From: Arbacia lixula
Lineage: Eukaryota > Echinodermata > Echinoidea > Arbacioida > Arbaciidae
Assembly (NCBI GenBank): GCA_963669155.1
Contig: OZ022596.1
Location: forward strand, 9,916,353 to 9,980,352
Direction of reading: 5' to 3'
DNA: 64,000 nt
The notes beneath the pieces were generated by a model. It saw only the letters and a list, made by a program, of their open reading frames with translations, did no database searches and was not told the origin of the DNA. A program made the translations under genes and the position numbers. Positions 1 to 64,000 of the stretch are shown here, piece by piece. Every line of letters starts with the position of its first letter. Positions within the stretch are counted from its first letter, which is position 1.

Positions 1-42
1 CCTGGTTGTTCTCATCTCGCACGTCAATATACGCATAACCAC
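1..42 (-). CDS. MAM gene exon 22: MAM domain H, cut by the window edge
   Basis: 42 bp visible, entered in phase 1. It encodes [13 protein letters not shown], the usual second MAM segment. Acceptor TAG at 43-45. The exon continues left of base 1. Confidence 0.8.
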   Translation of the reverse strand, partial: MVMRILTCEMRTTR

Positions 43-2108
43 CTACAGCATTTGATATGGTCACATGACAATTCAAGTGTGGCGCATTTTTTTGTAGGAA
101 TTATTTCACTTGTTTCATACTACTTGTGTATTTTCTCAACATTTATGCACACAAATTCCATAGAAAGTGTGCTCAAACCCATATACTGTGAAACTCTTTG
201 TCTTGTAAATCAAGTGGTAAGTCTTTATGCTCTGGGACCTATACAATAATTTGTGTAATATTTCTGCTAAGGTGATGCATATGGGATTTTATTCTCTGAC
301 ATAGTAGACTTAACATCTGATGTTCCTGTGTTACTGTAAAACTACATACGAAAGTTATAACCACAAATACAATTCATCCCCCACAAAGTGTTGCCAGAAG
401 CTATACAAAATAAAATGCTTGCTTCATTCACCACAAAGTGTTGCCAGAAGCAATACCAAATAGAATGCTTGCTTCACAGAGAGAGGAAACATTCCATGTA
501 AATTCATGCTGCTATTGATCTCATAAACATGCCCTCTAGGAACCATATGTTACATACCGTACATGTACATATTCTAATACTCAATAGACTATTATTGTTA
601 CGTACATGTATGCAAGTTTCATCGAATTGTCCAAACAATGCCTTACTAATGGTAATTCCGAAGCCTGGCCAAGGTTTTCCAGTGTAACAAGAACTAATTA
701 ATTTAGTTTGCATTCCAACGATTGAAACTGAAGCACAAAATACAGGCAGTAAGCAAGAAAGTCATAAATACATAATATAAACGGCTTATTATGAAAACTT
801 GTGTTGCGTATGAGTAGCCAGGCATGTTGCACTTAATATAAATATGTTCTACTTCTTGTGATAAAATGATGATGATGATTTTTTTTTGGCAAGAGAAAGA
901 TCAGAAACATTGACACATAAAGATGAGTACTTGTGCAAGCTGTTTGGACACTTACCCCCTACTTGTAGAGTGGTATGATCCCTGAGGTCTTCATTGTTTC
1001 CATAGCGACTGTCGCTATTAGATCCACGCATCCAGTCAATAGTGTCTGTCTCGTTGACGTTTGTCCAGTCACAAAGGTCAAAGGTGAAGTCGCAGATGTC
1101 TAAGACAGGACAAAAAAGATTGTTAAAGAAATTACACATTTATTGATACCTCTTATCTACATATATGTGATGTATTCATTTGAAATGATTGTATACTTAA
1201 ATATCAAGTGAATAATATAAGTCTCCGGACCTTAGCATTCAATATGTGCTTATCAATAAATCCGAATTGAATTGTGCTGAGTCAAAATCAAGCAACAATG
1301 AAGTTCATACGATTGAAACTGCAAATACGTACACCACACAACATTGTAATTGCTTGGTACAGAGCTAGGTCGGAGCACATGAAGATCGGCTTACCCGAGA
1401 GGCCAGAACAGTCCTGGTTCTCGTATAGTGTGATGTCATCGATGGCGACGTCGCTGAATGACGGTATCACGGTAGCGTTCAGGAGGATCTGATACGTGGC
1501 TGTGTCGTCCATGGTATCGATTGGGACCTGTACAAAGACGGAAGCAAGTATCAATGATTGAACTCATTCTTGAACGAGGACATTTCACAGCAAAACTAAT
1601 CCGAACTTGCTGTCAAATTGGCAACACTTTTCTTCTCCTGGACATCAGATCGTATACAGCTTTGAAAAGAAAACAGGAGCAGGTGGGCATTTTATCAATT
1701 TCATTGGCAACATTTCTTTTGTGGGAGTCAGACTTGTACATGATGAAAAAAATAGGTTCATTCCATTATAAATTGACAAAATGTTAATGTAAAGATGAAT
1801 AATATATATATTACTCTTACATGATAAAGAGACTGGCTCAATTGGAACTGTGCGAATCACTTATGAAGAATAAAATAATGTATCATTTAAAAGTTAAAAA
1901 GATGTGGTCAACAAATGAAAAAGAGAGACAGCGTTTGTGGTTCCATATGCCCTCAAGCAACAGTGAATGACTTCACTTTTGTGGCCCAGACCCACACGCT
2001 TGTATACTTGTTTATATATATTCTATTGTAATGTGTCCTTTGTTCTGTTAGGTATGTTTCCTCGTCTTATGATGTTATATATTGTTATTTGTATGGTAAA
2101 ATAAATAG

Positions 2109-2139
<31 letters not shown>

Positions 2140-5100
2140 TATGATGCTAATAACCATAATCATAATCATAATCATAATAATCATAATAATCATAATAACA
2201 AGAGTAGTTTAGGCATACCAGCAATTGTCTCCAGAAATTCCCCTGATTTCCGCTGATACTTCTCACCGTCTCCCCTACCGTTTCCATGGCTTTCAGGGTC
2301 TGAACAGAAAGACTACCCATGGTGTCACCAAACATGTAGAAATAGAGCTCCAAACACTGCTTGGTGTCCGAGCTCAGGTCTGGACTCTTCAGGATTGCGC
2401 TGTCAAAATACTCACGCTCAGAACTTTCCGTATAGGCATAGATACCTAAAGAGAAATAAAAAAAAGGAAGTATAAAATTTCTTTTTGCGCAGTCAAAATT
2501 CTTAGTCATGTTCATATCCAGAACTTTCCACATAGGCGTAGACACCGTCATTCAAATGCAATATGCTAGTGTATGGATTGACACTCTCCTTCTAATTCAA
2601 TGTGCTAATGTATGATCTGATACCATAATTCAACACAATGTTCTAGCGTGTTAGTTATGATCTACGCAATGTGCTCACCATACGGCTGCGCCAGTGTATG
2701 ACTTAACACCAACATTCTAGTACAGTGTGCTAGTATGATCTACACAATGTGCTCACCATATGGCTGTGCCAGTGTATGACTTAACACCAACATTCTAGTA
2801 CAGTGTGCTAGTATGATCTACACAATGTGGTCATCATACGGCTGCGCCAGTGTATGACTTAACACCAACATTCTAGTGCAGTGTGCTAGTATGATCTACA
2901 CAATGTGGTCATCATACGGCTGCGCCAGTGTATGACTTAACACCAACATTCTAGTACAGTGTGCTAGTATGATCTACACAATGTGGTCATCATACGGCTG
3001 CGCCAGTGTATGACTTAACACCAACATTCTAGTGCAGTGTGCTAGTATGATCTACACAATGTGGTCATCATACGGCTGCGCCAGTGTATGACTTAACACC
3101 AACATGCTAGTACAGTGTGCTAGTATGATCTACACAATGTGCTCACCATATGGCTGTGCCAGTGTATGACTTAACACCAACATTCAATACAGTGTGCTAG
3201 TATGATCTACACAATGTGCTCAATCACCATATGGCTGCGCCAGTGCATGACTTAACACCAACATTCTAGTACAGTGTGCTAGTGTGATCTACACAATGTG
3301 CTCACCATATGGCTGCGCCAGTGTATGAATTAACACCAACATTCTAGTACAGTGTGCTAGTATGATCTACACAATGTGCTCACCATATGGCTGCGCCAGT
3401 GTATGATCTGACACAGGTCCAGTGTTATCTGAAGGAGTCCGTCCGTGGATCAGGCTCCAGTCAAAGTTGTCGAGATTCTCCTCATTCGTCCAAGTACAGT
3501 AACCGCCTTCAAAGGAGCACGAACCCAGAGTAGGACAGAGGCCATCTGTTATCTTGTAATCATCAAAGGATACGCTTGCCGCTTGACTTGTGTCAATACT
3601 TTTCCCTTGGAATGTGATCTGATGATAAAAATAAAATACAGAATGGGTCAGATAATCCTTGCTATCAAAGGATGTACTTGCCACTTGATTGGTGTTAATA
3701 CTTTTCTCTTGGAATGTGATGTAATGATGAAAAAAAATACAAAATGGTCAAAGAATACTTGCAATTTGGGGGCTAAACTCCATGCTTGATTGGTGTCAAC
3801 ACTTTTCCCTTGGAATATTATCTAAAGATTATCATCATTACAAAGTGAAACGGACCATTTACTATTACAGGTGTTTAGCGCTATTATTCCTTTACCTTCT
3901 TCTCTCTCTCTCTACATGTAGTTCTTCCATCTCTCTCTCATCTACCCTCACCTTCTCTCGTTCTTCGCTTCTCTTTCTTTCTTCTCTCTCTCTCCATATA
4001 ATACTTCCATCTCTCTCTGTCTCTCCCTCCCTCACCATCTCTCATTCTTTGCATCTCTTTCTGTCTTCTCTCTCTCCATGTAGTTCTTCTCTCTCTCTCT
4101 CTCTCTCATCCTCCCTCACCTTCTCTCATTCTTCGCATTTCATTCATCTTTCTCTCCATGTAGTTCTTCCATCTCTCTCTATCATCCTCCCTCACCTTCT
4201 CTCATTTTTTGCATCTTTCTTTCTTCTCTCTCTCTCTCTCCATGTAATACTTCCATCTCTCTCTGTCTCATCCTCCCTCACCTACTCTCATTCCTTGCAT
4301 CTCTTTCTTTATTATCTCTCCCTTTATCTTTTCTTTCTTTTTCCTCTAAATTCTCTATTTCATCCATACATTCTTCTCTCCCTCTCTCTCCATGTACTCC
4401 TCTGTGAGATAAATATCAATATCCTGGTAATATGTTTCCTTTTTTTCTCTCTCTCTCTATCTCTGTAATCATCCCATTATTTTCCATCTCATCCTCCCCT
4501 AACTTCTCCCATTCTTCACATCTTTCTCTCTATGTAATCCTCTCTTTCTTTTCAAATAAATATCCTCGCTCACCAGGTAATCCTGGTTGAGGTGCATGCA
4601 ACAAATTTCTTTTGTAATCAAGATCCAAGCAACAAGGACCAACTGAACTACAATGGAGCCTGAAATCAAATGCACAGTGATTGCAATCAAATGCAATTAG
4701 CTTCATACACTGACTGCAATCTGACTGCAATAGATTGCAATCAGCTGTGGCGTCGATCTCAGGCCCAACTGTACACTACACACTCCCCCATCCTCCTCGT
4801 TTGGTTCCACATGGAATGTTGAGGAGTATCATCAAGAAGGAGAAGAAGAGTCACTCACCTGGTAATCCTGGTTAAGCTGCATGTCTGTTTGGACGACGTG
4901 CCATTCCTTGGCCAGCCTGGCTCCATTATAGCGGGCGAGGGAGTATTTAAAGTTACTTACAAGATCTTTTCTTGTCACCTGAGTAATACAAAAAAGTATT
5001 CAAAATAGAATGCATAATTTTATGGGTTATATATAATGAAGTTTGCATAACATAACAAGTTACAAAATATTTGAAGAAAAATACAAACCAATGCTAATGA

Positions 5101-8100
5101 CTGTAGAAACATTGTTTGAATACAAATATCTTTTACAAAACGCTATTTAAATACCATTAGAAATATTGTAGTGTGATATATGTGCCAATCTTGCCAGTGA
5201 GAATGGAGTCAAAGTAAAATAAAAATCTATCCTTCTCTCCACCTACACAAAGAAATAATACAGGGGTTGACACACTCATTAATGAAGACATAAAACATAA
5301 ACAACTAACAAGCCTGTTCACATTACCAACTACCAACTTACCGTGAAGTCTACAGCTTCTGAGTTGTGCATATAGAACCAGACCTCGAAGCACTTGTCCG
5401 CTCTGCCTGATTGTGTGAACACATCAGTCTGCAGTTCCCCAATTAGATCAGTCATACTCAAGTCCAAGTACATGAAGTGACCTGGTCAACATGAATAAAC
5501 ATACCCTGCATTTATGATGCAGCATAGATAAGGCGCACATCATCTAAAAACGGGCTTGTGATAGATTCATACAGTCAGAATCATATATGTTTTTGTAGAT
5601 GTGCTAGTTCAGAGATGGATTTATTGTTATGTCCTTTTGTCCCACCTAGTCCAACCATAGTCCACCTTAGAACTCATCACACACACAGAATAGACATGAT
5701 TGGCACAAAATGGTCAGCTGTGTCATATTTCATTTCATTCATTTTCCACAAATTGAATCAATAATACAATATTGATAAAAAGAAACATAAATTACAAACT
5801 AAGCTCTTATTTGGCATGGTATATGGTATATGTAAATATTATATGGTACAATATATAGATCTCAGCACTATGAGAAGAACATGAAGATTAGGGAGAGGAA
5901 TATCTTACCTAGATGCGTCCTGTATGAGTTGTCATAGGGCGGGGCATATCGCGTGGTGTCATTGCCAGCGGTAAGCAGCCATTTCAGCCCATTAGTCGGC
6001 TCCTGGGTCAAAAGACATGCCCCGTTCTCAAAGTCACAGGAGGCTGCAATATGGGGGAAAATGGAAAACATCATTAAACAAATAATAATAATAATACATA
6101 GAATTTATATAGCGCACTTTCCATCTTAATTAGATGCTTAAGGCGCTTCAGAGCAAATTAAAGAGAGAGAGAAAAAAATACAATACAGGTATGAACTTGT
6201 ATGTCAAAAAGCACCATTATATAGGTATGTCTTTAGGTTGCCCTTGAAGGTGGTCACTGACGTCAGGGTTTTCAAACTCTGTGGAAGAGAATTACACAGG
6301 TTTGGAATAGATACATAGGGTATAGTACATAGATATCCACATGTGCCTGAACAATACACTCATGGCTTACTGAGGCCGAGCATTTGCGGGCTGGCTGTGT
6401 TCTGCTCAGATACTATGCAGCACGACTCCCATACAATCTGCTATTCAGACAGTAGACAGCAGGCTATGAATGCATTACAAACACATGTTAGGACATAATT
6501 AAGCCACCCCTTTCATAAATCAAGTTTATGGCAAATGTTGATCTCCTAACTGGACAAGGGCTCAAAAGGCCAGAAAATCAAACCATGAGCAATGGGTAAA
6601 ACCCATGAACCAGAAATTTATCTGGCACATGGAAAACTAGCATATTTAAATGCTCATTCAATGGTGTTACAAATGTATTGAAATTGTACAAAAAAGAGAT
6701 TGTTATTGCGCTTACTTATCAAATATTATACTTTGTCATTAACAATACTAGCATTATGATTATGAATCATTGATTTAATATCACAATTAATTCATCTTCA
6801 TTTCCCTTAAGATATGTCTCATTAGCTTTCAGTCTGACACTAGATATAGAAACCATAAGAGATAGATTGCTGTCAAAATTGTACTGCTCATGGAAACAGA
6901 TAAGCGACTCTACGAAAAAAATATAACTGATTCATATTACTTTTGAAACCCCTTTTAGTAACCATGGTAACATACTGATGGTCTGTGGGATAAAACTCTT
7001 ACTTGTTACGGTGAATGTGGGGAAAAAAATATAGTTTTAGTGCTACAACTCATACCAGGTGTAGCGCACTTCCCAGGGAGAAAGATGATGTCATCCACGG
7101 CAATATCCCCTGAGAAGCCTGATCCTCTGACTCCTTCAAACAAAATCTGCAGAAAACAGAAATTGTTTGGAATGTATTTCAGGGCCCCATTTCACAAATA
7201 GATGCAAAAGATCATATGATCGATCTATATATTAGATTATTGATATCAATTGTAAGTGTGTATCAAAGTAGTTACATAAACAGGGAGTATCATCTTTGCA
7301 GCGCATTTGATATTCAAATTATCATGCTATCCTGATCTTACCATTATGGTATGCTGCCCTCTGTAGGCAGGATTTATATTACTGTAGGAGCGAACTGTCC
7401 TTACATGGCCAGATACAAGGGAGTAATAGATTAAGTATACCATGAAAATTAAATCACTAGTATGAAGTGTGAGTCTATAAATTCTTTCATTTCCTTTGAC
7501 ATGAAGATGTGTGGTAAGCCAATGGGTTTTTCAAGACCTGGCAATGTAAGTGGTAACTCTTTCATTCCAATCGGCATGAAAATGCGTGTTTAGTAAACCA
7601 ATTGGGTTTTCAAGACCTGGTAATGTATGGGTTAACTCTTTCATTCCAATCGGCATGAACATGTGTAGTAAGCCAATAGCTCTTTACAAATTCTAGGAAT
7701 ATCAGGTTTAATCAAATAGAATTTGGTTGTAGAGTGTGGCTGGAATATGAATCGAGATGAACAGCAGTGTAAAGGCAAATACATAACATACAGACACAAT
7801 ACTAATCATGAGCAAGTTTTTCTTTTCTACTTACAGCAAAATAATCGCCAGTAGTCCCACTCAGTGATATCTGTGCTGGGTTCCATTGTGGTCCCCTGGG
7901 CTCTGTCTCACTCCAGACGGCCTCCTCCACAGCATTAATGCTCCTGAAAGCAGTAACGATGAACAGAGAATTCCATTTCCATAAAGTGACATTGTTTGTA
8001 CTAATGCTTCTATACCCTTTGTGTGTCAGTACATTTATGCAAGGAACATTAGTTTATTAGCTCCTGAAAGCAGTAACGATGAACAGAGAATTCCATTTCC

Positions 8101-11100
8101 ATAAAGTGACATTGTCTGTACTAAGGCTTCTATACCCTTTGTGTGTGAGTAAACTAAAGCAAAGAACATTAGTTTATACCGGCCTCTTATTCTGGAATTC
8201 CTTGCCATTGAATATTATACAGTCCCTGTCACTTATTTCATTTAAAAACAAATTGAAGGATTATTTAATAATATATATCTACATTGCATGTCGGCATTTA
8301 CTCATTCTAATTCATATTGCACTCACACTATGTTTTCTACTTTATGAAATCATCTTGTAGACAGCTGTAGAAGTCTCAGACCTCAGTATAGTTTATTTTT
8401 AGTATGTAATCATAATCATGTAGTTACTTTTAAGAAGGAAAATGATTTTTTTTTACTGAAATTATCATGTTAATTTTCCATGCCTGTGGCCTTTACGTCA
8501 CCTATGGGTAATCTATACTTTACAAGCTATGGTTTTTTAGGTTTCCCTCCGTAACAATTTGTATAATTCATTTTGTTTGCCAGTTCAAGATGAACTGTCC
8601 TGATATATATCAGTTTATACCTTGTTAATTCCTTGTATTCAATTGTACATCATTGCTGAAGATTATTATGGATTATGAAAAAAAATAAATCAAATACAAA
8701 AAATCAAATACAAAAAATCAAATCAAATTTGATGATCTATGGAATTTATGTTATATCAATGGTGTAAAAATGCCCACATGGTACATCATAATGAAAACTT
8801 CTGCTCCTTAGCGCCGTGTGTACACTCACACACTCACTATAACAGGTGTAAGGCACATAATATTTGGGACACTTTTACACTAAATTGTTCATATATCTCC
8901 GTCAGGTTCGTATTTTTTGAGAGGGCACAAAGATTCTGAAAGTTTATTTCAGTCTCTTTTGAATAGCATCTATTTATTCAATTAAAAGGTATTTCCAGTG
9001 ATCATTTTTCTTCAAAGATGTGTATTTCAGCCAGTTTGTCATTTTTTTTTAAAATTTTCACAATATTTATGATTCTTGTTGACTTTGCCAACAAAATAGG
9101 GTTTGCAATAAAATTGTGTGGGGGTGGGGGGGGGGGGTTGCAGGTAACTAAAATGTCGGTTACCAATAATATTTACACTTTCTCAAGCAAAGATTTTCAT
9201 GGTTGTAATGCTATTTGAACACTTCAAATGACTTTGTGTGCTGTTTGTTTGCCAAACACAATATTGTTCTGTGGGATCTTTGTGGTTTAATGGTGACATA
9301 ACCCAAAAGTGGCTCACGAAGGGTTAAAGGGATAGTTCACCCTAAAATTAAGGATGTTTCAATAAAAGCAGACACATAACAGAAATATATCAGGGAAGGT
9401 TTGATGAAAATCCTTTGAAGGCTAAGAAAGTTATGATCTTTTAACTCTTTGTGCGTTCACCTGTGAACCCCCTGTGCGTTGCATTAATTTGAGTGTGCGC
9501 ATATTCCAATGAACTCTTGTCGGAGTAGTAGCTTTCAAGGGCTATAACTTTTTATTAGATTGTCGTGAGGAAAAATAGTGTACATTTAAAATATAGAGAA
9601 TTTCATGGGCTTTCCACCCATATGTATTTTGTCTGGCAGTTGAGGAGCTACTGCATCACAGGGCTTTACTTGTGCGGAACATTTGAAAAAAAATGTCAAT
9701 GTTTTCAGTAGTGCTAATGTAAATGGTATGTTGGACTCTTCATTTGCTGTAAATTGCAGGAGATTATTACAGTTATTTTGCTAAGACCATGCATGACCTT
9801 TCTATTGATATCAAAATCGATAAGTTTTGAAAAGAAGAAAGTTCGATACAGGATGTGCATAGAAAAGCCTGTATGGCCAAGAATTTGGCTTGGTTAGGAC
9901 TCTAGGAGCTCTTTGTGTTGTAATACAAAGAGATCTCCTACAATGCGTACATGTACACGCACCCACATAATCACAGTACAATAACAAGGAACTTGTGTGT
10001 TTTTCTTCTGTACTGTACAGGATGGAAAAATACCGAAACAAAATGATCAAAATTCTCTGAAATCTTCTTTGTAACCCTATGCTGCAACGCGAACGAGCGG
10101 AAAGCCTATTACAGTGACGATCGCGAGCAATAGTACCGAACAGTGGTACGGTTCGCAGAACGCACATATTTCCATTCCCATTCACCTACGTGTGTTGTGT
10201 GCAAAATTGCGAACGAAACGTGTCCACGGTTGTGCATTGATGCGAACGAAACGTACAGAGAGTTAAAGTTTCAATTTTGTAACATCACATGCGTGGTGCT
10301 TTCCTATATGTCTGTACAATTTTGTTTGTTTGTTTGTTTGTTTGTCTCGCCCACTTGCGAAAATAACCAGAAATATCGCGATCTCCGTTGCTACGCAAAA
10401 GAAAACTGAAACAAACAAATAAGCAACTTTAAACAGACGACATCAAAATCAGGTGCAAAATAGTGACTTTGAATAAATTTGCATAAATGTGCATGAGTAA
10501 TGTTTGCCTAAATCTACATCAGTAATGCTCACACATGCTCACACAATTCTGTGCACAAGTTAGGAAGCCTTCACCAAGAGTCTTGCAAGTAAACTTTAAT
10601 GTATGACCTCAAATGACCTTTGACCTTATCATGTGACCTCTTACAGCACAATAACATGCAGGTGCCCCCAGTGCATCCATCATCCAAGTTTGATTGCCAT
10701 TGTAGCAACATGTGATGAGTTATGTGTGATAAGAGAGTCTTGCAAGTAAACTTTAACGTATGACCTCAAATGACCTTTGACCTTATCCTGTGACCTCCAA
10801 CAGCCCCATAACATGTAGGTACCCCCAGTGCATCTATGACCCAAGTCAGGTTGTAATCCAAGCAACCCATGTGAGGTTATTCGTCAAAAGAGAGTCTTGC
10901 AGGTAAACTTTAACGTATGACCTCAAATGACCTTTGACCTTATCCTGTGACCTCCAACGCCACCATAACATGAAGGTACCCCCAGTGCATCTATGACCCA
11001 AGTTAGGTTGTAATCCAAGCAACCCATGTGAAGTTATGGATCATAAGAGAGTCTTGCAGGTAAACTTTAACATTTGTGACGGACGACGGACGACGGACGA

Positions 11101-14100
11101 CGGACGACGGACGGACGACGGACGGACGACGGACGGACAACGGACGGACGCCATTTGGATCCCTTAGTCTCGCCTTCACCTCCGGTGGGCGAGACAAAAA
11201 CTATGCATCCTATTACCTGTGCATTTGATACATTAATAGAAATACATTTTTACATACATACCTGTATGAAAAAAAAATCATTCCAATTTCAAAAACAGGA
11301 AAAGATCAGTTTATGGAACTATATTGAGAACAACATATACAAGATACAAGATATTTCATTCAGTCAAGAATCATGGAAATTTGCTTTCCACCAGCACAAT
11401 AACACAACAATATATAGCGATACTAGAGACACATATGAACGATAAACAATAAACAATGGGTTAGAAAAAAAAGCACTTTGCACGTTCCTTACCCTATTGA
11501 CAGATTTTCGTCAAACCTTGACTAATATTTTTCTCCCATTTTATGCTTTTAATGAAACCAAGTTATCTTCAGGATGGATTATCCCTTTAAAAGAATTGGA
11601 GCCAGCTGCCTCCCTGTAAACCTACCTGTAGACAGTTAAGCCCCCAAGATGAAGACCATACATGTGATACCAGAACGTCAGGCAGTAGTCAGGGGCATCA
11701 TAGATTATCGAATTGGAAGCCATCCGAGCTATATTACCAGGCTCCGCAAATGATGCCTCAATGTACATATAGTAGCCTGTAAGAAGAAAGCAAACATTGA
11801 AGGGATATTCCACCCTGATATTTAGTGCGTTTTGATAAAAGCAGAAAGATAAAAGAGACATATCAGTGAAGATTGGACAACAAATGGACAAGAGAAATGA
11901 AAGTTAGTTTTTGTTTTAAATTTTGATTTGGTGACATCAAAAGTGAGGTGCTTTCCCATACTTTGTGCATAACTTTTTCCTTAAATTGCCTTTTAGCTGT
12001 TCTTTGATGAAGATATGCATAATTTTCATAGCAGTTTGTGTGTAATAACGTAATGATATATCAAATTCACAGGTGAAATAGTACATAACCTTTTGAGAAA
12101 ATTGAACTTTTCCAAAAAATTGTACACAACATATGGGAGAGTATCTTGCAAGTGATGTCACAAAATCAAAACTTTAAAATCTAAAAACTGTCTTTCCCTT
12201 GCACCAATCCTATAAAGCAGCAATTTATGTGGCATACAAAGGGTTTAGGAACCCTGTGCTTTCCCTAGGGTAGGTGGAAAATAGGGCACCTGAAGGGGTG
12301 ACAGGAAACACAATTTTATTCTTTTTGTGCCTCATGTGACCTTTTTAACATCTAACACACACTACTCCTATAGGGCAGCAGTTAATCTGACACATAAAGG
12401 GTTAAGAGATCTTACCTGTGCTATCCCCAATGGTATGGTCCGCAGCTGGGCCCGTTCCTGCACTATCAGACTCCCCGCTAGCTCTCGTCCAATCAAAATC
12501 CCAGCCGTCCGCAAGCAGCCAATCACAGCGATCGACCTCAAAGTCACAGTTATGCTTGGGCGGGGCTGGATAGGAATCAAGAACATATCAATGAATGTTC
12601 CAACATCTATAACAATGACATAATCAACTGTTAGATAACTATACATAGGCAGTTGTGTTTACAAACAATATTATCATCTTTTTACTTGTTTGTTGTGCTT
12701 GCATATAAAAGTCAATATATTCATAAAGCATACCAAATAAGTACAACTATAAACGTTTCAAGTTTTCGCAAAATATTTAGGGATTGTAGGAACTTAGGAA
12801 GACAATAAATATTTAAGACTTTTCAAAAGTTGAGCATTGGGATCAAATTTCAAGAACCTGTTCATGTTTTACCGTTATATAAAACAACAATGGCAATATC
12901 ATAAAGAAATTAATCACAGACATTAGATAAGATCAAAGTCATGTAGATGGTCATTCTCAAAGAGCACATATGGTCATTTTTAATATGATCACTTATCTCT
13001 AAGGAATAAATAAACACTGAGTACGTCTCGTATATCTATTAAATATGTATTATGCATATCTTCTAACAGATTGCTCTTTTGTGATAGAGCTAAGAATCTA
13101 GGTTGGTGCTCTTACATGCAAGAAGATAAACCATTGAAAAGCTTTGAATCTACAACTTTAGAATGTGGGTGTCGTACATAGAAGACTTTTAGATGTATGC
13201 TTTAAAAAAGGAAAGAGAAAAGAAAAAAGAAATTCCTACCTGCAATTTCTGTGCAGTCTCTGTCTTCTAATGTAATGTCATCGATGGAGATATCTCCCCT
13301 CGGAGTGGAACCAACAATGCCTCGAATCAGCAGCTGGTAGCTGTCCGCAAGCGCAGGGACAGGCACCTAAAAGTTATAATAGGGTTTGTGTAAGACAAGG
13401 CTTTTTTCAAGAGGCCACATAATCATGAGATCCAGGTGGTCCAAATATTTATTTGGATCCTACACTACTATGCGTAAAAGTTAAAATGTTTTAGATTTGG
13501 GGGGTTGGCAGGAAGCCTATTTAAACAAAATACGTTTTAAAGATACTATGTTAAAGTCATTAAATTTATCTTTATATATTACATTCTGGGTAAGGTTATC
13601 CCAATTTTTTATCATTGCAATTGCTACTTTAGAATAATTTTTAGGATATATCCTGCATATAATTACTTGGTTCAAGCCATACCCTGAGTCTCCTGACATG
13701 CCATTCCTTATGTTTATGTTCATTAACCCTCCTCGTACCATAGATGCAAGAAATATGTAACAAGTCAATAAGCATTTCCTTGCTTTGTACTGAGAGGGCT
13801 ATATCAACCATTATGAATCAAATTCAAATTGTGTTCGGGGTAAGGTTACACACTGTTTGATTGCTCCTTTAGAATAGTTTTTAAAATATATCATGCTTAC
13901 CATCACTTGAATCCAGCCATATCCCTTATTTCCTTGCAATTTAAAAAGATTCAACTCAGGGATGCTTTCAGCTATTATGTTGATATTAAGACTGCCTATG
14001 CCATCTCCAAGCATGAAGTACCAGAGACCCAAGCACCGGGCTGTTCCCCCGGTGAAGACCGTTGACTTGAGGTCAGCTTTATCACCCAGTTGTGCTGGGG

Positions 14101-17100
14101 AAGACGCCTCCAGGTACATGTACACACCTGCATTGTTAAACAGAATGTTAACATTGATCTTTAACCAAAATACTGACATATAAAGAGTTCATACGATGTA
14201 TATCATTTCACAGATATAGAAACATTTCATTGTAGCAATGACACTATATAACCTAAATAGTGACATCTACAATATGGTTTGGAAATTAATACTTTGTAAA
14301 TGGAAAAGGGTTTGTGATAGGGGCATAATTTTCCTTCAGAAGACAACATTAACTTTAGCAGTGTCCAGTTACTAATAGAATTCATTACCTTAACCACTGG
14401 TCTGATAATTGATATCATGGCAAAGTATTCAAGTACCGAGAACTGGTTTACTGTCTTGTGGTGTGTGATGTGATTAAATCAATGTATCAAACTCTCTAAA
14501 TGCCATGTGTGTAATTTTCACCTGTACTTCACATAAATGCCATTAGAGAATCACCTCCTCTGAGAAATGGTGAACACCTTAATGAATGAACCCCTTGTTG
14601 ACCCACCTGCCTGGGTACCATATGTGTGGTCGACATCAGCTCCAGTATCATCGGAAGGAGTGCGCCCATGAATGCGTTGCCAATCCATGTCATCATCCCG
14701 CTCCTCATTCTTCCAAGTACAGAAGCTGTTCTCAAAGTCACAGCTTCCAAAAGAAGAGCACGGGTAATCAAAGACAAGAACATCATCCAGTGCTATCCCG
14801 CCATTTTGCTGGTAGTCTAGCGTTGATGCCACGAATCTGACCTACATTAAAAAATAGTCAGAGAGCACACACTCAAAACTTAGTTTCGGTAGACTCATGG
14901 TATTTATATGCAGTTTCAGATAAACAAGATCAGTGATTACAAAACAAAAACTAAAATTAGTTCAAGGTTCTTTGTTTCATTGTGATTGTAACATTGATTT
15001 ATACATTAAAAATGTTCTTGAAGTGTTATCAATTCTTAACACCCATTAACACAGAAAGAAAAAGCAATAATGTCTTTGAGATGATTCCTCCCGGGCATCC
15101 TGAAATGAAACTAGAATCCCTGATCATGGCAGAATAGCACTCCTATAATTTAAGTTCCAGTAGTCTTTAGCAAGTCTGCTCCTTACTATTAAACTTCTGG
15201 GAGAAGTCACACCACAATACATGTATCAGGCTTACATTCAATAGTATTATTTACAATTTCAATGCATCATCACTCATTCAGCATACATTGCATGTGCAGT
15301 TAATATATATGTTATTTGAGGCGAACCTGATGCAAGACAGACAAATACACACAAATTGATTACTTGCCGTCATTTTACTACTTTCACTGATTAAGTTGGT
15401 CTCCTGAACATGCCACTCTTCTGCATGGTAAACAGCCACCATCTCCCAAAGTTTGGTGGAACCTCCATCCTGCTTGTCAAGGAAGACCTAAAAAGCAACG
15501 TATTAAATGTTATTTATCTCCTAACATTAACTATATAAAGATTCATGCATACATTTGATACGCACTAGGTATTAACAAGTTTGCCTTCCTTAATGATTAA
15601 TAACCAAAAGGTGACAATCGAATTAAGCTCAAATCAATTCACTTTAAAATCCTTTGTTCCACCCTCAGTGATAGTGATGTAGAAAGCAGATATAAAAAGA
15701 TGGAAACAGCAAAAATGTGACCTCTGCATATCTTCAACATGTAAGTTTTGCAATTTGATACAATGATCCTTGCTGTAATAGAGAAATGTGATGCAATGAT
15801 CCTCGCTGTAATGAAGAGCTGTGTTATAAGGATCCTTGCTGTAATGGAGAGATGTAATACAATGATTCTTGGTGTAATGGGGAGACGTAATACAATGATC
15901 CTTGCTGTAATGGAGAGATGTAATACAATGATCTTTGCTGTAATGGAGAGATGTAATACAATGATCCCTGCTGTAATAGAGAGATGTGTTACAATGATCC
16001 TTGCTGTAATGAAGAGATGTGATACAATGATCCTTGCTGTAATGGAGAGATGTGATACAATGATCCCTGCTGTAATAGAGAGATGTAATACAATGATCCT
16101 TGCTGTAATGGAGAGATGTGATACAATGATCCCTGCTGTAATAGAGAGATGTAATACAATGATCCTTGCTGTAATGGAGAGATGTGATACAATGATCCTT
16201 GCTATAATGGAGAGATGTAATACAATGATCCTTGCTATAATAGAGAGATGTAACACAATGATCCTTGCTGTAATGGAGAGATGTGATACAATGATCCTTG
16301 CTGTAATGGAGAGATGTAATACAATGATCCGTGCTATAATAAAGAGATGTAATACAATGATCCTTGCTGTAATGGAGAGATGTCATACAATGATCCTTGC
16401 TATAATGGAGAGATGTGATACAATGATCCTTGCTATAATAGAGAGATGTAATACAATGATCCCTGCTATAATGGAGAGATGTAATAAAATGATCCTTGCT
16501 ATAATGGAGAGATGTAATACAATGCTCCGTGCTGTAATGGAGAGATATGATAGAATGATCCCTGCTGTAATTGAAAGATGTGATACAATGATCCCTGCTG
16601 TAATGGAAGGATTTGATACAATGATCCTTGCTGTAATGGAGAGATGTGATACAATGATCAGTGCTGTAATGGAGAGATATGATACAATGATCGTTGCTGT
16701 AATGGAGAGATGTGATACATTGATCATTGCTGTAATGGAGAGATGTAATACAATGACACTTGCTGTAATGCAGAGATGTAATACAATGATTTTTGCTGTA
16801 ATGGAGAGATGTGATACAATGATCCTTGCTGTAATTGAGAGATGTGATACAACGATCCCTGCTGTAATGGAGAGATGTAATACAATGATCCTTGCTGTAA
16901 TGGAGAGATGTGATACAATGATCCCTGATGTAATGGAGAGATGTGATACAATGATCCGTGCTGTAATGAAGAGATGTGATACAATGATCTTTGCTGTAAT
17001 GGAGAGATTTGATACAATGATCCTTGCTGTAATGGGGAGATGCAATACAATGATCCTTGCTGTAATGGAGAGATGTGATACAATGATCCTTGCTGTAATG

Positions 17101-20100
17101 GAGAGATGTGATACAATGATCCTTGCTGTAATGGAGAGATGTGATATAATGATCTTTGGTGTAATGTAGAGATTTGATACAATGATCCCTGCTGTAATGG
17201 AGAGATGTGATACAATGATCCTTGCTGTAATTGAGAGATGTGATACAACGATCCCTGCTGTAATGGAGAGATGTGATACAATGATCCTTGCTGTAATGGA
17301 GAGATGTAGTACAATGATCCTTGCTGTAATGGAGAGATGTGATACAATGATCTTTGCTGTAATGGAGAGATTTGATACAATGATCCTTGCTGTAATGGGG
17401 AGATGCAATACAATGATCCTTGCTGTAATGGAGAGATGTGATATAATGATCCTTGCTGTAATGGAGAGATGTAATACAATGATCCTTGCTGTAATGGAGA
17501 GATGTGATACAATGATCCTTGCTGTAATGGAGAGATGTGATATAATGATCTTTGGTGTAATGGAGAGATGTGGTACAATGATCCTTGCTGTAATGGAGAG
17601 ATGTAGTACAATGATCCTTGCTGTAATGGAGAGATGTAATACAATGATCCTTGCTGTAATGGAGAGATGTGTTACAATGATCCTTGCTGTAATGAAGAGA
17701 TGTGATACAATGATCCTTGCTGTAATGGATAGATGTGATACAATGATCCGTGCTGTAATGAAGAGATGTGATACAATGATCCTTGCTGTAATGGAGAGAT
17801 GTGTTACAATGATCCTTGCTGTAATGGAGAGATGTGATACAATGATCCTTGCTGTAATGGAGAGATGTGATACAATGATCCTTGCTGTAATGGAGAGATT
17901 TGATACAATGATCCTTGCTGTAATGGAGAGATGTGATATAATGATCTTTGGTGTAATGGAGAGATGTAGTACAATGATCCTTGCTGTAATGGAGAGATGT
18001 GGTACAATGATCCTTGCTGTAATGGAGAGATGTGATACAATGATCCTTGCTGTAATGGAGAGATGTGATACAATGATCCTTGGTGTAATTGAGAGATGTA
18101 GTACAATGATCCCTGCTGTAATGGAGAGATGTGACACAATGATCCTTGCTGTAATGGAGAGATTTGATACAATGATCCTTGCTGTAATGGAGAGATGTGA
18201 TATATTGATCCTTGCTGTAATGGGGAGATGTGATACAAGATCCTTGATGAAATGGAGAGATGTGATACAATAATCCTTGCTGTAATGGAGAGATGTGTTA
18301 CAATGATCCTTGCTGTAATGGAGAGATGTGGTACAAGGATCCTTGCTGTAATGGAGAATTTGTTCGACGATGAAGCGAGGTTATGCTTTAATTGAAGTTT
18401 AACAGTAGAACTTGATTCCAAGGGGGTGTTAAACTGATATGCAAAAAAAAAATGTATAAGGGTGTACTGTAGGTATGCAAAATGGAAAAAAATGTCTTAA
18501 TATTTGATACTTTGGGTACATTTGAGAAAAAGAACTTAATGGCCATGTTCTGCCTCTGCACTGAGACAGTAAAGTTAAGACAAAATATTTGGAGCAAAGG
18601 GTTAAAATAATAACTAACCTCTAGTTTGGAAACCGATGATGTTCCTAAGTAGTACCAAAACTGGAAACACACTCCATCTTCAGAAGGATCTAGCCACCCT
18701 ACATTCATGATTGCTGTTTCGGCATTGGATCCCAACGCTGTTAAGTTGGCAAACAGTGCGTGACCTGTGAAGAACAAATCGAAACACTTTTAAACCTTAA
18801 TGTATCTTAATTGATTAACTATCAATACACACATCTTATGCAGGAGCATTCTGTCTGGCACATGAAAGTTTAACCGGTATTGGTTTGCCTGGACATTGCA
18901 TCAATTCTAACATAATTTGGTGACGATATGCAGAAAATATGACTGGGCAGAAATTTGAGAATAAACGTGTTTTGCATCTACCCCTAGGAAAACAAAGTGA
19001 TTATCTATACATATATTAACATCAGGGCTAGGTTAAGAAGTAATGATTTCATTTCATTCGAACTGGTCTAAATCAAAATAAAAACAGGTGGCATACAGGC
19101 TTCTTAGTGATAACCATGTACTATATATTGTTTAGCTACTCTACGTGTACATTAAATAAGGTTAAACAGTGCAGTGGATCCTGAGATCAAGTGCACAGTG
19201 ATTGCAATCAAATGCAATCAGCTCCATACATTTACTGCAATCTGACTGCAATAGATTGCAATCACCTGTGACGTTGATCTAAGGCCCAGCTGTATCTGCT
19301 GCATATTTCCTTGAGACATTTAGACAGTTCTGATAAGATGTCCTTCTCAGCTTTTGCCATTGTTTTCATTTTATGTTGGTAGCCTATTTTTGGTGCTAGA
19401 CACTAATTTGTATAGATGTACACAGCTCACTGGTGCTAGAATGTGATGTCGACCCCAAAGTTAGAAATTGTCTGGTCTGTCTGCTGTGCCACCAATAGGT
19501 GGCACACCGTACTGTGAATCCACCAAATTGAATAAACTTCTCACCTGCTGATGTCCGGTATGAGATGTCAATGGGTGGAGCACCAAATCCTGAGCCAGCC
19601 TGCACCAGTTCCCACGGAATGGCTCCAGTGCCAGGTGTGAAGGCGCAGTCCCCATTCTCAAAGTCACAGCGAGCTGGAATATTTATTGAATTGAGGTTTG
19701 AAAAGTTGATTGGTGCAGGTTTTATGTATATTGACGGTATACTTCTACATACAACTGTAACAACATAATATGTTAGACATTCACAGTGAATGACACAACC
19801 TCTGGCAGTGATTTTCCATTGTACATCTGTCTGCCTTTGTGTAGACAGCAACATTAGCATGCCAAATATGTTAGCTCACAATGTACCATTGTTGAATTTT
19901 GCTGCAGTAGTACGCACATGATAAATCAAGGAGTAATTTTTGTGGCACACAAAGGATTGATATGCTTAACATTGAAACATTGTATTTATTGTAAACTTAA
20001 ATGCATTAAAATACAAAGAAACACATTTACTTCCAAGTGCTTGTGTATTGTACTGAATGATCTTGATTCTTTGTGAGCCACATTTGTATAACGCATGTAA

Positions 20101-23100
20101 ACCATTAAAGTAATCCCACATGTTACTTTAATGGTTTTATATGTGTTATGAGACCATTTAACCACACGTTACTTTTAAATGGTTTTATAACATATATAAA
20201 ATCATTAAAGTAACATGTGTGGCATAGAAAGGATTAAAAGGAATCATACTAGCTAGTATGCATGTGCCTTTAGGAAGTGCAAATGCATTTAAAAACAAGG
20301 AAGCACATTAACTTGCAAACACTTGTTCAATGTATAAAATGATCTTAGATCTCTGCGTGCCACATGTATAATTCTTCACAAATAACACATATAAATTGTA
20401 TGGAGTAACATTTGTGTAGCATAGAAAGGATTAAAACAGAAAACGAGTTTACCAGCTAGTATGCATGGGCCTCCAGTGAATGTGATGTCATCCAACGCAA
20501 TGTCACCCAAAGCTTCTGGTCCGCTCATACCTTCAAAGATGACCTTCATTTTAAATGATGGATATGGACAGAGAGAGATGAAAGAAGTTTCCAAATGAGC
20601 ACTTTGGGTAAAAATGTATTGATGAAGAACAAGATGTGTCTTCCTTCAGGGTTGCAAGTATTCATTGACAGTAGTTGGGTTGGGTGAAATCAATAGATCA
20701 AGGCTTCTGGTCTACTCATATCGTCAAAGATGACCTTCATTTCACATGACAGACATGGAGAGAGAAAAATGAGGGGAACTTCCAAATGAGCAAACAAGAG
20801 AAAACAAGGATCAAAAGATCAAAATAACTGACCAATAAATTATTTTTATATAGACAAATTTTATTCATTTATTCATTCATTTTCTATTTCATTCATTTAT
20901 TCATGCATCCAACAATCCATCCATCCATCCATCTATCCATTCATCCATCCATCCATTCATCCATCCATTCATCCATCTATCCATTCATCCATCCATCAAT
21001 CCATCCATTCATCCATCCCTTCATCAATTCATCCATCCAACCATTCATCCATCCATTAATCCATCCATTCATCCATCCCTTCATCAATTCATCCATCCAA
21101 CCATTCATCCATCCATCAATCCATCCATTCATCCATCCCTTCATCAATTCATCCATCCAACCATTCATCTATCCATTAATCCATGCATGCATTCATTCAT
21201 TCATCCTTCCATCCATTAATCCATGCATTCATTCATTCATCCTTCCATCCATCCATCCATCCATCCAACAATCCATCCATTCATCCATCTATTCATCCAT
21301 CCAACCATTTATCCATCCATTAATCCATTCATTCATTCATTCATTCATTCATTCATCCTTCCATCCGTACATTAATCTGTCCATTCATTCATCCATTCAT
21401 CCATCCAACCATCCATCTATCCATTAATCCATCCATTCATTCATTCATCCTTCCATCCATCCATCCATCCATTCATCCATTCATCCATTGATTCATTTGC
21501 AACATGCTAAACTCACCTGATAGTCTCCATCTCCAGTAAAGTGCAGCTGAACCATATTCCACTGTGGTCCCCTCGGTTGGTTCTCTGTCCAGAGAGCAAC
21601 CTCGCCACTTTCCCTCTTGTCATAGACGGTCAGCCTTCCGAGGTGGACACCATACATCTGATACCAGAACTCCATGCAGCGACCCGCAGTAGCATCCTCA
21701 TTCTGCATAGTGTCCGAGACAAGACGAGCTATGTCTCCGTTGTTGGTATATGACACTTCAATGTAGACATAGAATCCTAATAGACAAAAGAGGGTCAATT
21801 TCATAATATTGAAAAGTATAATACAAAGCATTTATAAGATGTGTTTGGCACTTCAATGTAGATGTAGAATCATAATAGACAGAAGAGAGTCCATCATTAT
21901 GTCGTCATCATAGTACTGATAGGTATAGGACATAGTATTGATAAGGCTTTATAATGTCTTGTACAGCATACAGCTCTAACTCTTAACCTGCCTCTGTCGC
22001 ATTTTTGCGACTAAGGGGTAACATGCTGCTTTCGCAAATTTGTGACCAAACTGTAATAGAGAAAACCTCTGGCACAGAGGGGTAAAATTACCCCTGGCAA
22101 GTTATGAGTTAAATCAAGAAGAAGCAGAGAGACAAGATGTGATCAAAGACAACAAACATGAGATAAAAGATGCAGAATTGTTCAATCAGGTTCCCCTTGC
22201 CTGTTTCATCTCCTATCGTGTGGTCTGTTGCCGGTCCAGTCCCAGCACTGTCTGTAGCTCCTGATGCTCTGGTCCAGGGCATGTCATTCTCGGCTCCCTG
22301 AGTCCAAAGGCACAGCCCAGCCTCAAAGTCACAGTCATTAGGATCTGGATCTATTGAACGACAATTGGATTACAATGCGCAATGGCATGAGTTCTTGCAT
22401 TTGGTTTGATAAATCATCCATACCGCACGAAGGGGGAAGTTAAATGTCCCATAATGCATTGCATAATGACAGCCAGGACCCTGTTGCATAAAACTTACCA
22501 TTGATGGCAACTTTCCTACGAATGTCAACCTCTATGTAAACCTTGAATTTGATTGGCAGTCAAGTGATGTTACCATGGTAGTTACCATTAATGGTAAGTT
22601 TTATGCAACTGGGTCCTGATTGTTTGGGGCACTCCGCTTCCAGCCCAGTAGGCCTATACGAGCAGAGTAGACCGGAAGCGGACATGAATGCAAACAAACT
22701 CTGAATGTGGCTGCGAGATGCATCATGGGATCAGTTTTCCTATATGGCAGATAGGATATCGCCAGAAACATAATATTGTGTGCTGTCATGCAGTCAGAAC
22801 TTAAAATGCTTATATTTTGCATGCCATTACAAATCACATACATAGCATCAATCCAATAGGGTCTCTTACACACTCTGGATGTACACTGGTTAAAAATACT
22901 TTAAAAATCCAAAGCAACACAGATGTACTTACTGGCATTCCCAAAGTCATACCCTTGTGATACCATTTTCATACCATTAACCTATAATGTAAGAGCAAAT
23001 GCACATTGCTGATGTATAATTAAACACGCTATATTTTGCATACAGATACTTTCACAAATTTTGACAATGCTAACCATTTTGTTAGCACTTGCAGATATGT

Positions 23101-25347
23101 ATCCGAGGCCCAGGCCTACAAAATGATACAACACAGTAATACAACAAATATAGTCCCAAGATGTAGCTTGTGTTGTGATGGTCGAGATGCTCCAAATTAC
23201 ACTTTTACAGTGCATAATTAGGTGACCCAATTGTATAGGATGGTGGATAAACAGTATCATAAATATGAAAAAGATTTTTAAACAGAAAAGTTTTAAAAAC
23301 TGCTACAACACCCCAGCTAGGTTGCAAGTATCGGTACCACGTATGTGCCTAATTTGCAGCTGCAGTAACCGCAGTAGACAGGAATAACCGTCTCATTCGG
23401 GGCATTCTTTAATCGAAATTACATTTCTGGACATACCTCCCGAATAGATAGGGCGTTCAGAGGTGCCAGATGCAATCTCAGCGGATCCAACGTCCTACAG
23501 AGACTGATTTTTCGGTTTATAACTGCAGCTACAAGTTAGACGAACGTACCAGGGCAACGTACCCATTGCTAAGTGGGCCGGGACAATCCATATCTCCCGG
23601 CTCAGTGAGCACAAAGAAGGTGTACATTTACACATCATAAGAGGATATTATACTGACAGTTTCATCGCAAAGATATAAAGTAACATCTTATCTACGGAAT
23701 AATTGTATCATCACTTGATAGCTTTTTTCATAATCATGGTTTAAATACTCATTATAATCACATACCTGAATTTAACTGCGCTAACCTAGTTTATAAGTGT
23801 ATCCACGGCAGCCTACGCGACTAGTCACGGCTACCTAGCCGCGTAGCAGTCCCGCGGCTAGGCCGGCTAGGCGAGAGCCTAGCTAAACTACGGGCGCTAT
23901 AAAAGGCAGACCTAGAAATCACTTTTGTGGACAACCTGTATGCACCGTCATGCTGTTTATGATATGTCGCCCTCTACGTTCTAAACTTGTAATCGACACA
24001 ACTAGACATCATCATCGCGCTATAAAATGCACGTTTATGTCTGATGTGATAATACTGAGCACGTAAAATCAGTGACAAATAGATATAACATAAGCTATCA
24101 TTTGTACGTTTAGATTAATCAACAAATTTGCAATGCATGCCTTACAATTTTTTAATGAAACATAAAAAATATGTAAATTTATCTTAATATTCCATTAACT
24201 CTCTATGCGCCAATTGTGCCTTTTTGCACATGTAATGCACATAAAACACATTGAGCAGCATTAACAAAATACTGTATCAGCTCTTTTGCAAAATAAAAAG
24301 ACTCCTTGATTGAGACGCTGACTTAAAGTTAATTACTATCCATCTACATAACCAAAATTTCTCCAAAGTAATTAGCCCTCCTTGACCCTCATGTGCGATA
24401 CGCAGCATTTTAGGAGAGCAATCAGCAGTGATCAGAGTGCACGACACGTGGCTAACCCGCTGGAAAATTTCGGACCAGTAACTTTTTTTTTCTTAAAGGG
24501 ATAGTTTATACAGTCTTGATTTTGTAACGTCACGTGCTAGGTGCTTGCCCAAAATGTGTTGTGTGATTTTTTTCGAGTATGTGCATTTTCTCAAAAAGAT
24601 ATACACTCTTTTATTTGTGCATTTAATACATCATTGGAAAAGCATTTTTACACACATATCTGTAAAACATTCCGTTTAAAAAAAAAAGCAGAAAAAGAGC
24701 AATTTATGACATTATTTTGTACACATATGGGAGAGCACCTCGCATGTGAGGTCACAAAATTGAAATTTAGAAGGATCATAACTTTCTAATCCCTTATAGA
24801 ATTTTTGTCAAACCTCCACTACTATGTTCCTTTAATGTTTTTGCGCCCCATAATGTAAATTTACGACCAGTACGCGGTCTAAGTCAAACTACATTCTCAA
24901 TGAGTGTTTTGATTTCAAGAGGGAGGAAATATATGGCATGGCCGTCACCAGAGGGGGGAGGGGGAGGGGGTGGAGTGTGCGACCCTCCCCCCCCCCCCCC
25001 CTCCAGAACACAATTGAAAGAAAGTGAAGGGGCGAGTAAGACCCTTTTTTTTGGGGGGGGGGAGGGAGAGGCGGGTTATATGTCTTTTAGATGGGCCAGC
25101 ACTGACTGACATTGGAATTGGTAATTTTTGTGCCCTTTTCCCCCCAAAAGCAACCCCCCCTCCCCCCTCCCCCCCTTCCCCCCCCCCCCCCCCCCCCGTC
25201 CTTGAAAAAAGCTGGTGACGGCACTGTATGGTAATATATGAGCAACATTCACTTACTTTCAGGACACTCTATACCTCTGAGTATCGAGATGTCATCGATT
25301 GCAATATCGGAATAGACAGGTCCTCCCAGCTCGGCAGAGAATATGAG
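1..25347 (-). CDS. Multi-MAM-domain extracellular protein gene, 22 exons, partial at both ends
   Basis: On the minus strand 22 exons join in a single frame (3,253 coding bases, about 1,084 codons). They encode the tail of one MAM domain (A), six complete MAM domains (B-G) and part of another (H). Each full domain shows the family pattern: a CDFE-type start, a W-x(n)-G-x(n)-DHT region, [YF]xYxE[AV]S, a Cys in an FW[YH] strand, a GxLxV strand, and a closing GDIA[ILV]DDI plus Cys. MAM domains are extracellular adhesion or homophilic-interaction modules of about 160 residues with four conserved Cys. The protein is therefore inferred to be secreted or on the cell surface, like other multi-MAM proteins (MALRD1, zonadhesin, apical endosomal glycoprotein). 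No LDLa repeat, signal peptide or membrane segment is visible in this part. B, C+D, E and F+G are bounded by phase-1 introns, so each is a symmetrical 1-1 module. No stop or frameshift interrupts the joined frame, so the gene looks functional. The name within the family is not determined. Confidence 0.9.
43..955. other. Intron 43-955 with a short tandem repeat
   Basis: AT-rich intron of the MAM gene. Positions 381-478 hold two copies of a 50-bp unit beginning CCACAAAGTGTTGCCAGAAG. A short GAT run lies at 867-879. No coding sequence is recognised. Confidence 0.6.
956..1099 (-). CDS. MAM gene exon 21: start of MAM domain H
   Basis: 144 bp, phase 1 to 1. It encodes [19 protein letters not shown], then [10 protein letters not shown]. 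Acceptor TAG, donor GTAAGT. Its length and sequence match neither the B/E nor the C/F type, so this domain stands outside the duplicated block. Confidence 0.87.
1395..1527 (-). CDS. MAM gene exon 20: end of MAM domain G
   Basis: 133 bp, phase 0 to 1. It encodes [20 protein letters not shown], then [17 protein letters not shown]. Acceptor CAG, donor GTAAGC. Confidence 0.89.
1528..2218. other. Intron with a LINE-tail-like stretch
   Basis: No exon is recognised. The end (about 1990-2210) reads like the 3' tail of an old non-LTR retroelement on the plus strand: AATAAATAGTGATAATGATAAT running into AAT and ATAATC repeats. There is no coding remnant, so the assignment is weak. Confidence 0.3.
2219..2445 (-). 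CDS. MAM gene exon 19: core of MAM domain G
   Basis: 227 bp, phase 1 to 0. It encodes [19 protein letters not shown], then [19 protein letters not shown] and [12 protein letters not shown]. Acceptor TAG, donor GTATGC. Confidence 0.9.
2490..2550. repeat. Degraded copy of the 5' edge of exon 2219-2445
   Basis: The stretch from GCGCAGTCAAAATTC through CCAGAACTTTCCACATAGGC matches 2395-2446 (GCGCTGTCAAAATAC through TCAGAACTTTCCGTATAGGC) with scattered differences. It is a tandem duplication of the exon start plus acceptor region. Confidence 0.65.
2640..3410. repeat. 78-bp minisatellite seeded from an exon 3' edge
   Basis: About ten copies of a 78-bp unit, with TAGTATGATCTACACAATGT starting at 2731, 2809, 2887, 2965, 3043, 3121, 3198, 3280 and 3358. 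The unit includes the last bases of exon 3384-3618 and its donor (minus strand GCCATATG|GTGAGC). Donor-like copies survive at about 2695, 2755, 3140, 3225 and 3305. In four middle units the site reads ATGACC and is lost. Confidence 0.85.
3384..3618 (-). CDS. MAM gene exon 18: end of MAM F and start of MAM G
   Basis: 235 bp, phase 0 to 1. It encodes [20 protein letters not shown], then [30 protein letters not shown] and [10 protein letters not shown]. The DDI-type motif of domain F is altered to FDDYKI. Acceptor CAG, donor GTGAGC. Both edges of this exon are multiplied in the flanking introns. Confidence 0.9.
3566..3835. repeat. Triplicated 5' edge of exon 3384-3618
   Basis: Three related stretches at about 3566-3630 (functional), 3663-3728 and 3778-3835. 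Each has CTTGGAAT preceded by AATACTTTT or AACACTTTT. The acceptor AG is lost in the second copy and kept (TTTAG) in the third. Confidence 0.7.
3880..4450. repeat. Polypyrimidine (TC)n low-complexity tract
   Basis: About 570 bp of degenerate TCTC repeats on the plus strand, with CATGTAGTTCTTCCATCTCTC recurring in part as a longer sub-unit. It lies in the intron between 3618 and 4859. A Ser/Leu-rich reading frame across it is an artefact of composition. Confidence 0.8.
4568..4600. repeat. Copy of the 3' edge and donor of exon 4859-4978
   Basis: GGTAATCCTGGTTGAGGTGC here versus GGTAATCCTGGTTAAGCTGC at the exon edge (from about 4861). The copy keeps a GTGAGC donor-like site on the minus strand. 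Confidence 0.65.
4655..4770. repeat. Short palindromic dispersed element (MITE-like), copy 1
   Basis: Closely matches 19175-19290, including CAGTGATTGCAATCAAATGC and CTGACTGCAATAGATTGCAA. The better-kept copy has imperfect inverted ends (TGAGATCAA and TTGATCTAA), suggesting a small non-autonomous DNA element. Confidence 0.55.
4859..4978 (-). CDS. MAM gene exon 17: MAM domain F
   Basis: 120 bp, phase 0 to 0. It encodes [20 protein letters not shown], then [16 protein letters not shown]. Acceptor CAG, donor GTGAGT. A copy of its 3' edge with a donor-like site lies in the downstream intron near 4568-4600. Confidence 0.86.
5342..5481 (-). CDS. MAM gene exon 16: MAM domain F
   Basis: 140 bp, phase 1 to 0. 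It encodes [20 protein letters not shown], then [17 protein letters not shown]. Acceptor CAG, donor GTAAGT. Confidence 0.87.
5909..6043 (-). CDS. MAM gene exon 15: start of MAM domain F
   Basis: 135 bp, phase 1 to 1. It encodes [20 protein letters not shown] and ends SYRTHLG. Acceptor CAG, donor GTAAGA. Confidence 0.88.
6085..6320. repeat. Interspersed repeat with TATATAGCGC motif
   Basis: Starts after an AATAATAAT run with TTTATATAGCGCACTTTCC and AAGGCGCTTCAGAGCAA, and continues to GTCAGGGTTTTCAAACTCTG and AGAATTACACAGG. This layout recalls short interspersed repeats seen in several marine invertebrate genomes. The class (SINE or MITE) is not resolved. Confidence 0.45.
6321..7055. other. 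Intron sequence, nothing recognised
   Basis: AT-rich intron between exons 14 and 15 of the MAM gene. I see no exon, repeat unit or RNA gene here. Confidence 0.6.
7056..7146 (-). CDS. MAM gene exon 14: end of MAM domain E
   Basis: 91 bp, phase 0 to 1. It encodes [20 protein letters not shown], then PGKC. Acceptor CAG, donor GTATGA. Confidence 0.88.
7480..7690. repeat. Threefold tandem repeat, about 76 bp
   Basis: Three copies of a unit with CTCTTTCATTCCAATCGGCATGAA and, in the first two, TTTTCAAGACCTGG, inside the intron between exons 13 and 14. Confidence 0.65.
7835..7943 (-). CDS. MAM gene exon 13: MAM domain E
   Basis: 109 bp, phase 2 to 0. It encodes [20 protein letters not shown], then [12 protein letters not shown], matching the second half of 21517-21776 (EPRGPQWN versus QPRGPQWN). 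Acceptor CAG, donor GTAAGT. The bases at its 5' edge start a 120-bp tandem duplication that continues into the intron. Confidence 0.88.
7941..8180. repeat. 120-bp tandem duplication across a splice acceptor
   Basis: CTCCTGAAAGCAGTAACGAT occurs at 7941 and again at 8061. The two 120-bp copies differ at about ten positions. On the minus strand both carry TACTGCTTTCAG, so the acceptor of exon 13 exists twice. Confidence 0.85.
8150..8722 (+). mobile_element. LINE 3'-end fragment
   Basis: Plus-strand frame at about 8150-8300 reads [20 protein letters not shown], then FKNKLKDYL, the usual C-terminal tail of non-LTR reverse transcriptase ORFs. It is followed by a 3' UTR and a short repeated tail (AATCAAATACAAAA) ending near 8722. 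The element is heavily 5'-truncated and old. It lies in the intron that domain E has and domain B lacks. Confidence 0.6.
10345..11194. mobile_element. Nested TIR element carrying 157-bp repeats
   Basis: Outer ends are inverted (TCTCGCCCAC at 10345 and GTGGGCGAGA ending 11194), after a TTTG run. Inside are four starts of a 157-bp unit (AGAGTCTTGCA at 10577, 10734, 10891, 11048), then an ACGGACG-type tract (11076-11150). No transposase is visible. Confidence 0.55.
10614..10940. promoter_or_regulatory. Three DR1-type nuclear-receptor motifs, one per 157-bp unit
   Basis: TGACCTTTGACCT, the complement of AGGTCAAAGGTCA, lies at 10614-10626, 10771-10783 and 10928-10940, with extra TGACCT half-sites on both sides. 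This is the consensus DR1 bound by HNF4, RXR and COUP-TF type receptors. Function here is not shown. Confidence 0.4.
11626..11776 (-). CDS. MAM gene exon 12: MAM domain E
   Basis: 151 bp, phase 1 to 2. It encodes [19 protein letters not shown], then [19 protein letters not shown]. Acceptor CAG, donor GTAGGT. It matches the first part of the single exon 21517-21776 and ends where that exon continues. Confidence 0.9.
11800..12200. mobile_element. MITE, same family as 24495-24840
   Basis: Begins AAGGGATATTCCACCCTGAT. It carries the interior landmarks GGTGACATCAAAAGTGAGGTGC and TTGTACACAACATATGGGAGAG seen in the other copies and ends in a CTTTCCCTT-like terminus. It lies between exons 11 and 12. 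Confidence 0.5.
12416..12565 (-). CDS. MAM gene exon 11: start of MAM domain E
   Basis: 150 bp, phase 1 to 1. It encodes [19 protein letters not shown] and ends [13 protein letters not shown]. Acceptor CAG, ordinary GT donor (GTAAGA), unlike its GC-donor partner 22201-22350. Confidence 0.9.
12566..13239. other. Intron, nothing recognised
   Basis: AT-rich intron between exons 10 and 11. No repeat, ORF or RNA gene stands out. Confidence 0.6.
13240..13366 (-). CDS. MAM gene exon 10: end of MAM domain D
   Basis: 127 bp, phase 0 to 1. It encodes [16 protein letters not shown], then [17 protein letters not shown]. Acceptor TAG, donor GTAGGA. Partner exon is 1395-1527 (133 bp). Confidence 0.88.
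13600..13700. repeat. Degraded copy of the 3' edge of exon 13901-14127
   Basis: GGGTAAGGTTATCCC...TTTAGAATAATTTTTAGGATATA and on through GGTTCAAGCCATACCCTGA matches 13845-13935 (GGGTAAGGTTACACA...TTTAGAATAGTTTTTAAAATATA, GAATCCAGCCATATCCCTT). In the minus frame the copy reads [11 protein letters not shown] against [11 protein letters not shown] in the exon. The donor has decayed. Confidence 0.65.
13901..14127 (-). CDS. MAM gene exon 9: core of MAM domain D
   Basis: 227 bp, phase 1 to 0. It encodes [20 protein letters not shown], then [18 protein letters not shown] and [12 protein letters not shown]. Acceptor CAG, donor GTAAGC. Partner exon 2219-2445 is also 227 bp. Confidence 0.9.
14607..14841 (-). 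CDS. MAM gene exon 8: end of MAM C and start of MAM D
   Basis: 235 bp, phase 0 to 1. The first part ([20 protein letters not shown]) closes domain C. The second ([35 protein letters not shown]) opens domain D, so no intron separates the two. Acceptor TAG, donor GTGGGT. Same length and layout as 3384-3618. Confidence 0.9.
14842..15367. other. Intron, nothing recognised
   Basis: Intron between exons 7 and 8, entered through a GC donor. No repeat or ORF recognised. Confidence 0.6.
15368..15487 (-). CDS. MAM gene exon 7: MAM domain C
   Basis: 120 bp, phase 0 to 0. It encodes [17 protein letters not shown] and EEWHVQETN. Acceptor TAG. The donor reads ACG|GCAAGT, a second GC-AG intron, and the frame fits the next exon exactly. 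Same length and phase as partner exon 4859-4978 (EWHVVQTD). Confidence 0.86.
15745..18355. repeat. 33-bp minisatellite, about 79 copies
   Basis: Unit like GAGAGATGTGATACAATGAT + CCTTGCTGTAATG (33 bp), repeated almost without interruption for 2.6 kb in the intron between exons 6 and 7. Because 33 is divisible by three, several frames on both strands stay open for hundreds of codons (for example an 11-residue [11 protein letters not shown] repeat on the minus strand and [11 protein letters not shown] on the plus strand). No splice pattern or start context links these frames to the gene, so I treat them as non-coding. Variants include GATCCCTGCTG and GATCTTTGGTG units, with longer blocks duplicated in places. 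Confidence 0.92.
18619..18764 (-). CDS. MAM gene exon 6: MAM domain C
   Basis: 146 bp, phase 1 to 0. It encodes [13 protein letters not shown], then [17 protein letters not shown]. Acceptor CAG, donor GTTAGT. Its partner in the second block is 5342-5481 (140 bp, starting GHFMYLDLS). A 33-bp minisatellite fills most of the intron after it. Confidence 0.87.
19175..19290. repeat. Short palindromic dispersed element (MITE-like), copy 2
   Basis: Second copy of the 4655-4770 repeat. Ends CCTGAGATCAAGTGCACAG and (inverted) CTGTGACGTTGATCTAAGG. Lies in the intron between exons 5 and 6. Confidence 0.55.
19545..19673 (-). CDS. MAM gene exon 5: start of MAM domain C
   Basis: 129 bp, phase 1 to 1. It encodes [17 protein letters not shown] and ends SYRTSAG. 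Acceptor CAG, donor GTGAGA. The DHT motif typical of MAM is replaced by SYRT here and in its partner exon 5909-6043, supporting the C/F pairing. Confidence 0.88.
20099..20225. repeat. Hairpin-forming AT-rich repeat
   Basis: AACCATTAAAGTAA is followed after a short spacer by TTACTTTAATGGTT, then further related inverted pieces (AAATGGTTTTATAAC, AAAATCATTAAAGTAAC). Probably a small palindromic element in the intron between exons 4 and 5. Confidence 0.5.
20453..20543 (-). CDS. MAM gene exon 4: end of MAM domain B
   Basis: 91 bp, phase 0 to 1. It encodes [24 protein letters not shown]. The acceptor is AAG, weaker than the usual CAG or TAG, and the donor is GTAAAC. A degraded copy of the start of this exon lies in the upstream intron near 20702-20795. 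Confidence 0.88.
20702..20795. repeat. Degraded copy of the 5' half of exon 20453-20543 with its intron edge
   Basis: GGCTTCTGGTCTACTCATAT, then CGTCAAAGATGACCTTCATTT, matches 20510-20552 (AGCTTCTGGTCCGCTCATAC, CTTCAAAGATGACCTTCATTT). The match runs on through CTTCCAAATGAGCA, 190-195 bp away. Confidence 0.75.
20858..21500. repeat. ATCC/ATTC tetranucleotide microsatellite
   Basis: About 640 bp of CATC, CATT and related four-base steps with higher-order blocks (for example CCATCCCTTCATCAATTC three times). The Ile/His/Pro/Ser-rich open frame across it is an artefact. Confidence 0.9.
21517..21776 (-). CDS. MAM gene exon 3: core of MAM domain B
   Basis: 260 bp, phase 1 to phase 0. It encodes [19 protein letters not shown], then [20 protein letters not shown] and GPQWNM. 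Acceptor TAG, donor GTGAGT. In domain E the same region is split into two exons of 151 and 109 bp, which sum to exactly 260. Confidence 0.9.
21847..21898. repeat. Copy of the 5' edge of exon 21517-21776
   Basis: GGCACTTCAATGTAGATGTA, GAATCATAATAGAC matches 21752-21784 (GACACTTCAATGTAGACATA, GAATCCTAATAGAC). The acceptor AG is lost in the copy. Confidence 0.7.
22201..22350 (-). CDS. MAM gene exon 2: start of MAM domain B
   Basis: 150 bp, phase 1 to phase 1. It encodes [14 protein letters not shown] and ends [13 protein letters not shown]. The acceptor is TAG. The donor reads CAG|GCAAGG, a GC-AG intron, and the reading frame continues correctly into the next exon. It pairs with 12416-12565, which has the same length and the same ending motif. 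Confidence 0.88.
22475..22617. mobile_element. MITE with about 33-bp inverted termini
   Basis: Left end AGGACCCTGTTGCATAAAAC TTACCATTGATGG. The right end is its inverted complement with two mismatches (ends GCAACTGGGTCCT). 143 bp, non-coding, in the intron between exons 1 and 2. Confidence 0.75.
22873..24490. other. Large intron segment, nothing recognised
   Basis: Part of the 2.9-kb intron between MAM exons 1 and 2. A more GC- and CpG-containing stretch at 23300-23900 stands out from the AT-rich surroundings. I found no MAM exon or other coding similarity in it. Confidence 0.5.
24495..24840. mobile_element. MITE of the AAAGGGATA-terminus family
   Basis: Starts AAAGGGATAGTTTATACAGT and runs through GATTTTGTAACGTCACGTGC, TTTGTACACATATGGGAGAG and TTTTTGTCAAACCTCCACTA. 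The same landmarks in the same order occur at 52270-52590 and partly at 11219-11588 and 11800-12200. No coding capacity. Confidence 0.6.
24939..25225. mobile_element. TIR element with poly-G/poly-C interior
   Basis: Inverted ends around GCCGTCACCAG (24941) and CTGGTGACGGC (25212-25222), flanked by TATGGCA and TATGGTA. Interior runs of G (24951-24972, 25056-25063) and C (24987-25001, 25171-25197). Likely a small non-autonomous DNA element. Homopolymer lengths may be unreliable. Confidence 0.45.
25257..25347 (-). CDS. MAM gene exon 1 of 22 seen: end of MAM domain A
   Basis: 91 bp, starts phase 0 and ends phase 1. It encodes [17 protein letters not shown]...GIEC, the last strands of a MAM domain. 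Acceptor CAG lies at 25348-25350 and donor GTAAGT at 25251-25256. It has the same length and phase as exons 20453-20543 and 7056-7146, which end MAM B and E. The beginning of this domain was not found between here and the gap. Confidence 0.85.
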
Positions 25348-26102
25348 CTGAAACATGACAACACATATAACGAAATACATGTGACATACATGTATTGACA
25401 TGGTTATTGAACACATCACCCTGTAGTCTACCGCAGATTTTTATTAGCGAAAAGAGGTTGAGGTTATGAATTATATTGCAAATTTTGCCTGTATAATCAA
25501 ATATCATTACGAGGCTCCGTCATTCAAACAAGCAGCGTTTAATTGAGTCCTACGTTAAACCACATTGTGGTTAGAAATCACGATTTCTTGATCACACAGA
25601 CAGATCGGAGAACGAAAGAAGTAGTTTATGTTTTTTTTTTTATATATATATTGCAACCTGAATCGTTCTAATTCATTGGCGCAAATAATCTCACATTAGG
25701 CTACGGTATTGTACATCAATGCTATATATATGAAGTAAATATCACTCTTTCGATAAATTAACATAGAATAATGAAGCAATTAAAAACTGTTACAAAATCA
25801 AATAGCTATATTAATCATAATGTTTAACGTAAAGTAATAGGAACAACGATTGTTAAATACTAGACGGTTATTTATTAAGTCTTTATGGCGCAATAAAGAA
25901 TCAAATGTGAAATGAAGTGGGCAGTAAATCCGACTGTGTGTATACTCCGGGTGGGGGACATTATGCCCCCCCCCCCCTGTCGAATTTGTGTCGGTACTTC
26001 CGCACGCCTCCATATTTCGGTACAAAATTTCTTGCTTTTTTTTCTCTCATCCTTCCCGCACATCTTGATACCAAATTTATGGCGATCGGCCCTACCGTGC
26101 GG
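25348..26102. other. Stretch left of the assembly gap, no gene seen
   Basis: AT-rich, with a poly-C run at 25965-25977. Upstream exons of the MAM gene were looked for on the minus strand and not found, so the first exons lie in the gap, beyond it, or are too short to recognise. Confidence 0.5.
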
Positions 26103-26302
26103 NNNNNNNNNNNNNNNNNNNNNNNNNNNNNNNNNNNNNNNNNNNNNNNNNNNNNNNNNNNNNNNNNNNNNNNNNNNNNNNNNNNNNNNNNNNNNNNNNN
26201 NNNNNNNNNNNNNNNNNNNNNNNNNNNNNNNNNNNNNNNNNNNNNNNNNNNNNNNNNNNNNNNNNNNNNNNNNNNNNNNNNNNNNNNNNNNNNNNNNNNN
26301 NN
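26103..26302. other. Assembly gap (200 N)
   Basis: Exactly 200 N, so probably a placeholder of arbitrary length. The sequence to the right begins in the middle of a tandem-array unit, so the gap probably hides further array units. Confidence 0.95.
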
Positions 26303-27002
26303 TGACAGGATGTGTTGTATGTAGTGTCAGTAACATGAATCCAGTAAAAAAACAGAATTTTGACGTTTTGTTCGCGTTACGCACGAAAAAACGCGCGAAC
26401 GCGCGCGCACGCGCGGAAATTTTTCAAATGCTAGAAATGGCCTGAAACATATGCAAAACAATTTTGAGTTGATTTGGAGCATTTTAAAATTTTGCGCGCG
26501 CGGTTTTGCACTAACGTACGCGTACGCGCGCGTTTTTTTTCAATGAAATTAATTAGCTACTCATTAATTATATGCATGTCAAATTTCATTACACAGAGAT
26601 GACCAGTTCTAGAGCTACATGAGGTAATAGTTTTTCATTAAACTGCTCGTAGATGACGTCACGATGACGTCATGACCTTGAAAATGTTGCTGTAACATGT
26701 TCACATATATGTCCATACATGATGAACATTTCATGAAATATGGCTTATGCATTGTTGAGATATCCATGTCACAAAAATTTGGAATAAAAATAAATAAATA
26801 ATAAATAAATAAATAAAGAAAGAAAATTCTAACGAAATTAAGAGGTGATCTGTCGTTGGCGACAGACCACCTAATAATAAAGAAAGAAAATTCGGACAAA
26901 AACAAGAGGTGATCTGCCATGGCATGGCAGACCACCTAATAAAGAAAGAAAATTCTAACGAAATTAAGAGGTGATCTGTCGTTGGCGACAGACCACCTAA
27001 TA
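26303..27002. repeat. Array unit, A type, partial (cut by gap)
   Basis: Matches the end of unit 28150-29717 from CAGGATGTGTTG onward. Carries two TGACGTCA sites near 26654-26672 and three hairpin modules (26815-27000). Confidence 0.85.
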
Positions 27003-28149
27003 ACGAGACATACTTGTGGACAAGTATAAGGTGGTCTGCATTGGCAAATTTGTGCACAGACATGGTATGGTAAATGCACGGTGACACCATCGTCTTTCCA
27101 TGGTGACACCATCTATTTATTAGAAATCAGAGGCAAGGCTAGTATTTCATAGAACAATGTCTAAGCTACCAAATACTGAAATTTTGGAGAAAATTGACCA
27201 AGGAATACTAAGATATGTAAAAACGGGTAAAAAAGTTAATTACGTCATAATTGAAAATTCATTTTTTCGAATCATATGGCAATATGATGTCGTCAAGATG
27301 TACTTTCCGGTAAAATGACACATGAAATCACATCTACATTTCATATTCTTTTCGAATATTTAAAAAAAATTGGGAGTCACCGGCCATTCTGAGGAGCTAT
27401 GGCCGATTGAATACAGTCATGTTTTTTGCAAGATTTGCACACAAAAGCGTATTGACGCACGCGCAGACTTTCAAATTTGACGTACCCGCACGGCCTTGTT
27501 ATAGCATGGAAATGGCTCAAAATTGCAGGGTCTCATGCTTGTAGTGTCAGAAACATGAAACCAGTAAAAAAAACGGAATTTTAAGGCTGCGTACGCGTAA
27601 CGCACTGAAAAACGCGCGAACGCGCGCGCACGCGCGGAAATTTTCGAAATGCTCAAAATGGCCTGAAACATATGCAAAAAAAAATTGAGTTGATTTGGAG
27701 CATTTTAAAATTTTGCGCGCGCGTTTTTGCATTAACGTACGCGTACGCGCGCGTTTTTATTAATTAAAATTAATTGGCTTATCATTAATTTCATGCATGT
27801 CAAATTTCATTACATATAAATGATTAGTTCAAGAGATATATCCAATAATCGATTTTCATTAAATTGCTCGTAGATGACGTCACGATGACGTCATGACCTT
27901 TAAAATGTTGCTGGAACATGTTCACATATATATTCATACATGATGAAGATGTAATGAAAAATGGCCCATGCATTGTTGAGATATACATGCCACAAAAAAG
28001 TGGGGGGCATGGAATAAAAATAAAGAATAAAGAAAATTCGGACGAAATTAGAAGGTGATCTGTCGGTGCACGACAGACCACCTAATAAAGAAAGAAAATT
28101 CTAACGAAATTAAGAGGTGATCTGTCGTTGGCGACAGACCACCTAATAA
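27003..28149. repeat. Array unit, diverged A-like, internally deleted
   Basis: Only 1,147 bp. It lacks the tRNA-derived segment and its surroundings but keeps the CG-rich tracts, CRE-like sites (27875-27893) and two hairpin modules at the end. Confidence 0.8.
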
Positions 28150-29717
28150 ACGAGACATACTTGTGGACAAGTATAAGCTGGACTATAGACCTTCATTCGT
28201 GACACCATCTATCCATAAGCAATGTGAGACATCGCTCAAGAAAGCTCATAGGGCACCTATTATACTAACATTTCAGAGACTTTCCTAAATGGTTACATGT
28301 TTATGCTAACGTGATTAATAGTCATGTAAGAGAATGGGGCGAGAGAAAAAGAATTGGAAAGAAAATCTCAAAGAGAATGACAAAGTGAGGCATAGAACAG
28401 AAGAAGATGGCAAAATAAACATTGCAAAAGGAATGCAAAAGTTGACCCTACCCACGCCAGGAATCGAACCGGGGGCCTCGAGATCTTTAAACGGCGCCTT
28501 ACCTATTGAGCCACAAATCTTCCCATTCACTTAACACGTAATGCCCAGCAGGGGCTAGAATGATTAAGAAATCGATATTCAAGCTGAAATTTCACCATGA
28601 TCCCGACATCTGATTAAAAAATAGAGACAACATTCCGGAAAGCTCGTAGACTCAGCTACAACATACTGAAATTTCAGAGTGAAAGCTTGACATATTAGTG
28701 AGATACATCTCCTAGAAGCTCGTCATGTCATTTCATAAATACCACTTCCATTGACATAACACGGAAGTGCGATTTTGACATTCATGCGTATAATGAAATT
28801 TACACCGTGAAGACGTCATCAAAATGAAAAATGAAGGCAACTCCTACTATGGAGCGAGGTCTCAGCTACAACATACTGAAATTTGGGAGAAAATTGACCA
28901 TGAATTACTGAGATACACAAAAGCGGGTAAAAAAGTTCATGACGTCATACATGAAAAATCATTTTTTCGATTCATATGGCAATATGATGACATCAACATA
29001 AATTTAAAAGGTAAATCGAACATTAAATCACATCTACATTTCCCACTCTTTCAGAATATTGAAAAAAAATTGGGGGTCACCGGCCATTCTGAAGAGCTAT
29101 GGCCGATTGAAGGTAGTCATGTTTTTTGCAATATTTGCACACAAAAACGTATTGACGCACGCGCAGACTTTGAACTTTGACGCACCCGCACGACCTTGTT
29201 ATTGCATGGAAATGGCTCAAAATGACAGGATGTGTTGTATGTAGTGTCAGTAACATGAATCCAGTAAAAAAACAGAATTTTGACGTTTTGTTCGCGTTAC
29301 GCACGAAAAAACGCGCGAACGCGCGCGCACGCGCGGAAATTTTTGAAATGCTAGAAATGGCCTGAAACATACGCAAAACAATTTTGAGTTGATTTGGAGC
29401 ATTTTAAAATTTTGCGCGCGCGTTTTTGCACTAACGTACGCGTACGCGCGCGTTTTTTTTCAATGAAATTAATTAACTACTCATTAATTATATGCATGTC
29501 AAATTTCATTACACAGAGATGACCAGTTCTAGAGCTACATGAGGTAATAGTTTTTCATTAAACTGCTCGTAGATGACGTCACGATGACGTCATGACCTTG
29601 AAAATGTTGCTGTAACATGTTCACATATATGTCCATACATGATGAACATTTCATGAAATATGGCTTATGCATTGTTGAGATATCCATGTCACAAAAATTT
29701 GGAATAAAAATAAATAA
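28150..29717. repeat. Array unit, A type
   Basis: 1,568 bp, missing about 57 bp just after the start. tRNA-derived segment at 28447-28521 (minus). Almost the same as 39872-41558 on the far side of the B block. Confidence 0.88.
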
Positions 29718-31571
29718 ACGAGACATACTTGTGGACAAGTATAAGGTGGTCTGCATTGGCAAATTCATGCACTGACATGGGCTAGAAAATGCACGGTGAT
29801 ATGGACCTTCAATCGTGACACCATCTATTCATAAGCAATCAGAGACTCCGCTCAAGAAAGCTCATAGCGCACCTACAATGTCTACTAACGTACATTTCAG
29901 AGACATGCCTAAATGGTTACATGTATATTGTGCTAACATGTAATTAATAGCCACGTAAGATAAAGGGGCGAGAGAAAACGAATGGGAAAGAAAATCTCAA
30001 AGAGAAAGACAAAGTGAGGGATAGAACAGAAGAAGATGGCAAAAGAAACATTGTAAAAGGAATGCGAAAATTTACCCTACCCACTCCAGGAATCGAACCG
30101 GGGGCCTCGAGATCTTAAAACGCGGCGCCTTACCAATTGAGCCACACATCTTCCCATTCACTTAACACGTAATGCCCAGCAGGGGCTAGAATGATTAAGA
30201 AATTGATATTCAAGATGAAATTTCGCCATGATCGCGACATCTGATTGAAAAATAAAGATGACGTCCCCGAAAGCTAGTAGACTCAGCTACAACATACTAA
30301 AATTTCAGAGTAACAGAATTGAACATAAGCGAGATACAGCTCCTAGAAGATCGTCATGTCATTTAATAAATACCCCTTCCATTGACATAACACGTACTTA
30401 CGATCGATTTTGACATTAATGTCTATAATCAAATTCATACCATGAAGATAGAATCCTATTGAAATATTAGGGCTACTTTCTCATAGAGCAATGTCTCAGC
30501 TATCACATACTGAAATTTGGAACAAAATTGACCAAAGATTACTGAGATACGCAAGAATGGGTAAAAAAGTTTATGACGTCATACATGAAAATTGATTTTT
30601 TCGATTCATATGGCAATATGATGACGTTACGATGTATTTAACGACCAAATGATACATGAAATAGCATCTACAGTTGCCACTCTTTCAAAATATGAAAAAA
30701 AAATTGGGGGTCACCAGCCATTCTGAGGAGCTATGGCCGATTGAAGGTGGTCATGTTTTTTGCAATATTTCCACACAAAAACGTATTGACGCACGCGCGG
30801 ACTTTGAACTTTGACGCACCCGCACGACCTTATTATTGCATAGAAATGGCTCAAAATTTCAGGATGTGTTGTTTGAAGTGTCAGAAACATGAATCCAGTG
30901 AAAAAACGGTTTTCCGACGTTGCGTTTGCTAAACGCACGGAAAAACGCGCGCGCGCGCGCGTACGCGCGGAAATTTGAAAAATGCTAGAAATGGCCTCAA
31001 ACATATGCAAAACAATTTCTAGTTGATTTGGAGCATTTTTTTATTTTACGCGCGCGTTAATGCACTAACGTACGCGTACGCGCGCGTTTTTTTCATTGAA
31101 ATTAATTGTCTTGTCATTAATTATACACATGCCAAATTTCATTACACAGAGATGAACGGTTTTAGAGCTACATGAGATAATCGATTTTCATTAAATTGCT
31201 CGTGCATGACGTCACGATTACGTAATGACCTTGAAAATGTTGCTGGACCATGTTCACATATATACCTATACATGATGAACATTTGATGAAACATGGTCCA
31301 TGCATTGTTGAGATATCCATGTCACAAAAAATAGGAATAAAAATAAATAATAATAATAAAGAAAGAAAATTCGGACAAAAACAAGAGGTGATCTGCCATG
31401 GCATGGCAGACCACCTAATAATAATAATAAAGAAAGAAAATTCGGACAAAAACAAGAGGTGATCTGCCATGGCATGGCAGACCACCTAATAAAGAAAGAA
31501 AATTCGGACAAAAACAAGAGGTGATCTGCCATGGCATGGCAGACCACCTAATAATAATAATAATAATAATA
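29718..31571. repeat. Array unit, B type, with three hairpin modules
   Basis: 1,854 bp. tRNA-derived segment at 30075-30151 (minus). The extra length over 1,632 bp is three hairpin modules and TAA repeats at 31360-31571. Confidence 0.9.
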
Positions 31572-33203
31572 ACGAGACATACTTGTGGACAAGTATAAGG
31601 TGGTCTGCATTGGCAAATTCATGCACTGACATGGGCTAGAAAATGCACGGTGATATGGACCTTCAATCGTGACACCATCTCTTCATAAGCAATCAGAGAC
31701 TCCGCTCAAGAAAGCTCATAGCGCACTTACAATGTCTACTAACGTACATTTCAGAGACATGCCTAAATGGTTACATGTATATTGTGCTAACATGTAATTA
31801 ATAGCCACGTAAGATAAAGGGGCGAGAGAAAACGAATGGGAAAGAAAATCTCAAAGAGAAAGACAAAGTGAGGGATAGAACAGAAGAAGATGGCAAAAGA
31901 AACATTGTAAAAGGAATGCGAAAATTTACCCTACCCACTCCAGGAATCGAACCGGGGGCCTCGAGATCTTAAAACGCGGCGCCTTACCAATTGAGCCACA
32001 CATCTTCCCATTCACTTAACACGTAATGCCCAGCAGGGGCTAGAATGATTAAGAAATTGATATTCAAGATGAAATTTCGCCATGATCGTGACATCTGATT
32101 AAAAAATAAAGATGACGTCCCCGAAAGCTAGTAGACTCAGCTACAACATACTAAAATTTCAGAGTAACAGAATTAAACATAAGCGAGATACAGCTCCTAG
32201 AAGATCGTCATGTCATTTAATAAATACCCCTTCCATTGACATAACACGTACTTACGATCGATTTTGACATTAATGTCTATAATCAAATTCATACCATGAA
32301 GATAGAATCCTATTGAAATATTAGGGCTACTTTCTCATAGAGCAATGTCTCAGCTATCACATACTGAAATTTGGAACAAAATTGACCAAAGATTACTGAG
32401 ATACGCAAGAACGGGTAAAAAGGTTTATGACGTCATACATGAAAATTGATTTTTTCGATTCATATGGCAATATGATGACGTTACGATGTATTTAACGACC
32501 AAATGATACATGAAATAGCATCTACAGTTGCCACTCTTTCAAAATATGAAAAAAAAATTGGGGGTCACCAGCCATTCTGAGGAGCTATGGCCGATTGAAG
32601 GTGGTCATGTTTTTGCACACAAAAACGTATTGACGCACGCGCGGACTTTGAACTTTGACGCACCCGCACGACCTTATTATTGCATAGAAATGGCTCAAAA
32701 TTTCAGGATGTGTTGTTTGCAGTGTCAGAAACATGAATCCAGTGAAAAAACGGTTTTCCGACGTTGCGTTTGCTAAACGCACGGAAAAACGCGCGCGCGC
32801 GCGCGTACGCGCGGAAATTTGAAAAATGCTAGAAATGGCCTCAAACACATGCAAAACAATTTCTAGTTGATTTGGAGCATTTTTTTATTTTACGCGCGCG
32901 TTAATGCACTAACGTACGCGTACGCGCGCGTTTTTTTTCATTGAAATTAATTGTCTTGTCATTAATTATATACATGCCAAATTTCATTACACAGAGATGA
33001 ACGGTTTTAGAGCTACATGAAATAATAGATTTTCATTAAATTGCTCGTGCATGACGTCACGATTACGTAATGACCTTGAAAATGTTCCTGTGACATGTTC
33101 ACATATATACCTATACATTATGAACATTTGATGAAACATGGTCCATGCATTGTTGAGATATCCATGTCACAAAAAATAGGAATAAAAATAAATAATAATA
33201 ATA
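31572..33203. repeat. Array unit, B type
   Basis: 1,632 bp. tRNA-derived segment at 31929-32007 (minus). No hairpin module. Confidence 0.9.
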
Positions 33204-34835
33204 ACGAGACATACTTGTGGACAAGTATAAGGTGGTCTGCATTGGCAAATTCATGCACTGACATGGGCTAGAAAATGCACGGTGATATGGACCTTCAATC
33301 GTGACACCATCTATTCATAAGCAATCAGAGACTCCGCTCAAGAAAGCTCATAGCGCACCTACAATGTCTGCTAACGTACATTTCAGAGACATGCCTAAAT
33401 GGTTACATGTATATTGTGCTAACATGTAATTAATAGCCACGTGAGATAAAGGGGCGAGAGAAAAGGAATGGGAAAGAAAATCTCAAAGAGAAAGACAAAG
33501 TGAGGGATAGAACAGAAGAAGATGGCAAAAGAAACATTGTAAAAGGAATGCGAAAATTTACCCTACCCACTCCAGGGATCGAACCGGGGGCCTCGAGATC
33601 TTAAAACGCGGCGCCTTACCAATTGAGCCACACATCTTCCCATTCACTTAACACGTAATGCCCAGCAGGGGCTAGAATGATTAAGAAATTGATATTCAAG
33701 ATGAAATTTCGCCATGATCGCGACATCTGATTAAAAAATAAAGATGACGTCCCCGAAAGCTAGTAGACTCAGCTACAACATACTAAAATTTCAGAGTAAC
33801 AGAATTGAACATAAGCGAGATACAGCTCCTAGAAGATCGTCATGTCATTTAATAAATACCCCTTCCATTGACATAACACGTACTTATGATCGATTTTGAC
33901 ATTAATATCTATAATCAAATTCATACCATGAAGATAGAATCCTATTGAAATATTAGGGCTACTTTCTCATAGAGCAATGTCTCAGCAATCACATACTGAA
34001 ATTTGGAACAAAATTGACCAAAGATTACTGAGATACGCAAGAACGGGTAAAAAAGTTTATGACGTCATACATGAAAATAGATTTTTTCGATTCATATGGC
34101 AATATGATCACGTTACGATGTATTTAACGACCAAATGATACATGAAATAGCATCTACAGATCCCACTCTTTCAAAATATGAAAAAAAAATTGGGGGTCAC
34201 CAGCCATTCTGAGGAGCTATGGCAGATTGAAGGTGGTCATGTTTTTGCACACAAAAACGTATTGACGCACGCGCGGACTTTGAACTTTGACGCACCAGCA
34301 CGACCTTATTATTGCATGGAAATGGCTCAAAATTTCAGGATGTGTTGTTTGCAGTGTCAGAAACATGAATCCAGTGAAAAAACGGTTTTCCGACGTTGCG
34401 TTTGCTAAACGCACGGAAAAACGCGCGCGCGCGCGCGTACGCGCGGAAATTTGAAAAATGCTAGAAATGGCCTCAAACATATGCAAAACAATTTCTAGTT
34501 GATTTGGAGCATTTTTTTATTTTACGCGCGCGTTAATGCACTAACGTACGCGTACGCGCGCGTTTTTTTTCATTGAAATTAATTGTCTTGTCATTAATTA
34601 TATACATGCCAAATTTCATTACACAGAGATGAACGGTTTTAGAGCTACATGAAATAATAGATTTTCATTAAATTGCTCGTGCATGACGTCACGATTACGT
34701 AATGACCTTGAAAATGTTCCTGTGACATGTTCACATACATACCTATACATGATGAACATTTGATGAAACATGGTCAATGCATTGTTGAGATATCCATGTC
34801 ACAAAAAATAGGAATAAAAATAAATAATAATAATA
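33204..34835. repeat. Array unit, B type
   Basis: 1,632 bp. tRNA-derived segment at 33561-33640 (minus), with one change in the B box (GATCCC for GATTCC). Confidence 0.9.
33561..33640 (-). repeat. tRNA-derived segment (representative of ten in the array)
   Basis: On the minus strand each full unit reads TGTGGCTCAATTGGTAAGGC (A-box-like), an anticodon-loop-like TTTTAAGATC, and GGTTCGATTCC (B box). The TAAGGCGC run and TTAAGATC recall tRNA-Leu(UAA). The acceptor and anticodon stems do not pair well, so this is a tRNA-derived or SINE-head sequence, not a working tRNA. Others: 28447-28521, 30075-30151, 31929-32007, 35194-35270, 36911-36990, 38532-38609, 40220-40293, 41906-41980, 43497-43573. Confidence 0.65.
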
Positions 34836-36454
34836 ACGAGACATACTTGTGGACAAGTATAAGGTGGTCTGCATTGGCAAATTCATGCACTGACATGGGC
34901 TAGAAAATGCACGGTGATATGGACCTTCAATCGTGACACCATCTATTCATAAGCAATCAGAGACTCCGCTCAAGAAAGCTCAGAGCGCACCTACAATGTC
35001 TACTAACGTACATTTCAGAGACATGCTTAAATGGTACATGTATATTGTGCTAACATGTCATTAATAGCCACGTAAGATAAAGGGGCGAGAGAAAACGAAT
35101 GGGAAAGAAAATCTCAAAGAGAATGACAAAGTGAGGGATAGAACAGAAGAAGATGGCAAAAAAAAACATTGTAAAAGGAATGCAAAAATTTACCCTACCC
35201 ACTCCAGGAGTCGAACCGGGGGCCTCGAGATCTTAAAACGCGGCGCCTTACCAATTGAGCCACACATCTTCCCATTCACTTAACACGTAATGCCCAGCAG
35301 GGGCTAGAATGATTAAGAAATTGATATTCAAGATGAAATTTCGCCATGATCGCGACATCTGATTGAAAAATAAAGATGACGTCCCCGAAAGCTAGTAGAC
35401 TCAGCTACAACATACTAAAATTTCAGAGTAACAGAATTGAACATAAGCGAGATACAGCTCCTAGAAGATCGTCATGTCATTTAATAAATACCCCTTCCAT
35501 TGACATAACACGTACTTACGATCGATTTTGACATTAATGTCTATAATCAAATTCATACCATGAAGATAGAATCCTATTGAAATATTAGGGCTACTTTCTC
35601 ATAGAGCAATGTCTCAGCTATCACATACTGAAATTTGGAACAAAATTGACCAAAGATTACTGAGATACGCAAGAACGGGTAAAAAAGTTTATGACGTCAT
35701 ACATGAAAATTGATTTTTTCGATTCATATGGCAATATGATGATGTTACGATGTATTTAACGACCAAATGATACATGAAATAGCATCTACAGTTCCCACTC
35801 TTTCAAAATATGAAAAAAAAATTGGGGGTCACCAGCCATTCCGAGGAGCTATGGCCGATTGAAGGTGGTCATGTTTTTGCACACAAAAACGTATTGACGC
35901 ACGCGCGGACTTTGAACTTTGACGCACCCGCACGACCTTATTATTGCATAGAAATGGCTCAAAATTTCAGGATGTGTTGTTTGCAGTGTCAGAAACATGA
36001 ATCCAGTGAAAAAACGGTTTTCCGACGTTGCGTTTGCTAAACGCACGGAAAAACGCGCGCGCGCGCGCGTACGCGCGGAAATTTAAAAAATGCTAGAAAT
36101 GGCCTCAATTATATGCAAAACAATTTCTAGTTCATTTGAAGCATTTTTTTATTTTACGCGCGCGTTAATGCACTAACGTACGCGTACGCGCGCGTTTTTT
36201 TTCATTGAAATCAATTGTCTTGTCATTAATTATATACATGCCAAATTTCATTACACAGAGATGAACGGTTTTAGAGCTACATGAAATAATAGGTTTTCAT
36301 TAAATTGCTCGTGCATGACGTCACGATTACGTAATGACCTTGAAAATGTTCCTGTGACATGTTCACATATATACCTATACATGATGAACATTTGATGAAA
36401 CATGGTCCATGCATTGTTGAGATATCCATGTCACAAAAAATAGGAATAAAAATA

Positions 36455-36487
<33 letters not shown>

Positions 36488-36553
36488 GAAAGAAAATTCG
36501 GACAAAAACAAGAGGTGATCTGCCATGGCATGGCAGACCACCTAATAATAATA
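34836..36553. repeat. Array unit, B type, one hairpin module
   Basis: 1,718 bp. tRNA-derived segment at 35194-35270 (minus). One hairpin module at 36482-36544 with a lengthened AAT run. Confidence 0.9.
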
Positions 36554-38174
36554 ACGAGACATACTTGTGGACAAGTATAAGGTGGTCTGCATTGGCAAAT
36601 TCATGCACTGACATGGGCTAGAAAATGCACGGTGATATGGACCTTCAATCGTGACACCATCTATTCATAAGCAATCAGAGACTCCGCTCAAGAAAGCTCA
36701 TAGCGCACCTACAATGTCTACTAACGTACATTTCAGAGACATGCCTAAATGGTTACATGTATATTGTGCTAACATGTAATTAATAGCCACGTAAGATAAA
36801 GGGGCGAGAGAAAACGAATGGGAAAGAAAATCTCAAAGAGAAAGACAAAGTGAGGAATAGAACAGAAGAAGATGGCAAAAGAAACATTGTAAAAGGAAAG
36901 CGAAAATTTACCCTACCCACTCCAGGAATCGAACCGGGGGCCTCGAGATCTTAAAACGCGGCGCCTTACCAATTGAGCCACACATCTTCCCATTCACTTA
37001 ACACGTAATGCCCAGCAGGGGCTAGAATGATTAAGAAATTGATATTCAAGATGAAATTTCGCCATGATCGCGACATCTGATTAAAAAATAAAGATGACGT
37101 CCCCGAAAGCTAGTAGACTCAGCTACAACATACTAAAATTTCAGAGTAACAGAATTGAACATAAGCGAGATACAGCTCCTAGAAGATCGTCATGTCATTT
37201 AATAAATACCCCTTCCATTGACATAACACGTACTTACGATCGATTTTGACATTAATGTCTATAATCAAATTCATACCATGAAGATAGAATCCTATTGAAA
37301 TATTAGGGCTACTTTCTCATAGAGCAATGTCTCAGCTATCACATACTGAAATTTGGAACAAAATTGACCAAAGATTACTGAGATACGCAAGAACGGGTAA
37401 AAAAGTTTATGACGTCATACATGAAAATTGATTTTTTTCGATTCATATGGCAATATGATGACGTTACGATGTATTTAACGACCAAATGATACATGAAATA
37501 GCATCTACAGTTCCCACTCTTTCAAAATATGAAAAAAAAATTGGGGGTCACCAGCCATTCTGAGGAGCTATGGCCGATTGAACGTGGTCATGTTTTTGCA
37601 CACAAAAACGTATTGACGCACACGCGGACTTTGAACTTTGACGCACCCGCACGACCTTATTATTGCATAGAAATGGCTCAAAATTTCAGGATGTGTTGTT
37701 TGCAGTGTCAGAAACATGAATCCAGTGAAAAAACGGTTTTCCGACGTTGCGTTTGCTAAACGCACGGAAAAACGCGCGCGCGCGCGCGTACGCGCGGAAA
37801 TTTAAAAAATGCTAGAAATGGCATCAAACATATGCAAAACAATTTCTAGTTGATTTGGAGCATTTTTTTATTTTACGCGCGCGTTAATGCACTAACGTAC
37901 GCGTACGCGCGCGTTTTTTTTCATTGAAATTAATTGTCTTGTCATTAATTATATACATGCCAAATTTCATTACACAGAGATGAACGGTTTTAGAGCTACA
38001 TGAGATAATCGATTTTCATTAAATTGCTCGTGCATGACGTCACGATTACGTAATGACCTTGAAAATGTTGCTGGACCATGTTCACATATATACCTATACA
38101 TGATAAACATTTGATGAAACATGGTCCATGCATTGTTGAGATATCCATGTCACAAAAAATAGGAATAAAAATAA
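36554..38174. repeat. Array unit, B type
   Basis: 1,621 bp. tRNA-derived segment at 36911-36990 (minus). No hairpin module and a short tail. Confidence 0.9.
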
Positions 38175-39871
38175 ACGAGACATACTTGTGGACAAGTATA
38201 AGGTGGTCTGCATTGGCAAATTCATGCACTGACATGGGCTAGAAAATGCACGGTGATATGGACCTTCAATCGTGACACCATCTATTCATAAGCAATCAGA
38301 GACTCCGCTCAAGAAAGCTCATAGCGCACCTACAATGTCTACTAACGTACATTTCAGAGACATGCCTAAATGGTTACATGTATATTGTGCTAACATGTAA
38401 TTAATAGCCACGTAAGATAAAGGGGCGAGAGAAGACGAATGGGAAAGAAAATCTCAAAGAGAAAGACAAAGTGAGGGATAGAACAGAAGAAGATGGCAAA
38501 AGAAACATTGTAAAAGGAATGCGAAAATTTACCCTACCCACTCCAGGAATCGAACCGGGGGCCTCGAGATCTTAAAACGCGGCGCCTTACCAATTGAGCC
38601 ACACATCTTCCCATTCACTTAACACGTAATGCCCAGCAGGGGCTAGAATGATTAAGAAATTGATATTCAAGATGAAATTTCGCCATGATCGCGACATCTG
38701 ATTAAAAAATAAAGATGACGCCCCCGAAAGCTAGTAGACTCAGCTACAACATACTAAAATTTCAGAGTAACAGAATTGAACATAAGCGAGATACAGCTCC
38801 TAGAAGATCGTCATGTCATTTAATAAATACCCCTTCCATTGACATAACACGTACTTACGATCGATTTTGACATTAATGTCTATAATCAAATTCATACCAT
38901 GAAGATAGAATCCTATTGAAATATTAGGGCTACTTTCTCATAGAGCAATGTCTCAGCTATCACATACTGAAATTTGGAACAAAATTGACCAAAGATTACT
39001 GAGATACGCAAGAACGGGTAAAAAAGTTTATGACGTCATACATGAAAATTGATTTTTTCGATTCATATGGCAATATGATGACGTTACGATGTATTTAACG
39101 ACCAAATGATACATGAAATAGCATCTACAGTTCCCACTCTTTCAAAATATGAAAAAAAAATTGGGGGTCACCAGCCATTCTGAGGAGCTATGGCCGATTG
39201 AAGGTGGTCATGTCTTTGCACACAAAAACGTATTGACGCACGCGCGGACTTTGAAATTTGACGCACCCGCACGACCTTATTATTGCATAGAAATGGCTCA
39301 AAATTTCAGGATGTGTTGTTTGCAGTGTCAGAAACATGAATCCAGTGAAAAAACGGTTTTCCGACGTTGCGTTTGCTAAACGCACGGAAAAACGCGCGCG
39401 CGCGCGCGTACGCGCGGAAATTTGAAAAATGCTAGAAATGGCATCAAACATATGCAAAACCATTTCTAGTTGATTTGGAGCATTTTTTTATTTTACGCGC
39501 GCGTTAATGCACTAACGTACGCGTACGCGCGCGTTTTTTTTCATTGAAATTAATTGTCTTGTCATTAATTATATACATGCCAAATTTCATTACACAGAGA
39601 TGAACGGTTTTAGAGCTACATGAAATAATAGATTTTCATTAAATTGCTCGTGCATGACGTCACCATTACGTAATGACCTTGAAAATGTTCCTGTGACATG
39701 TTCACATATATACCTATACATGATGAACATTTGATGAAACATGGTCCATGCATTGTTGAGATATCCATGTCACAAAAAATAGGAATAAAAATAAATAATA
39801 ATAATAATAAAGAAAGAAAATTCGGACAAAAACAAGAGGTGATCTGCCATGGCATGGCAGACCACCTAATA
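38175..39871. repeat. Array unit, B type, one hairpin module
   Basis: 1,697 bp. tRNA-derived segment at 38532-38609 (minus). One hairpin module at 39804-39868. Last B unit before the A units resume. Confidence 0.9.
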
Positions 39872-41558
39872 ACGAGACATACTTGTGGACAAGTATCAGG
39901 TGGTCTGCATTGGCAAATTCATGCACAGACATGGGCTGGAAAATGCACGGTGAACTATAGACCTTCATTCGTGACACCAACTATCCATAAGCAATGTGAG
40001 ACAGCGCTCAAGAAAGCTCATAGGGCACCTATTATACTAAAATTTCAGAGAATTTCCTAAATGGTAACATGTTTATGCTAACGTGATTAATAGTCATGTA
40101 AGAGAATGGGGTGAGAGAAAAAAGAATTGGAAAGAAAATCTCAAAGAGAATGACAAAGTGAGGCATAGAACAGAAGAAGATGGCAAAATAAACATTGCAA
40201 AAGGAATGCAAAAGTTGACCCGACCCACGCCAGGAATCGAACCGGGGGCCTCGAGATCTTAAAACGGCGCCTTACCTATTGAGCCACAAATCTTCCCATT
40301 CACTTAACACGTAATGCCCAGCAGGGGCTAGAATGATTAAGAAATCGATATTCAAGCTGAAATTTCACCATGATCCCGACATCTGATTAAAAAATGGAGA
40401 CAACGTTCCGGAAAGCTCGTAGACTCAGCTACAACATACTGAAATTTCAGAGTGAAAGCTTGACATATTAGTGAGATACATCTCCTAGAAGCTCGTCATG
40501 TCATTTCATAAATACCACTTCCATTGACATAACACGGAAGTGCGATTTTGACATTCATGCGTATAATGAAATTTACACCGTGAAGACGTCATCAAAATGA
40601 AAAATGAAGGCAACTCCTACTATGGAGCGAGGTCTCAGCTACAACATACTGAAATTTGGGAGAAAATTGACCATGAATTACTGAGATACACAAAAGCGGG
40701 TAAAAAAGTTCATGACGTCATACATGAAAAATCATTTTTTCGATTCATATGGCAATATGATGACATCAACATAAATTTAAAAGGTAAATCGAACATTAAA
40801 TCACATCTACATTTCCCACTCTTTCAGAATATTGAAAAAAAATTTGGGGTCACCGGCCATTCTGAAGAGCTATGGCCGATTGAAGGTAGTCATGTTTTTT
40901 GCAATATTTGCACACAAAAACGTATTGACGCACGCGCAGACTTTGAACTTTGACGCACCCGCACGACCTTGTTATTGCATGGAAATGGCTCAAAATGACA
41001 GGATATGTTGTATGTAGTGTCAGTAACATGAATCCAGTAAAAAAACAGAATTTTGACGTTTTGTTCGCGTTACGCACGAAAAAACGCGCGAACGCGCGCG
41101 CACGCGCGGAAATTTTTGAAATGCTAGAAATGGCCTGAAACATATGCAAAACAATTTTGAGTTGATTTGGAGCATTTTAAAATTTTGCGCGCGCGTTTTT
41201 GCACTAACGTACGCGTACGCGCGCGTTTTTTTTCAATGAAATTAATTAGCTACTCATTAATTATATGCATGTCAAATTTCATTACACAGAGATGACCAGT
41301 TCTAGAGCTACATGAGGTAATAGTTTTTCATTAAACTGCTCGTAGATGACGTCACGATGACGTCATGACCTTGAAAATGTTGCTGTAACATGTTCACATA
41401 TATGTCCATACATGATGAACATTTCATGAAATATGGCCTATGCATTGTTGAGATATCCATGTCACAAAAATTTGGAATAAAAATAAATAAATAAATAATA
41501 AAGAAAGAAAATTCTAACGAAATTAAGAGGTGATCTGTCGTTGGCGACAGACCACCTA
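39872..41558. repeat. Array unit, A type, one hairpin module
   Basis: 1,687 bp. tRNA-derived segment at 40220-40293 (minus). Nearly identical to 28150-29717. One hairpin module of the second type at 41498-41555. Confidence 0.9.
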
Positions 41559-43183
41559 ACGAGACATACTTGTGGACAAGTATCAGGTGGTCTGCATTGG
41601 CAAATTCATGCACAGACATGGGCTGGAAAATGCACGGTGAACTATAGACCTTCATTCGTGACACCAACTATCCATAAGCAATGTGAGACAGCGCTCAAGA
41701 AAGCTCATAGGGCACCTATTATACTAAAATTTCAGAGAATTTCCTAAATGGTAACATGTTTATGCTAACGTGATTAATAGTCATGTAAGAGAATGGGGTG
41801 AGAGAAAAAAGAATTGGAAAGAAAATCTCAAAGAGAATGACAAAGTGAGGCATAGAACAGAAGAAGATGGCAAAATAAACATTGCAAAAGGAATGCAAAA
41901 GTTGACCCTACCCACGCCAGGAATCGAACCGGGGGCCTCGAGATCTTAAAACGGCGCCTTACCTATTGAGCCACAAATCTTCCCATTCACTTAACACGTA
42001 ATGCCCAGCAGGGGCTAGAATGATTAAGAAATCGATATTCAAGCTGAAATTTCACCATGATCCCGACATCTGATTAAAAAATGGAGACAACGTTCCGGAA
42101 AGCTCGTAGACTCAGCTACAACATACTGAAATTTCAGAGTGAAAGCTTGACATATTAGTGAGATACATCTCCTAGAAGCTCGTCATGTCATTTCATAAAT
42201 ACCACTTCCATTGACATAACACGGAAGTGCGATTTTGACATTCATGCGTATAATGAAATTTACACCGTGAAGACGTCATCAAAATAAAAATGAAGGCAAC
42301 TTCTACTATGGAGCGAGGTCTCAGCTACAACATACTGAAATTTGGGAGAAAATTGACCATGAATTACTGAGATACACAAAAGCGGGTAAAAAAGTTCATG
42401 ACGTCATACATGAAAAATCATTTTTTCGATTCATATGGCAATATGATGACATCAACATAAATTTAAAAGGTAAATCGAACATTAAATCACATCTACATTT
42501 CCCACTCTTTCAGAATATTGAAAAAAAATTGGGGGTCACCGGCCATTCTGAAGAGCTATGGCCGATTGACGGTAGTCATGTTTTTTGCAATATTTGCACA
42601 CAAAAACGTATTGACGCACGCGCAGACTTTGAACTTTGACGCACCCGCAAGACCTTGTTATTGCATGGAAATGGCTCAAAATGACAGGATGTGTTGTATG
42701 TAGTGTCAGTAACATGAATCCAGTAAAAAAACAGAATTTTGACGTTTTGTTCGCGTTACGCACGAAAAAACGCGCGAACGCGCGCGCACGCGCGGAAATT
42801 TTTGAAATGCTAGAAATGGCCTGAAACATATGCAAAACAATTTTGAGTTGATTTAGAGCATTTTAAAATTTTGCGCGCGCGTTTTTGCACTAACGTACGC
42901 GTACGCGCGCGTTTTTTTTCAATGAAATTAATTGGCTACTCATTAATTATATGCATGTCAAATTTCATTACACAGAGATGACCAGTTCTAGAGCTACATG
43001 AGGTAATAGTTTTTCATTAAACTGCTCGTAGATGACGTCACGATGACGTCATGACCTTGAAAATGTTGCTGTAACATGTTCACATATATGTCCATACATG
43101 ATGAACATTTCATGAAACATGGTCCATGCATTGTTGAGATATCCATGTCACAAAAATTTGGAATAAAAATAAATAAATAATAA
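41559..43183. repeat. Array unit, A type
   Basis: 1,625 bp. tRNA-derived segment at 41906-41980 (minus). No hairpin module. Confidence 0.9.
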
Positions 43184-44500
43184 ACGAGACATACTTGTGG
43201 ACAAGTATAAGGTGGTCTGCATTGGCAAATTCATGCACAGACATGGGCTGGAAAATGCACGGTGAACTATAGACCTTCATTCGTGACACCATCTATCCAT
43301 AAGCAAAGTGAGACATCGCTCAAGTAAGCTCATAGGGCACCTATTATACTAACACTTCAGAGATTTTCCTAAATGGTTACATGTTTATGGGGCGAGAAAA
43401 AAAGAATTGGAAAGAAAATATCAAATAGAATGACAAAGTGAGGGATAGAACAGAAGATGGCAAAATAAACATTGCAAAAGGAATGCAAAAGTTGACCCTA
43501 CCCACGCCAGGAATCGAACCGGGTGCCTCATCTAGATCTTAAAACGGCACCTTACCCATTGAGCCACACATCTTCCCTTTCACTTAACACGTACGTAATG
43601 CCCATCAGGGCCTAGAATGATTTAGCAATCGATATTCAAGCTGAAATTTTGCCATGGTCCCGCAATCTTATTAAAAAATGGAGATAACGCCCCAAAAGCC
43701 AGTAGACTCAGCTACAACATACTTAAATTTCGTGCACAGACATGGGACGGTAATGCACAGTGACACCATGGACCTTCCATAATGACACCATCTATTCATT
43801 ATAAGCAGAGGCTGCACACACGACGTGCCTACATAGTCACTTGTGTATGTGCTAACAACAATTAATAGTCACTTAACATAAAGGGGCGAGAGGGAAAATG
43901 GGAAAGAAAATCTCAAAGAGAATGACAAAGTAAGAGATTGAACAGAATAAGGTCGCAAAAAATCTTATTGCAAAAGGAATGAATTGTGACACCATCTATT
44001 CATAAGAAATTAGATGCACAGCTAGGCATGGGCTGCGATGGTAAATGCACGGTGACGGACAGTGGCACCATGTAATTCCTAACAAATAAGTAACAACGGG
44101 CGCGCGAGAAAGCTCATAGCGCTCTTACAGACTTGCCTTAATTGTCAGATGCTAACAACATGTAATTAATAGTCATGTAAGGTAAAGGGTTGAGGGGGGG
44201 GGGGAGGGAAAGAAAATTTCAAGGAGAAAGTGAGGGATAGAATAGAAGAAGGTGGCAAAATAAACATTGCAAAAGGAGTAAAATGACACCATCGACCCTC
44301 CATATGGTGACCCCATCTATTCATAAACATAAGGCAATACTCAAAATCTCATATCAAACCTATATAGTATTTTTATATCAGAGAGTAACTGTCTGAAACT
44401 CTTAATGCATGGTCATGAGTACGTGCTATTAAAATGTTAATAGCCAATTAAGATAAAAGTGCGAGAGAAAAATATTGGTAAATTAAGAAATATGAAATGG
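43184..44500. repeat. Decayed array edge
   Basis: Starts as an A unit with a tRNA-derived segment at 43497-43573. From about 43.7 kb it breaks into short, rearranged pieces of the unit start (GACACCATCTATTCATAA and AAAGGGGCGAGAG recur three or more times). Typical of the diverged margin of a tandem array. Confidence 0.75.
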
Positions 44501-44849
44501 AAGAACGTTAGCTGTGTTTTGATTTAATTATTGGATATGCTCATAAGTGACATTATTTGACGGACTGATACAAAACAAGAATAATATTTGATAAAAATCT
44601 GCTTGTCAAAGTGCATTATTTATGACGTGTATATTTCAGCATCGTTTGAATTTTTTTCCCCCACAAATACGTGAAAATTTGTTTTTACCTCCTATGCAGG
44701 GTTGGCTTTTGATTTTTGTCATCGACTTGTTATCCATGTTATCCAGAGATCAATCAGTTCAATCATAGCCCGATAGCTAGGGTTCAATACATTTAACTCG
44801 CATTTAATTGCTATTTACATCGTATTGAATAAATAGTAAAAGTGATCAG
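44501..44849. other. AT-rich spacer right of the array, nothing recognised
   Basis: No gene or repeat recognised up to the target-site duplication of the next element at 44842-44849. Confidence 0.6.
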
Positions 44850-45086
44850 CACGGGCGGAAATCGCTCCCCGAAGGTGTGTGTGGGGGAGGGGGGGGGGGC
44901 ATGTTTTTCCTCAAGTAACCGCTTAGGGGCGGGGGTGGGGGATCAGGGTGATGGATTTTATTGTGGGTGTTTTTTTTTTTTACGATGAAAGCAGTTGTGG
45001 AGGACACTATATCTTGTCGGCGAAAGGAACGAAAATAGTTTTTTGGGGGGACACGTCCCCCGTCTTCCCCGGGATTTCCGCCCGTG
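44850..45086. mobile_element. Small TIR element with 8-bp target-site duplication (hAT-like)
   Basis: Inverted termini CACGGGCGGAAATC (left) and GATTTCCGCCCGTG (right), 237 bp. Flanked by a perfect direct repeat GTGATCAG at 44842-44849 and 45087-45094. An 8-bp duplication is typical of hAT transposons. The interior is G-rich and non-coding. Confidence 0.75.
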
Positions 45087-45569
45087 GTGATCAGGAACAT
45101 GTGGAAGTGAAATATATTTTTAAAGATGAGGCGTAGATCCTCTGAAACGCTTTATGGACATCGTATCTGGCCGGTCGAGCTTTGTAGGGTCGAATTCTCG
45201 GATGGTTGAGTTGTGTTGTTCCGTGCTGCGATGCGATTGATCATGCGTGGGCTATATACTATATACGTACATGTATTGTAAGCACAAAAACGTATGAACC
45301 ATCCATTGCCGTCTAGTCTGTTCATGCGCCGTCCGTGATTTGCCTTTAGTTCGTATCATTGTGCTATTTCATCAGGGTGTATGAACCTGTGCTGTATCCT
45401 ATCAACGTTGAGTGTAAGTAGTTACGAGGTGGTGAATGGAGTAATAGAATATGGAATTATTATTTGCGCATATTCTTTAAAAATACGACTTTGCATCCGC
45501 TTGTTTTGGCAAAGTGACAGGGTGCATGAATTCTACGCATTGCGCATAGTGCATACATGTACGTGCAAA

Positions 45570-45700
45570 GGCGGTCGGTAGTGTGATTGGGGGCCCATTC
45601 TCGCTGCACATAGGATTTGAGACGAAAACAAATATTAAAGCATTTTAATGAAGTCTTACATTAAGTCACACTTATTTTGATGCTTTTTAGTCTTAAGTTT
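45570..45700. repeat. 130-bp dispersed repeat, copy 1
   Basis: TGATTGGGGGCCCATTCTCG..GACGAAAACAAATA..TTAAGTCACACTTATTTTGA matches 47475-47590 in the same orientation and order with indels. Confidence 0.55.
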
Positions 45701-45717
45701 AAAGTAACAAAAAATAT

Positions 45718-45750
45718 TTATTTATTTATTTATTTATTCATTTATTTATT
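45718..45750. repeat. ATTT microsatellite
   Basis: About eight ATTT steps, one interrupted by ATTC. Confidence 0.8.
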
Positions 45751-45849
45751 AAACATAAGTATTTTCAGGGCAAAGCTATCAGTCTGTCAATATTTATCGC
45801 CAAAAATTGTGTCTCCTTTTAATACTAGGGCTAGGAAGGCTTTAAAGGC

Positions 45850-47420
45850 CCATGCAACTGGGAGATACTGTAAAATGCGCGATTCCTCAAGCCCCATTCA
45901 ATCGTACACAAACCCCGTGCGTTATGCGTGCTCGTCGGACTAGTCTAGCAATCTTGGAAAGTGTCCGACAATGTCCGACAGCGACCCGAAGTCAGAGGCT
46001 TCACGTTCCGAAAATGTGCAGTCTGCGCGCATTACTGCACTGTACTGGATATATATGATGCAAGCTGTATGTACTGCTCAGCTCACCGAGCTAGATGTTG
46101 CCGATTACACAGAAGAACATCGGCACCTACCCTTGCTAGCTAGCCTGGCCTGCCGCGCCGCGCGGGCCGTGAGCACATTGACAAATTGTGTACAGCAGTG
46201 AACAGATAGCGGATCGCGGTCGCTAGCGGTCGTGTCCATTTTTGCTTATTACATGACATCATCAAGCCACTGCCGAGAGCCAATTTATGAATGAAAATAT
46301 AGTAAGCATGCGCAGTGCAAGCCTTCTATTTCCCCACACAGTATTCCACCAAAACAAGTGTGAAATTCTCTATCACCTCGTACCAAAATCGACCTAGTAT
46401 TTAACTTTCCTATATTTTATATGAATTATGAAAGGTATTCTCAGAGGATCTTTTTTCTCACCGATACCGCACAGGTAAGCGAATTTCGATTGCTTTGTGC
46501 TTTTCCGACAAAATCTTACGAATTAGTGTCACCCCCGCATTGTGTTTGTTGGAATTTGTAGAGTCTATCGCAACATGCAGAAAGTCAATTGGCTTCCGGG
46601 TTATTGAGCGTCGCGTCAATATGCATGAAATTGCAGAGTTTCGATAATTAATACCGGAGTGATCCGATCATGAACCAAGACCATTTCCTACGTACATAAC
46701 GTGACCGGATATCGTTATTGCTATCGATACTTCCACACGCAGTCCGAAGGCAACCACGTGGTCATGACGTGATCTGCGCGATTGCCCAATCAGCGGTCTC
46801 CGAATCGCTGTGCGCAGACGATCTATCCGTTGTACACAGTCTATGGACAATTGTTAGTTGTGGTGAGTGATCGTGTGTGAAGTGCATGTGCCTGAATGAT
46901 AGCGAGATTATGAGGTTATGCGAATGACAGTACGTGACGTAATGGATTCGACAGAGCCGCACAAAAGGACACAACCCATTAGTACTAGCGCTAGGATATA
47001 CCTTCACAATGCCTACCAAGATTTGGTCCGACAAAGAAACGGTTATCTATTTGAAAGTCGCGGCCCAGAAGCAGAATTCGCCCGCCACCTTCTCCATCGC
47101 CATGGTTTACAGACCCCGGCAACAGTAGTTGCACTGATGCAGGGCCCAGCAGGGGTGACTCTGAACTATATGCGATGGAGCCAGCGGGGGCGCGGCAGGT
47201 CGGCCAGGCCGGGCAGCTACATGTAGCTAGCTAAGTAGCGTAGCGAAGCTTGCATGATATGTAACAGCGATAGCTTGCATGCAGCATACGCGGCGCAGCG
47301 AATTGAATACATGTACTGCATGGAGCCGCGAGCGCGCGAGCTGTCACATGTTCGTTCAGTGTTCAATTTCGCTGGTCCTAAATATGGGGGTTATAAAGCC
47401 TGCAATCCCAAGAAAGCGAA
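45850..47420. promoter_or_regulatory. CpG- and GC-rich stretch, possible promoter region
   Basis: CpG dinucleotides and GC content rise clearly above the AT-rich surroundings (for example around 46140-46230 and 47180-47340). No TATA box or initiator can be assigned. It could mark the 5' end of an unrecognised gene on either strand. Confidence 0.3.
46942..47226 (+). CDS. Hypothetical protein-like ORF or first coding exon, unrecognised
   Basis: An open frame of 102 codons (from 46918), with a likelier ATG at 46942 starting MDSTEPHKRTQPISTSARIY. It continues HNAYQDLVRQRNGYLFESRG and HGLQTPATVVALMQGP. The composition is protein-like (amphipathic, mixed charge), unlike the low-complexity ORFs elsewhere. 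A possible splice donor (GGG|GTGACT, near 47154) would make it a first exon. I do not recognise the family, and it may be chance in GC-rich DNA. Confidence 0.3.
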   Translation: MDSTEPHKRTQPISTSARIYLHNAYQDLVRQRNGYLFESRGPEAEFARHLLHRHGLQTPATVVALMQGPAGVTLNYMRWSQRGRGRSARPGSYM

Positions 47421-47474
47421 TTGCTCTCGAATACATGAATCACAAGTGGCTGGCCACTTTAATAGAGGTGTGTG

Positions 47475-47590
47475 TATGATTGGGGGAGGAGGGGGGGGGG
47501 ATTCTCACTGCACTTTGTTCTCTGACGAAAACAAATACGTATTTTGATATACTCTTACCCTAAATCACACTTATTTTATGCTTTATGTTT
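47475..47590. repeat. 130-bp dispersed repeat, copy 2
   Basis: Second copy of 45570-45700, ending just before the LINE remnant. It contains a long G run. Confidence 0.55.
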
Positions 47591-47628
47591 TCAAAATCAT
47601 GTAACTGAGACATTTTGAGTAAACATGT

Positions 47629-48156
47629 TTGTATGGTGTGCAAACCAGGCCTAACGAGAATGTGGAAGACGTCGCAAAGCAGAAGATTGCTCTCTTTATG
47701 AACAAGCCTACAAGTGATGATGAAATAGAGAAAATGCAATTTGTCAACGTCCATGGATTACCTCGTCGACGTAACTCATCAGATCTTGAAGGAGAAAAGG
47801 CACCAGATGCTATCATCATGAGGTTCGTCAGATTTGCTGACAGGGAGGAGGTTTTGCGTGCTTTCTACACCGACAACTCGTCCCAGAACAGAAGGAAGAG
47901 AGGAGGTACTGCGACTACGAGAGCTGATGCCGCTTCTCCGCGAGCCATCGCTGAGGATGACCCATTGTATCGCGTGTCGATCCGTACAGATTTGCCAAGG
48001 AAGATGAAAATCAAGAGAAGTCAACTAGCGTCAAGAGCGTACGAGCTAAGACAACAAGGACTTCTTACTAGGATTAGAGTGATTGGCACAGATGTTGTTC
48101 TTCAGACAAGGAAAGCGAGTGGTGCAGATGACTGGAAAAGATACAAGGAGCAATAG
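47629..48156 (+). pseudogene. LINE ORF1 protein remnant
   Basis: About 175 codons resembling the C-terminal half of L1/Tx1 ORF1p: an RRM-like part with DAIIMRFVRFADREEVLRAF and a C-terminal domain with RSQLASRAYELRQQGLLTRI and RVIGTDVVLQTRK. ORF1p is an RNA-binding chaperone of the retrotransposition particle. The N-terminal coiled coil is missing, and no ATG exists at the open start. Confidence 0.65.
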
Positions 48157-48510
48157 TTGTGAAAAGAAATAACAATGAAACTAGACAGACAGCAGGAACT
48201 AAGAACCTGAAAAGAGGATTTTTAAAATAAAATTAACATTTCAGTTTATAAGGCTCTCATGGAAAAATGATCCATCATGGGAGTGGTTAAACCATGTTGC
48301 ATCTTGAACTGGAAACAAAGTTGTATTGTTTGTTTTGTGTAGTTTTGTGTGTATTGTGTTCATGTTTTTTGTTTTTTGTCATTGTGTGTACATTGTGTTT
48401 GTGTAAATATGAAAATCCCTCCAGTATATTTATACATTCCATTTCGCTCTACACTATTATCACGTGTGCAACAGCTATGAATAATGTCGTGCACATAGTT
48501 TTTATTTGTC

Positions 48511-51500
48511 ATGAGTAGTAAAGGTATCAAGATATTTTCACTAAATTGCCGTGGACTTGGAGAACGATGTAAAAGGGAGGATCTGTTTGATTTTTTGAAA
48601 AAGAAAGAAGCAAATATTTATTGTCTACAAGACACTCATTTTGTTTTAGAATTAGAAGAAGACATATTTAAAGAGTGGGGAGGAAGGGGTGTCTTTTCAT
48701 ATAAATCATCTAATGCAAGATGAGTTGCAATATTATTTGATAAAAACACACAACTTGTTATAAAAAGAGTTAAGTGTGACATTGATGGTAATTTTGTGGC
48801 CCTTAGTATCCAATGTGGTTTTCTAGACTTTTCATTGATAGCACTTTATGGGCCAAACAATGATTATCCAGAATTTTATGGAGGTATAGCAAATGTCTTA
48901 TTGGATTGGGATGATCCTCACAAAATTATTTGTGGTGATTGGAATTTGGTACAGAGTTTGGAGTTAGATACTTTTAATTACCTTCGACTTAGTAAAGACT
49001 ATAGATTTGTAACTAATGACCAGTTGTTTTTTGATACACTGTTAATGGAGTTGAGAGCAATAACAGTTTTGTATGCAATTCGTCAGAAAAAGAAGGAAGA
49101 AAGTGTAGAAAAGGACCTGGAGTCTGAGATTGTTAGAAAGATTGTTGTAACCGAATACAGATACTAGAGAAAATTAGAAAAAATTAGTGTATTGAGAGAA
49201 GAATTACAACAATTTAGACGTCAGAAGCGGGAAATGGCAGCAAATAGACTACGGCTTCAAGTAATGCAATTTGGGGAAAAACCATCTAAATACTTTTTGA
49301 ATTTGGAAAAACATAGGATAGCTGAAAAAACATTTGTAAAACTAATTGATGACAATGGTACATGGAAGTTGGATCATATTATGAACGTTTGTATAAATAT
49401 GCAAACTGTGATACAGATGTTATTTTCTCTCATATAAGGGAAGATCATTTCCAAAGTCTCTCAGAAGAAGAGTGTGTTTCTTTAGAAGGAGAAATAACTT
49501 ACAGGGAAATTGAATATGCAATAAAGAACATGAAAAATGATAAAGCCCCAGGACAAGATGGATTTACAGTGGAATTTTTCAAATATTTTCTTGAAGAGTT
49601 AGGTGTGTATATGATGCGTAGCATGAATTTCGCTTACAACTCTGGAAAACTATCTTTCTCACAAAAACTTGGTTTGATAACACTACTTCCTAACCTAAAG
49701 GTGACAAAGTGAGACACTTCATTAAAAACTGGAGACCAATTTCTTTGTTGAATGTTGTTTATAAGATATTATCGAGCTGTATTGCTAATAGACTTAAAAA
49801 AGTATTACCTAGTATTATTCATGGTAATCAAACAGGATTTTTGTCTGGACGATTTATTGGTGAAAATATTAGAATTTTAGATGACATAATTGCTTATACT
49901 GAAAAGGAAAAGGTTCCTGGTATGATTTTGTTAATCGATTTTGAAAAGGCTTTCGATAGTCTTTCTCATCAATTTTTATATAAAACGCTTTCCTTTTTTA
50001 AATTTGGAAGCTCTTTCATAAAGTGGATAAATCTAATGTATAGTGATGCGTACTCTAGTGTTATGGTTAATGGGCAAATAACATCTAGATTTCGCATAGA
50101 AAGGGGCTGTAGGCAAGGTGACCCACTTTCGCCCTACTTGTTCTTGTTATGCGCGGAAATTCTTGGGGTATTAATTCGAAATTCACAATTGGTAAAAGGA
50201 ATTTCTATCGGGTCAAAAGAATTTAAGGTCCTTCAGTATGCCAATGATACAGTATTGTTTTTAGATGGCACAGCTGCCAGTTTCCGCAATGTACTTCATA
50301 TTTTGGATTCTTTTGGTAATTGTAGCGGGCTTAAGATGAATATGCAGAAAACAAATGCAATTTGGATTGGTGCCTTAAAAGGTAGCGAAGATATAAGATT
50401 GGATGGAAGACAAGTGAATTTTGTGCATAATGATTATTTTCGTTACCTTGGTACTGACTTTCATGTTGATATCGATAAAATGCCTGATTATAATTATGAC
50501 AGAATTTTTGACAAAGTAAAACGTCAAATGATTTCTTGGATCAAACGGAACATTACAGTTCTTGGAAGAGTTACAGTTGCTAAATCATTACTGCTACCAC
50601 AGTTTAATCATTTGTTTATGTCAATTCCTGCTCCTTCAATTAAGTTAATGAAAGCAATAAAAGTAAAGTTCTTTAATTTCATATGGAAGAATAAGCCTGA
50701 TAGAATTAGTAGGAAACAAGTTGTGGGCACTTATGAAGAAGGGGGTCTTAAGATGCCAGATGTCGAGTTTTTTAGTATGTCATTAAAGCTCACATGGATT
50801 CGAAGATTGGTTTTAGATACATGTAATGATGTTTTCCATTTAATGCAGTCGTTTTTAACAAAACAATTTGTTGTAGGGTTTGGTGATGAATATTTTTCAA
50901 CATTATCCCATGAAGTTGCCAATCCATTTTGGAAAGATGTATTTTATGCTATGTCTTTGCTGTGTCAAGTTGAGGTAGATGACTGGCTAACATATCCACT
51001 GTGGAGGAATAGTTCTATCCAAATCGGGAAAAAATCTGTATTTTTAAAATCTTGGTACGAAAAAGGCATCAGATGTGTCAATGACCTTATTGATAGTAAG
51101 GGGACTTTGTTAACTTAATGAAGAATGTGAGCAAAAGTTTTGCTTGAAACTTATTTATTTGTCTTACTAATCTATTAGTCAAGCTATAAAGTGTCGGTAT
51201 AGAATTTATATTGGAAAATGTGAAAAAAGTATAGAAGGTCCATTGATGCCGTCACATATCAAAACACTTGTATGTGACTCACAAGGATGTCGATACATCT
51301 ACAAAACTCTTTTTGGAAAGACAAACTGTATACCCTCAATATGTTCAAAATGGGAACGACATTTAGATTACAGCCCTGCTAGTTCATTTATGCAGAAATG
51401 TCATACATGTATTATGATATTTCGATTTACTCCAGATATTGCTTTAAGATATTTTCAGTATAAGATAGTAAACAGGATTTTGTTCTTGAATAAGCAACTG

Positions 51501-51930
51501 TATAAGCTGAAAATAGTAAGTGATGAATACTGTTTGTTTTGTAAAAAAGAGGTAGAAGACATTGTACATTTCTTTTACGACTGAAATCAGTAAGTTAATT
51601 TGGAAAGAAACAGAAAAATGGATAAATACAGGTTCTCTAGTACAGATAAAGTTTAATTTACGAAATGTAATTTTTGGTTTTGAAGAAAAGAGAAATGATG
51701 TCTAAAATTGCATGGTGATTTTGATCAAACAACAATTGTTCGTACAAAAGCTTAATAATAAGATTCCTATTTTTAATACCATAAAGAAAAAAGTTATTCA
51801 ATATTATGAGGATGAGAAATATATTAATTATATTTCAGGTACAAATAGCAAATTTGTTGTTAAACGGCAATCACTTAGATCTTTGTTTAAAACTGAAAGA
51901 GAGAAATGTAATTTATTGTATTTCATTTGA
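48511..51930 (+). pseudogene. LINE ORF2 remnant: endonuclease plus reverse transcriptase
   Basis: Starts MSSKGIKIFSLNCRGLGERC, an APE-type endonuclease start (NCRGL, LQDTHF), then YGPNN and ICGDWN. The second half of the endonuclease is deleted near 49010, where the frame jumps to NDQLFFDTLLMEL. Reverse transcriptase follows: NDKAPGQDGF, KNWRPISLLNVVYKI, LIDFEKAFDSL, GCRQGDPLSPYLFLLCAEIL. The active-site box reads YANDT (50237-50251) where YADDT is expected. The C-terminal domain includes KWERHLDY and CLFCKKEVEDIVHF. In-frame stops at 48721 and about 49165, and frame changes near 49360, 49695, 51118 and 51584, break it. Confidence 0.88.
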
Positions 51931-52027
51931 GTGTAAAATACATTCTTTTACGTTGTGAAATGTTTGTTTAACTCAATAAAATAGCCTATGGAGGGCTAAA
52001 AAATGTTTTAAAAAAATAAAAAAATTG

Positions 52028-52269
52028 AGTAAACACTTACAAATAAATGATTTTTCAGTGTAAAACTGTTGTTAGCCTGTCAATATTTGTTGACGGGGGA
52101 AAAAAAAATGAAATTTGAAGTTTGCTTGTTCATGTGATTTATGTTTGAAGTGGACTCGACATCAGAATTTTATTTTCTTTGAGGTTACCATAGATGTTTA
52201 ATGGAACTACAGTAGGTCCCAAAAAAGGGGACTGCCATAATTAAAGACAATGGAGTGTTTTCATTTCGA
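52028..52269. other. Spacer between LINE and MITE
   Basis: AT-rich, nothing recognised. Confidence 0.5.
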
Positions 52270-52590
52270 TTTTATTTTCTCGGAACGCGTTATGATCCTT
52301 TCAAGTTTAGATTTTGTAACATTCAGTGCCAGGTGCTCTTGCATATGTTGGGTAAAATTTCCTTTCAAAAGTGTGCATTTCTGCAAAAGATATGATCCTT
52401 TCACATGTTGTCAAAAACAGGAAAAGAATAATTTATGATGTTATTTTGTACACAACACCTCGCACGTGACATTACAAAATTGAAATTTCTTATTCTTTGA
52501 TGATTTTTCGTCAAACCTTCACTCATATGTTTCTTTTTATGTTTCCGCTCTTATTGAAACCAACCTATTATCAGGGTGAACTAGTCGTTT
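52270..52590. mobile_element. MITE, same family as 24495-24840
   Basis: Shares GATTTTGTAACATTCAGTGC, AGGTGCTC, TTTGTACACAACACCTCGCA and TTCGTCAAACCTTCACTCA in the same order as the copy at 24.5 kb. Ends near TATCAGGGTGAACTAGTCG. Confidence 0.55.
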
Positions 52591-52799
52591 AGAGATAAAA
52601 TGTTTATTGTACTGAATTAGTTGAAATGTTACGAATATAACCTAAGTCATGTAAAGTAAATCCTTTTTTTCTGTATTCTTTTATTACAGGTACTCTGTGA
52701 AGCTCTGCGGTGAAGACAGAGAGTGTATGTCTCCTTCCTCTATAGTTGTGTTGCCTGCATCTAGCAGGGTCTGTGACTAACCCTTCTGAGTTTTTGTAT

Positions 52800-53200
52800 T
52801 GTGTCTTTTTATATGTTTGTAACTTTCTATCACTGTTTTTCCAAGTGTCTGGCAATCGACAGTCTCCTCTGGCCACGCAATTGCCAGTTGGAGTGTCCTC
52901 CTGGTTGCCTTAAGGACACCAGATCCTGTTTTGTGTCGAAATTTACATGTTGAAATCACTAAACCCAGATTCTCAAGAATCTGGAGAATTTTACTAATCC
53001 TTCTTAATTGTATTGTCTTGTAACTTTCTATCACAATTTTTCCAAGTGTCTGGCAATCGACAGTCTCCTCTGGCCACGCAATTGCCAGTTGGAGTGTCCT
53101 CCTGGTTGCCTTAAGGACACCAGATCCTGTTTTGTGTCGAAATTCACATGTCGAAATCACTAACCCAGATTCAGAGAATCTGAGAAATCTCAAATCTGAA
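52800..53200. repeat. 201-bp tandem duplication
   Basis: CCAAGTGTCTGGCAATCGAC occurs at 52841 and 53042. The two copies are nearly identical over about 180 bp. Since 201 is divisible by three, an open minus-strand frame contains the same 67 residues twice (GSGVLKATRRTLQLAIAWPE). I do not recognise the sequence. Confidence 0.8.
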
Positions 53201-53640
53201 CGCAATCTTGAACGCAATCTTAAACGCAATCTCAAATCTAAACGCAATCTGAACGTGAAATTTCAAATCTGAACGAAATCTTAATGTGAATCGTCTGAAC
53301 GAAATCTGAATGTTAAATGAAAGTGTGAAAACTGAAAAGTGAAAGAAAGATTACAAGTGAATTCTAGAAGTGAGTGAACGTGAAATGAAAGTGTGAAATA
53401 TATGTTGTGAAATCTGAAAAGTGAAAGAAAGATTGCAGGTGAATTCTAGAAGTGAGTGAACGTGAAATGAAAGTGTGAAATATATGTTGTGAAATCTCAA
53501 AAGTGAAAGAAAGATTACAAGTGAATTCTATAAGTGAGTGAACGTGAAATATAAGTGTGAAATACATGTGAAATCTCAAAAAGTGAAAGAAAGATTACAA
53601 GTGAATTCTTAGAAGTGAGTGAATGAGCTGTAAAAGAAAT
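53195..53640. repeat. Short GAACGCAATCT repeats and 82-bp minisatellite
   Basis: First 10-12-bp steps (AACGCAATCTT and variants, 53195-53290). Then four starts of an 82-bp unit beginning AAGTGAAAGAAAGATT at 53337, 53419, 53501 and 53581. Confidence 0.8.
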
Positions 53641-54524
53641 CAGACAATAATACACGTACAAGTTTGAATGGAAATGTAAAAGCTTGAGTACAGTGATTGG
53701 TTTAGATATAAAGAGTTATAGTGTTGATGGTTGAGATTGAATTGTTTGTTTGATTACATATATGCCTGTTGTCATGTTGTAAAAGCACTATACAGTAGTT
53801 GGTTGATAATAAGAAGATAGTTCAGGGATCAAAGAAGTAACACATAACAAGAAGAACATTATTTTGAGGCAGAAACAGAAAAATAGGCAATTGTAAGAGT
53901 TGACTAAAACGAAGGTAATAAATTGCATGAAAGAGGTAGCCTCTTAATTGAAGAGTTCAGAGCTAAGTATACTCTACACGGTTGAAACGATCAGTTATTT
54001 AATTGATTTTAATTTAAAAGCGCCATCTTGTGGCTGACATATACTCAAACGCTGTGGACACTGAATGCAAAGTTAGTGTTAGAACGCCATCTTGAGGCCG
54101 AAACATTATACTCTGCACATATACAGTACATGTACTGAACACAATCGTACGTGCATACGATCGATTGTTAAAACAAGATACATAAACTTGATAATATATA
54201 ATACAGGTTTATATCACAAGTAACGTGTGAACTGGCAGGGCGAAATTAAGAGAAAAATTAAGGCCATTAATTTCCAAAATAGAATTGAGGATCTTGATGT
54301 TAAAAACAACCTTGTGTTAAAAAAAAAATTGCAGACCATATATTAGTCGTTGTGCTAACTATTTACAAAATTCTTGGAAGGGTTATTACTTGGTGAAATA
54401 TATAAAACATTTTACATAAGTGTCTTATTCACAATTCCAAATTATACGTATTGCAAGCAAAGCTTGAGACATTCAGGATTTGGAGCAATTTCACTTCAAG
54501 GAACGTTATACTATCACAGGCAAA
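53640..54524. other. Non-coding stretch before the Helentron ORF
   Basis: AT-rich, possibly the 5' leader of the Helentron. GCGCCATCTTGTGGC (54019) and ACGCCATCTTGAGGC (54083) are a near repeat. The in-frame stop nearest the ORF is TGA at 54465-54467. Element ends were not identified. Confidence 0.4.
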
Positions 54525-57500
54525 ATGGTTGCTGGTACAAAGACTGAAGGATTAGAGGAAGTGGCAGAATGCTTCATTTGTGGAAAAGGTGTGCAAAAAA
54601 ATGAGAATGAGGTCAAGTGTGAAACCTGTTTGAGATGTTACCATGTGTCATGTTTGAACATTTCATGTGAAGACAAACTGATGGACATCAGACTTGTATG
54701 GATTTGCATTTGTGGAACCAACAATATATCTGTCCGTATGTTTGACCAACTAGGTATCCCAATCGATGTAAACGCCTATGAACCTATCAGTCCAGAACGT
54801 GATGTCGAGGAGCAAGACTGCAATCCTGTTGAAGGCGTAAAAAAGATGACAAGAGATCGATGTGGACGCTTCACAAAGAAGAAAAGGTACGTGAATAAGG
54901 GACAGAAACGATCATGCTCACCTGAACTAAAAAGTGTTAAAAAGAGGAGAAATGAAATGTATGTGCCCAGTGTGGATGAACCAGTGAATGAAGGAAAAGC
55001 ATTTGACATGGAAAAGGAATCTTGTTCAAGATGGGAATCAATGAAATCTAGAAAAACAAAATTCTTGGAAAAGAAGGGTGGATTGACATCAGTCAATATG
55101 AAGTGTAGGCTGAATGATGATGAGTGTCGTGAATTCAAAAAAGAACAGGGAGTGACCTACATTGGGAAATCAATGAGGCATCTGTATTGCAAATCACCCA
55201 GGATTAGTAAAGCCCCAACCACTGTCCCCAAATCAAAAGTGAAAGGAAAGAATGAAAAGTCCAGAACATGTACATCAGAAGTGGAAATCAAAGATGAAGT
55301 CAGTGTAAATGACCTGAAGTTCATGTGTAGAGGAAGAGTTTGTCACGATGAATCAAAACTATGTCAACGTGCCACTGATGATTGCTCCAAGGCAAGTGAA
55401 ATGGCTGTATTGTTCAGTAAACAGAAATCTCCTAGTGAATGGTCTCCTTCAGATATTGATGCTCTCACAACATGTTCAATGCAATTTCCCTCAAACAGTT
55501 GTGATGAATCTGAAATCGCCAAAGGTGAGAGCATATCTCTTTCTCAAGTGATTACAGGCCCACTCTCTGAGCACACACATCCAGAATCGCTACTCAACAG
55601 ACTACAGGAATCAATTGAAAATTGTGATGGCTGTCTAATTAGTTTCAGTAATCAGACTTTTCTAGTGATCCGACATGAAACAGGCTACTACATCTTCGAT
55701 CCACATTCCAGAAGTAGAAGAGGATGTTACAGTAGACATGGCAAAAGCATTCTCATGCACACTGAAACTTGGCTTGGAGTGTACTCTTATTGCATACAGT
55801 TGTGCAATTCATTAAAGCTCCCACGTGATGTGATGTACAAGCTGACACAGGTAGTAGTTACATGTATGTACAGATCAAAGACTGACGCATTGAAAATGCC
55901 AACCTCTCCGAGAACAGTGCAATATGACACGATATGTGACAATGCTGTTGTACCTCAAGGTGAACAATTTATCTCTACAACTGATTCAATTGATCACTGC
56001 AGTGAAACATGTGCATCATCTGTGTCGACAGTGTCTTCAACCACTACAGCTAGTAGAGTCCTATTGAAACAAACCAGTGATGAAATACCTGTTGATCTGA
56101 AACCATACAGCATGAAGAGTAGCTGTTCTCAAAATGAATCTATTGAAGTGTGCATGGACAAGAAGTCACCTTTAACAAACCATGAGGTATGTGACCAAGA
56201 GCATGCAATGGTAACCAAAGTGAAGGATGCAGCTGAACAGAAAAGCAAAGCAGAAAAAGTGAAACGTGAATTTTCAACAGCTGAACATGTGAAGTGTCCT
56301 GAATCATTTGCTACAGATCCAGTATTGACAGTGCAAACTGAAGAAGCAAATGGAATTGAAATTGGCACAACAAAACCTATTCACCAAGTGACAGCAAATC
56401 CACGTTCTCATAATGTGCAATTTGCAAGTCAGGTTGGGCATAAGTACCAGTCCACTAGTGATCTCCCAAACAAGTGTGCAAAAGTCAATACAGAAATAAG
56501 ACATGTTACCCAAGGAACATTTCATCAAGGTGACCAAAAATTTGGCAATTCAAGTGGAAAGCAGTGTGTTGCAAATTCGTTATCTGCACTGATGTATAGC
56601 AAAGTAAAAAATGCCAATGAGTGGAAGTGTACAGATCTAGATAGGGTTTTGAATAATGGTGATGAATTATATTGTAACATACGAAAATTTAATTCAGTCA
56701 TTGAGGAATACTTGTTGATATCTGATCTGTTTGAATTTGTGGATGCATATGATCAATTGTTTGAGATTAAAACATGCGAGTCTGTGGGTGGATTGTTAGA
56801 TGGAGATGAATCATTATTGGCCCAGTCTCTTACAATGCCATTGAAGGGAATTCTTGAACGTGAACTCAGCAGTGACTCTGATGGATGTTTTGTGACTTTT
56901 GCTGGATGTACATTTATGGTCATATCAGGTCAAGATGGTTTTTTTATATTTGATTCACATTCAAGAAGCAGACGAGGCTTACTGATTGAGCAAGGATACA
57001 GTATTCTCCTTCATACTCCAAGTTGGCAAGGTGTATACAAGCACTGCATGAGATTAGCTAAAACAATGGGATGCCCCATGTGCACTGAATGTGAAGTAAC
57101 TAGCGTTAATGTCAAAACAACTTCTGGAAAAAGTGAAACCTTGAAAGGATATCCCCAGTTACACGATATACCCTCTGGTCAACTTCCATCAAGAAGTGGA
57201 CAATGCGCAAATGTGTCTGAAACATCTGAATGTTCCATTCAGTATGACATTTTTGATGAATTACCAAGCTTTAATCAGAGTAGCACAGAAGAAAGTATTC
57301 AAACCCAAGATTTATCTTGTACTGATAATGCAAATAATCCTAACATGCATTTCAATGGTCAACAATTGAAATTGAAAAGTGTGACAATTGAGCTAACCAA
57401 GTTAACAGAGACACAACTTAACAGTCTTTGCTCTAAGAAAGGAAATATCATTAAAGCAGTGAGTGACAATGATAAGAAACAAAAGACTGAAAATTGTACT

Positions 57501-60500
57501 TTGCAATGTGAAAGTGACTTGAATGACTCAGAGCTAGGGGAGAAATTGCAGAATAGAAAGAGAACCATGAGTGGAAAACGAAAACTGAAAAACATAGAAA
57601 GCGATGTCGAAGTTAGTGTTGACCCCTGTAAAAAAATAAGAAAAACAGACTCTAGACAAATTGAAGTGAAAGAAAATAATGACTTGAAAAATGATGAAAA
57701 TGAATGTGAAACAGATCCTGAAGAACTGTTGATACTCAGTGAAGTTCGTTCAACTATGTGGTTTAAACCTCTTGATGAAATAAGAAGGAAACAATGTTGT
57801 AGAAAAGTTGAAATACCTGATGTTGATTGTCATAATTCTGATTATAGACTTGAAGTGTGTACACCTTTAACCGAACCTAGAAACATTAAGCATATTACTG
57901 GCGATGGAAACTGCTTTTATCGTGCAATTTCATTTGCTATCACAGGAAACGAAGGAAACCATACCGTATTAAGGAAAGCCATTGTTGTTCATCTGTTGAA
58001 AAACAAAGAAATATTTGTTAGCTTGTTGAGAACAGGTTATACAAGTGTTGCTGATTATATCTCAAAGAGTAACATACTGGATAATGGTACTTGGGCTACA
58101 GAAATGGAAATTATGGTTCTAGCAAATTTGATTGAAACAGATATATATGTATATAATGATCAGCTTTGTAGATGGAGCATATTTTGTGGCCGAAATATCC
58201 AAGTTGGAAGTGTGACAACTGAGAAAGGAATCTACCTGAAACATACACATTGCATTCATTATGATGTTGTTTTGTCAGTCCAATCATCTGAATCTTTTTC
58301 TTTGGATAGTGAGGTGGATGTTAAAGGAAATAATATATCAGAAATGCCTGATGTGCAAGTAAAAACAATTGACAGGAAAACAAAGAAAAGGCGTACACCA
58401 CAGTCTTACAATCAAACTAAGGTTCGCAAAAGAGAGCAAATGAGAGAAAAACGTGCTTTGATGAAAAAAGAAAGTAATGAAAAAAGAGACAACGATATGT
58501 CATACAAAATCAAGAAACAAAGGCAGAACATAAAGTACAGACATGATATAAAATTTCAGAAAACACACCTCAATACTATGAAAAGTAAATACTCTGATTT
58601 GCAGTATAGGTCTAAACTTCTTCATTCAAACAAACAGAAATATATTACTAATGAAAAATACAAAGAAAGTCATAAAAGAACAATGCGAAATAAAATGAGA
58701 GATTTGTATACCAACAACGAACATTTTAAACAGAAGCATAGTTGTATTATGAGAAGGAGCACAAGAAATAAATATCAGAAAAATGACCATTTCAAACAAA
58801 CACAAAAAGCTACTATGAGAGTAAGCATGATAAATAAATATAAGGAAAATGACCATTTCAAACAAACACAAAAAGCTACTATGAGAGTAAGCATGAGAAA
58901 TAAATATCAGAAAAATGACCATTTCAAACAAACACAAAAAGCTACAATGAGAGCAAGCATGAGAAGTAAATATAAAGAAAATGAATATTTTCGTAAAAAG
59001 CAAAAGGTATCTATGAAAAACTTGTCCCAAACAAGGTACAACAACATTAATATAAAGCAAAAGAAATTGTTAAGATTAAAAATGAAGTACAAAACAATTG
59101 AGAACTTTAGGCAAAATGTAATGAAACAAAATAGGGAAAGGGCTGTAGCTAAAACACAGGAAATGTCAAAGTTTGATAATGTACTTCAGGAATTTAGGAA
59201 GATTATTTCCCATGGTCCAGAATTTGTCTGCTGTGTTTGCTTTAAACTTCTCTTTCAGAATCAAGTAAAAAAATGTACAAAGACAAATTATAAGCTTCAA
59301 AGGTGTATAAATGAGGAATATTTACATGTTTGCAATTCACAATGCGAATCACCATGTCAAATAGGCCAGTCATCTAGATCCTCACTATGGATTTGTTTCA
59401 CCTGTCACAATAAGCTGAAATCTGGGAAAGTACCTGCAGAAGCAAACGTGAACAACTTACACCTTCACAGAGTTCCAGGAGAACTTGCAAATTTGAACAG
59501 TTTAGAACAGCACTTGATTGCATTGAATATCCCTTTCATGAAGTTAATGGCTTTGCCTAGAGGAGGTCAAAATGGAGTTCATGGTCCAGTCGTATGCGTG
59601 CCTTCAAATACTTATGAAACAGTAGAGATGTTGCCAAGACCACAGACAGAAGATCAATTGATCCGTGTTAAACTGAAAAGAAAATTGTCGTTCAAAAGCT
59701 ACTACAAGTACAAATTTGTAGATAAGACCAAATTGATGAATGCTTTGCACTATTTAAAAGGAAGTAATAAGTGGTATTTAGATGTAAACATAGATACTAA
59801 GTGGAAAAACACATTAGATCAGAATGAAAATGATAATGAAACAGAAGTCTTTGAAACTTTTGGTGAGACACATATCTTAAATGATATCAGAGAACTTGAG
59901 GAAGAGCGAGATAAAGAGAAAGACAAAATTGATGATTCCCGAAATGCTGAAATGAGGGGTAACAATGACCCTGAAGATGATTTAGAAGAGAGATTATGTG
60001 GAATACAGTTGGATACATGTTTGCAGCCTGCAGATATTGGACAAGAAATTCTAGATCAGTACTTTGATGACATCATATGTTGCGCTCCTTGCGAAGGAAA
60101 AAGCCCTGTTTCAGTATTGCAAGATGAAAGCAATGAGGCAAAATGTTTTCCAGTGTTATTTCCACAGGGTCAACCAACATTCCATGATAAAAGAAACGAG
60201 AAGATAACTTTGGGACGCTACTTACATAATCGACTGATGCATGTCGATAACAGATTTGCCCGAAGTACAGATTACATCTTTTATGCACAATATATTTATG
60301 AAATTCAACAGGTTTTGTCACAAGTTTCTATTGCATTAAGGCAAAGTCGAGACAAAAAAGATGACACTTCTACAATAACTGCTTCAGATTTGAAAGATGC
60401 AGATACAGTTCAAAAGATACTAAAATCAGACAAAGGATATAAATTTCTAAAGCAAATTCGTGGAACACCTCCTTATTGGCAAAAGACACAAAAAGATGTG

Positions 60501-63500
60501 ATGGCAATGGTACGACAGCTTGGAAAGCCAACATGGTTTGCATCATTTTCAGCTGCAGATATGAGATGGCCAGAAATAATGAATACATTGTTAACACAGC
60601 AGGGAGACTCCAGGAAATCGACTGAATTGGATTGGACAGAAAAGTGTAATCTTTTAAGATCAAATCCAGTTACAGTTGCGAGAATGTTTGATAAAAGATT
60701 TCACACTTTCATGAATAAAGTTATTCTGTCTCCAGCTGCACCAATTGGTAAAATAATTGATATGGTCTACCGTGTGGAATACCAGGCAAGAGGTTCCCCT
60801 CACATACATTCATTATTATGGGTTGAAAATGCTCCAGAGTTGGGAATCGATAAAGATAAGGATGTCATACGATTCATAGATACGTACATTTCCTGCCAGA
60901 TTCCTGACAAAAAGGAAGATCCAGAACTATATGAAATAGTCAGCACTGTACAACAACACAGTAAAAAACATTCCAAATCTTGCAAAAAGAAAGGAACAGC
61001 ATGTAGATTCCATTTTCCAAAACCACCATCTGAAAGAACATTCATCATGAAACCTGAAATAAATAAAGCTAATGACAGTGGGAAAAATCAATGTGATGTT
61101 GAGTGCCAAGTCAAAGCTTCTGTAAAGGCTAAATCTGATGCAAAAGAATTGTTAAGTTCTGTTAAAGATGCTTTATCTGATGGAAGTGAATACAACAGTA
61201 CAAGGCATCTCTTTGAGAAACTTGGTATTACACAAACTCATTTTGAGAAAGCGCATAATGAAATTGCTTCACAGGACAATATAGTTATCAAGAGAGATCC
61301 GCATGATGTATGGGTTAATCAATACAATCCAAACTTACTTCGATGCTGGAATGCAAATATGGATCTGCAATACGTAACCAATCCGTATGCATGTGTAGCT
61401 TACATCGTTTCCTATATGTCAAAAGCTGAACGGGAAATGGGAATGCTTTTGAATCACACACTAACTGAAATGGAACAAGGAAATAAAGATGCCAAGGAAA
61501 GTATGAAAAAAATTGGACAGGCATATATGCAGAATCGTGAAGTATCTGCTCAAGAAAGTGTTTATCGTGTATGTAGTCTCAGACTAAAAGAATGTTCAAG
61601 AAAAGTGGAATTCATTCCTGTTGGACCTGATCCTGTTAGAATGAGTCTGCCGTTAAGCGTAATACAAAACAAACCAGATGGAGATGATGATCAGAATATT
61701 TGGATGCCTAGTAAACTTGACAGGTACAAAGCTCGACCTAGAATTACAGAATTCAAAAATATGTGTCTAGCAACATTTTGTTCTCAGTATAGAATTTTAA
61801 CTGCATCACAAGAGCCAAGTACAAAGAGTAAAAATGTCTTTAAATTGGATAACAATTTAGGATATATACAGAAACGTACACGTACTAAAGATGCAATTAT
61901 AAGATATCCCAGATTCTCTGCTTCCACTTCACCTGACAAATACTACTTAAGCATATTACAACTGTTTTTACCACATTTTTATGATGAGCAATTGAAGCCT
62001 CCAACTTTTAAGACACACCAAGAGTTCTTTGAAAGGGGTTCTGTAAAATTATGTGGATGTGAAATACAAAATGTGAGGTCAATTGTGTGTACCAATCAAA
62101 GTGTTTTTGAAATAAACGCTGCCGCAATTGATGAAGCACAAGAGCACTTAAACAAATTTGGTCCACAAGAAGATGCTTGGGGTCTTCTGTGTCCAGAAAC
62201 TGAAGTAGAGCGACTTGAACATACGAGAGAGAGTGTAGACTTAGAAGATTGTGATGGAGACCTTGATATCCCTGATTTAAAACGTGAGCCAAAAAAAGAT
62301 GATTATAGCATAGAATTTCGATCAACAAAAATATCTAAACAAGATGGACATTCTTTGATGAGGTCTTTGAATGAAAAGCAACAGAGTGTGTTTTATAAAG
62401 TACGTCAATGGTGTTTAGATACAGTGAATGGAAAAGTGGTGGAACCTTTTCATATATTCATAACTGGTGGTGCTGGCACTGGAAAGAGTCATTTGGTTAA
62501 ATCCATTTACTATGAAGTAAGTCGTATACTAGCCAGAATGTTACACCATCCTGATGATGTCTCAGTACTGAAAGTGGCTCCTACTGGAGTAGCTGCATAC
62601 AATATCAATGGCCATACGATACACAGTGTTCTTTCAATTCCAATTAACGCACAGATGCCCTATCAGCCACTTAGTGAAGAGAAAATAAGTGTCCTTAGAA
62701 ATAAACTAAGTCAATTGCAAATTTTAATCATCGATGAAATATCAATGGTCGATCAAAAGTTGATGTACTATATCCATAGTCGACTCCGTCAAATAAAACA
62801 ATCCCGTAATCAAACTGCTTTTGCTGGTGTTTCGGTTATAGCTGTGGGAGATATGTATCAATTACCTCCTGTATTTGGAAATTCTTTATATAATGACACA
62901 CTCGAAGGTGGATTGTGGAATGATAATTTCAAGAAAGTAGAACTGGAGGACATTATGAGACAGAAAGACGATATTGAATTTGCCCATCTTCTGAACAGAT
63001 TACGTGTTAAAGAACATGCCGATATTTTGTGTGATGGAGACATAGCCATGCTTACATCTCGTGAAACTGGTGAAGAATGTGCAAATGTTCTCCACATATA
63101 TTCAAGTAACAAAGAAGTAGATGCTTGGAACAAGAAATTATTGCATAAAAAATGTGATGATGTGATATGTATAAAAGCAGAGGACACTGAGAAAGACGCT
63201 AGAAATGGAAATAAAATCCGTGAAAAACCTTGTACAAGAAAAAAAAACCAATTGCCTAATTATTTATGGATTGCTGTTAATGCTAGAGTCATGTTGATAA
63301 AGAACATTGATGTAAACAAAGGCCTTACAAATGGATGTTTTGGTAATGTAGTAGAAATAATATGGGATCAGACAAAGTTTAAACCAGTTTGCATTCGAGT
63401 TGATTTTGACAAAGCTGATGTTGGTATTCATTCAATTAAATTGTCTCAAGAGTCAATTGGTAAGAAAATTATAAGGCAACAATTTCCTCTTAAACTTGCT

Positions 63501-64000
63501 TATGCATGTACCATTCATAAAGTACAAGGTTTGACATTAGATAAAGCTGTTGTGTCATTAAAAACTATTTTTCAATCTGGACAAGCATATGTTGGGCTCA
63601 GTCGGGTTACTTCCTTATCTGGACTTGTCATAGAAAATTTTGATCAAAAACGCATACACTGTAATCCACAAATCAAAGAAAGCATGGATAAAATGACTCC
63701 TTTTATCGAGGAAAGCACTTCGGAAGATGTCAATGTTCACAATTTCTCGTTGATCATGCAAAATATACAGGGTTTGAAACAGCACTTTATAGATTTCAAA
63801 TCCCAGTGTCAATTTTTAAATACAGATTTTATATGTTTTACAGAAACATGGATAAACAATGAGAATATTTTGGATGTTCTTATAGACAACTTTAGATTTT
63901 ATCATCAGCCACGACATCTTTCATACTGCAATTCTGGTGATGGAAAGCAATTCAAAGAACAATCACATGGAGGTGTTGCAATGTATATCAAGCATGCACA
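54525..64000 (+). CDS. Helentron (Helitron2-type) Rep-helicase-endonuclease with PHD, C76-like and OTU protease domains; open past the window end
   Basis: One uninterrupted frame of at least 3,158 codons from the ATG at 54525 (A at -3, G at +4; in-frame TGA at 54465) to the window edge. Domains in order, by residue: PHD-like zinc finger (16-62: C16, C19, C32, C35, H40, C43, C60, C62); half of a C76-like protease domain (about 343-445, FDPHSR at 392); a full C76-like domain (about 665-850, GKQC with C681, FDSHSR with H812); OTU protease (about 1120-1250, DGNC with C1130, H1245 in HYDVV); Lys/Arg-rich 22-residue repeats (about 1400-1490); Cys-rich DUF6570-like region (about 1565-1690); Helitron Rep (about 1876-2330, HIH at 2093-2095, Y2293 and Y2297); PIF1-like SF1B helicase (GGAGTGKS with K2654, LIIDEISMVD, GDMYQLPP, IHKVQG, GLSRV); start of an exonuclease-endonuclease-phosphatase domain from about 3069 (NIQGL, FTETW). 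Rep and helicase drive rolling-circle transposition. The protease roles are unknown. The copy looks intact and recent. Confidence 0.92.
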   Translation, partial: MVAGTKTEGLEEVAECFICGKGVQKNENEVKCETCLRCYHVSCLNISCEDKLMDIRLVWICICGTNNISVRMFDQLGIPIDVNAYEPISPERDVEEQDCNPVEGVKKMTRDRCGRFTKKKRYVNKGQKRSCSPELKSVKKRRNEMYVPSVDEPVNEGKAFDMEKESCSRWESMKSRKTKFLEKKGGLTSVNMKCRLNDDECREFKKEQGVTYIGKSMRHLYCKSPRISKAPTTVPKSKVKGKNEKSRTCTSEVEIKDEVSVNDLKFMCRGRVCHDESKLCQRATDDCSKASEMAVLFSKQKSPSEWSPSDIDALTTCSMQFPSNSCDESEIAKGESISLSQVITGPLSEHTHPESLLNRLQESIENCDGCLISFSNQTFLVIRHETGYYIFDPHSRSRRGCYSRHGKSILMHTETWLGVYSYCIQLCNSLKLPRDVMYKLTQVVVTCMYRSKTDALKMPTSPRTVQYDTICDNAVVPQGEQFISTTDSIDHCSETCASSVSTVSSTTTASRVLLKQTSDEIPVDLKPYSMKSSCSQNESIEVCMDKKSPLTNHEVCDQEHAMVTKVKDAAEQKSKAEKVKREFSTAEHVKCPESFATDPVLTVQTEEANGIEIGTTKPIHQVTANPRSHNVQFASQVGHKYQSTSDLPNKCAKVNTEIRHVTQGTFHQGDQKFGNSSGKQCVANSLSALMYSKVKNANEWKCTDLDRVLNNGDELYCNIRKFNSVIEEYLLISDLFEFVDAYDQLFEIKTCESVGGLLDGDESLLAQSLTMPLKGILERELSSDSDGCFVTFAGCTFMVISGQDGFFIFDSHSRSRRGLLIEQGYSILLHTPSWQGVYKHCMRLAKTMGCPMCTECEVTSVNVKTTSGKSETLKGYPQLHDIPSGQLPSRSGQCANVSETSECSIQYDIFDELPSFNQSSTEESIQTQDLSCTDNANNPNMHFNGQQLKLKSVTIELTKLTETQLNSLCSKKGNIIKAVSDNDKKQKTENCTLQCESDLNDSELGEKLQNRKRTMSGKRKLKNIESDVEVSVDPCKKIRKTDSRQIEVKENNDLKNDENECETDPEELLILSEVRSTMWFKPLDEIRRKQCCRKVEIPDVDCHNSDYRLEVCTPLTEPRNIKHITGDGNCFYRAISFAITGNEGNHTVLRKAIVVHLLKNKEIFVSLLRTGYTSVADYISKSNILDNGTWATEMEIMVLANLIETDIYVYNDQLCRWSIFCGRNIQVGSVTTEKGIYLKHTHCIHYDVVLSVQSSESFSLDSEVDVKGNNISEMPDVQVKTIDRKTKKRRTPQSYNQTKVRKREQMREKRALMKKESNEKRDNDMSYKIKKQRQNIKYRHDIKFQKTHLNTMKSKYSDLQYRSKLLHSNKQKYITNEKYKESHKRTMRNKMRDLYTNNEHFKQKHSCIMRRSTRNKYQKNDHFKQTQKATMRVSMINKYKENDHFKQTQKATMRVSMRNKYQKNDHFKQTQKATMRASMRSKYKENEYFRKKQKVSMKNLSQTRYNNINIKQKKLLRLKMKYKTIENFRQNVMKQNRERAVAKTQEMSKFDNVLQEFRKIISHGPEFVCCVCFKLLFQNQVKKCTKTNYKLQRCINEEYLHVCNSQCESPCQIGQSSRSSLWICFTCHNKLKSGKVPAEANVNNLHLHRVPGELANLNSLEQHLIALNIPFMKLMALPRGGQNGVHGPVVCVPSNTYETVEMLPRPQTEDQLIRVKLKRKLSFKSYYKYKFVDKTKLMNALHYLKGSNKWYLDVNIDTKWKNTLDQNENDNETEVFETFGETHILNDIRELEEERDKEKDKIDDSRNAEMRGNNDPEDDLEERLCGIQLDTCLQPADIGQEILDQYFDDIICCAPCEGKSPVSVLQDESNEAKCFPVLFPQGQPTFHDKRNEKITLGRYLHNRLMHVDNRFARSTDYIFYAQYIYEIQQVLSQVSIALRQSRDKKDDTSTITASDLKDADTVQKILKSDKGYKFLKQIRGTPPYWQKTQKDVMAMVRQLGKPTWFASFSAADMRWPEIMNTLLTQQGDSRKSTELDWTEKCNLLRSNPVTVARMFDKRFHTFMNKVILSPAAPIGKIIDMVYRVEYQARGSPHIHSLLWVENAPELGIDKDKDVIRFIDTYISCQIPDKKEDPELYEIVSTVQQHSKKHSKSCKKKGTACRFHFPKPPSERTFIMKPEINKANDSGKNQCDVECQVKASVKAKSDAKELLSSVKDALSDGSEYNSTRHLFEKLGITQTHFEKAHNEIASQDNIVIKRDPHDVWVNQYNPNLLRCWNANMDLQYVTNPYACVAYIVSYMSKAEREMGMLLNHTLTEMEQGNKDAKESMKKIGQAYMQNREVSAQESVYRVCSLRLKECSRKVEFIPVGPDPVRMSLPLSVIQNKPDGDDDQNIWMPSKLDRYKARPRITEFKNMCLATFCSQYRILTASQEPSTKSKNVFKLDNNLGYIQKRTRTKDAIIRYPRFSASTSPDKYYLSILQLFLPHFYDEQLKPPTFKTHQEFFERGSVKLCGCEIQNVRSIVCTNQSVFEINAAAIDEAQEHLNKFGPQEDAWGLLCPETEVERLEHTRESVDLEDCDGDLDIPDLKREPKKDDYSIEFRSTKISKQDGHSLMRSLNEKQQSVFYKVRQWCLDTVNGKVVEPFHIFITGGAGTGKSHLVKSIYYEVSRILARMLHHPDDVSVLKVAPTGVAAYNINGHTIHSVLSIPINAQMPYQPLSEEKISVLRNKLSQLQILIIDEISMVDQKLMYYIHSRLRQIKQSRNQTAFAGVSVIAVGDMYQLPPVFGNSLYNDTLEGGLWNDNFKKVELEDIMRQKDDIEFAHLLNRLRVKEHADILCDGDIAMLTSRETGEECANVLHIYSSNKEVDAWNKKLLHKKCDDVICIKAEDTEKDARNGNKIREKPCTRKKNQLPNYLWIAVNARVMLIKNIDVNKGLTNGCFGNVVEIIWDQTKFKPVCIRVDFDKADVGIHSIKLSQESIGKKIIRQQFPLKLAYACTIHKVQGLTLDKAVVSLKTIFQSGQAYVGLSRVTSLSGLVIENFDQKRIHCNPQIKESMDKMTPFIEESTSEDVNVHNFSLIMQNIQGLKQHFIDFKSQCQFLNTDFICFTETWINNENILDVLIDNFRFYHQPRHLSYCNSGDGKQFKEQSHGGVAMYIKHA
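54570..54712 (+). other. PHD-like zinc finger at the N-terminus of the Helentron protein
   Basis: Spacing C-x2-C-x12-C-x2-C-x4-H-x2-C-x16-C-x-C, with W58 two residues before the last Cys pair, is PHD-like (C4HC3) with a shortened final pair (CIC). PHD fingers usually read histone tails. In a transposon protein this could guide target choice, which is inference. Confidence 0.6.
55551..55860 (+). other. Half C76-like protease domain (no catalytic Cys part)
   Basis: Residues about 343-445 repeat the C-terminal half of the domain at 665-850: GCLISFSNQTFLVI against GCFVTFAGCTFMVI, and YIFDPHSRSRRG against FIFDSHSRSRRG. The N-terminal half with GKQC is absent, so a partial internal duplication is likely and this copy should lack peptidase activity. 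Confidence 0.65.
56510..57080 (+). other. C76-like (herpes-tegument-type) cysteine protease domain
   Basis: GTFHQGDQKFGNSSGKQCVA, NSLSALMYSKVKNANEW and DLDRVLNNGDELY, then FIFDSHSRSRRG and SILLHTPSWQGVYKH. The Q-C, H and D positions match a papain-like fold of the kind seen in herpesvirus large-tegument deubiquitinases (MEROPS C76). The assignment rests on motif memory and needs a profile search. Confidence 0.5.
57885..58275 (+). other. OTU cysteine protease domain
   Basis: ITGDGNCFYRAISFAITGNE holds the Asp and Cys of the OTU triad. WATEMEIMVLANLIETDIYV and HYDVVLSV supply the conserved middle and His motif. OTU enzymes cleave ubiquitin chains. OTU domains are known in several animal Helitron proteins. 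Confidence 0.88.
58720..58985 (+). repeat. 22-residue basic repeats in the Helentron protein
   Basis: NDHFKQTQKATMRVSM, followed by [IR]NKY[QK][EK], is repeated three times with a 66-bp period, with weaker copies on both sides. Net charge is strongly positive, so nucleic-acid binding is plausible. Confidence 0.8.

Follow-up and report, generated by a model that had tools for sequence, protein, structure and literature searches.

Helentrons that carry a viral tegument-like deubiquitinase domain (VTD) are already known. Erven et al. (2022; PMC9741609) reported the domain from vertebrate, insect, cnidarian and mollusc Helentrons, of which 121 also had an OTU domain, and provided a crystal structure and deubiquitinase assays. 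In that paper, K48- and K63-linked ubiquitin is cleaved by three VTDs from zebrafish Helentrons, and K11-linked ubiquitin by two of these; transposon OTUs had at that time not been assayed for activity, and the authors suggest that transposition proteins are protected from the proteasome.

The window analysed here, a stretch of 64,000 nucleotides from the sea urchin Arbacia lixula (contig OZ022596.1), contains a Helentron frame in which a PHD-like finger and two VTD-related regions precede an OTU domain and the transposition enzymes. The preliminary description of this DNA regarded the tegument-like protease and the PHD finger as undescribed in Helentrons. The first half of this claim does not hold, the protease having been in print since 2022, and novelty of the combination of VTD and OTU is likewise rejected, as it was published in the same paper (PMC9741609); the second half stands in so far as the word PHD has no occurrence in the consulted main texts of PMC9741609, PMC6431247 and PMC4067079. 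No description of a PHD finger in Helentrons, shared with crinoid elements, was found in the open-licence PMC literature, and as far as searched the novelty beyond the known Helentron VTD and OTU consists of this finger, a maintained degenerate VTD and a mosaic structure.

Coding content and surroundings of the element

The frame runs uninterrupted on the + strand from a TTG at 54480 or an ATG at 54525, the latter with an A in position -3 and a G in position +4, past 63998 in the window and into the adjoining genomic DNA (Table 1). It comprises 3303 codons from the TTG and 3288 aa from the ATG; Pfam hits were numbered from the TTG, and 15 is to be subtracted for the ATG numbering. Reading the ORF to its stop, together with the Pfam matches, confirmed the giant single frame and the domain order given previously, while the end of the feature, formerly placed at 64000, is actually at 64391. 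From the N- to the C-terminus, the order is PHD-like finger, degenerate VTD (C76), intact VTD, OTU, basic repeats, Cys-rich/DUF6570 region, HUH Rep, PIF1-like helicase and AP-type endonuclease. The scan of the whole ORF gave E-values of 1.3e-28 for PIF1 and 1.4e-8 for OTU in addition to those in Table 1, and the helicase matched PIF1 structures (E 1.3e-41) and Helraiser 7lcc (E 4.3e-29). The HUH Rep core has H2093-x-H2095, and Y2293 and Y2297 are candidate catalytic tyrosines. An HUH Rep joined to a PIF1-like helicase, with an AP-type endonuclease at the C-terminus, characterizes the class, and by its predicted coding content the element is placed among the Helentrons. The idea that the stretch derives from a herpesvirus or another virus is not supported, the protein being Helentron throughout in Pfam. 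The basic region varies in length, A3 and B1 being 44 codons shorter than A0 and the other copies shorter by 0, 12 or 70; its 66-bp units encode a basic repeat of 22 aa.

Table 1. Features of the Helentron and its 5' flank (nucleotide positions of the window; residues counted from the ATG)
Feature	Position	Strand	Evidence or remark
5' region	43389..45645	+	~90% to a B-subfamily unit
Leader 5' of ORF	52405..54524	+	common, wholly or partly, to copies on other contigs; 82-bp tandem repeats 53324-53623
Whole ORF	54525..64000 in window, stop 64389-64391 outside	+	3288 aa from ATG; in-frame TTG 54480
PHD-like finger, aa 12-66	54558..54722	+	PF00628 E 6.5e-5
Degenerate VTD, aa 265-455	55317..55889	+	alignment to intact VTD, VTD profile, AlphaFold model
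Intact VTD, aa 655-850	56487..57074	+	PF04843
OTU domain, aa 1106-1260	57840..58304	+	PF02338 E 1.4e-10 on isolated piece
Basic region, 28% K+R	58305..59219	+	66-bp tandem units 58764-58984
DUF6570, Cys-rich stretch before	59424..59801	+	PF20209 E 7.9e-19
HUH Rep core (Helitron_like_N)	60225..60818	+	PF14214 E 5.6e-35; H2093-x-H2095
Candidate catalytic tyrosines Y2293, Y2297	61401-61415	+	motif location
PIF1-like helicase	62367..63677	+	Pfam and structure matches; Walker A aa 2648-2655
C-terminal AP-type endonuclease (Exo_endo_phos)	63804..64000, Pfam match on to 64319 outside window	+	PF03372 E 5.7e-14

Beyond the ORF, the copies share the leader, the 5' region, a 3' region with reverse-transcriptase-like fragments, and arrays of ~1.65-kb units. 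These arrays, with a palindromic stretch, flank the Helentron at 26303-43731 and from 72536 to about 78650 (5 of 2418 candidates scored); on contig C15, about 9 kb of the same units precede a dispersed B copy. The arrays may be part of the element or its landing site. The element ends were sought by comparison of copies and were not located, because the arrays stand on both sides, and neither a target site nor an empty site was found; Helentron ends are described as having subterminal inverted repeats, a 3' palindrome and a T-rich target (PMC4067079). A LINE-type reverse transcriptase frame occupies 49709-51118 (RVT_1, E 3.7e-36), in a stretch that adjoins seven of the eight A loci, the one on C3 being the exception. 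Downstream of the ORF, at about 64785-68900, there are internally repeated fragments that appear partly reverse-transcriptase-like by eye and are partly common to A and B copies. A 33-bp minisatellite at 15756-18357, with about 79 copies, can be read through in several frames of both strands, and Rfam gave no matches at gathering scores.

Copies, selection and mosaic structure

The genome (607 Mb, 590 contigs) was searched with a Rep probe and an N-terminal probe, and the resulting locus counts are lower bounds. The N-terminal region is present at 33 of the at least 34 Rep loci, the 34th lying 218 bases from a contig end. Of these 33 loci, 25 are of type B and eight of type A, the type seen in the window, with one A locus interrupted. 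Eight of the 11 copies read have the full frame (A0, A1, A2, A5, A6, B1, B3 and B4), A3 has a long frame without the PHD part, and A4 and B5 are broken. Over 9924 frame bases, A0 and A1 differ at 3 positions, A0 and A2 at 7, and A1 and A2 at 4, while B1 and B3 differ at 4 of 9837. The recent activity previously deduced from the intact frame is thus supported in the form of recent multiplication, and the copies fit an origin by transposition or, for the tandem B units on C42, by other amplification. The copies and the PHD matches in relatives also rule out the objection, raised in advance, that the N-terminal domains could be a chance fusion. The intact frame and the purifying selection described below might also mark a domesticated host gene instead of a mobile element, but many of the Rep loci are near-identical, they are spread over contigs that include several of 18-30 Mb, and Rep, helicase and endonuclease are all still recognizable, which makes such domestication barely credible.

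Two B-type units stand in tandem at C42:20924-47281 with a spacing of 24,996 bp, an arrangement that would fit rolling-circle transposition but is no proof of it. At least seven of the 25 B copies lie on contigs shorter than 0.25 Mb (C31, C36, C42, C133 and C134), and on contig C21, which is 20 Mb long, one A copy and two B copies fall within the initial 131 kb.

Omega was calculated by the Nei-Gojobori method for 11 pairs, four of them with bootstraps; the dN/dS and AU tests used six of the 11 copies, with the near-duplicates A1, A2 and B3 and the broken A4 and B5 left out and A3 included though it lacks the PHD. Between subfamilies A and B, omega was 0.25-0.31 for the intact VTD, 0.11-0.26 for the Rep and 0.69-1.06 for linker 2, with values for A0/B1 of 0.27 (95% range 0.16-0.45) in the VTD and 0.77 (0.50-1.18) in linker 2, and the OTU had 0.32-0.37 in pairs with A5. 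The degenerate VTD had 0.43-0.56 in six A/B pairs (A0/B1 0.43, 95% range 0.26-0.67) and 95% ranges below 1 in the four bootstrapped pairs, and its C-terminal half was at 0.14-0.40 (A0/B1 0.26) and its N-terminal half at 0.49-0.84; within B (B1/B4) the value was 0.85, from eight changes. We read this as purifying selection between the subfamilies, under which the degenerate VTD would not be decaying, with a constraint weaker than that on the intact VTD. Linker 1, a stretch to which no domain is assigned, shows the same omega (0.42-0.45 in the bootstrapped A/B pairs), so that this measure alone is no proof of a kept fold. For the PHD, omega was 0.42 for A0/B1 (95% range 0.15-1.27) and 0.28 for A5/B1 (0.10-0.74), with a range of 0.15-1.56 for A6/B4, and was not significantly below 1 in two of the four bootstrapped pairs (A0/B1 and A6/B4).

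These values also bear on whether the N-terminal half could be a captured passenger with no role in transposition. Helitrons do capture gene pieces (PMC6431247), and 41 of the 131 relatives compared have no VTD hit, though some of these are perhaps truncated models. However, the half is kept at nearly every locus in this genome, the intact VTD is constrained between the subfamilies, and the same domain order recurs in proteins of Antedon and in P0034 and P0038, so we consider a mere passenger very unlikely.

The two halves of the element appear to differ in their history. For A0/B1, dS is 0.29-0.68 up to aa ~840 and afterwards mostly <0.15, with 0.22-0.23 in places. For A0/A5, values of 0.01-0.18 up to aa ~1080 give way to 0.17-0.47 over most of the remainder, except for dips at aa 1601-1720 and 2081-2280. 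AU tests on the six copies rejected two trees when given the data of aa 110-840, namely those of aa 890-1080 (p 4e-69) and aa 2300-3280 (p 2e-37), and again two when given the data of aa 2300-3280, namely those of aa 110-840 (p 1.7e-6) and aa 890-1080 (p 3.6e-7); the poorly resolved tree of aa 1110-1560 was rejected with neither data set (p 0.2 and 0.19, respectively). Moreover, the broken copy B5, on contig C4, joins an N-terminus of type B, 81% identical to A0, to a Rep that is 99% like the one of A0. The dS profiles, the computed tree conflict and the B5 mosaic together indicate that the element halves have very probably recombined between lineages, and the subfamily mosaic shows which parts of the element get exchanged. 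We tentatively hypothesize, while inclining somewhat against it, that PHD, degenerate VTD and intact VTD form a host-interface cassette of chromatin reader, ubiquitin-binding pseudo-protease and deubiquitinase, which would be swapped among Helentron lineages onto a shared Rep-helicase core by recombination. If this were true, the host-facing part would change faster than the transposition machinery.

Protease-like domains, PHD finger and proposed mechanism

Both kinds of cysteine protease named in the preliminary description were recovered in Pfam, as Herpes_teg_N (E 1.7e-12, 47.8 bits vs a cutoff of 25) and as OTU; the second C76-like region is thus above the cutoff, and the idea that neither such region would match a cysteine protease does not apply. 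OTU residues D1127, C1130 and H1245, which we take to be the catalytic Asp, Cys and His, are present in all six aligned copies within the profile match. In the intact VTD, Q668, C681, D810 and H812 are invariant among 12 aligned sequences. It has the catalytic Cys with D-x-H (C681, D810-x-H812) and, in its predicted model (pLDDT 91.5), a papain-like VTD fold that matches 8add (TM 0.86, E 6.7e-14) and murine cytomegalovirus M48 (E 2.8e-12). The entry 8add has the title 'Viral tegument-like DUBs' and the molecule name ATP-dependent DNA helicase, from which we conclude that it probably represents the zebrafish Helentron VTD studied by Erven et al., who give D-x-H as a mark of the VTD family (PMC9741609).

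The degenerate VTD had been called half a C76 domain. Its relation to the VTD stands: on its own it reaches a Pfam E-value of only 0.045, but it is 29% identical to the intact VTD (BLASTP E 3e-26, one single comparison), a VTD profile built with inclusion of this protein's intact VTD finds its C-terminal half (E 3.3e-25), and the top match of its AlphaFold model (pLDDT 72, pTM 0.73, low confidence in places) is 8add (E 8.4e-8). The term half, on the other hand, overlooked that the Cys and the D-x-H are in fact still there. In the VTD tree of 42 rows (selected relatives and five copies), the degenerate copies group with the intact ones in a 21-row group (UFB 100, aLRT 99) that also includes Antedon, P0034/P0038 and one Strongylocentrotus protein; their exact position is unsure because their stem is as long as 1.86 changes per column. 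The full catalytic set and the whole fold were not found in this domain, which by alignment and model is derived from a VTD and is not counted as an active one. That it nevertheless remains an active protease with an altered oxyanion residue would agree with the retention of C287, aligned with the nucleophile, and of D392-x-H394 in all six copies aligned, with A and B separated by a dS of 0.37-0.40 in this region. Yet a Gln that stands 13 residues N-terminal of the Cys and is invariant in 12 VTDs has become His, the Gln adjacent to the Cys has been lost along with an Asn close by, a central stretch is absent, and the model is of low confidence in places; we therefore consider retained activity quite unlikely.

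The PHD finger proposed for this ORF scores just under the Pfam cutoff and is supported by matches in relatives. It has the C4HC3 zinc ligand pattern (C16, C19, C32, C35, H40, C43, C61 and C63) with a W before the last pair, the eight ligands being kept in five of six aligned copies (A3 is without the stretch), and scores 23.3 bits vs a gathering cutoff of 24, i.e., 0.7 bits under it. Its last ligand pair is C-x-C, as it is in P0034/P0038, and not the usual C-x2-C, which the Antedon proteins have. BLAST matches to the finger were obtained in nine of the 131 relatives, namely P0034 (51%, E 5e-23), P0038 (41%) and seven proteins of Antedon mediterranea (32-37%). Residues 1-460 as a homologue query gave no match at E <= 0.01 among 2167 candidates, probably through lack of sensitivity, because the Rep search brought up the relatives with the PHD. 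Additional PHD-like stretches were seen in P0034 (437-481 and 641-682) and P0038 (510-544).

Taken together, the locus is probably a young, potentially autonomous Helentron with a rolling-circle transposase shielded by deubiquitinases and perhaps tethered to histones by its PHD. Judged from the family, the HUH Rep and PIF1 helicase of the single polypeptide would nick and unwind the element DNA, and the C-terminal endonuclease could cut the target DNA. The VTD, and probably the OTU too, may strip ubiquitin from the transposase or the surrounding chromatin and so protect from degradation, a role proposed by analogy with the active zebrafish Helentron VTDs; on the same analogy it is plausible that the element counters host ubiquitin control. 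The PHD would probably bind histone tails and tether the complex to chromatin, while the degenerate VTD could be kept by selection as a partner with little or no catalytic activity, perhaps a platform that binds ubiquitin, and the PHD-VTD half appears to have been exchanged between element lineages, as the tree conflict suggests.

The preliminary description had also envisaged that the element processes its own polyprotein, the proteases cutting it into Rep, helicase and endonuclease parts. A single product of 3288 aa with two cysteine proteases would suit this, Thomas et al. (2014) proposed self-cleavage as one option for Helentron OTUs (PMC4067079), and two of the six Gly-Gly sites loosely resemble the ubiquitin tail and are kept in all six aligned copies (LPRGG, aa 1677-1681, and LEGG, aa 2793-2796). 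However, LPRGG lies within DUF6570 (LPKGG in a relative) and LEGG within the PIF1 match, both looking like parts of folded domains and not like linkers, and the sole Gly-Gly in an N-terminal linker (aa 185-186) is kept in five of six copies. None of the six sites is convincing, little speaks for self-processing, and we regard it as unlikely. Near-identical, frame-intact copies with two deubiquitinase classes and a PHD offer one element in which to ask why Helentrons and herpesviruses keep deubiquitinases, and a transposon PHD next to deubiquitinases suggests how a rolling-circle element could read or edit its target chromatin.

Comparison with related elements

The 131 related proteins came from a search with the Rep region (448 matches, of which the best 120 were used) and one with the VTD region, which gave 19 proteins (12 from Saccostrea, one from Brachyhypopomus and six others), none of them with a PHD match. 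Among the matches listed, the closest Rep relatives, at 74-78%, are the sea urchin proteins P0020 (78%), P0021 (76%), P0022 and P0024, which have no VTD in their Pfam lists and no PHD match, though short models among the relatives may be truncated. In the Rep tree of 40 rows chosen from the 131, the distribution of PHD with VTD needs at least four changes; the label of lacking a VTD is unsafe there, because P0036 (1811 aa) has a Rep nearly identical to that of P0034 (3278 aa) and is possibly a truncated model.

The same combination of PHD, VTD and Rep as here occurs in all nine proteins of the set formed by P0034, P0038 and seven proteins of the crinoid (feather star) Antedon mediterranea (P0030, P0032, P0035, P0037, P0051, P0053 and P0058). 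In precomputed Pfam lists, the helicase is present in eight of the nine (none listed for P0032) and the endonuclease in six, and the OTU is found in all seven Antedon proteins and just under the cutoff in P0034/P0038. Our own scan of P0034, P0038, P0037, P0030, P0035 and P0058 found VTD, DUF6570, Rep and helicase in all six, a weak endonuclease in P0035, and an OTU above the cutoff in the four Antedon proteins among them. Unlike the element described here, none of the set was found to have a degenerate VTD when this was looked for; in P0058 both VTD and OTU occur twice. The Saccostrea Helentron proteins P0001-P0010 share VTD, OTU and Rep, but the VTD motif occurs once in them and the PHD gave no match. 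In the stickleback Pungitius pungitius, P0095 has a degenerate VTD followed by an intact one and an OTU in its Pfam list, as here, whereas D-C-G replaces D-x-H in its degenerate copy and it has no PHD match.

Among the described elements, the zebrafish Helentron DrT2 also combines a VTD, active there, with an OTU (PMC9741609), and Helentrons in general have the same Rep/helicase, AP endonuclease and OTU (PMC4067079), with PHD mentioned in neither of the texts consulted; some Helentrons carry a SET domain, another chromatin-related domain (PMC4067079). A PHD in a transposon protein is also found in RAG2L of the RAG-like transposons, which differs in that it belongs to another transposase class, has its PHD after a kelch domain and spaces the ligands differently. 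In sea urchin, the RAG2-like PHD binds histone H3 methylated at K4, with a preference for the dimethylated form (PMC7204232).
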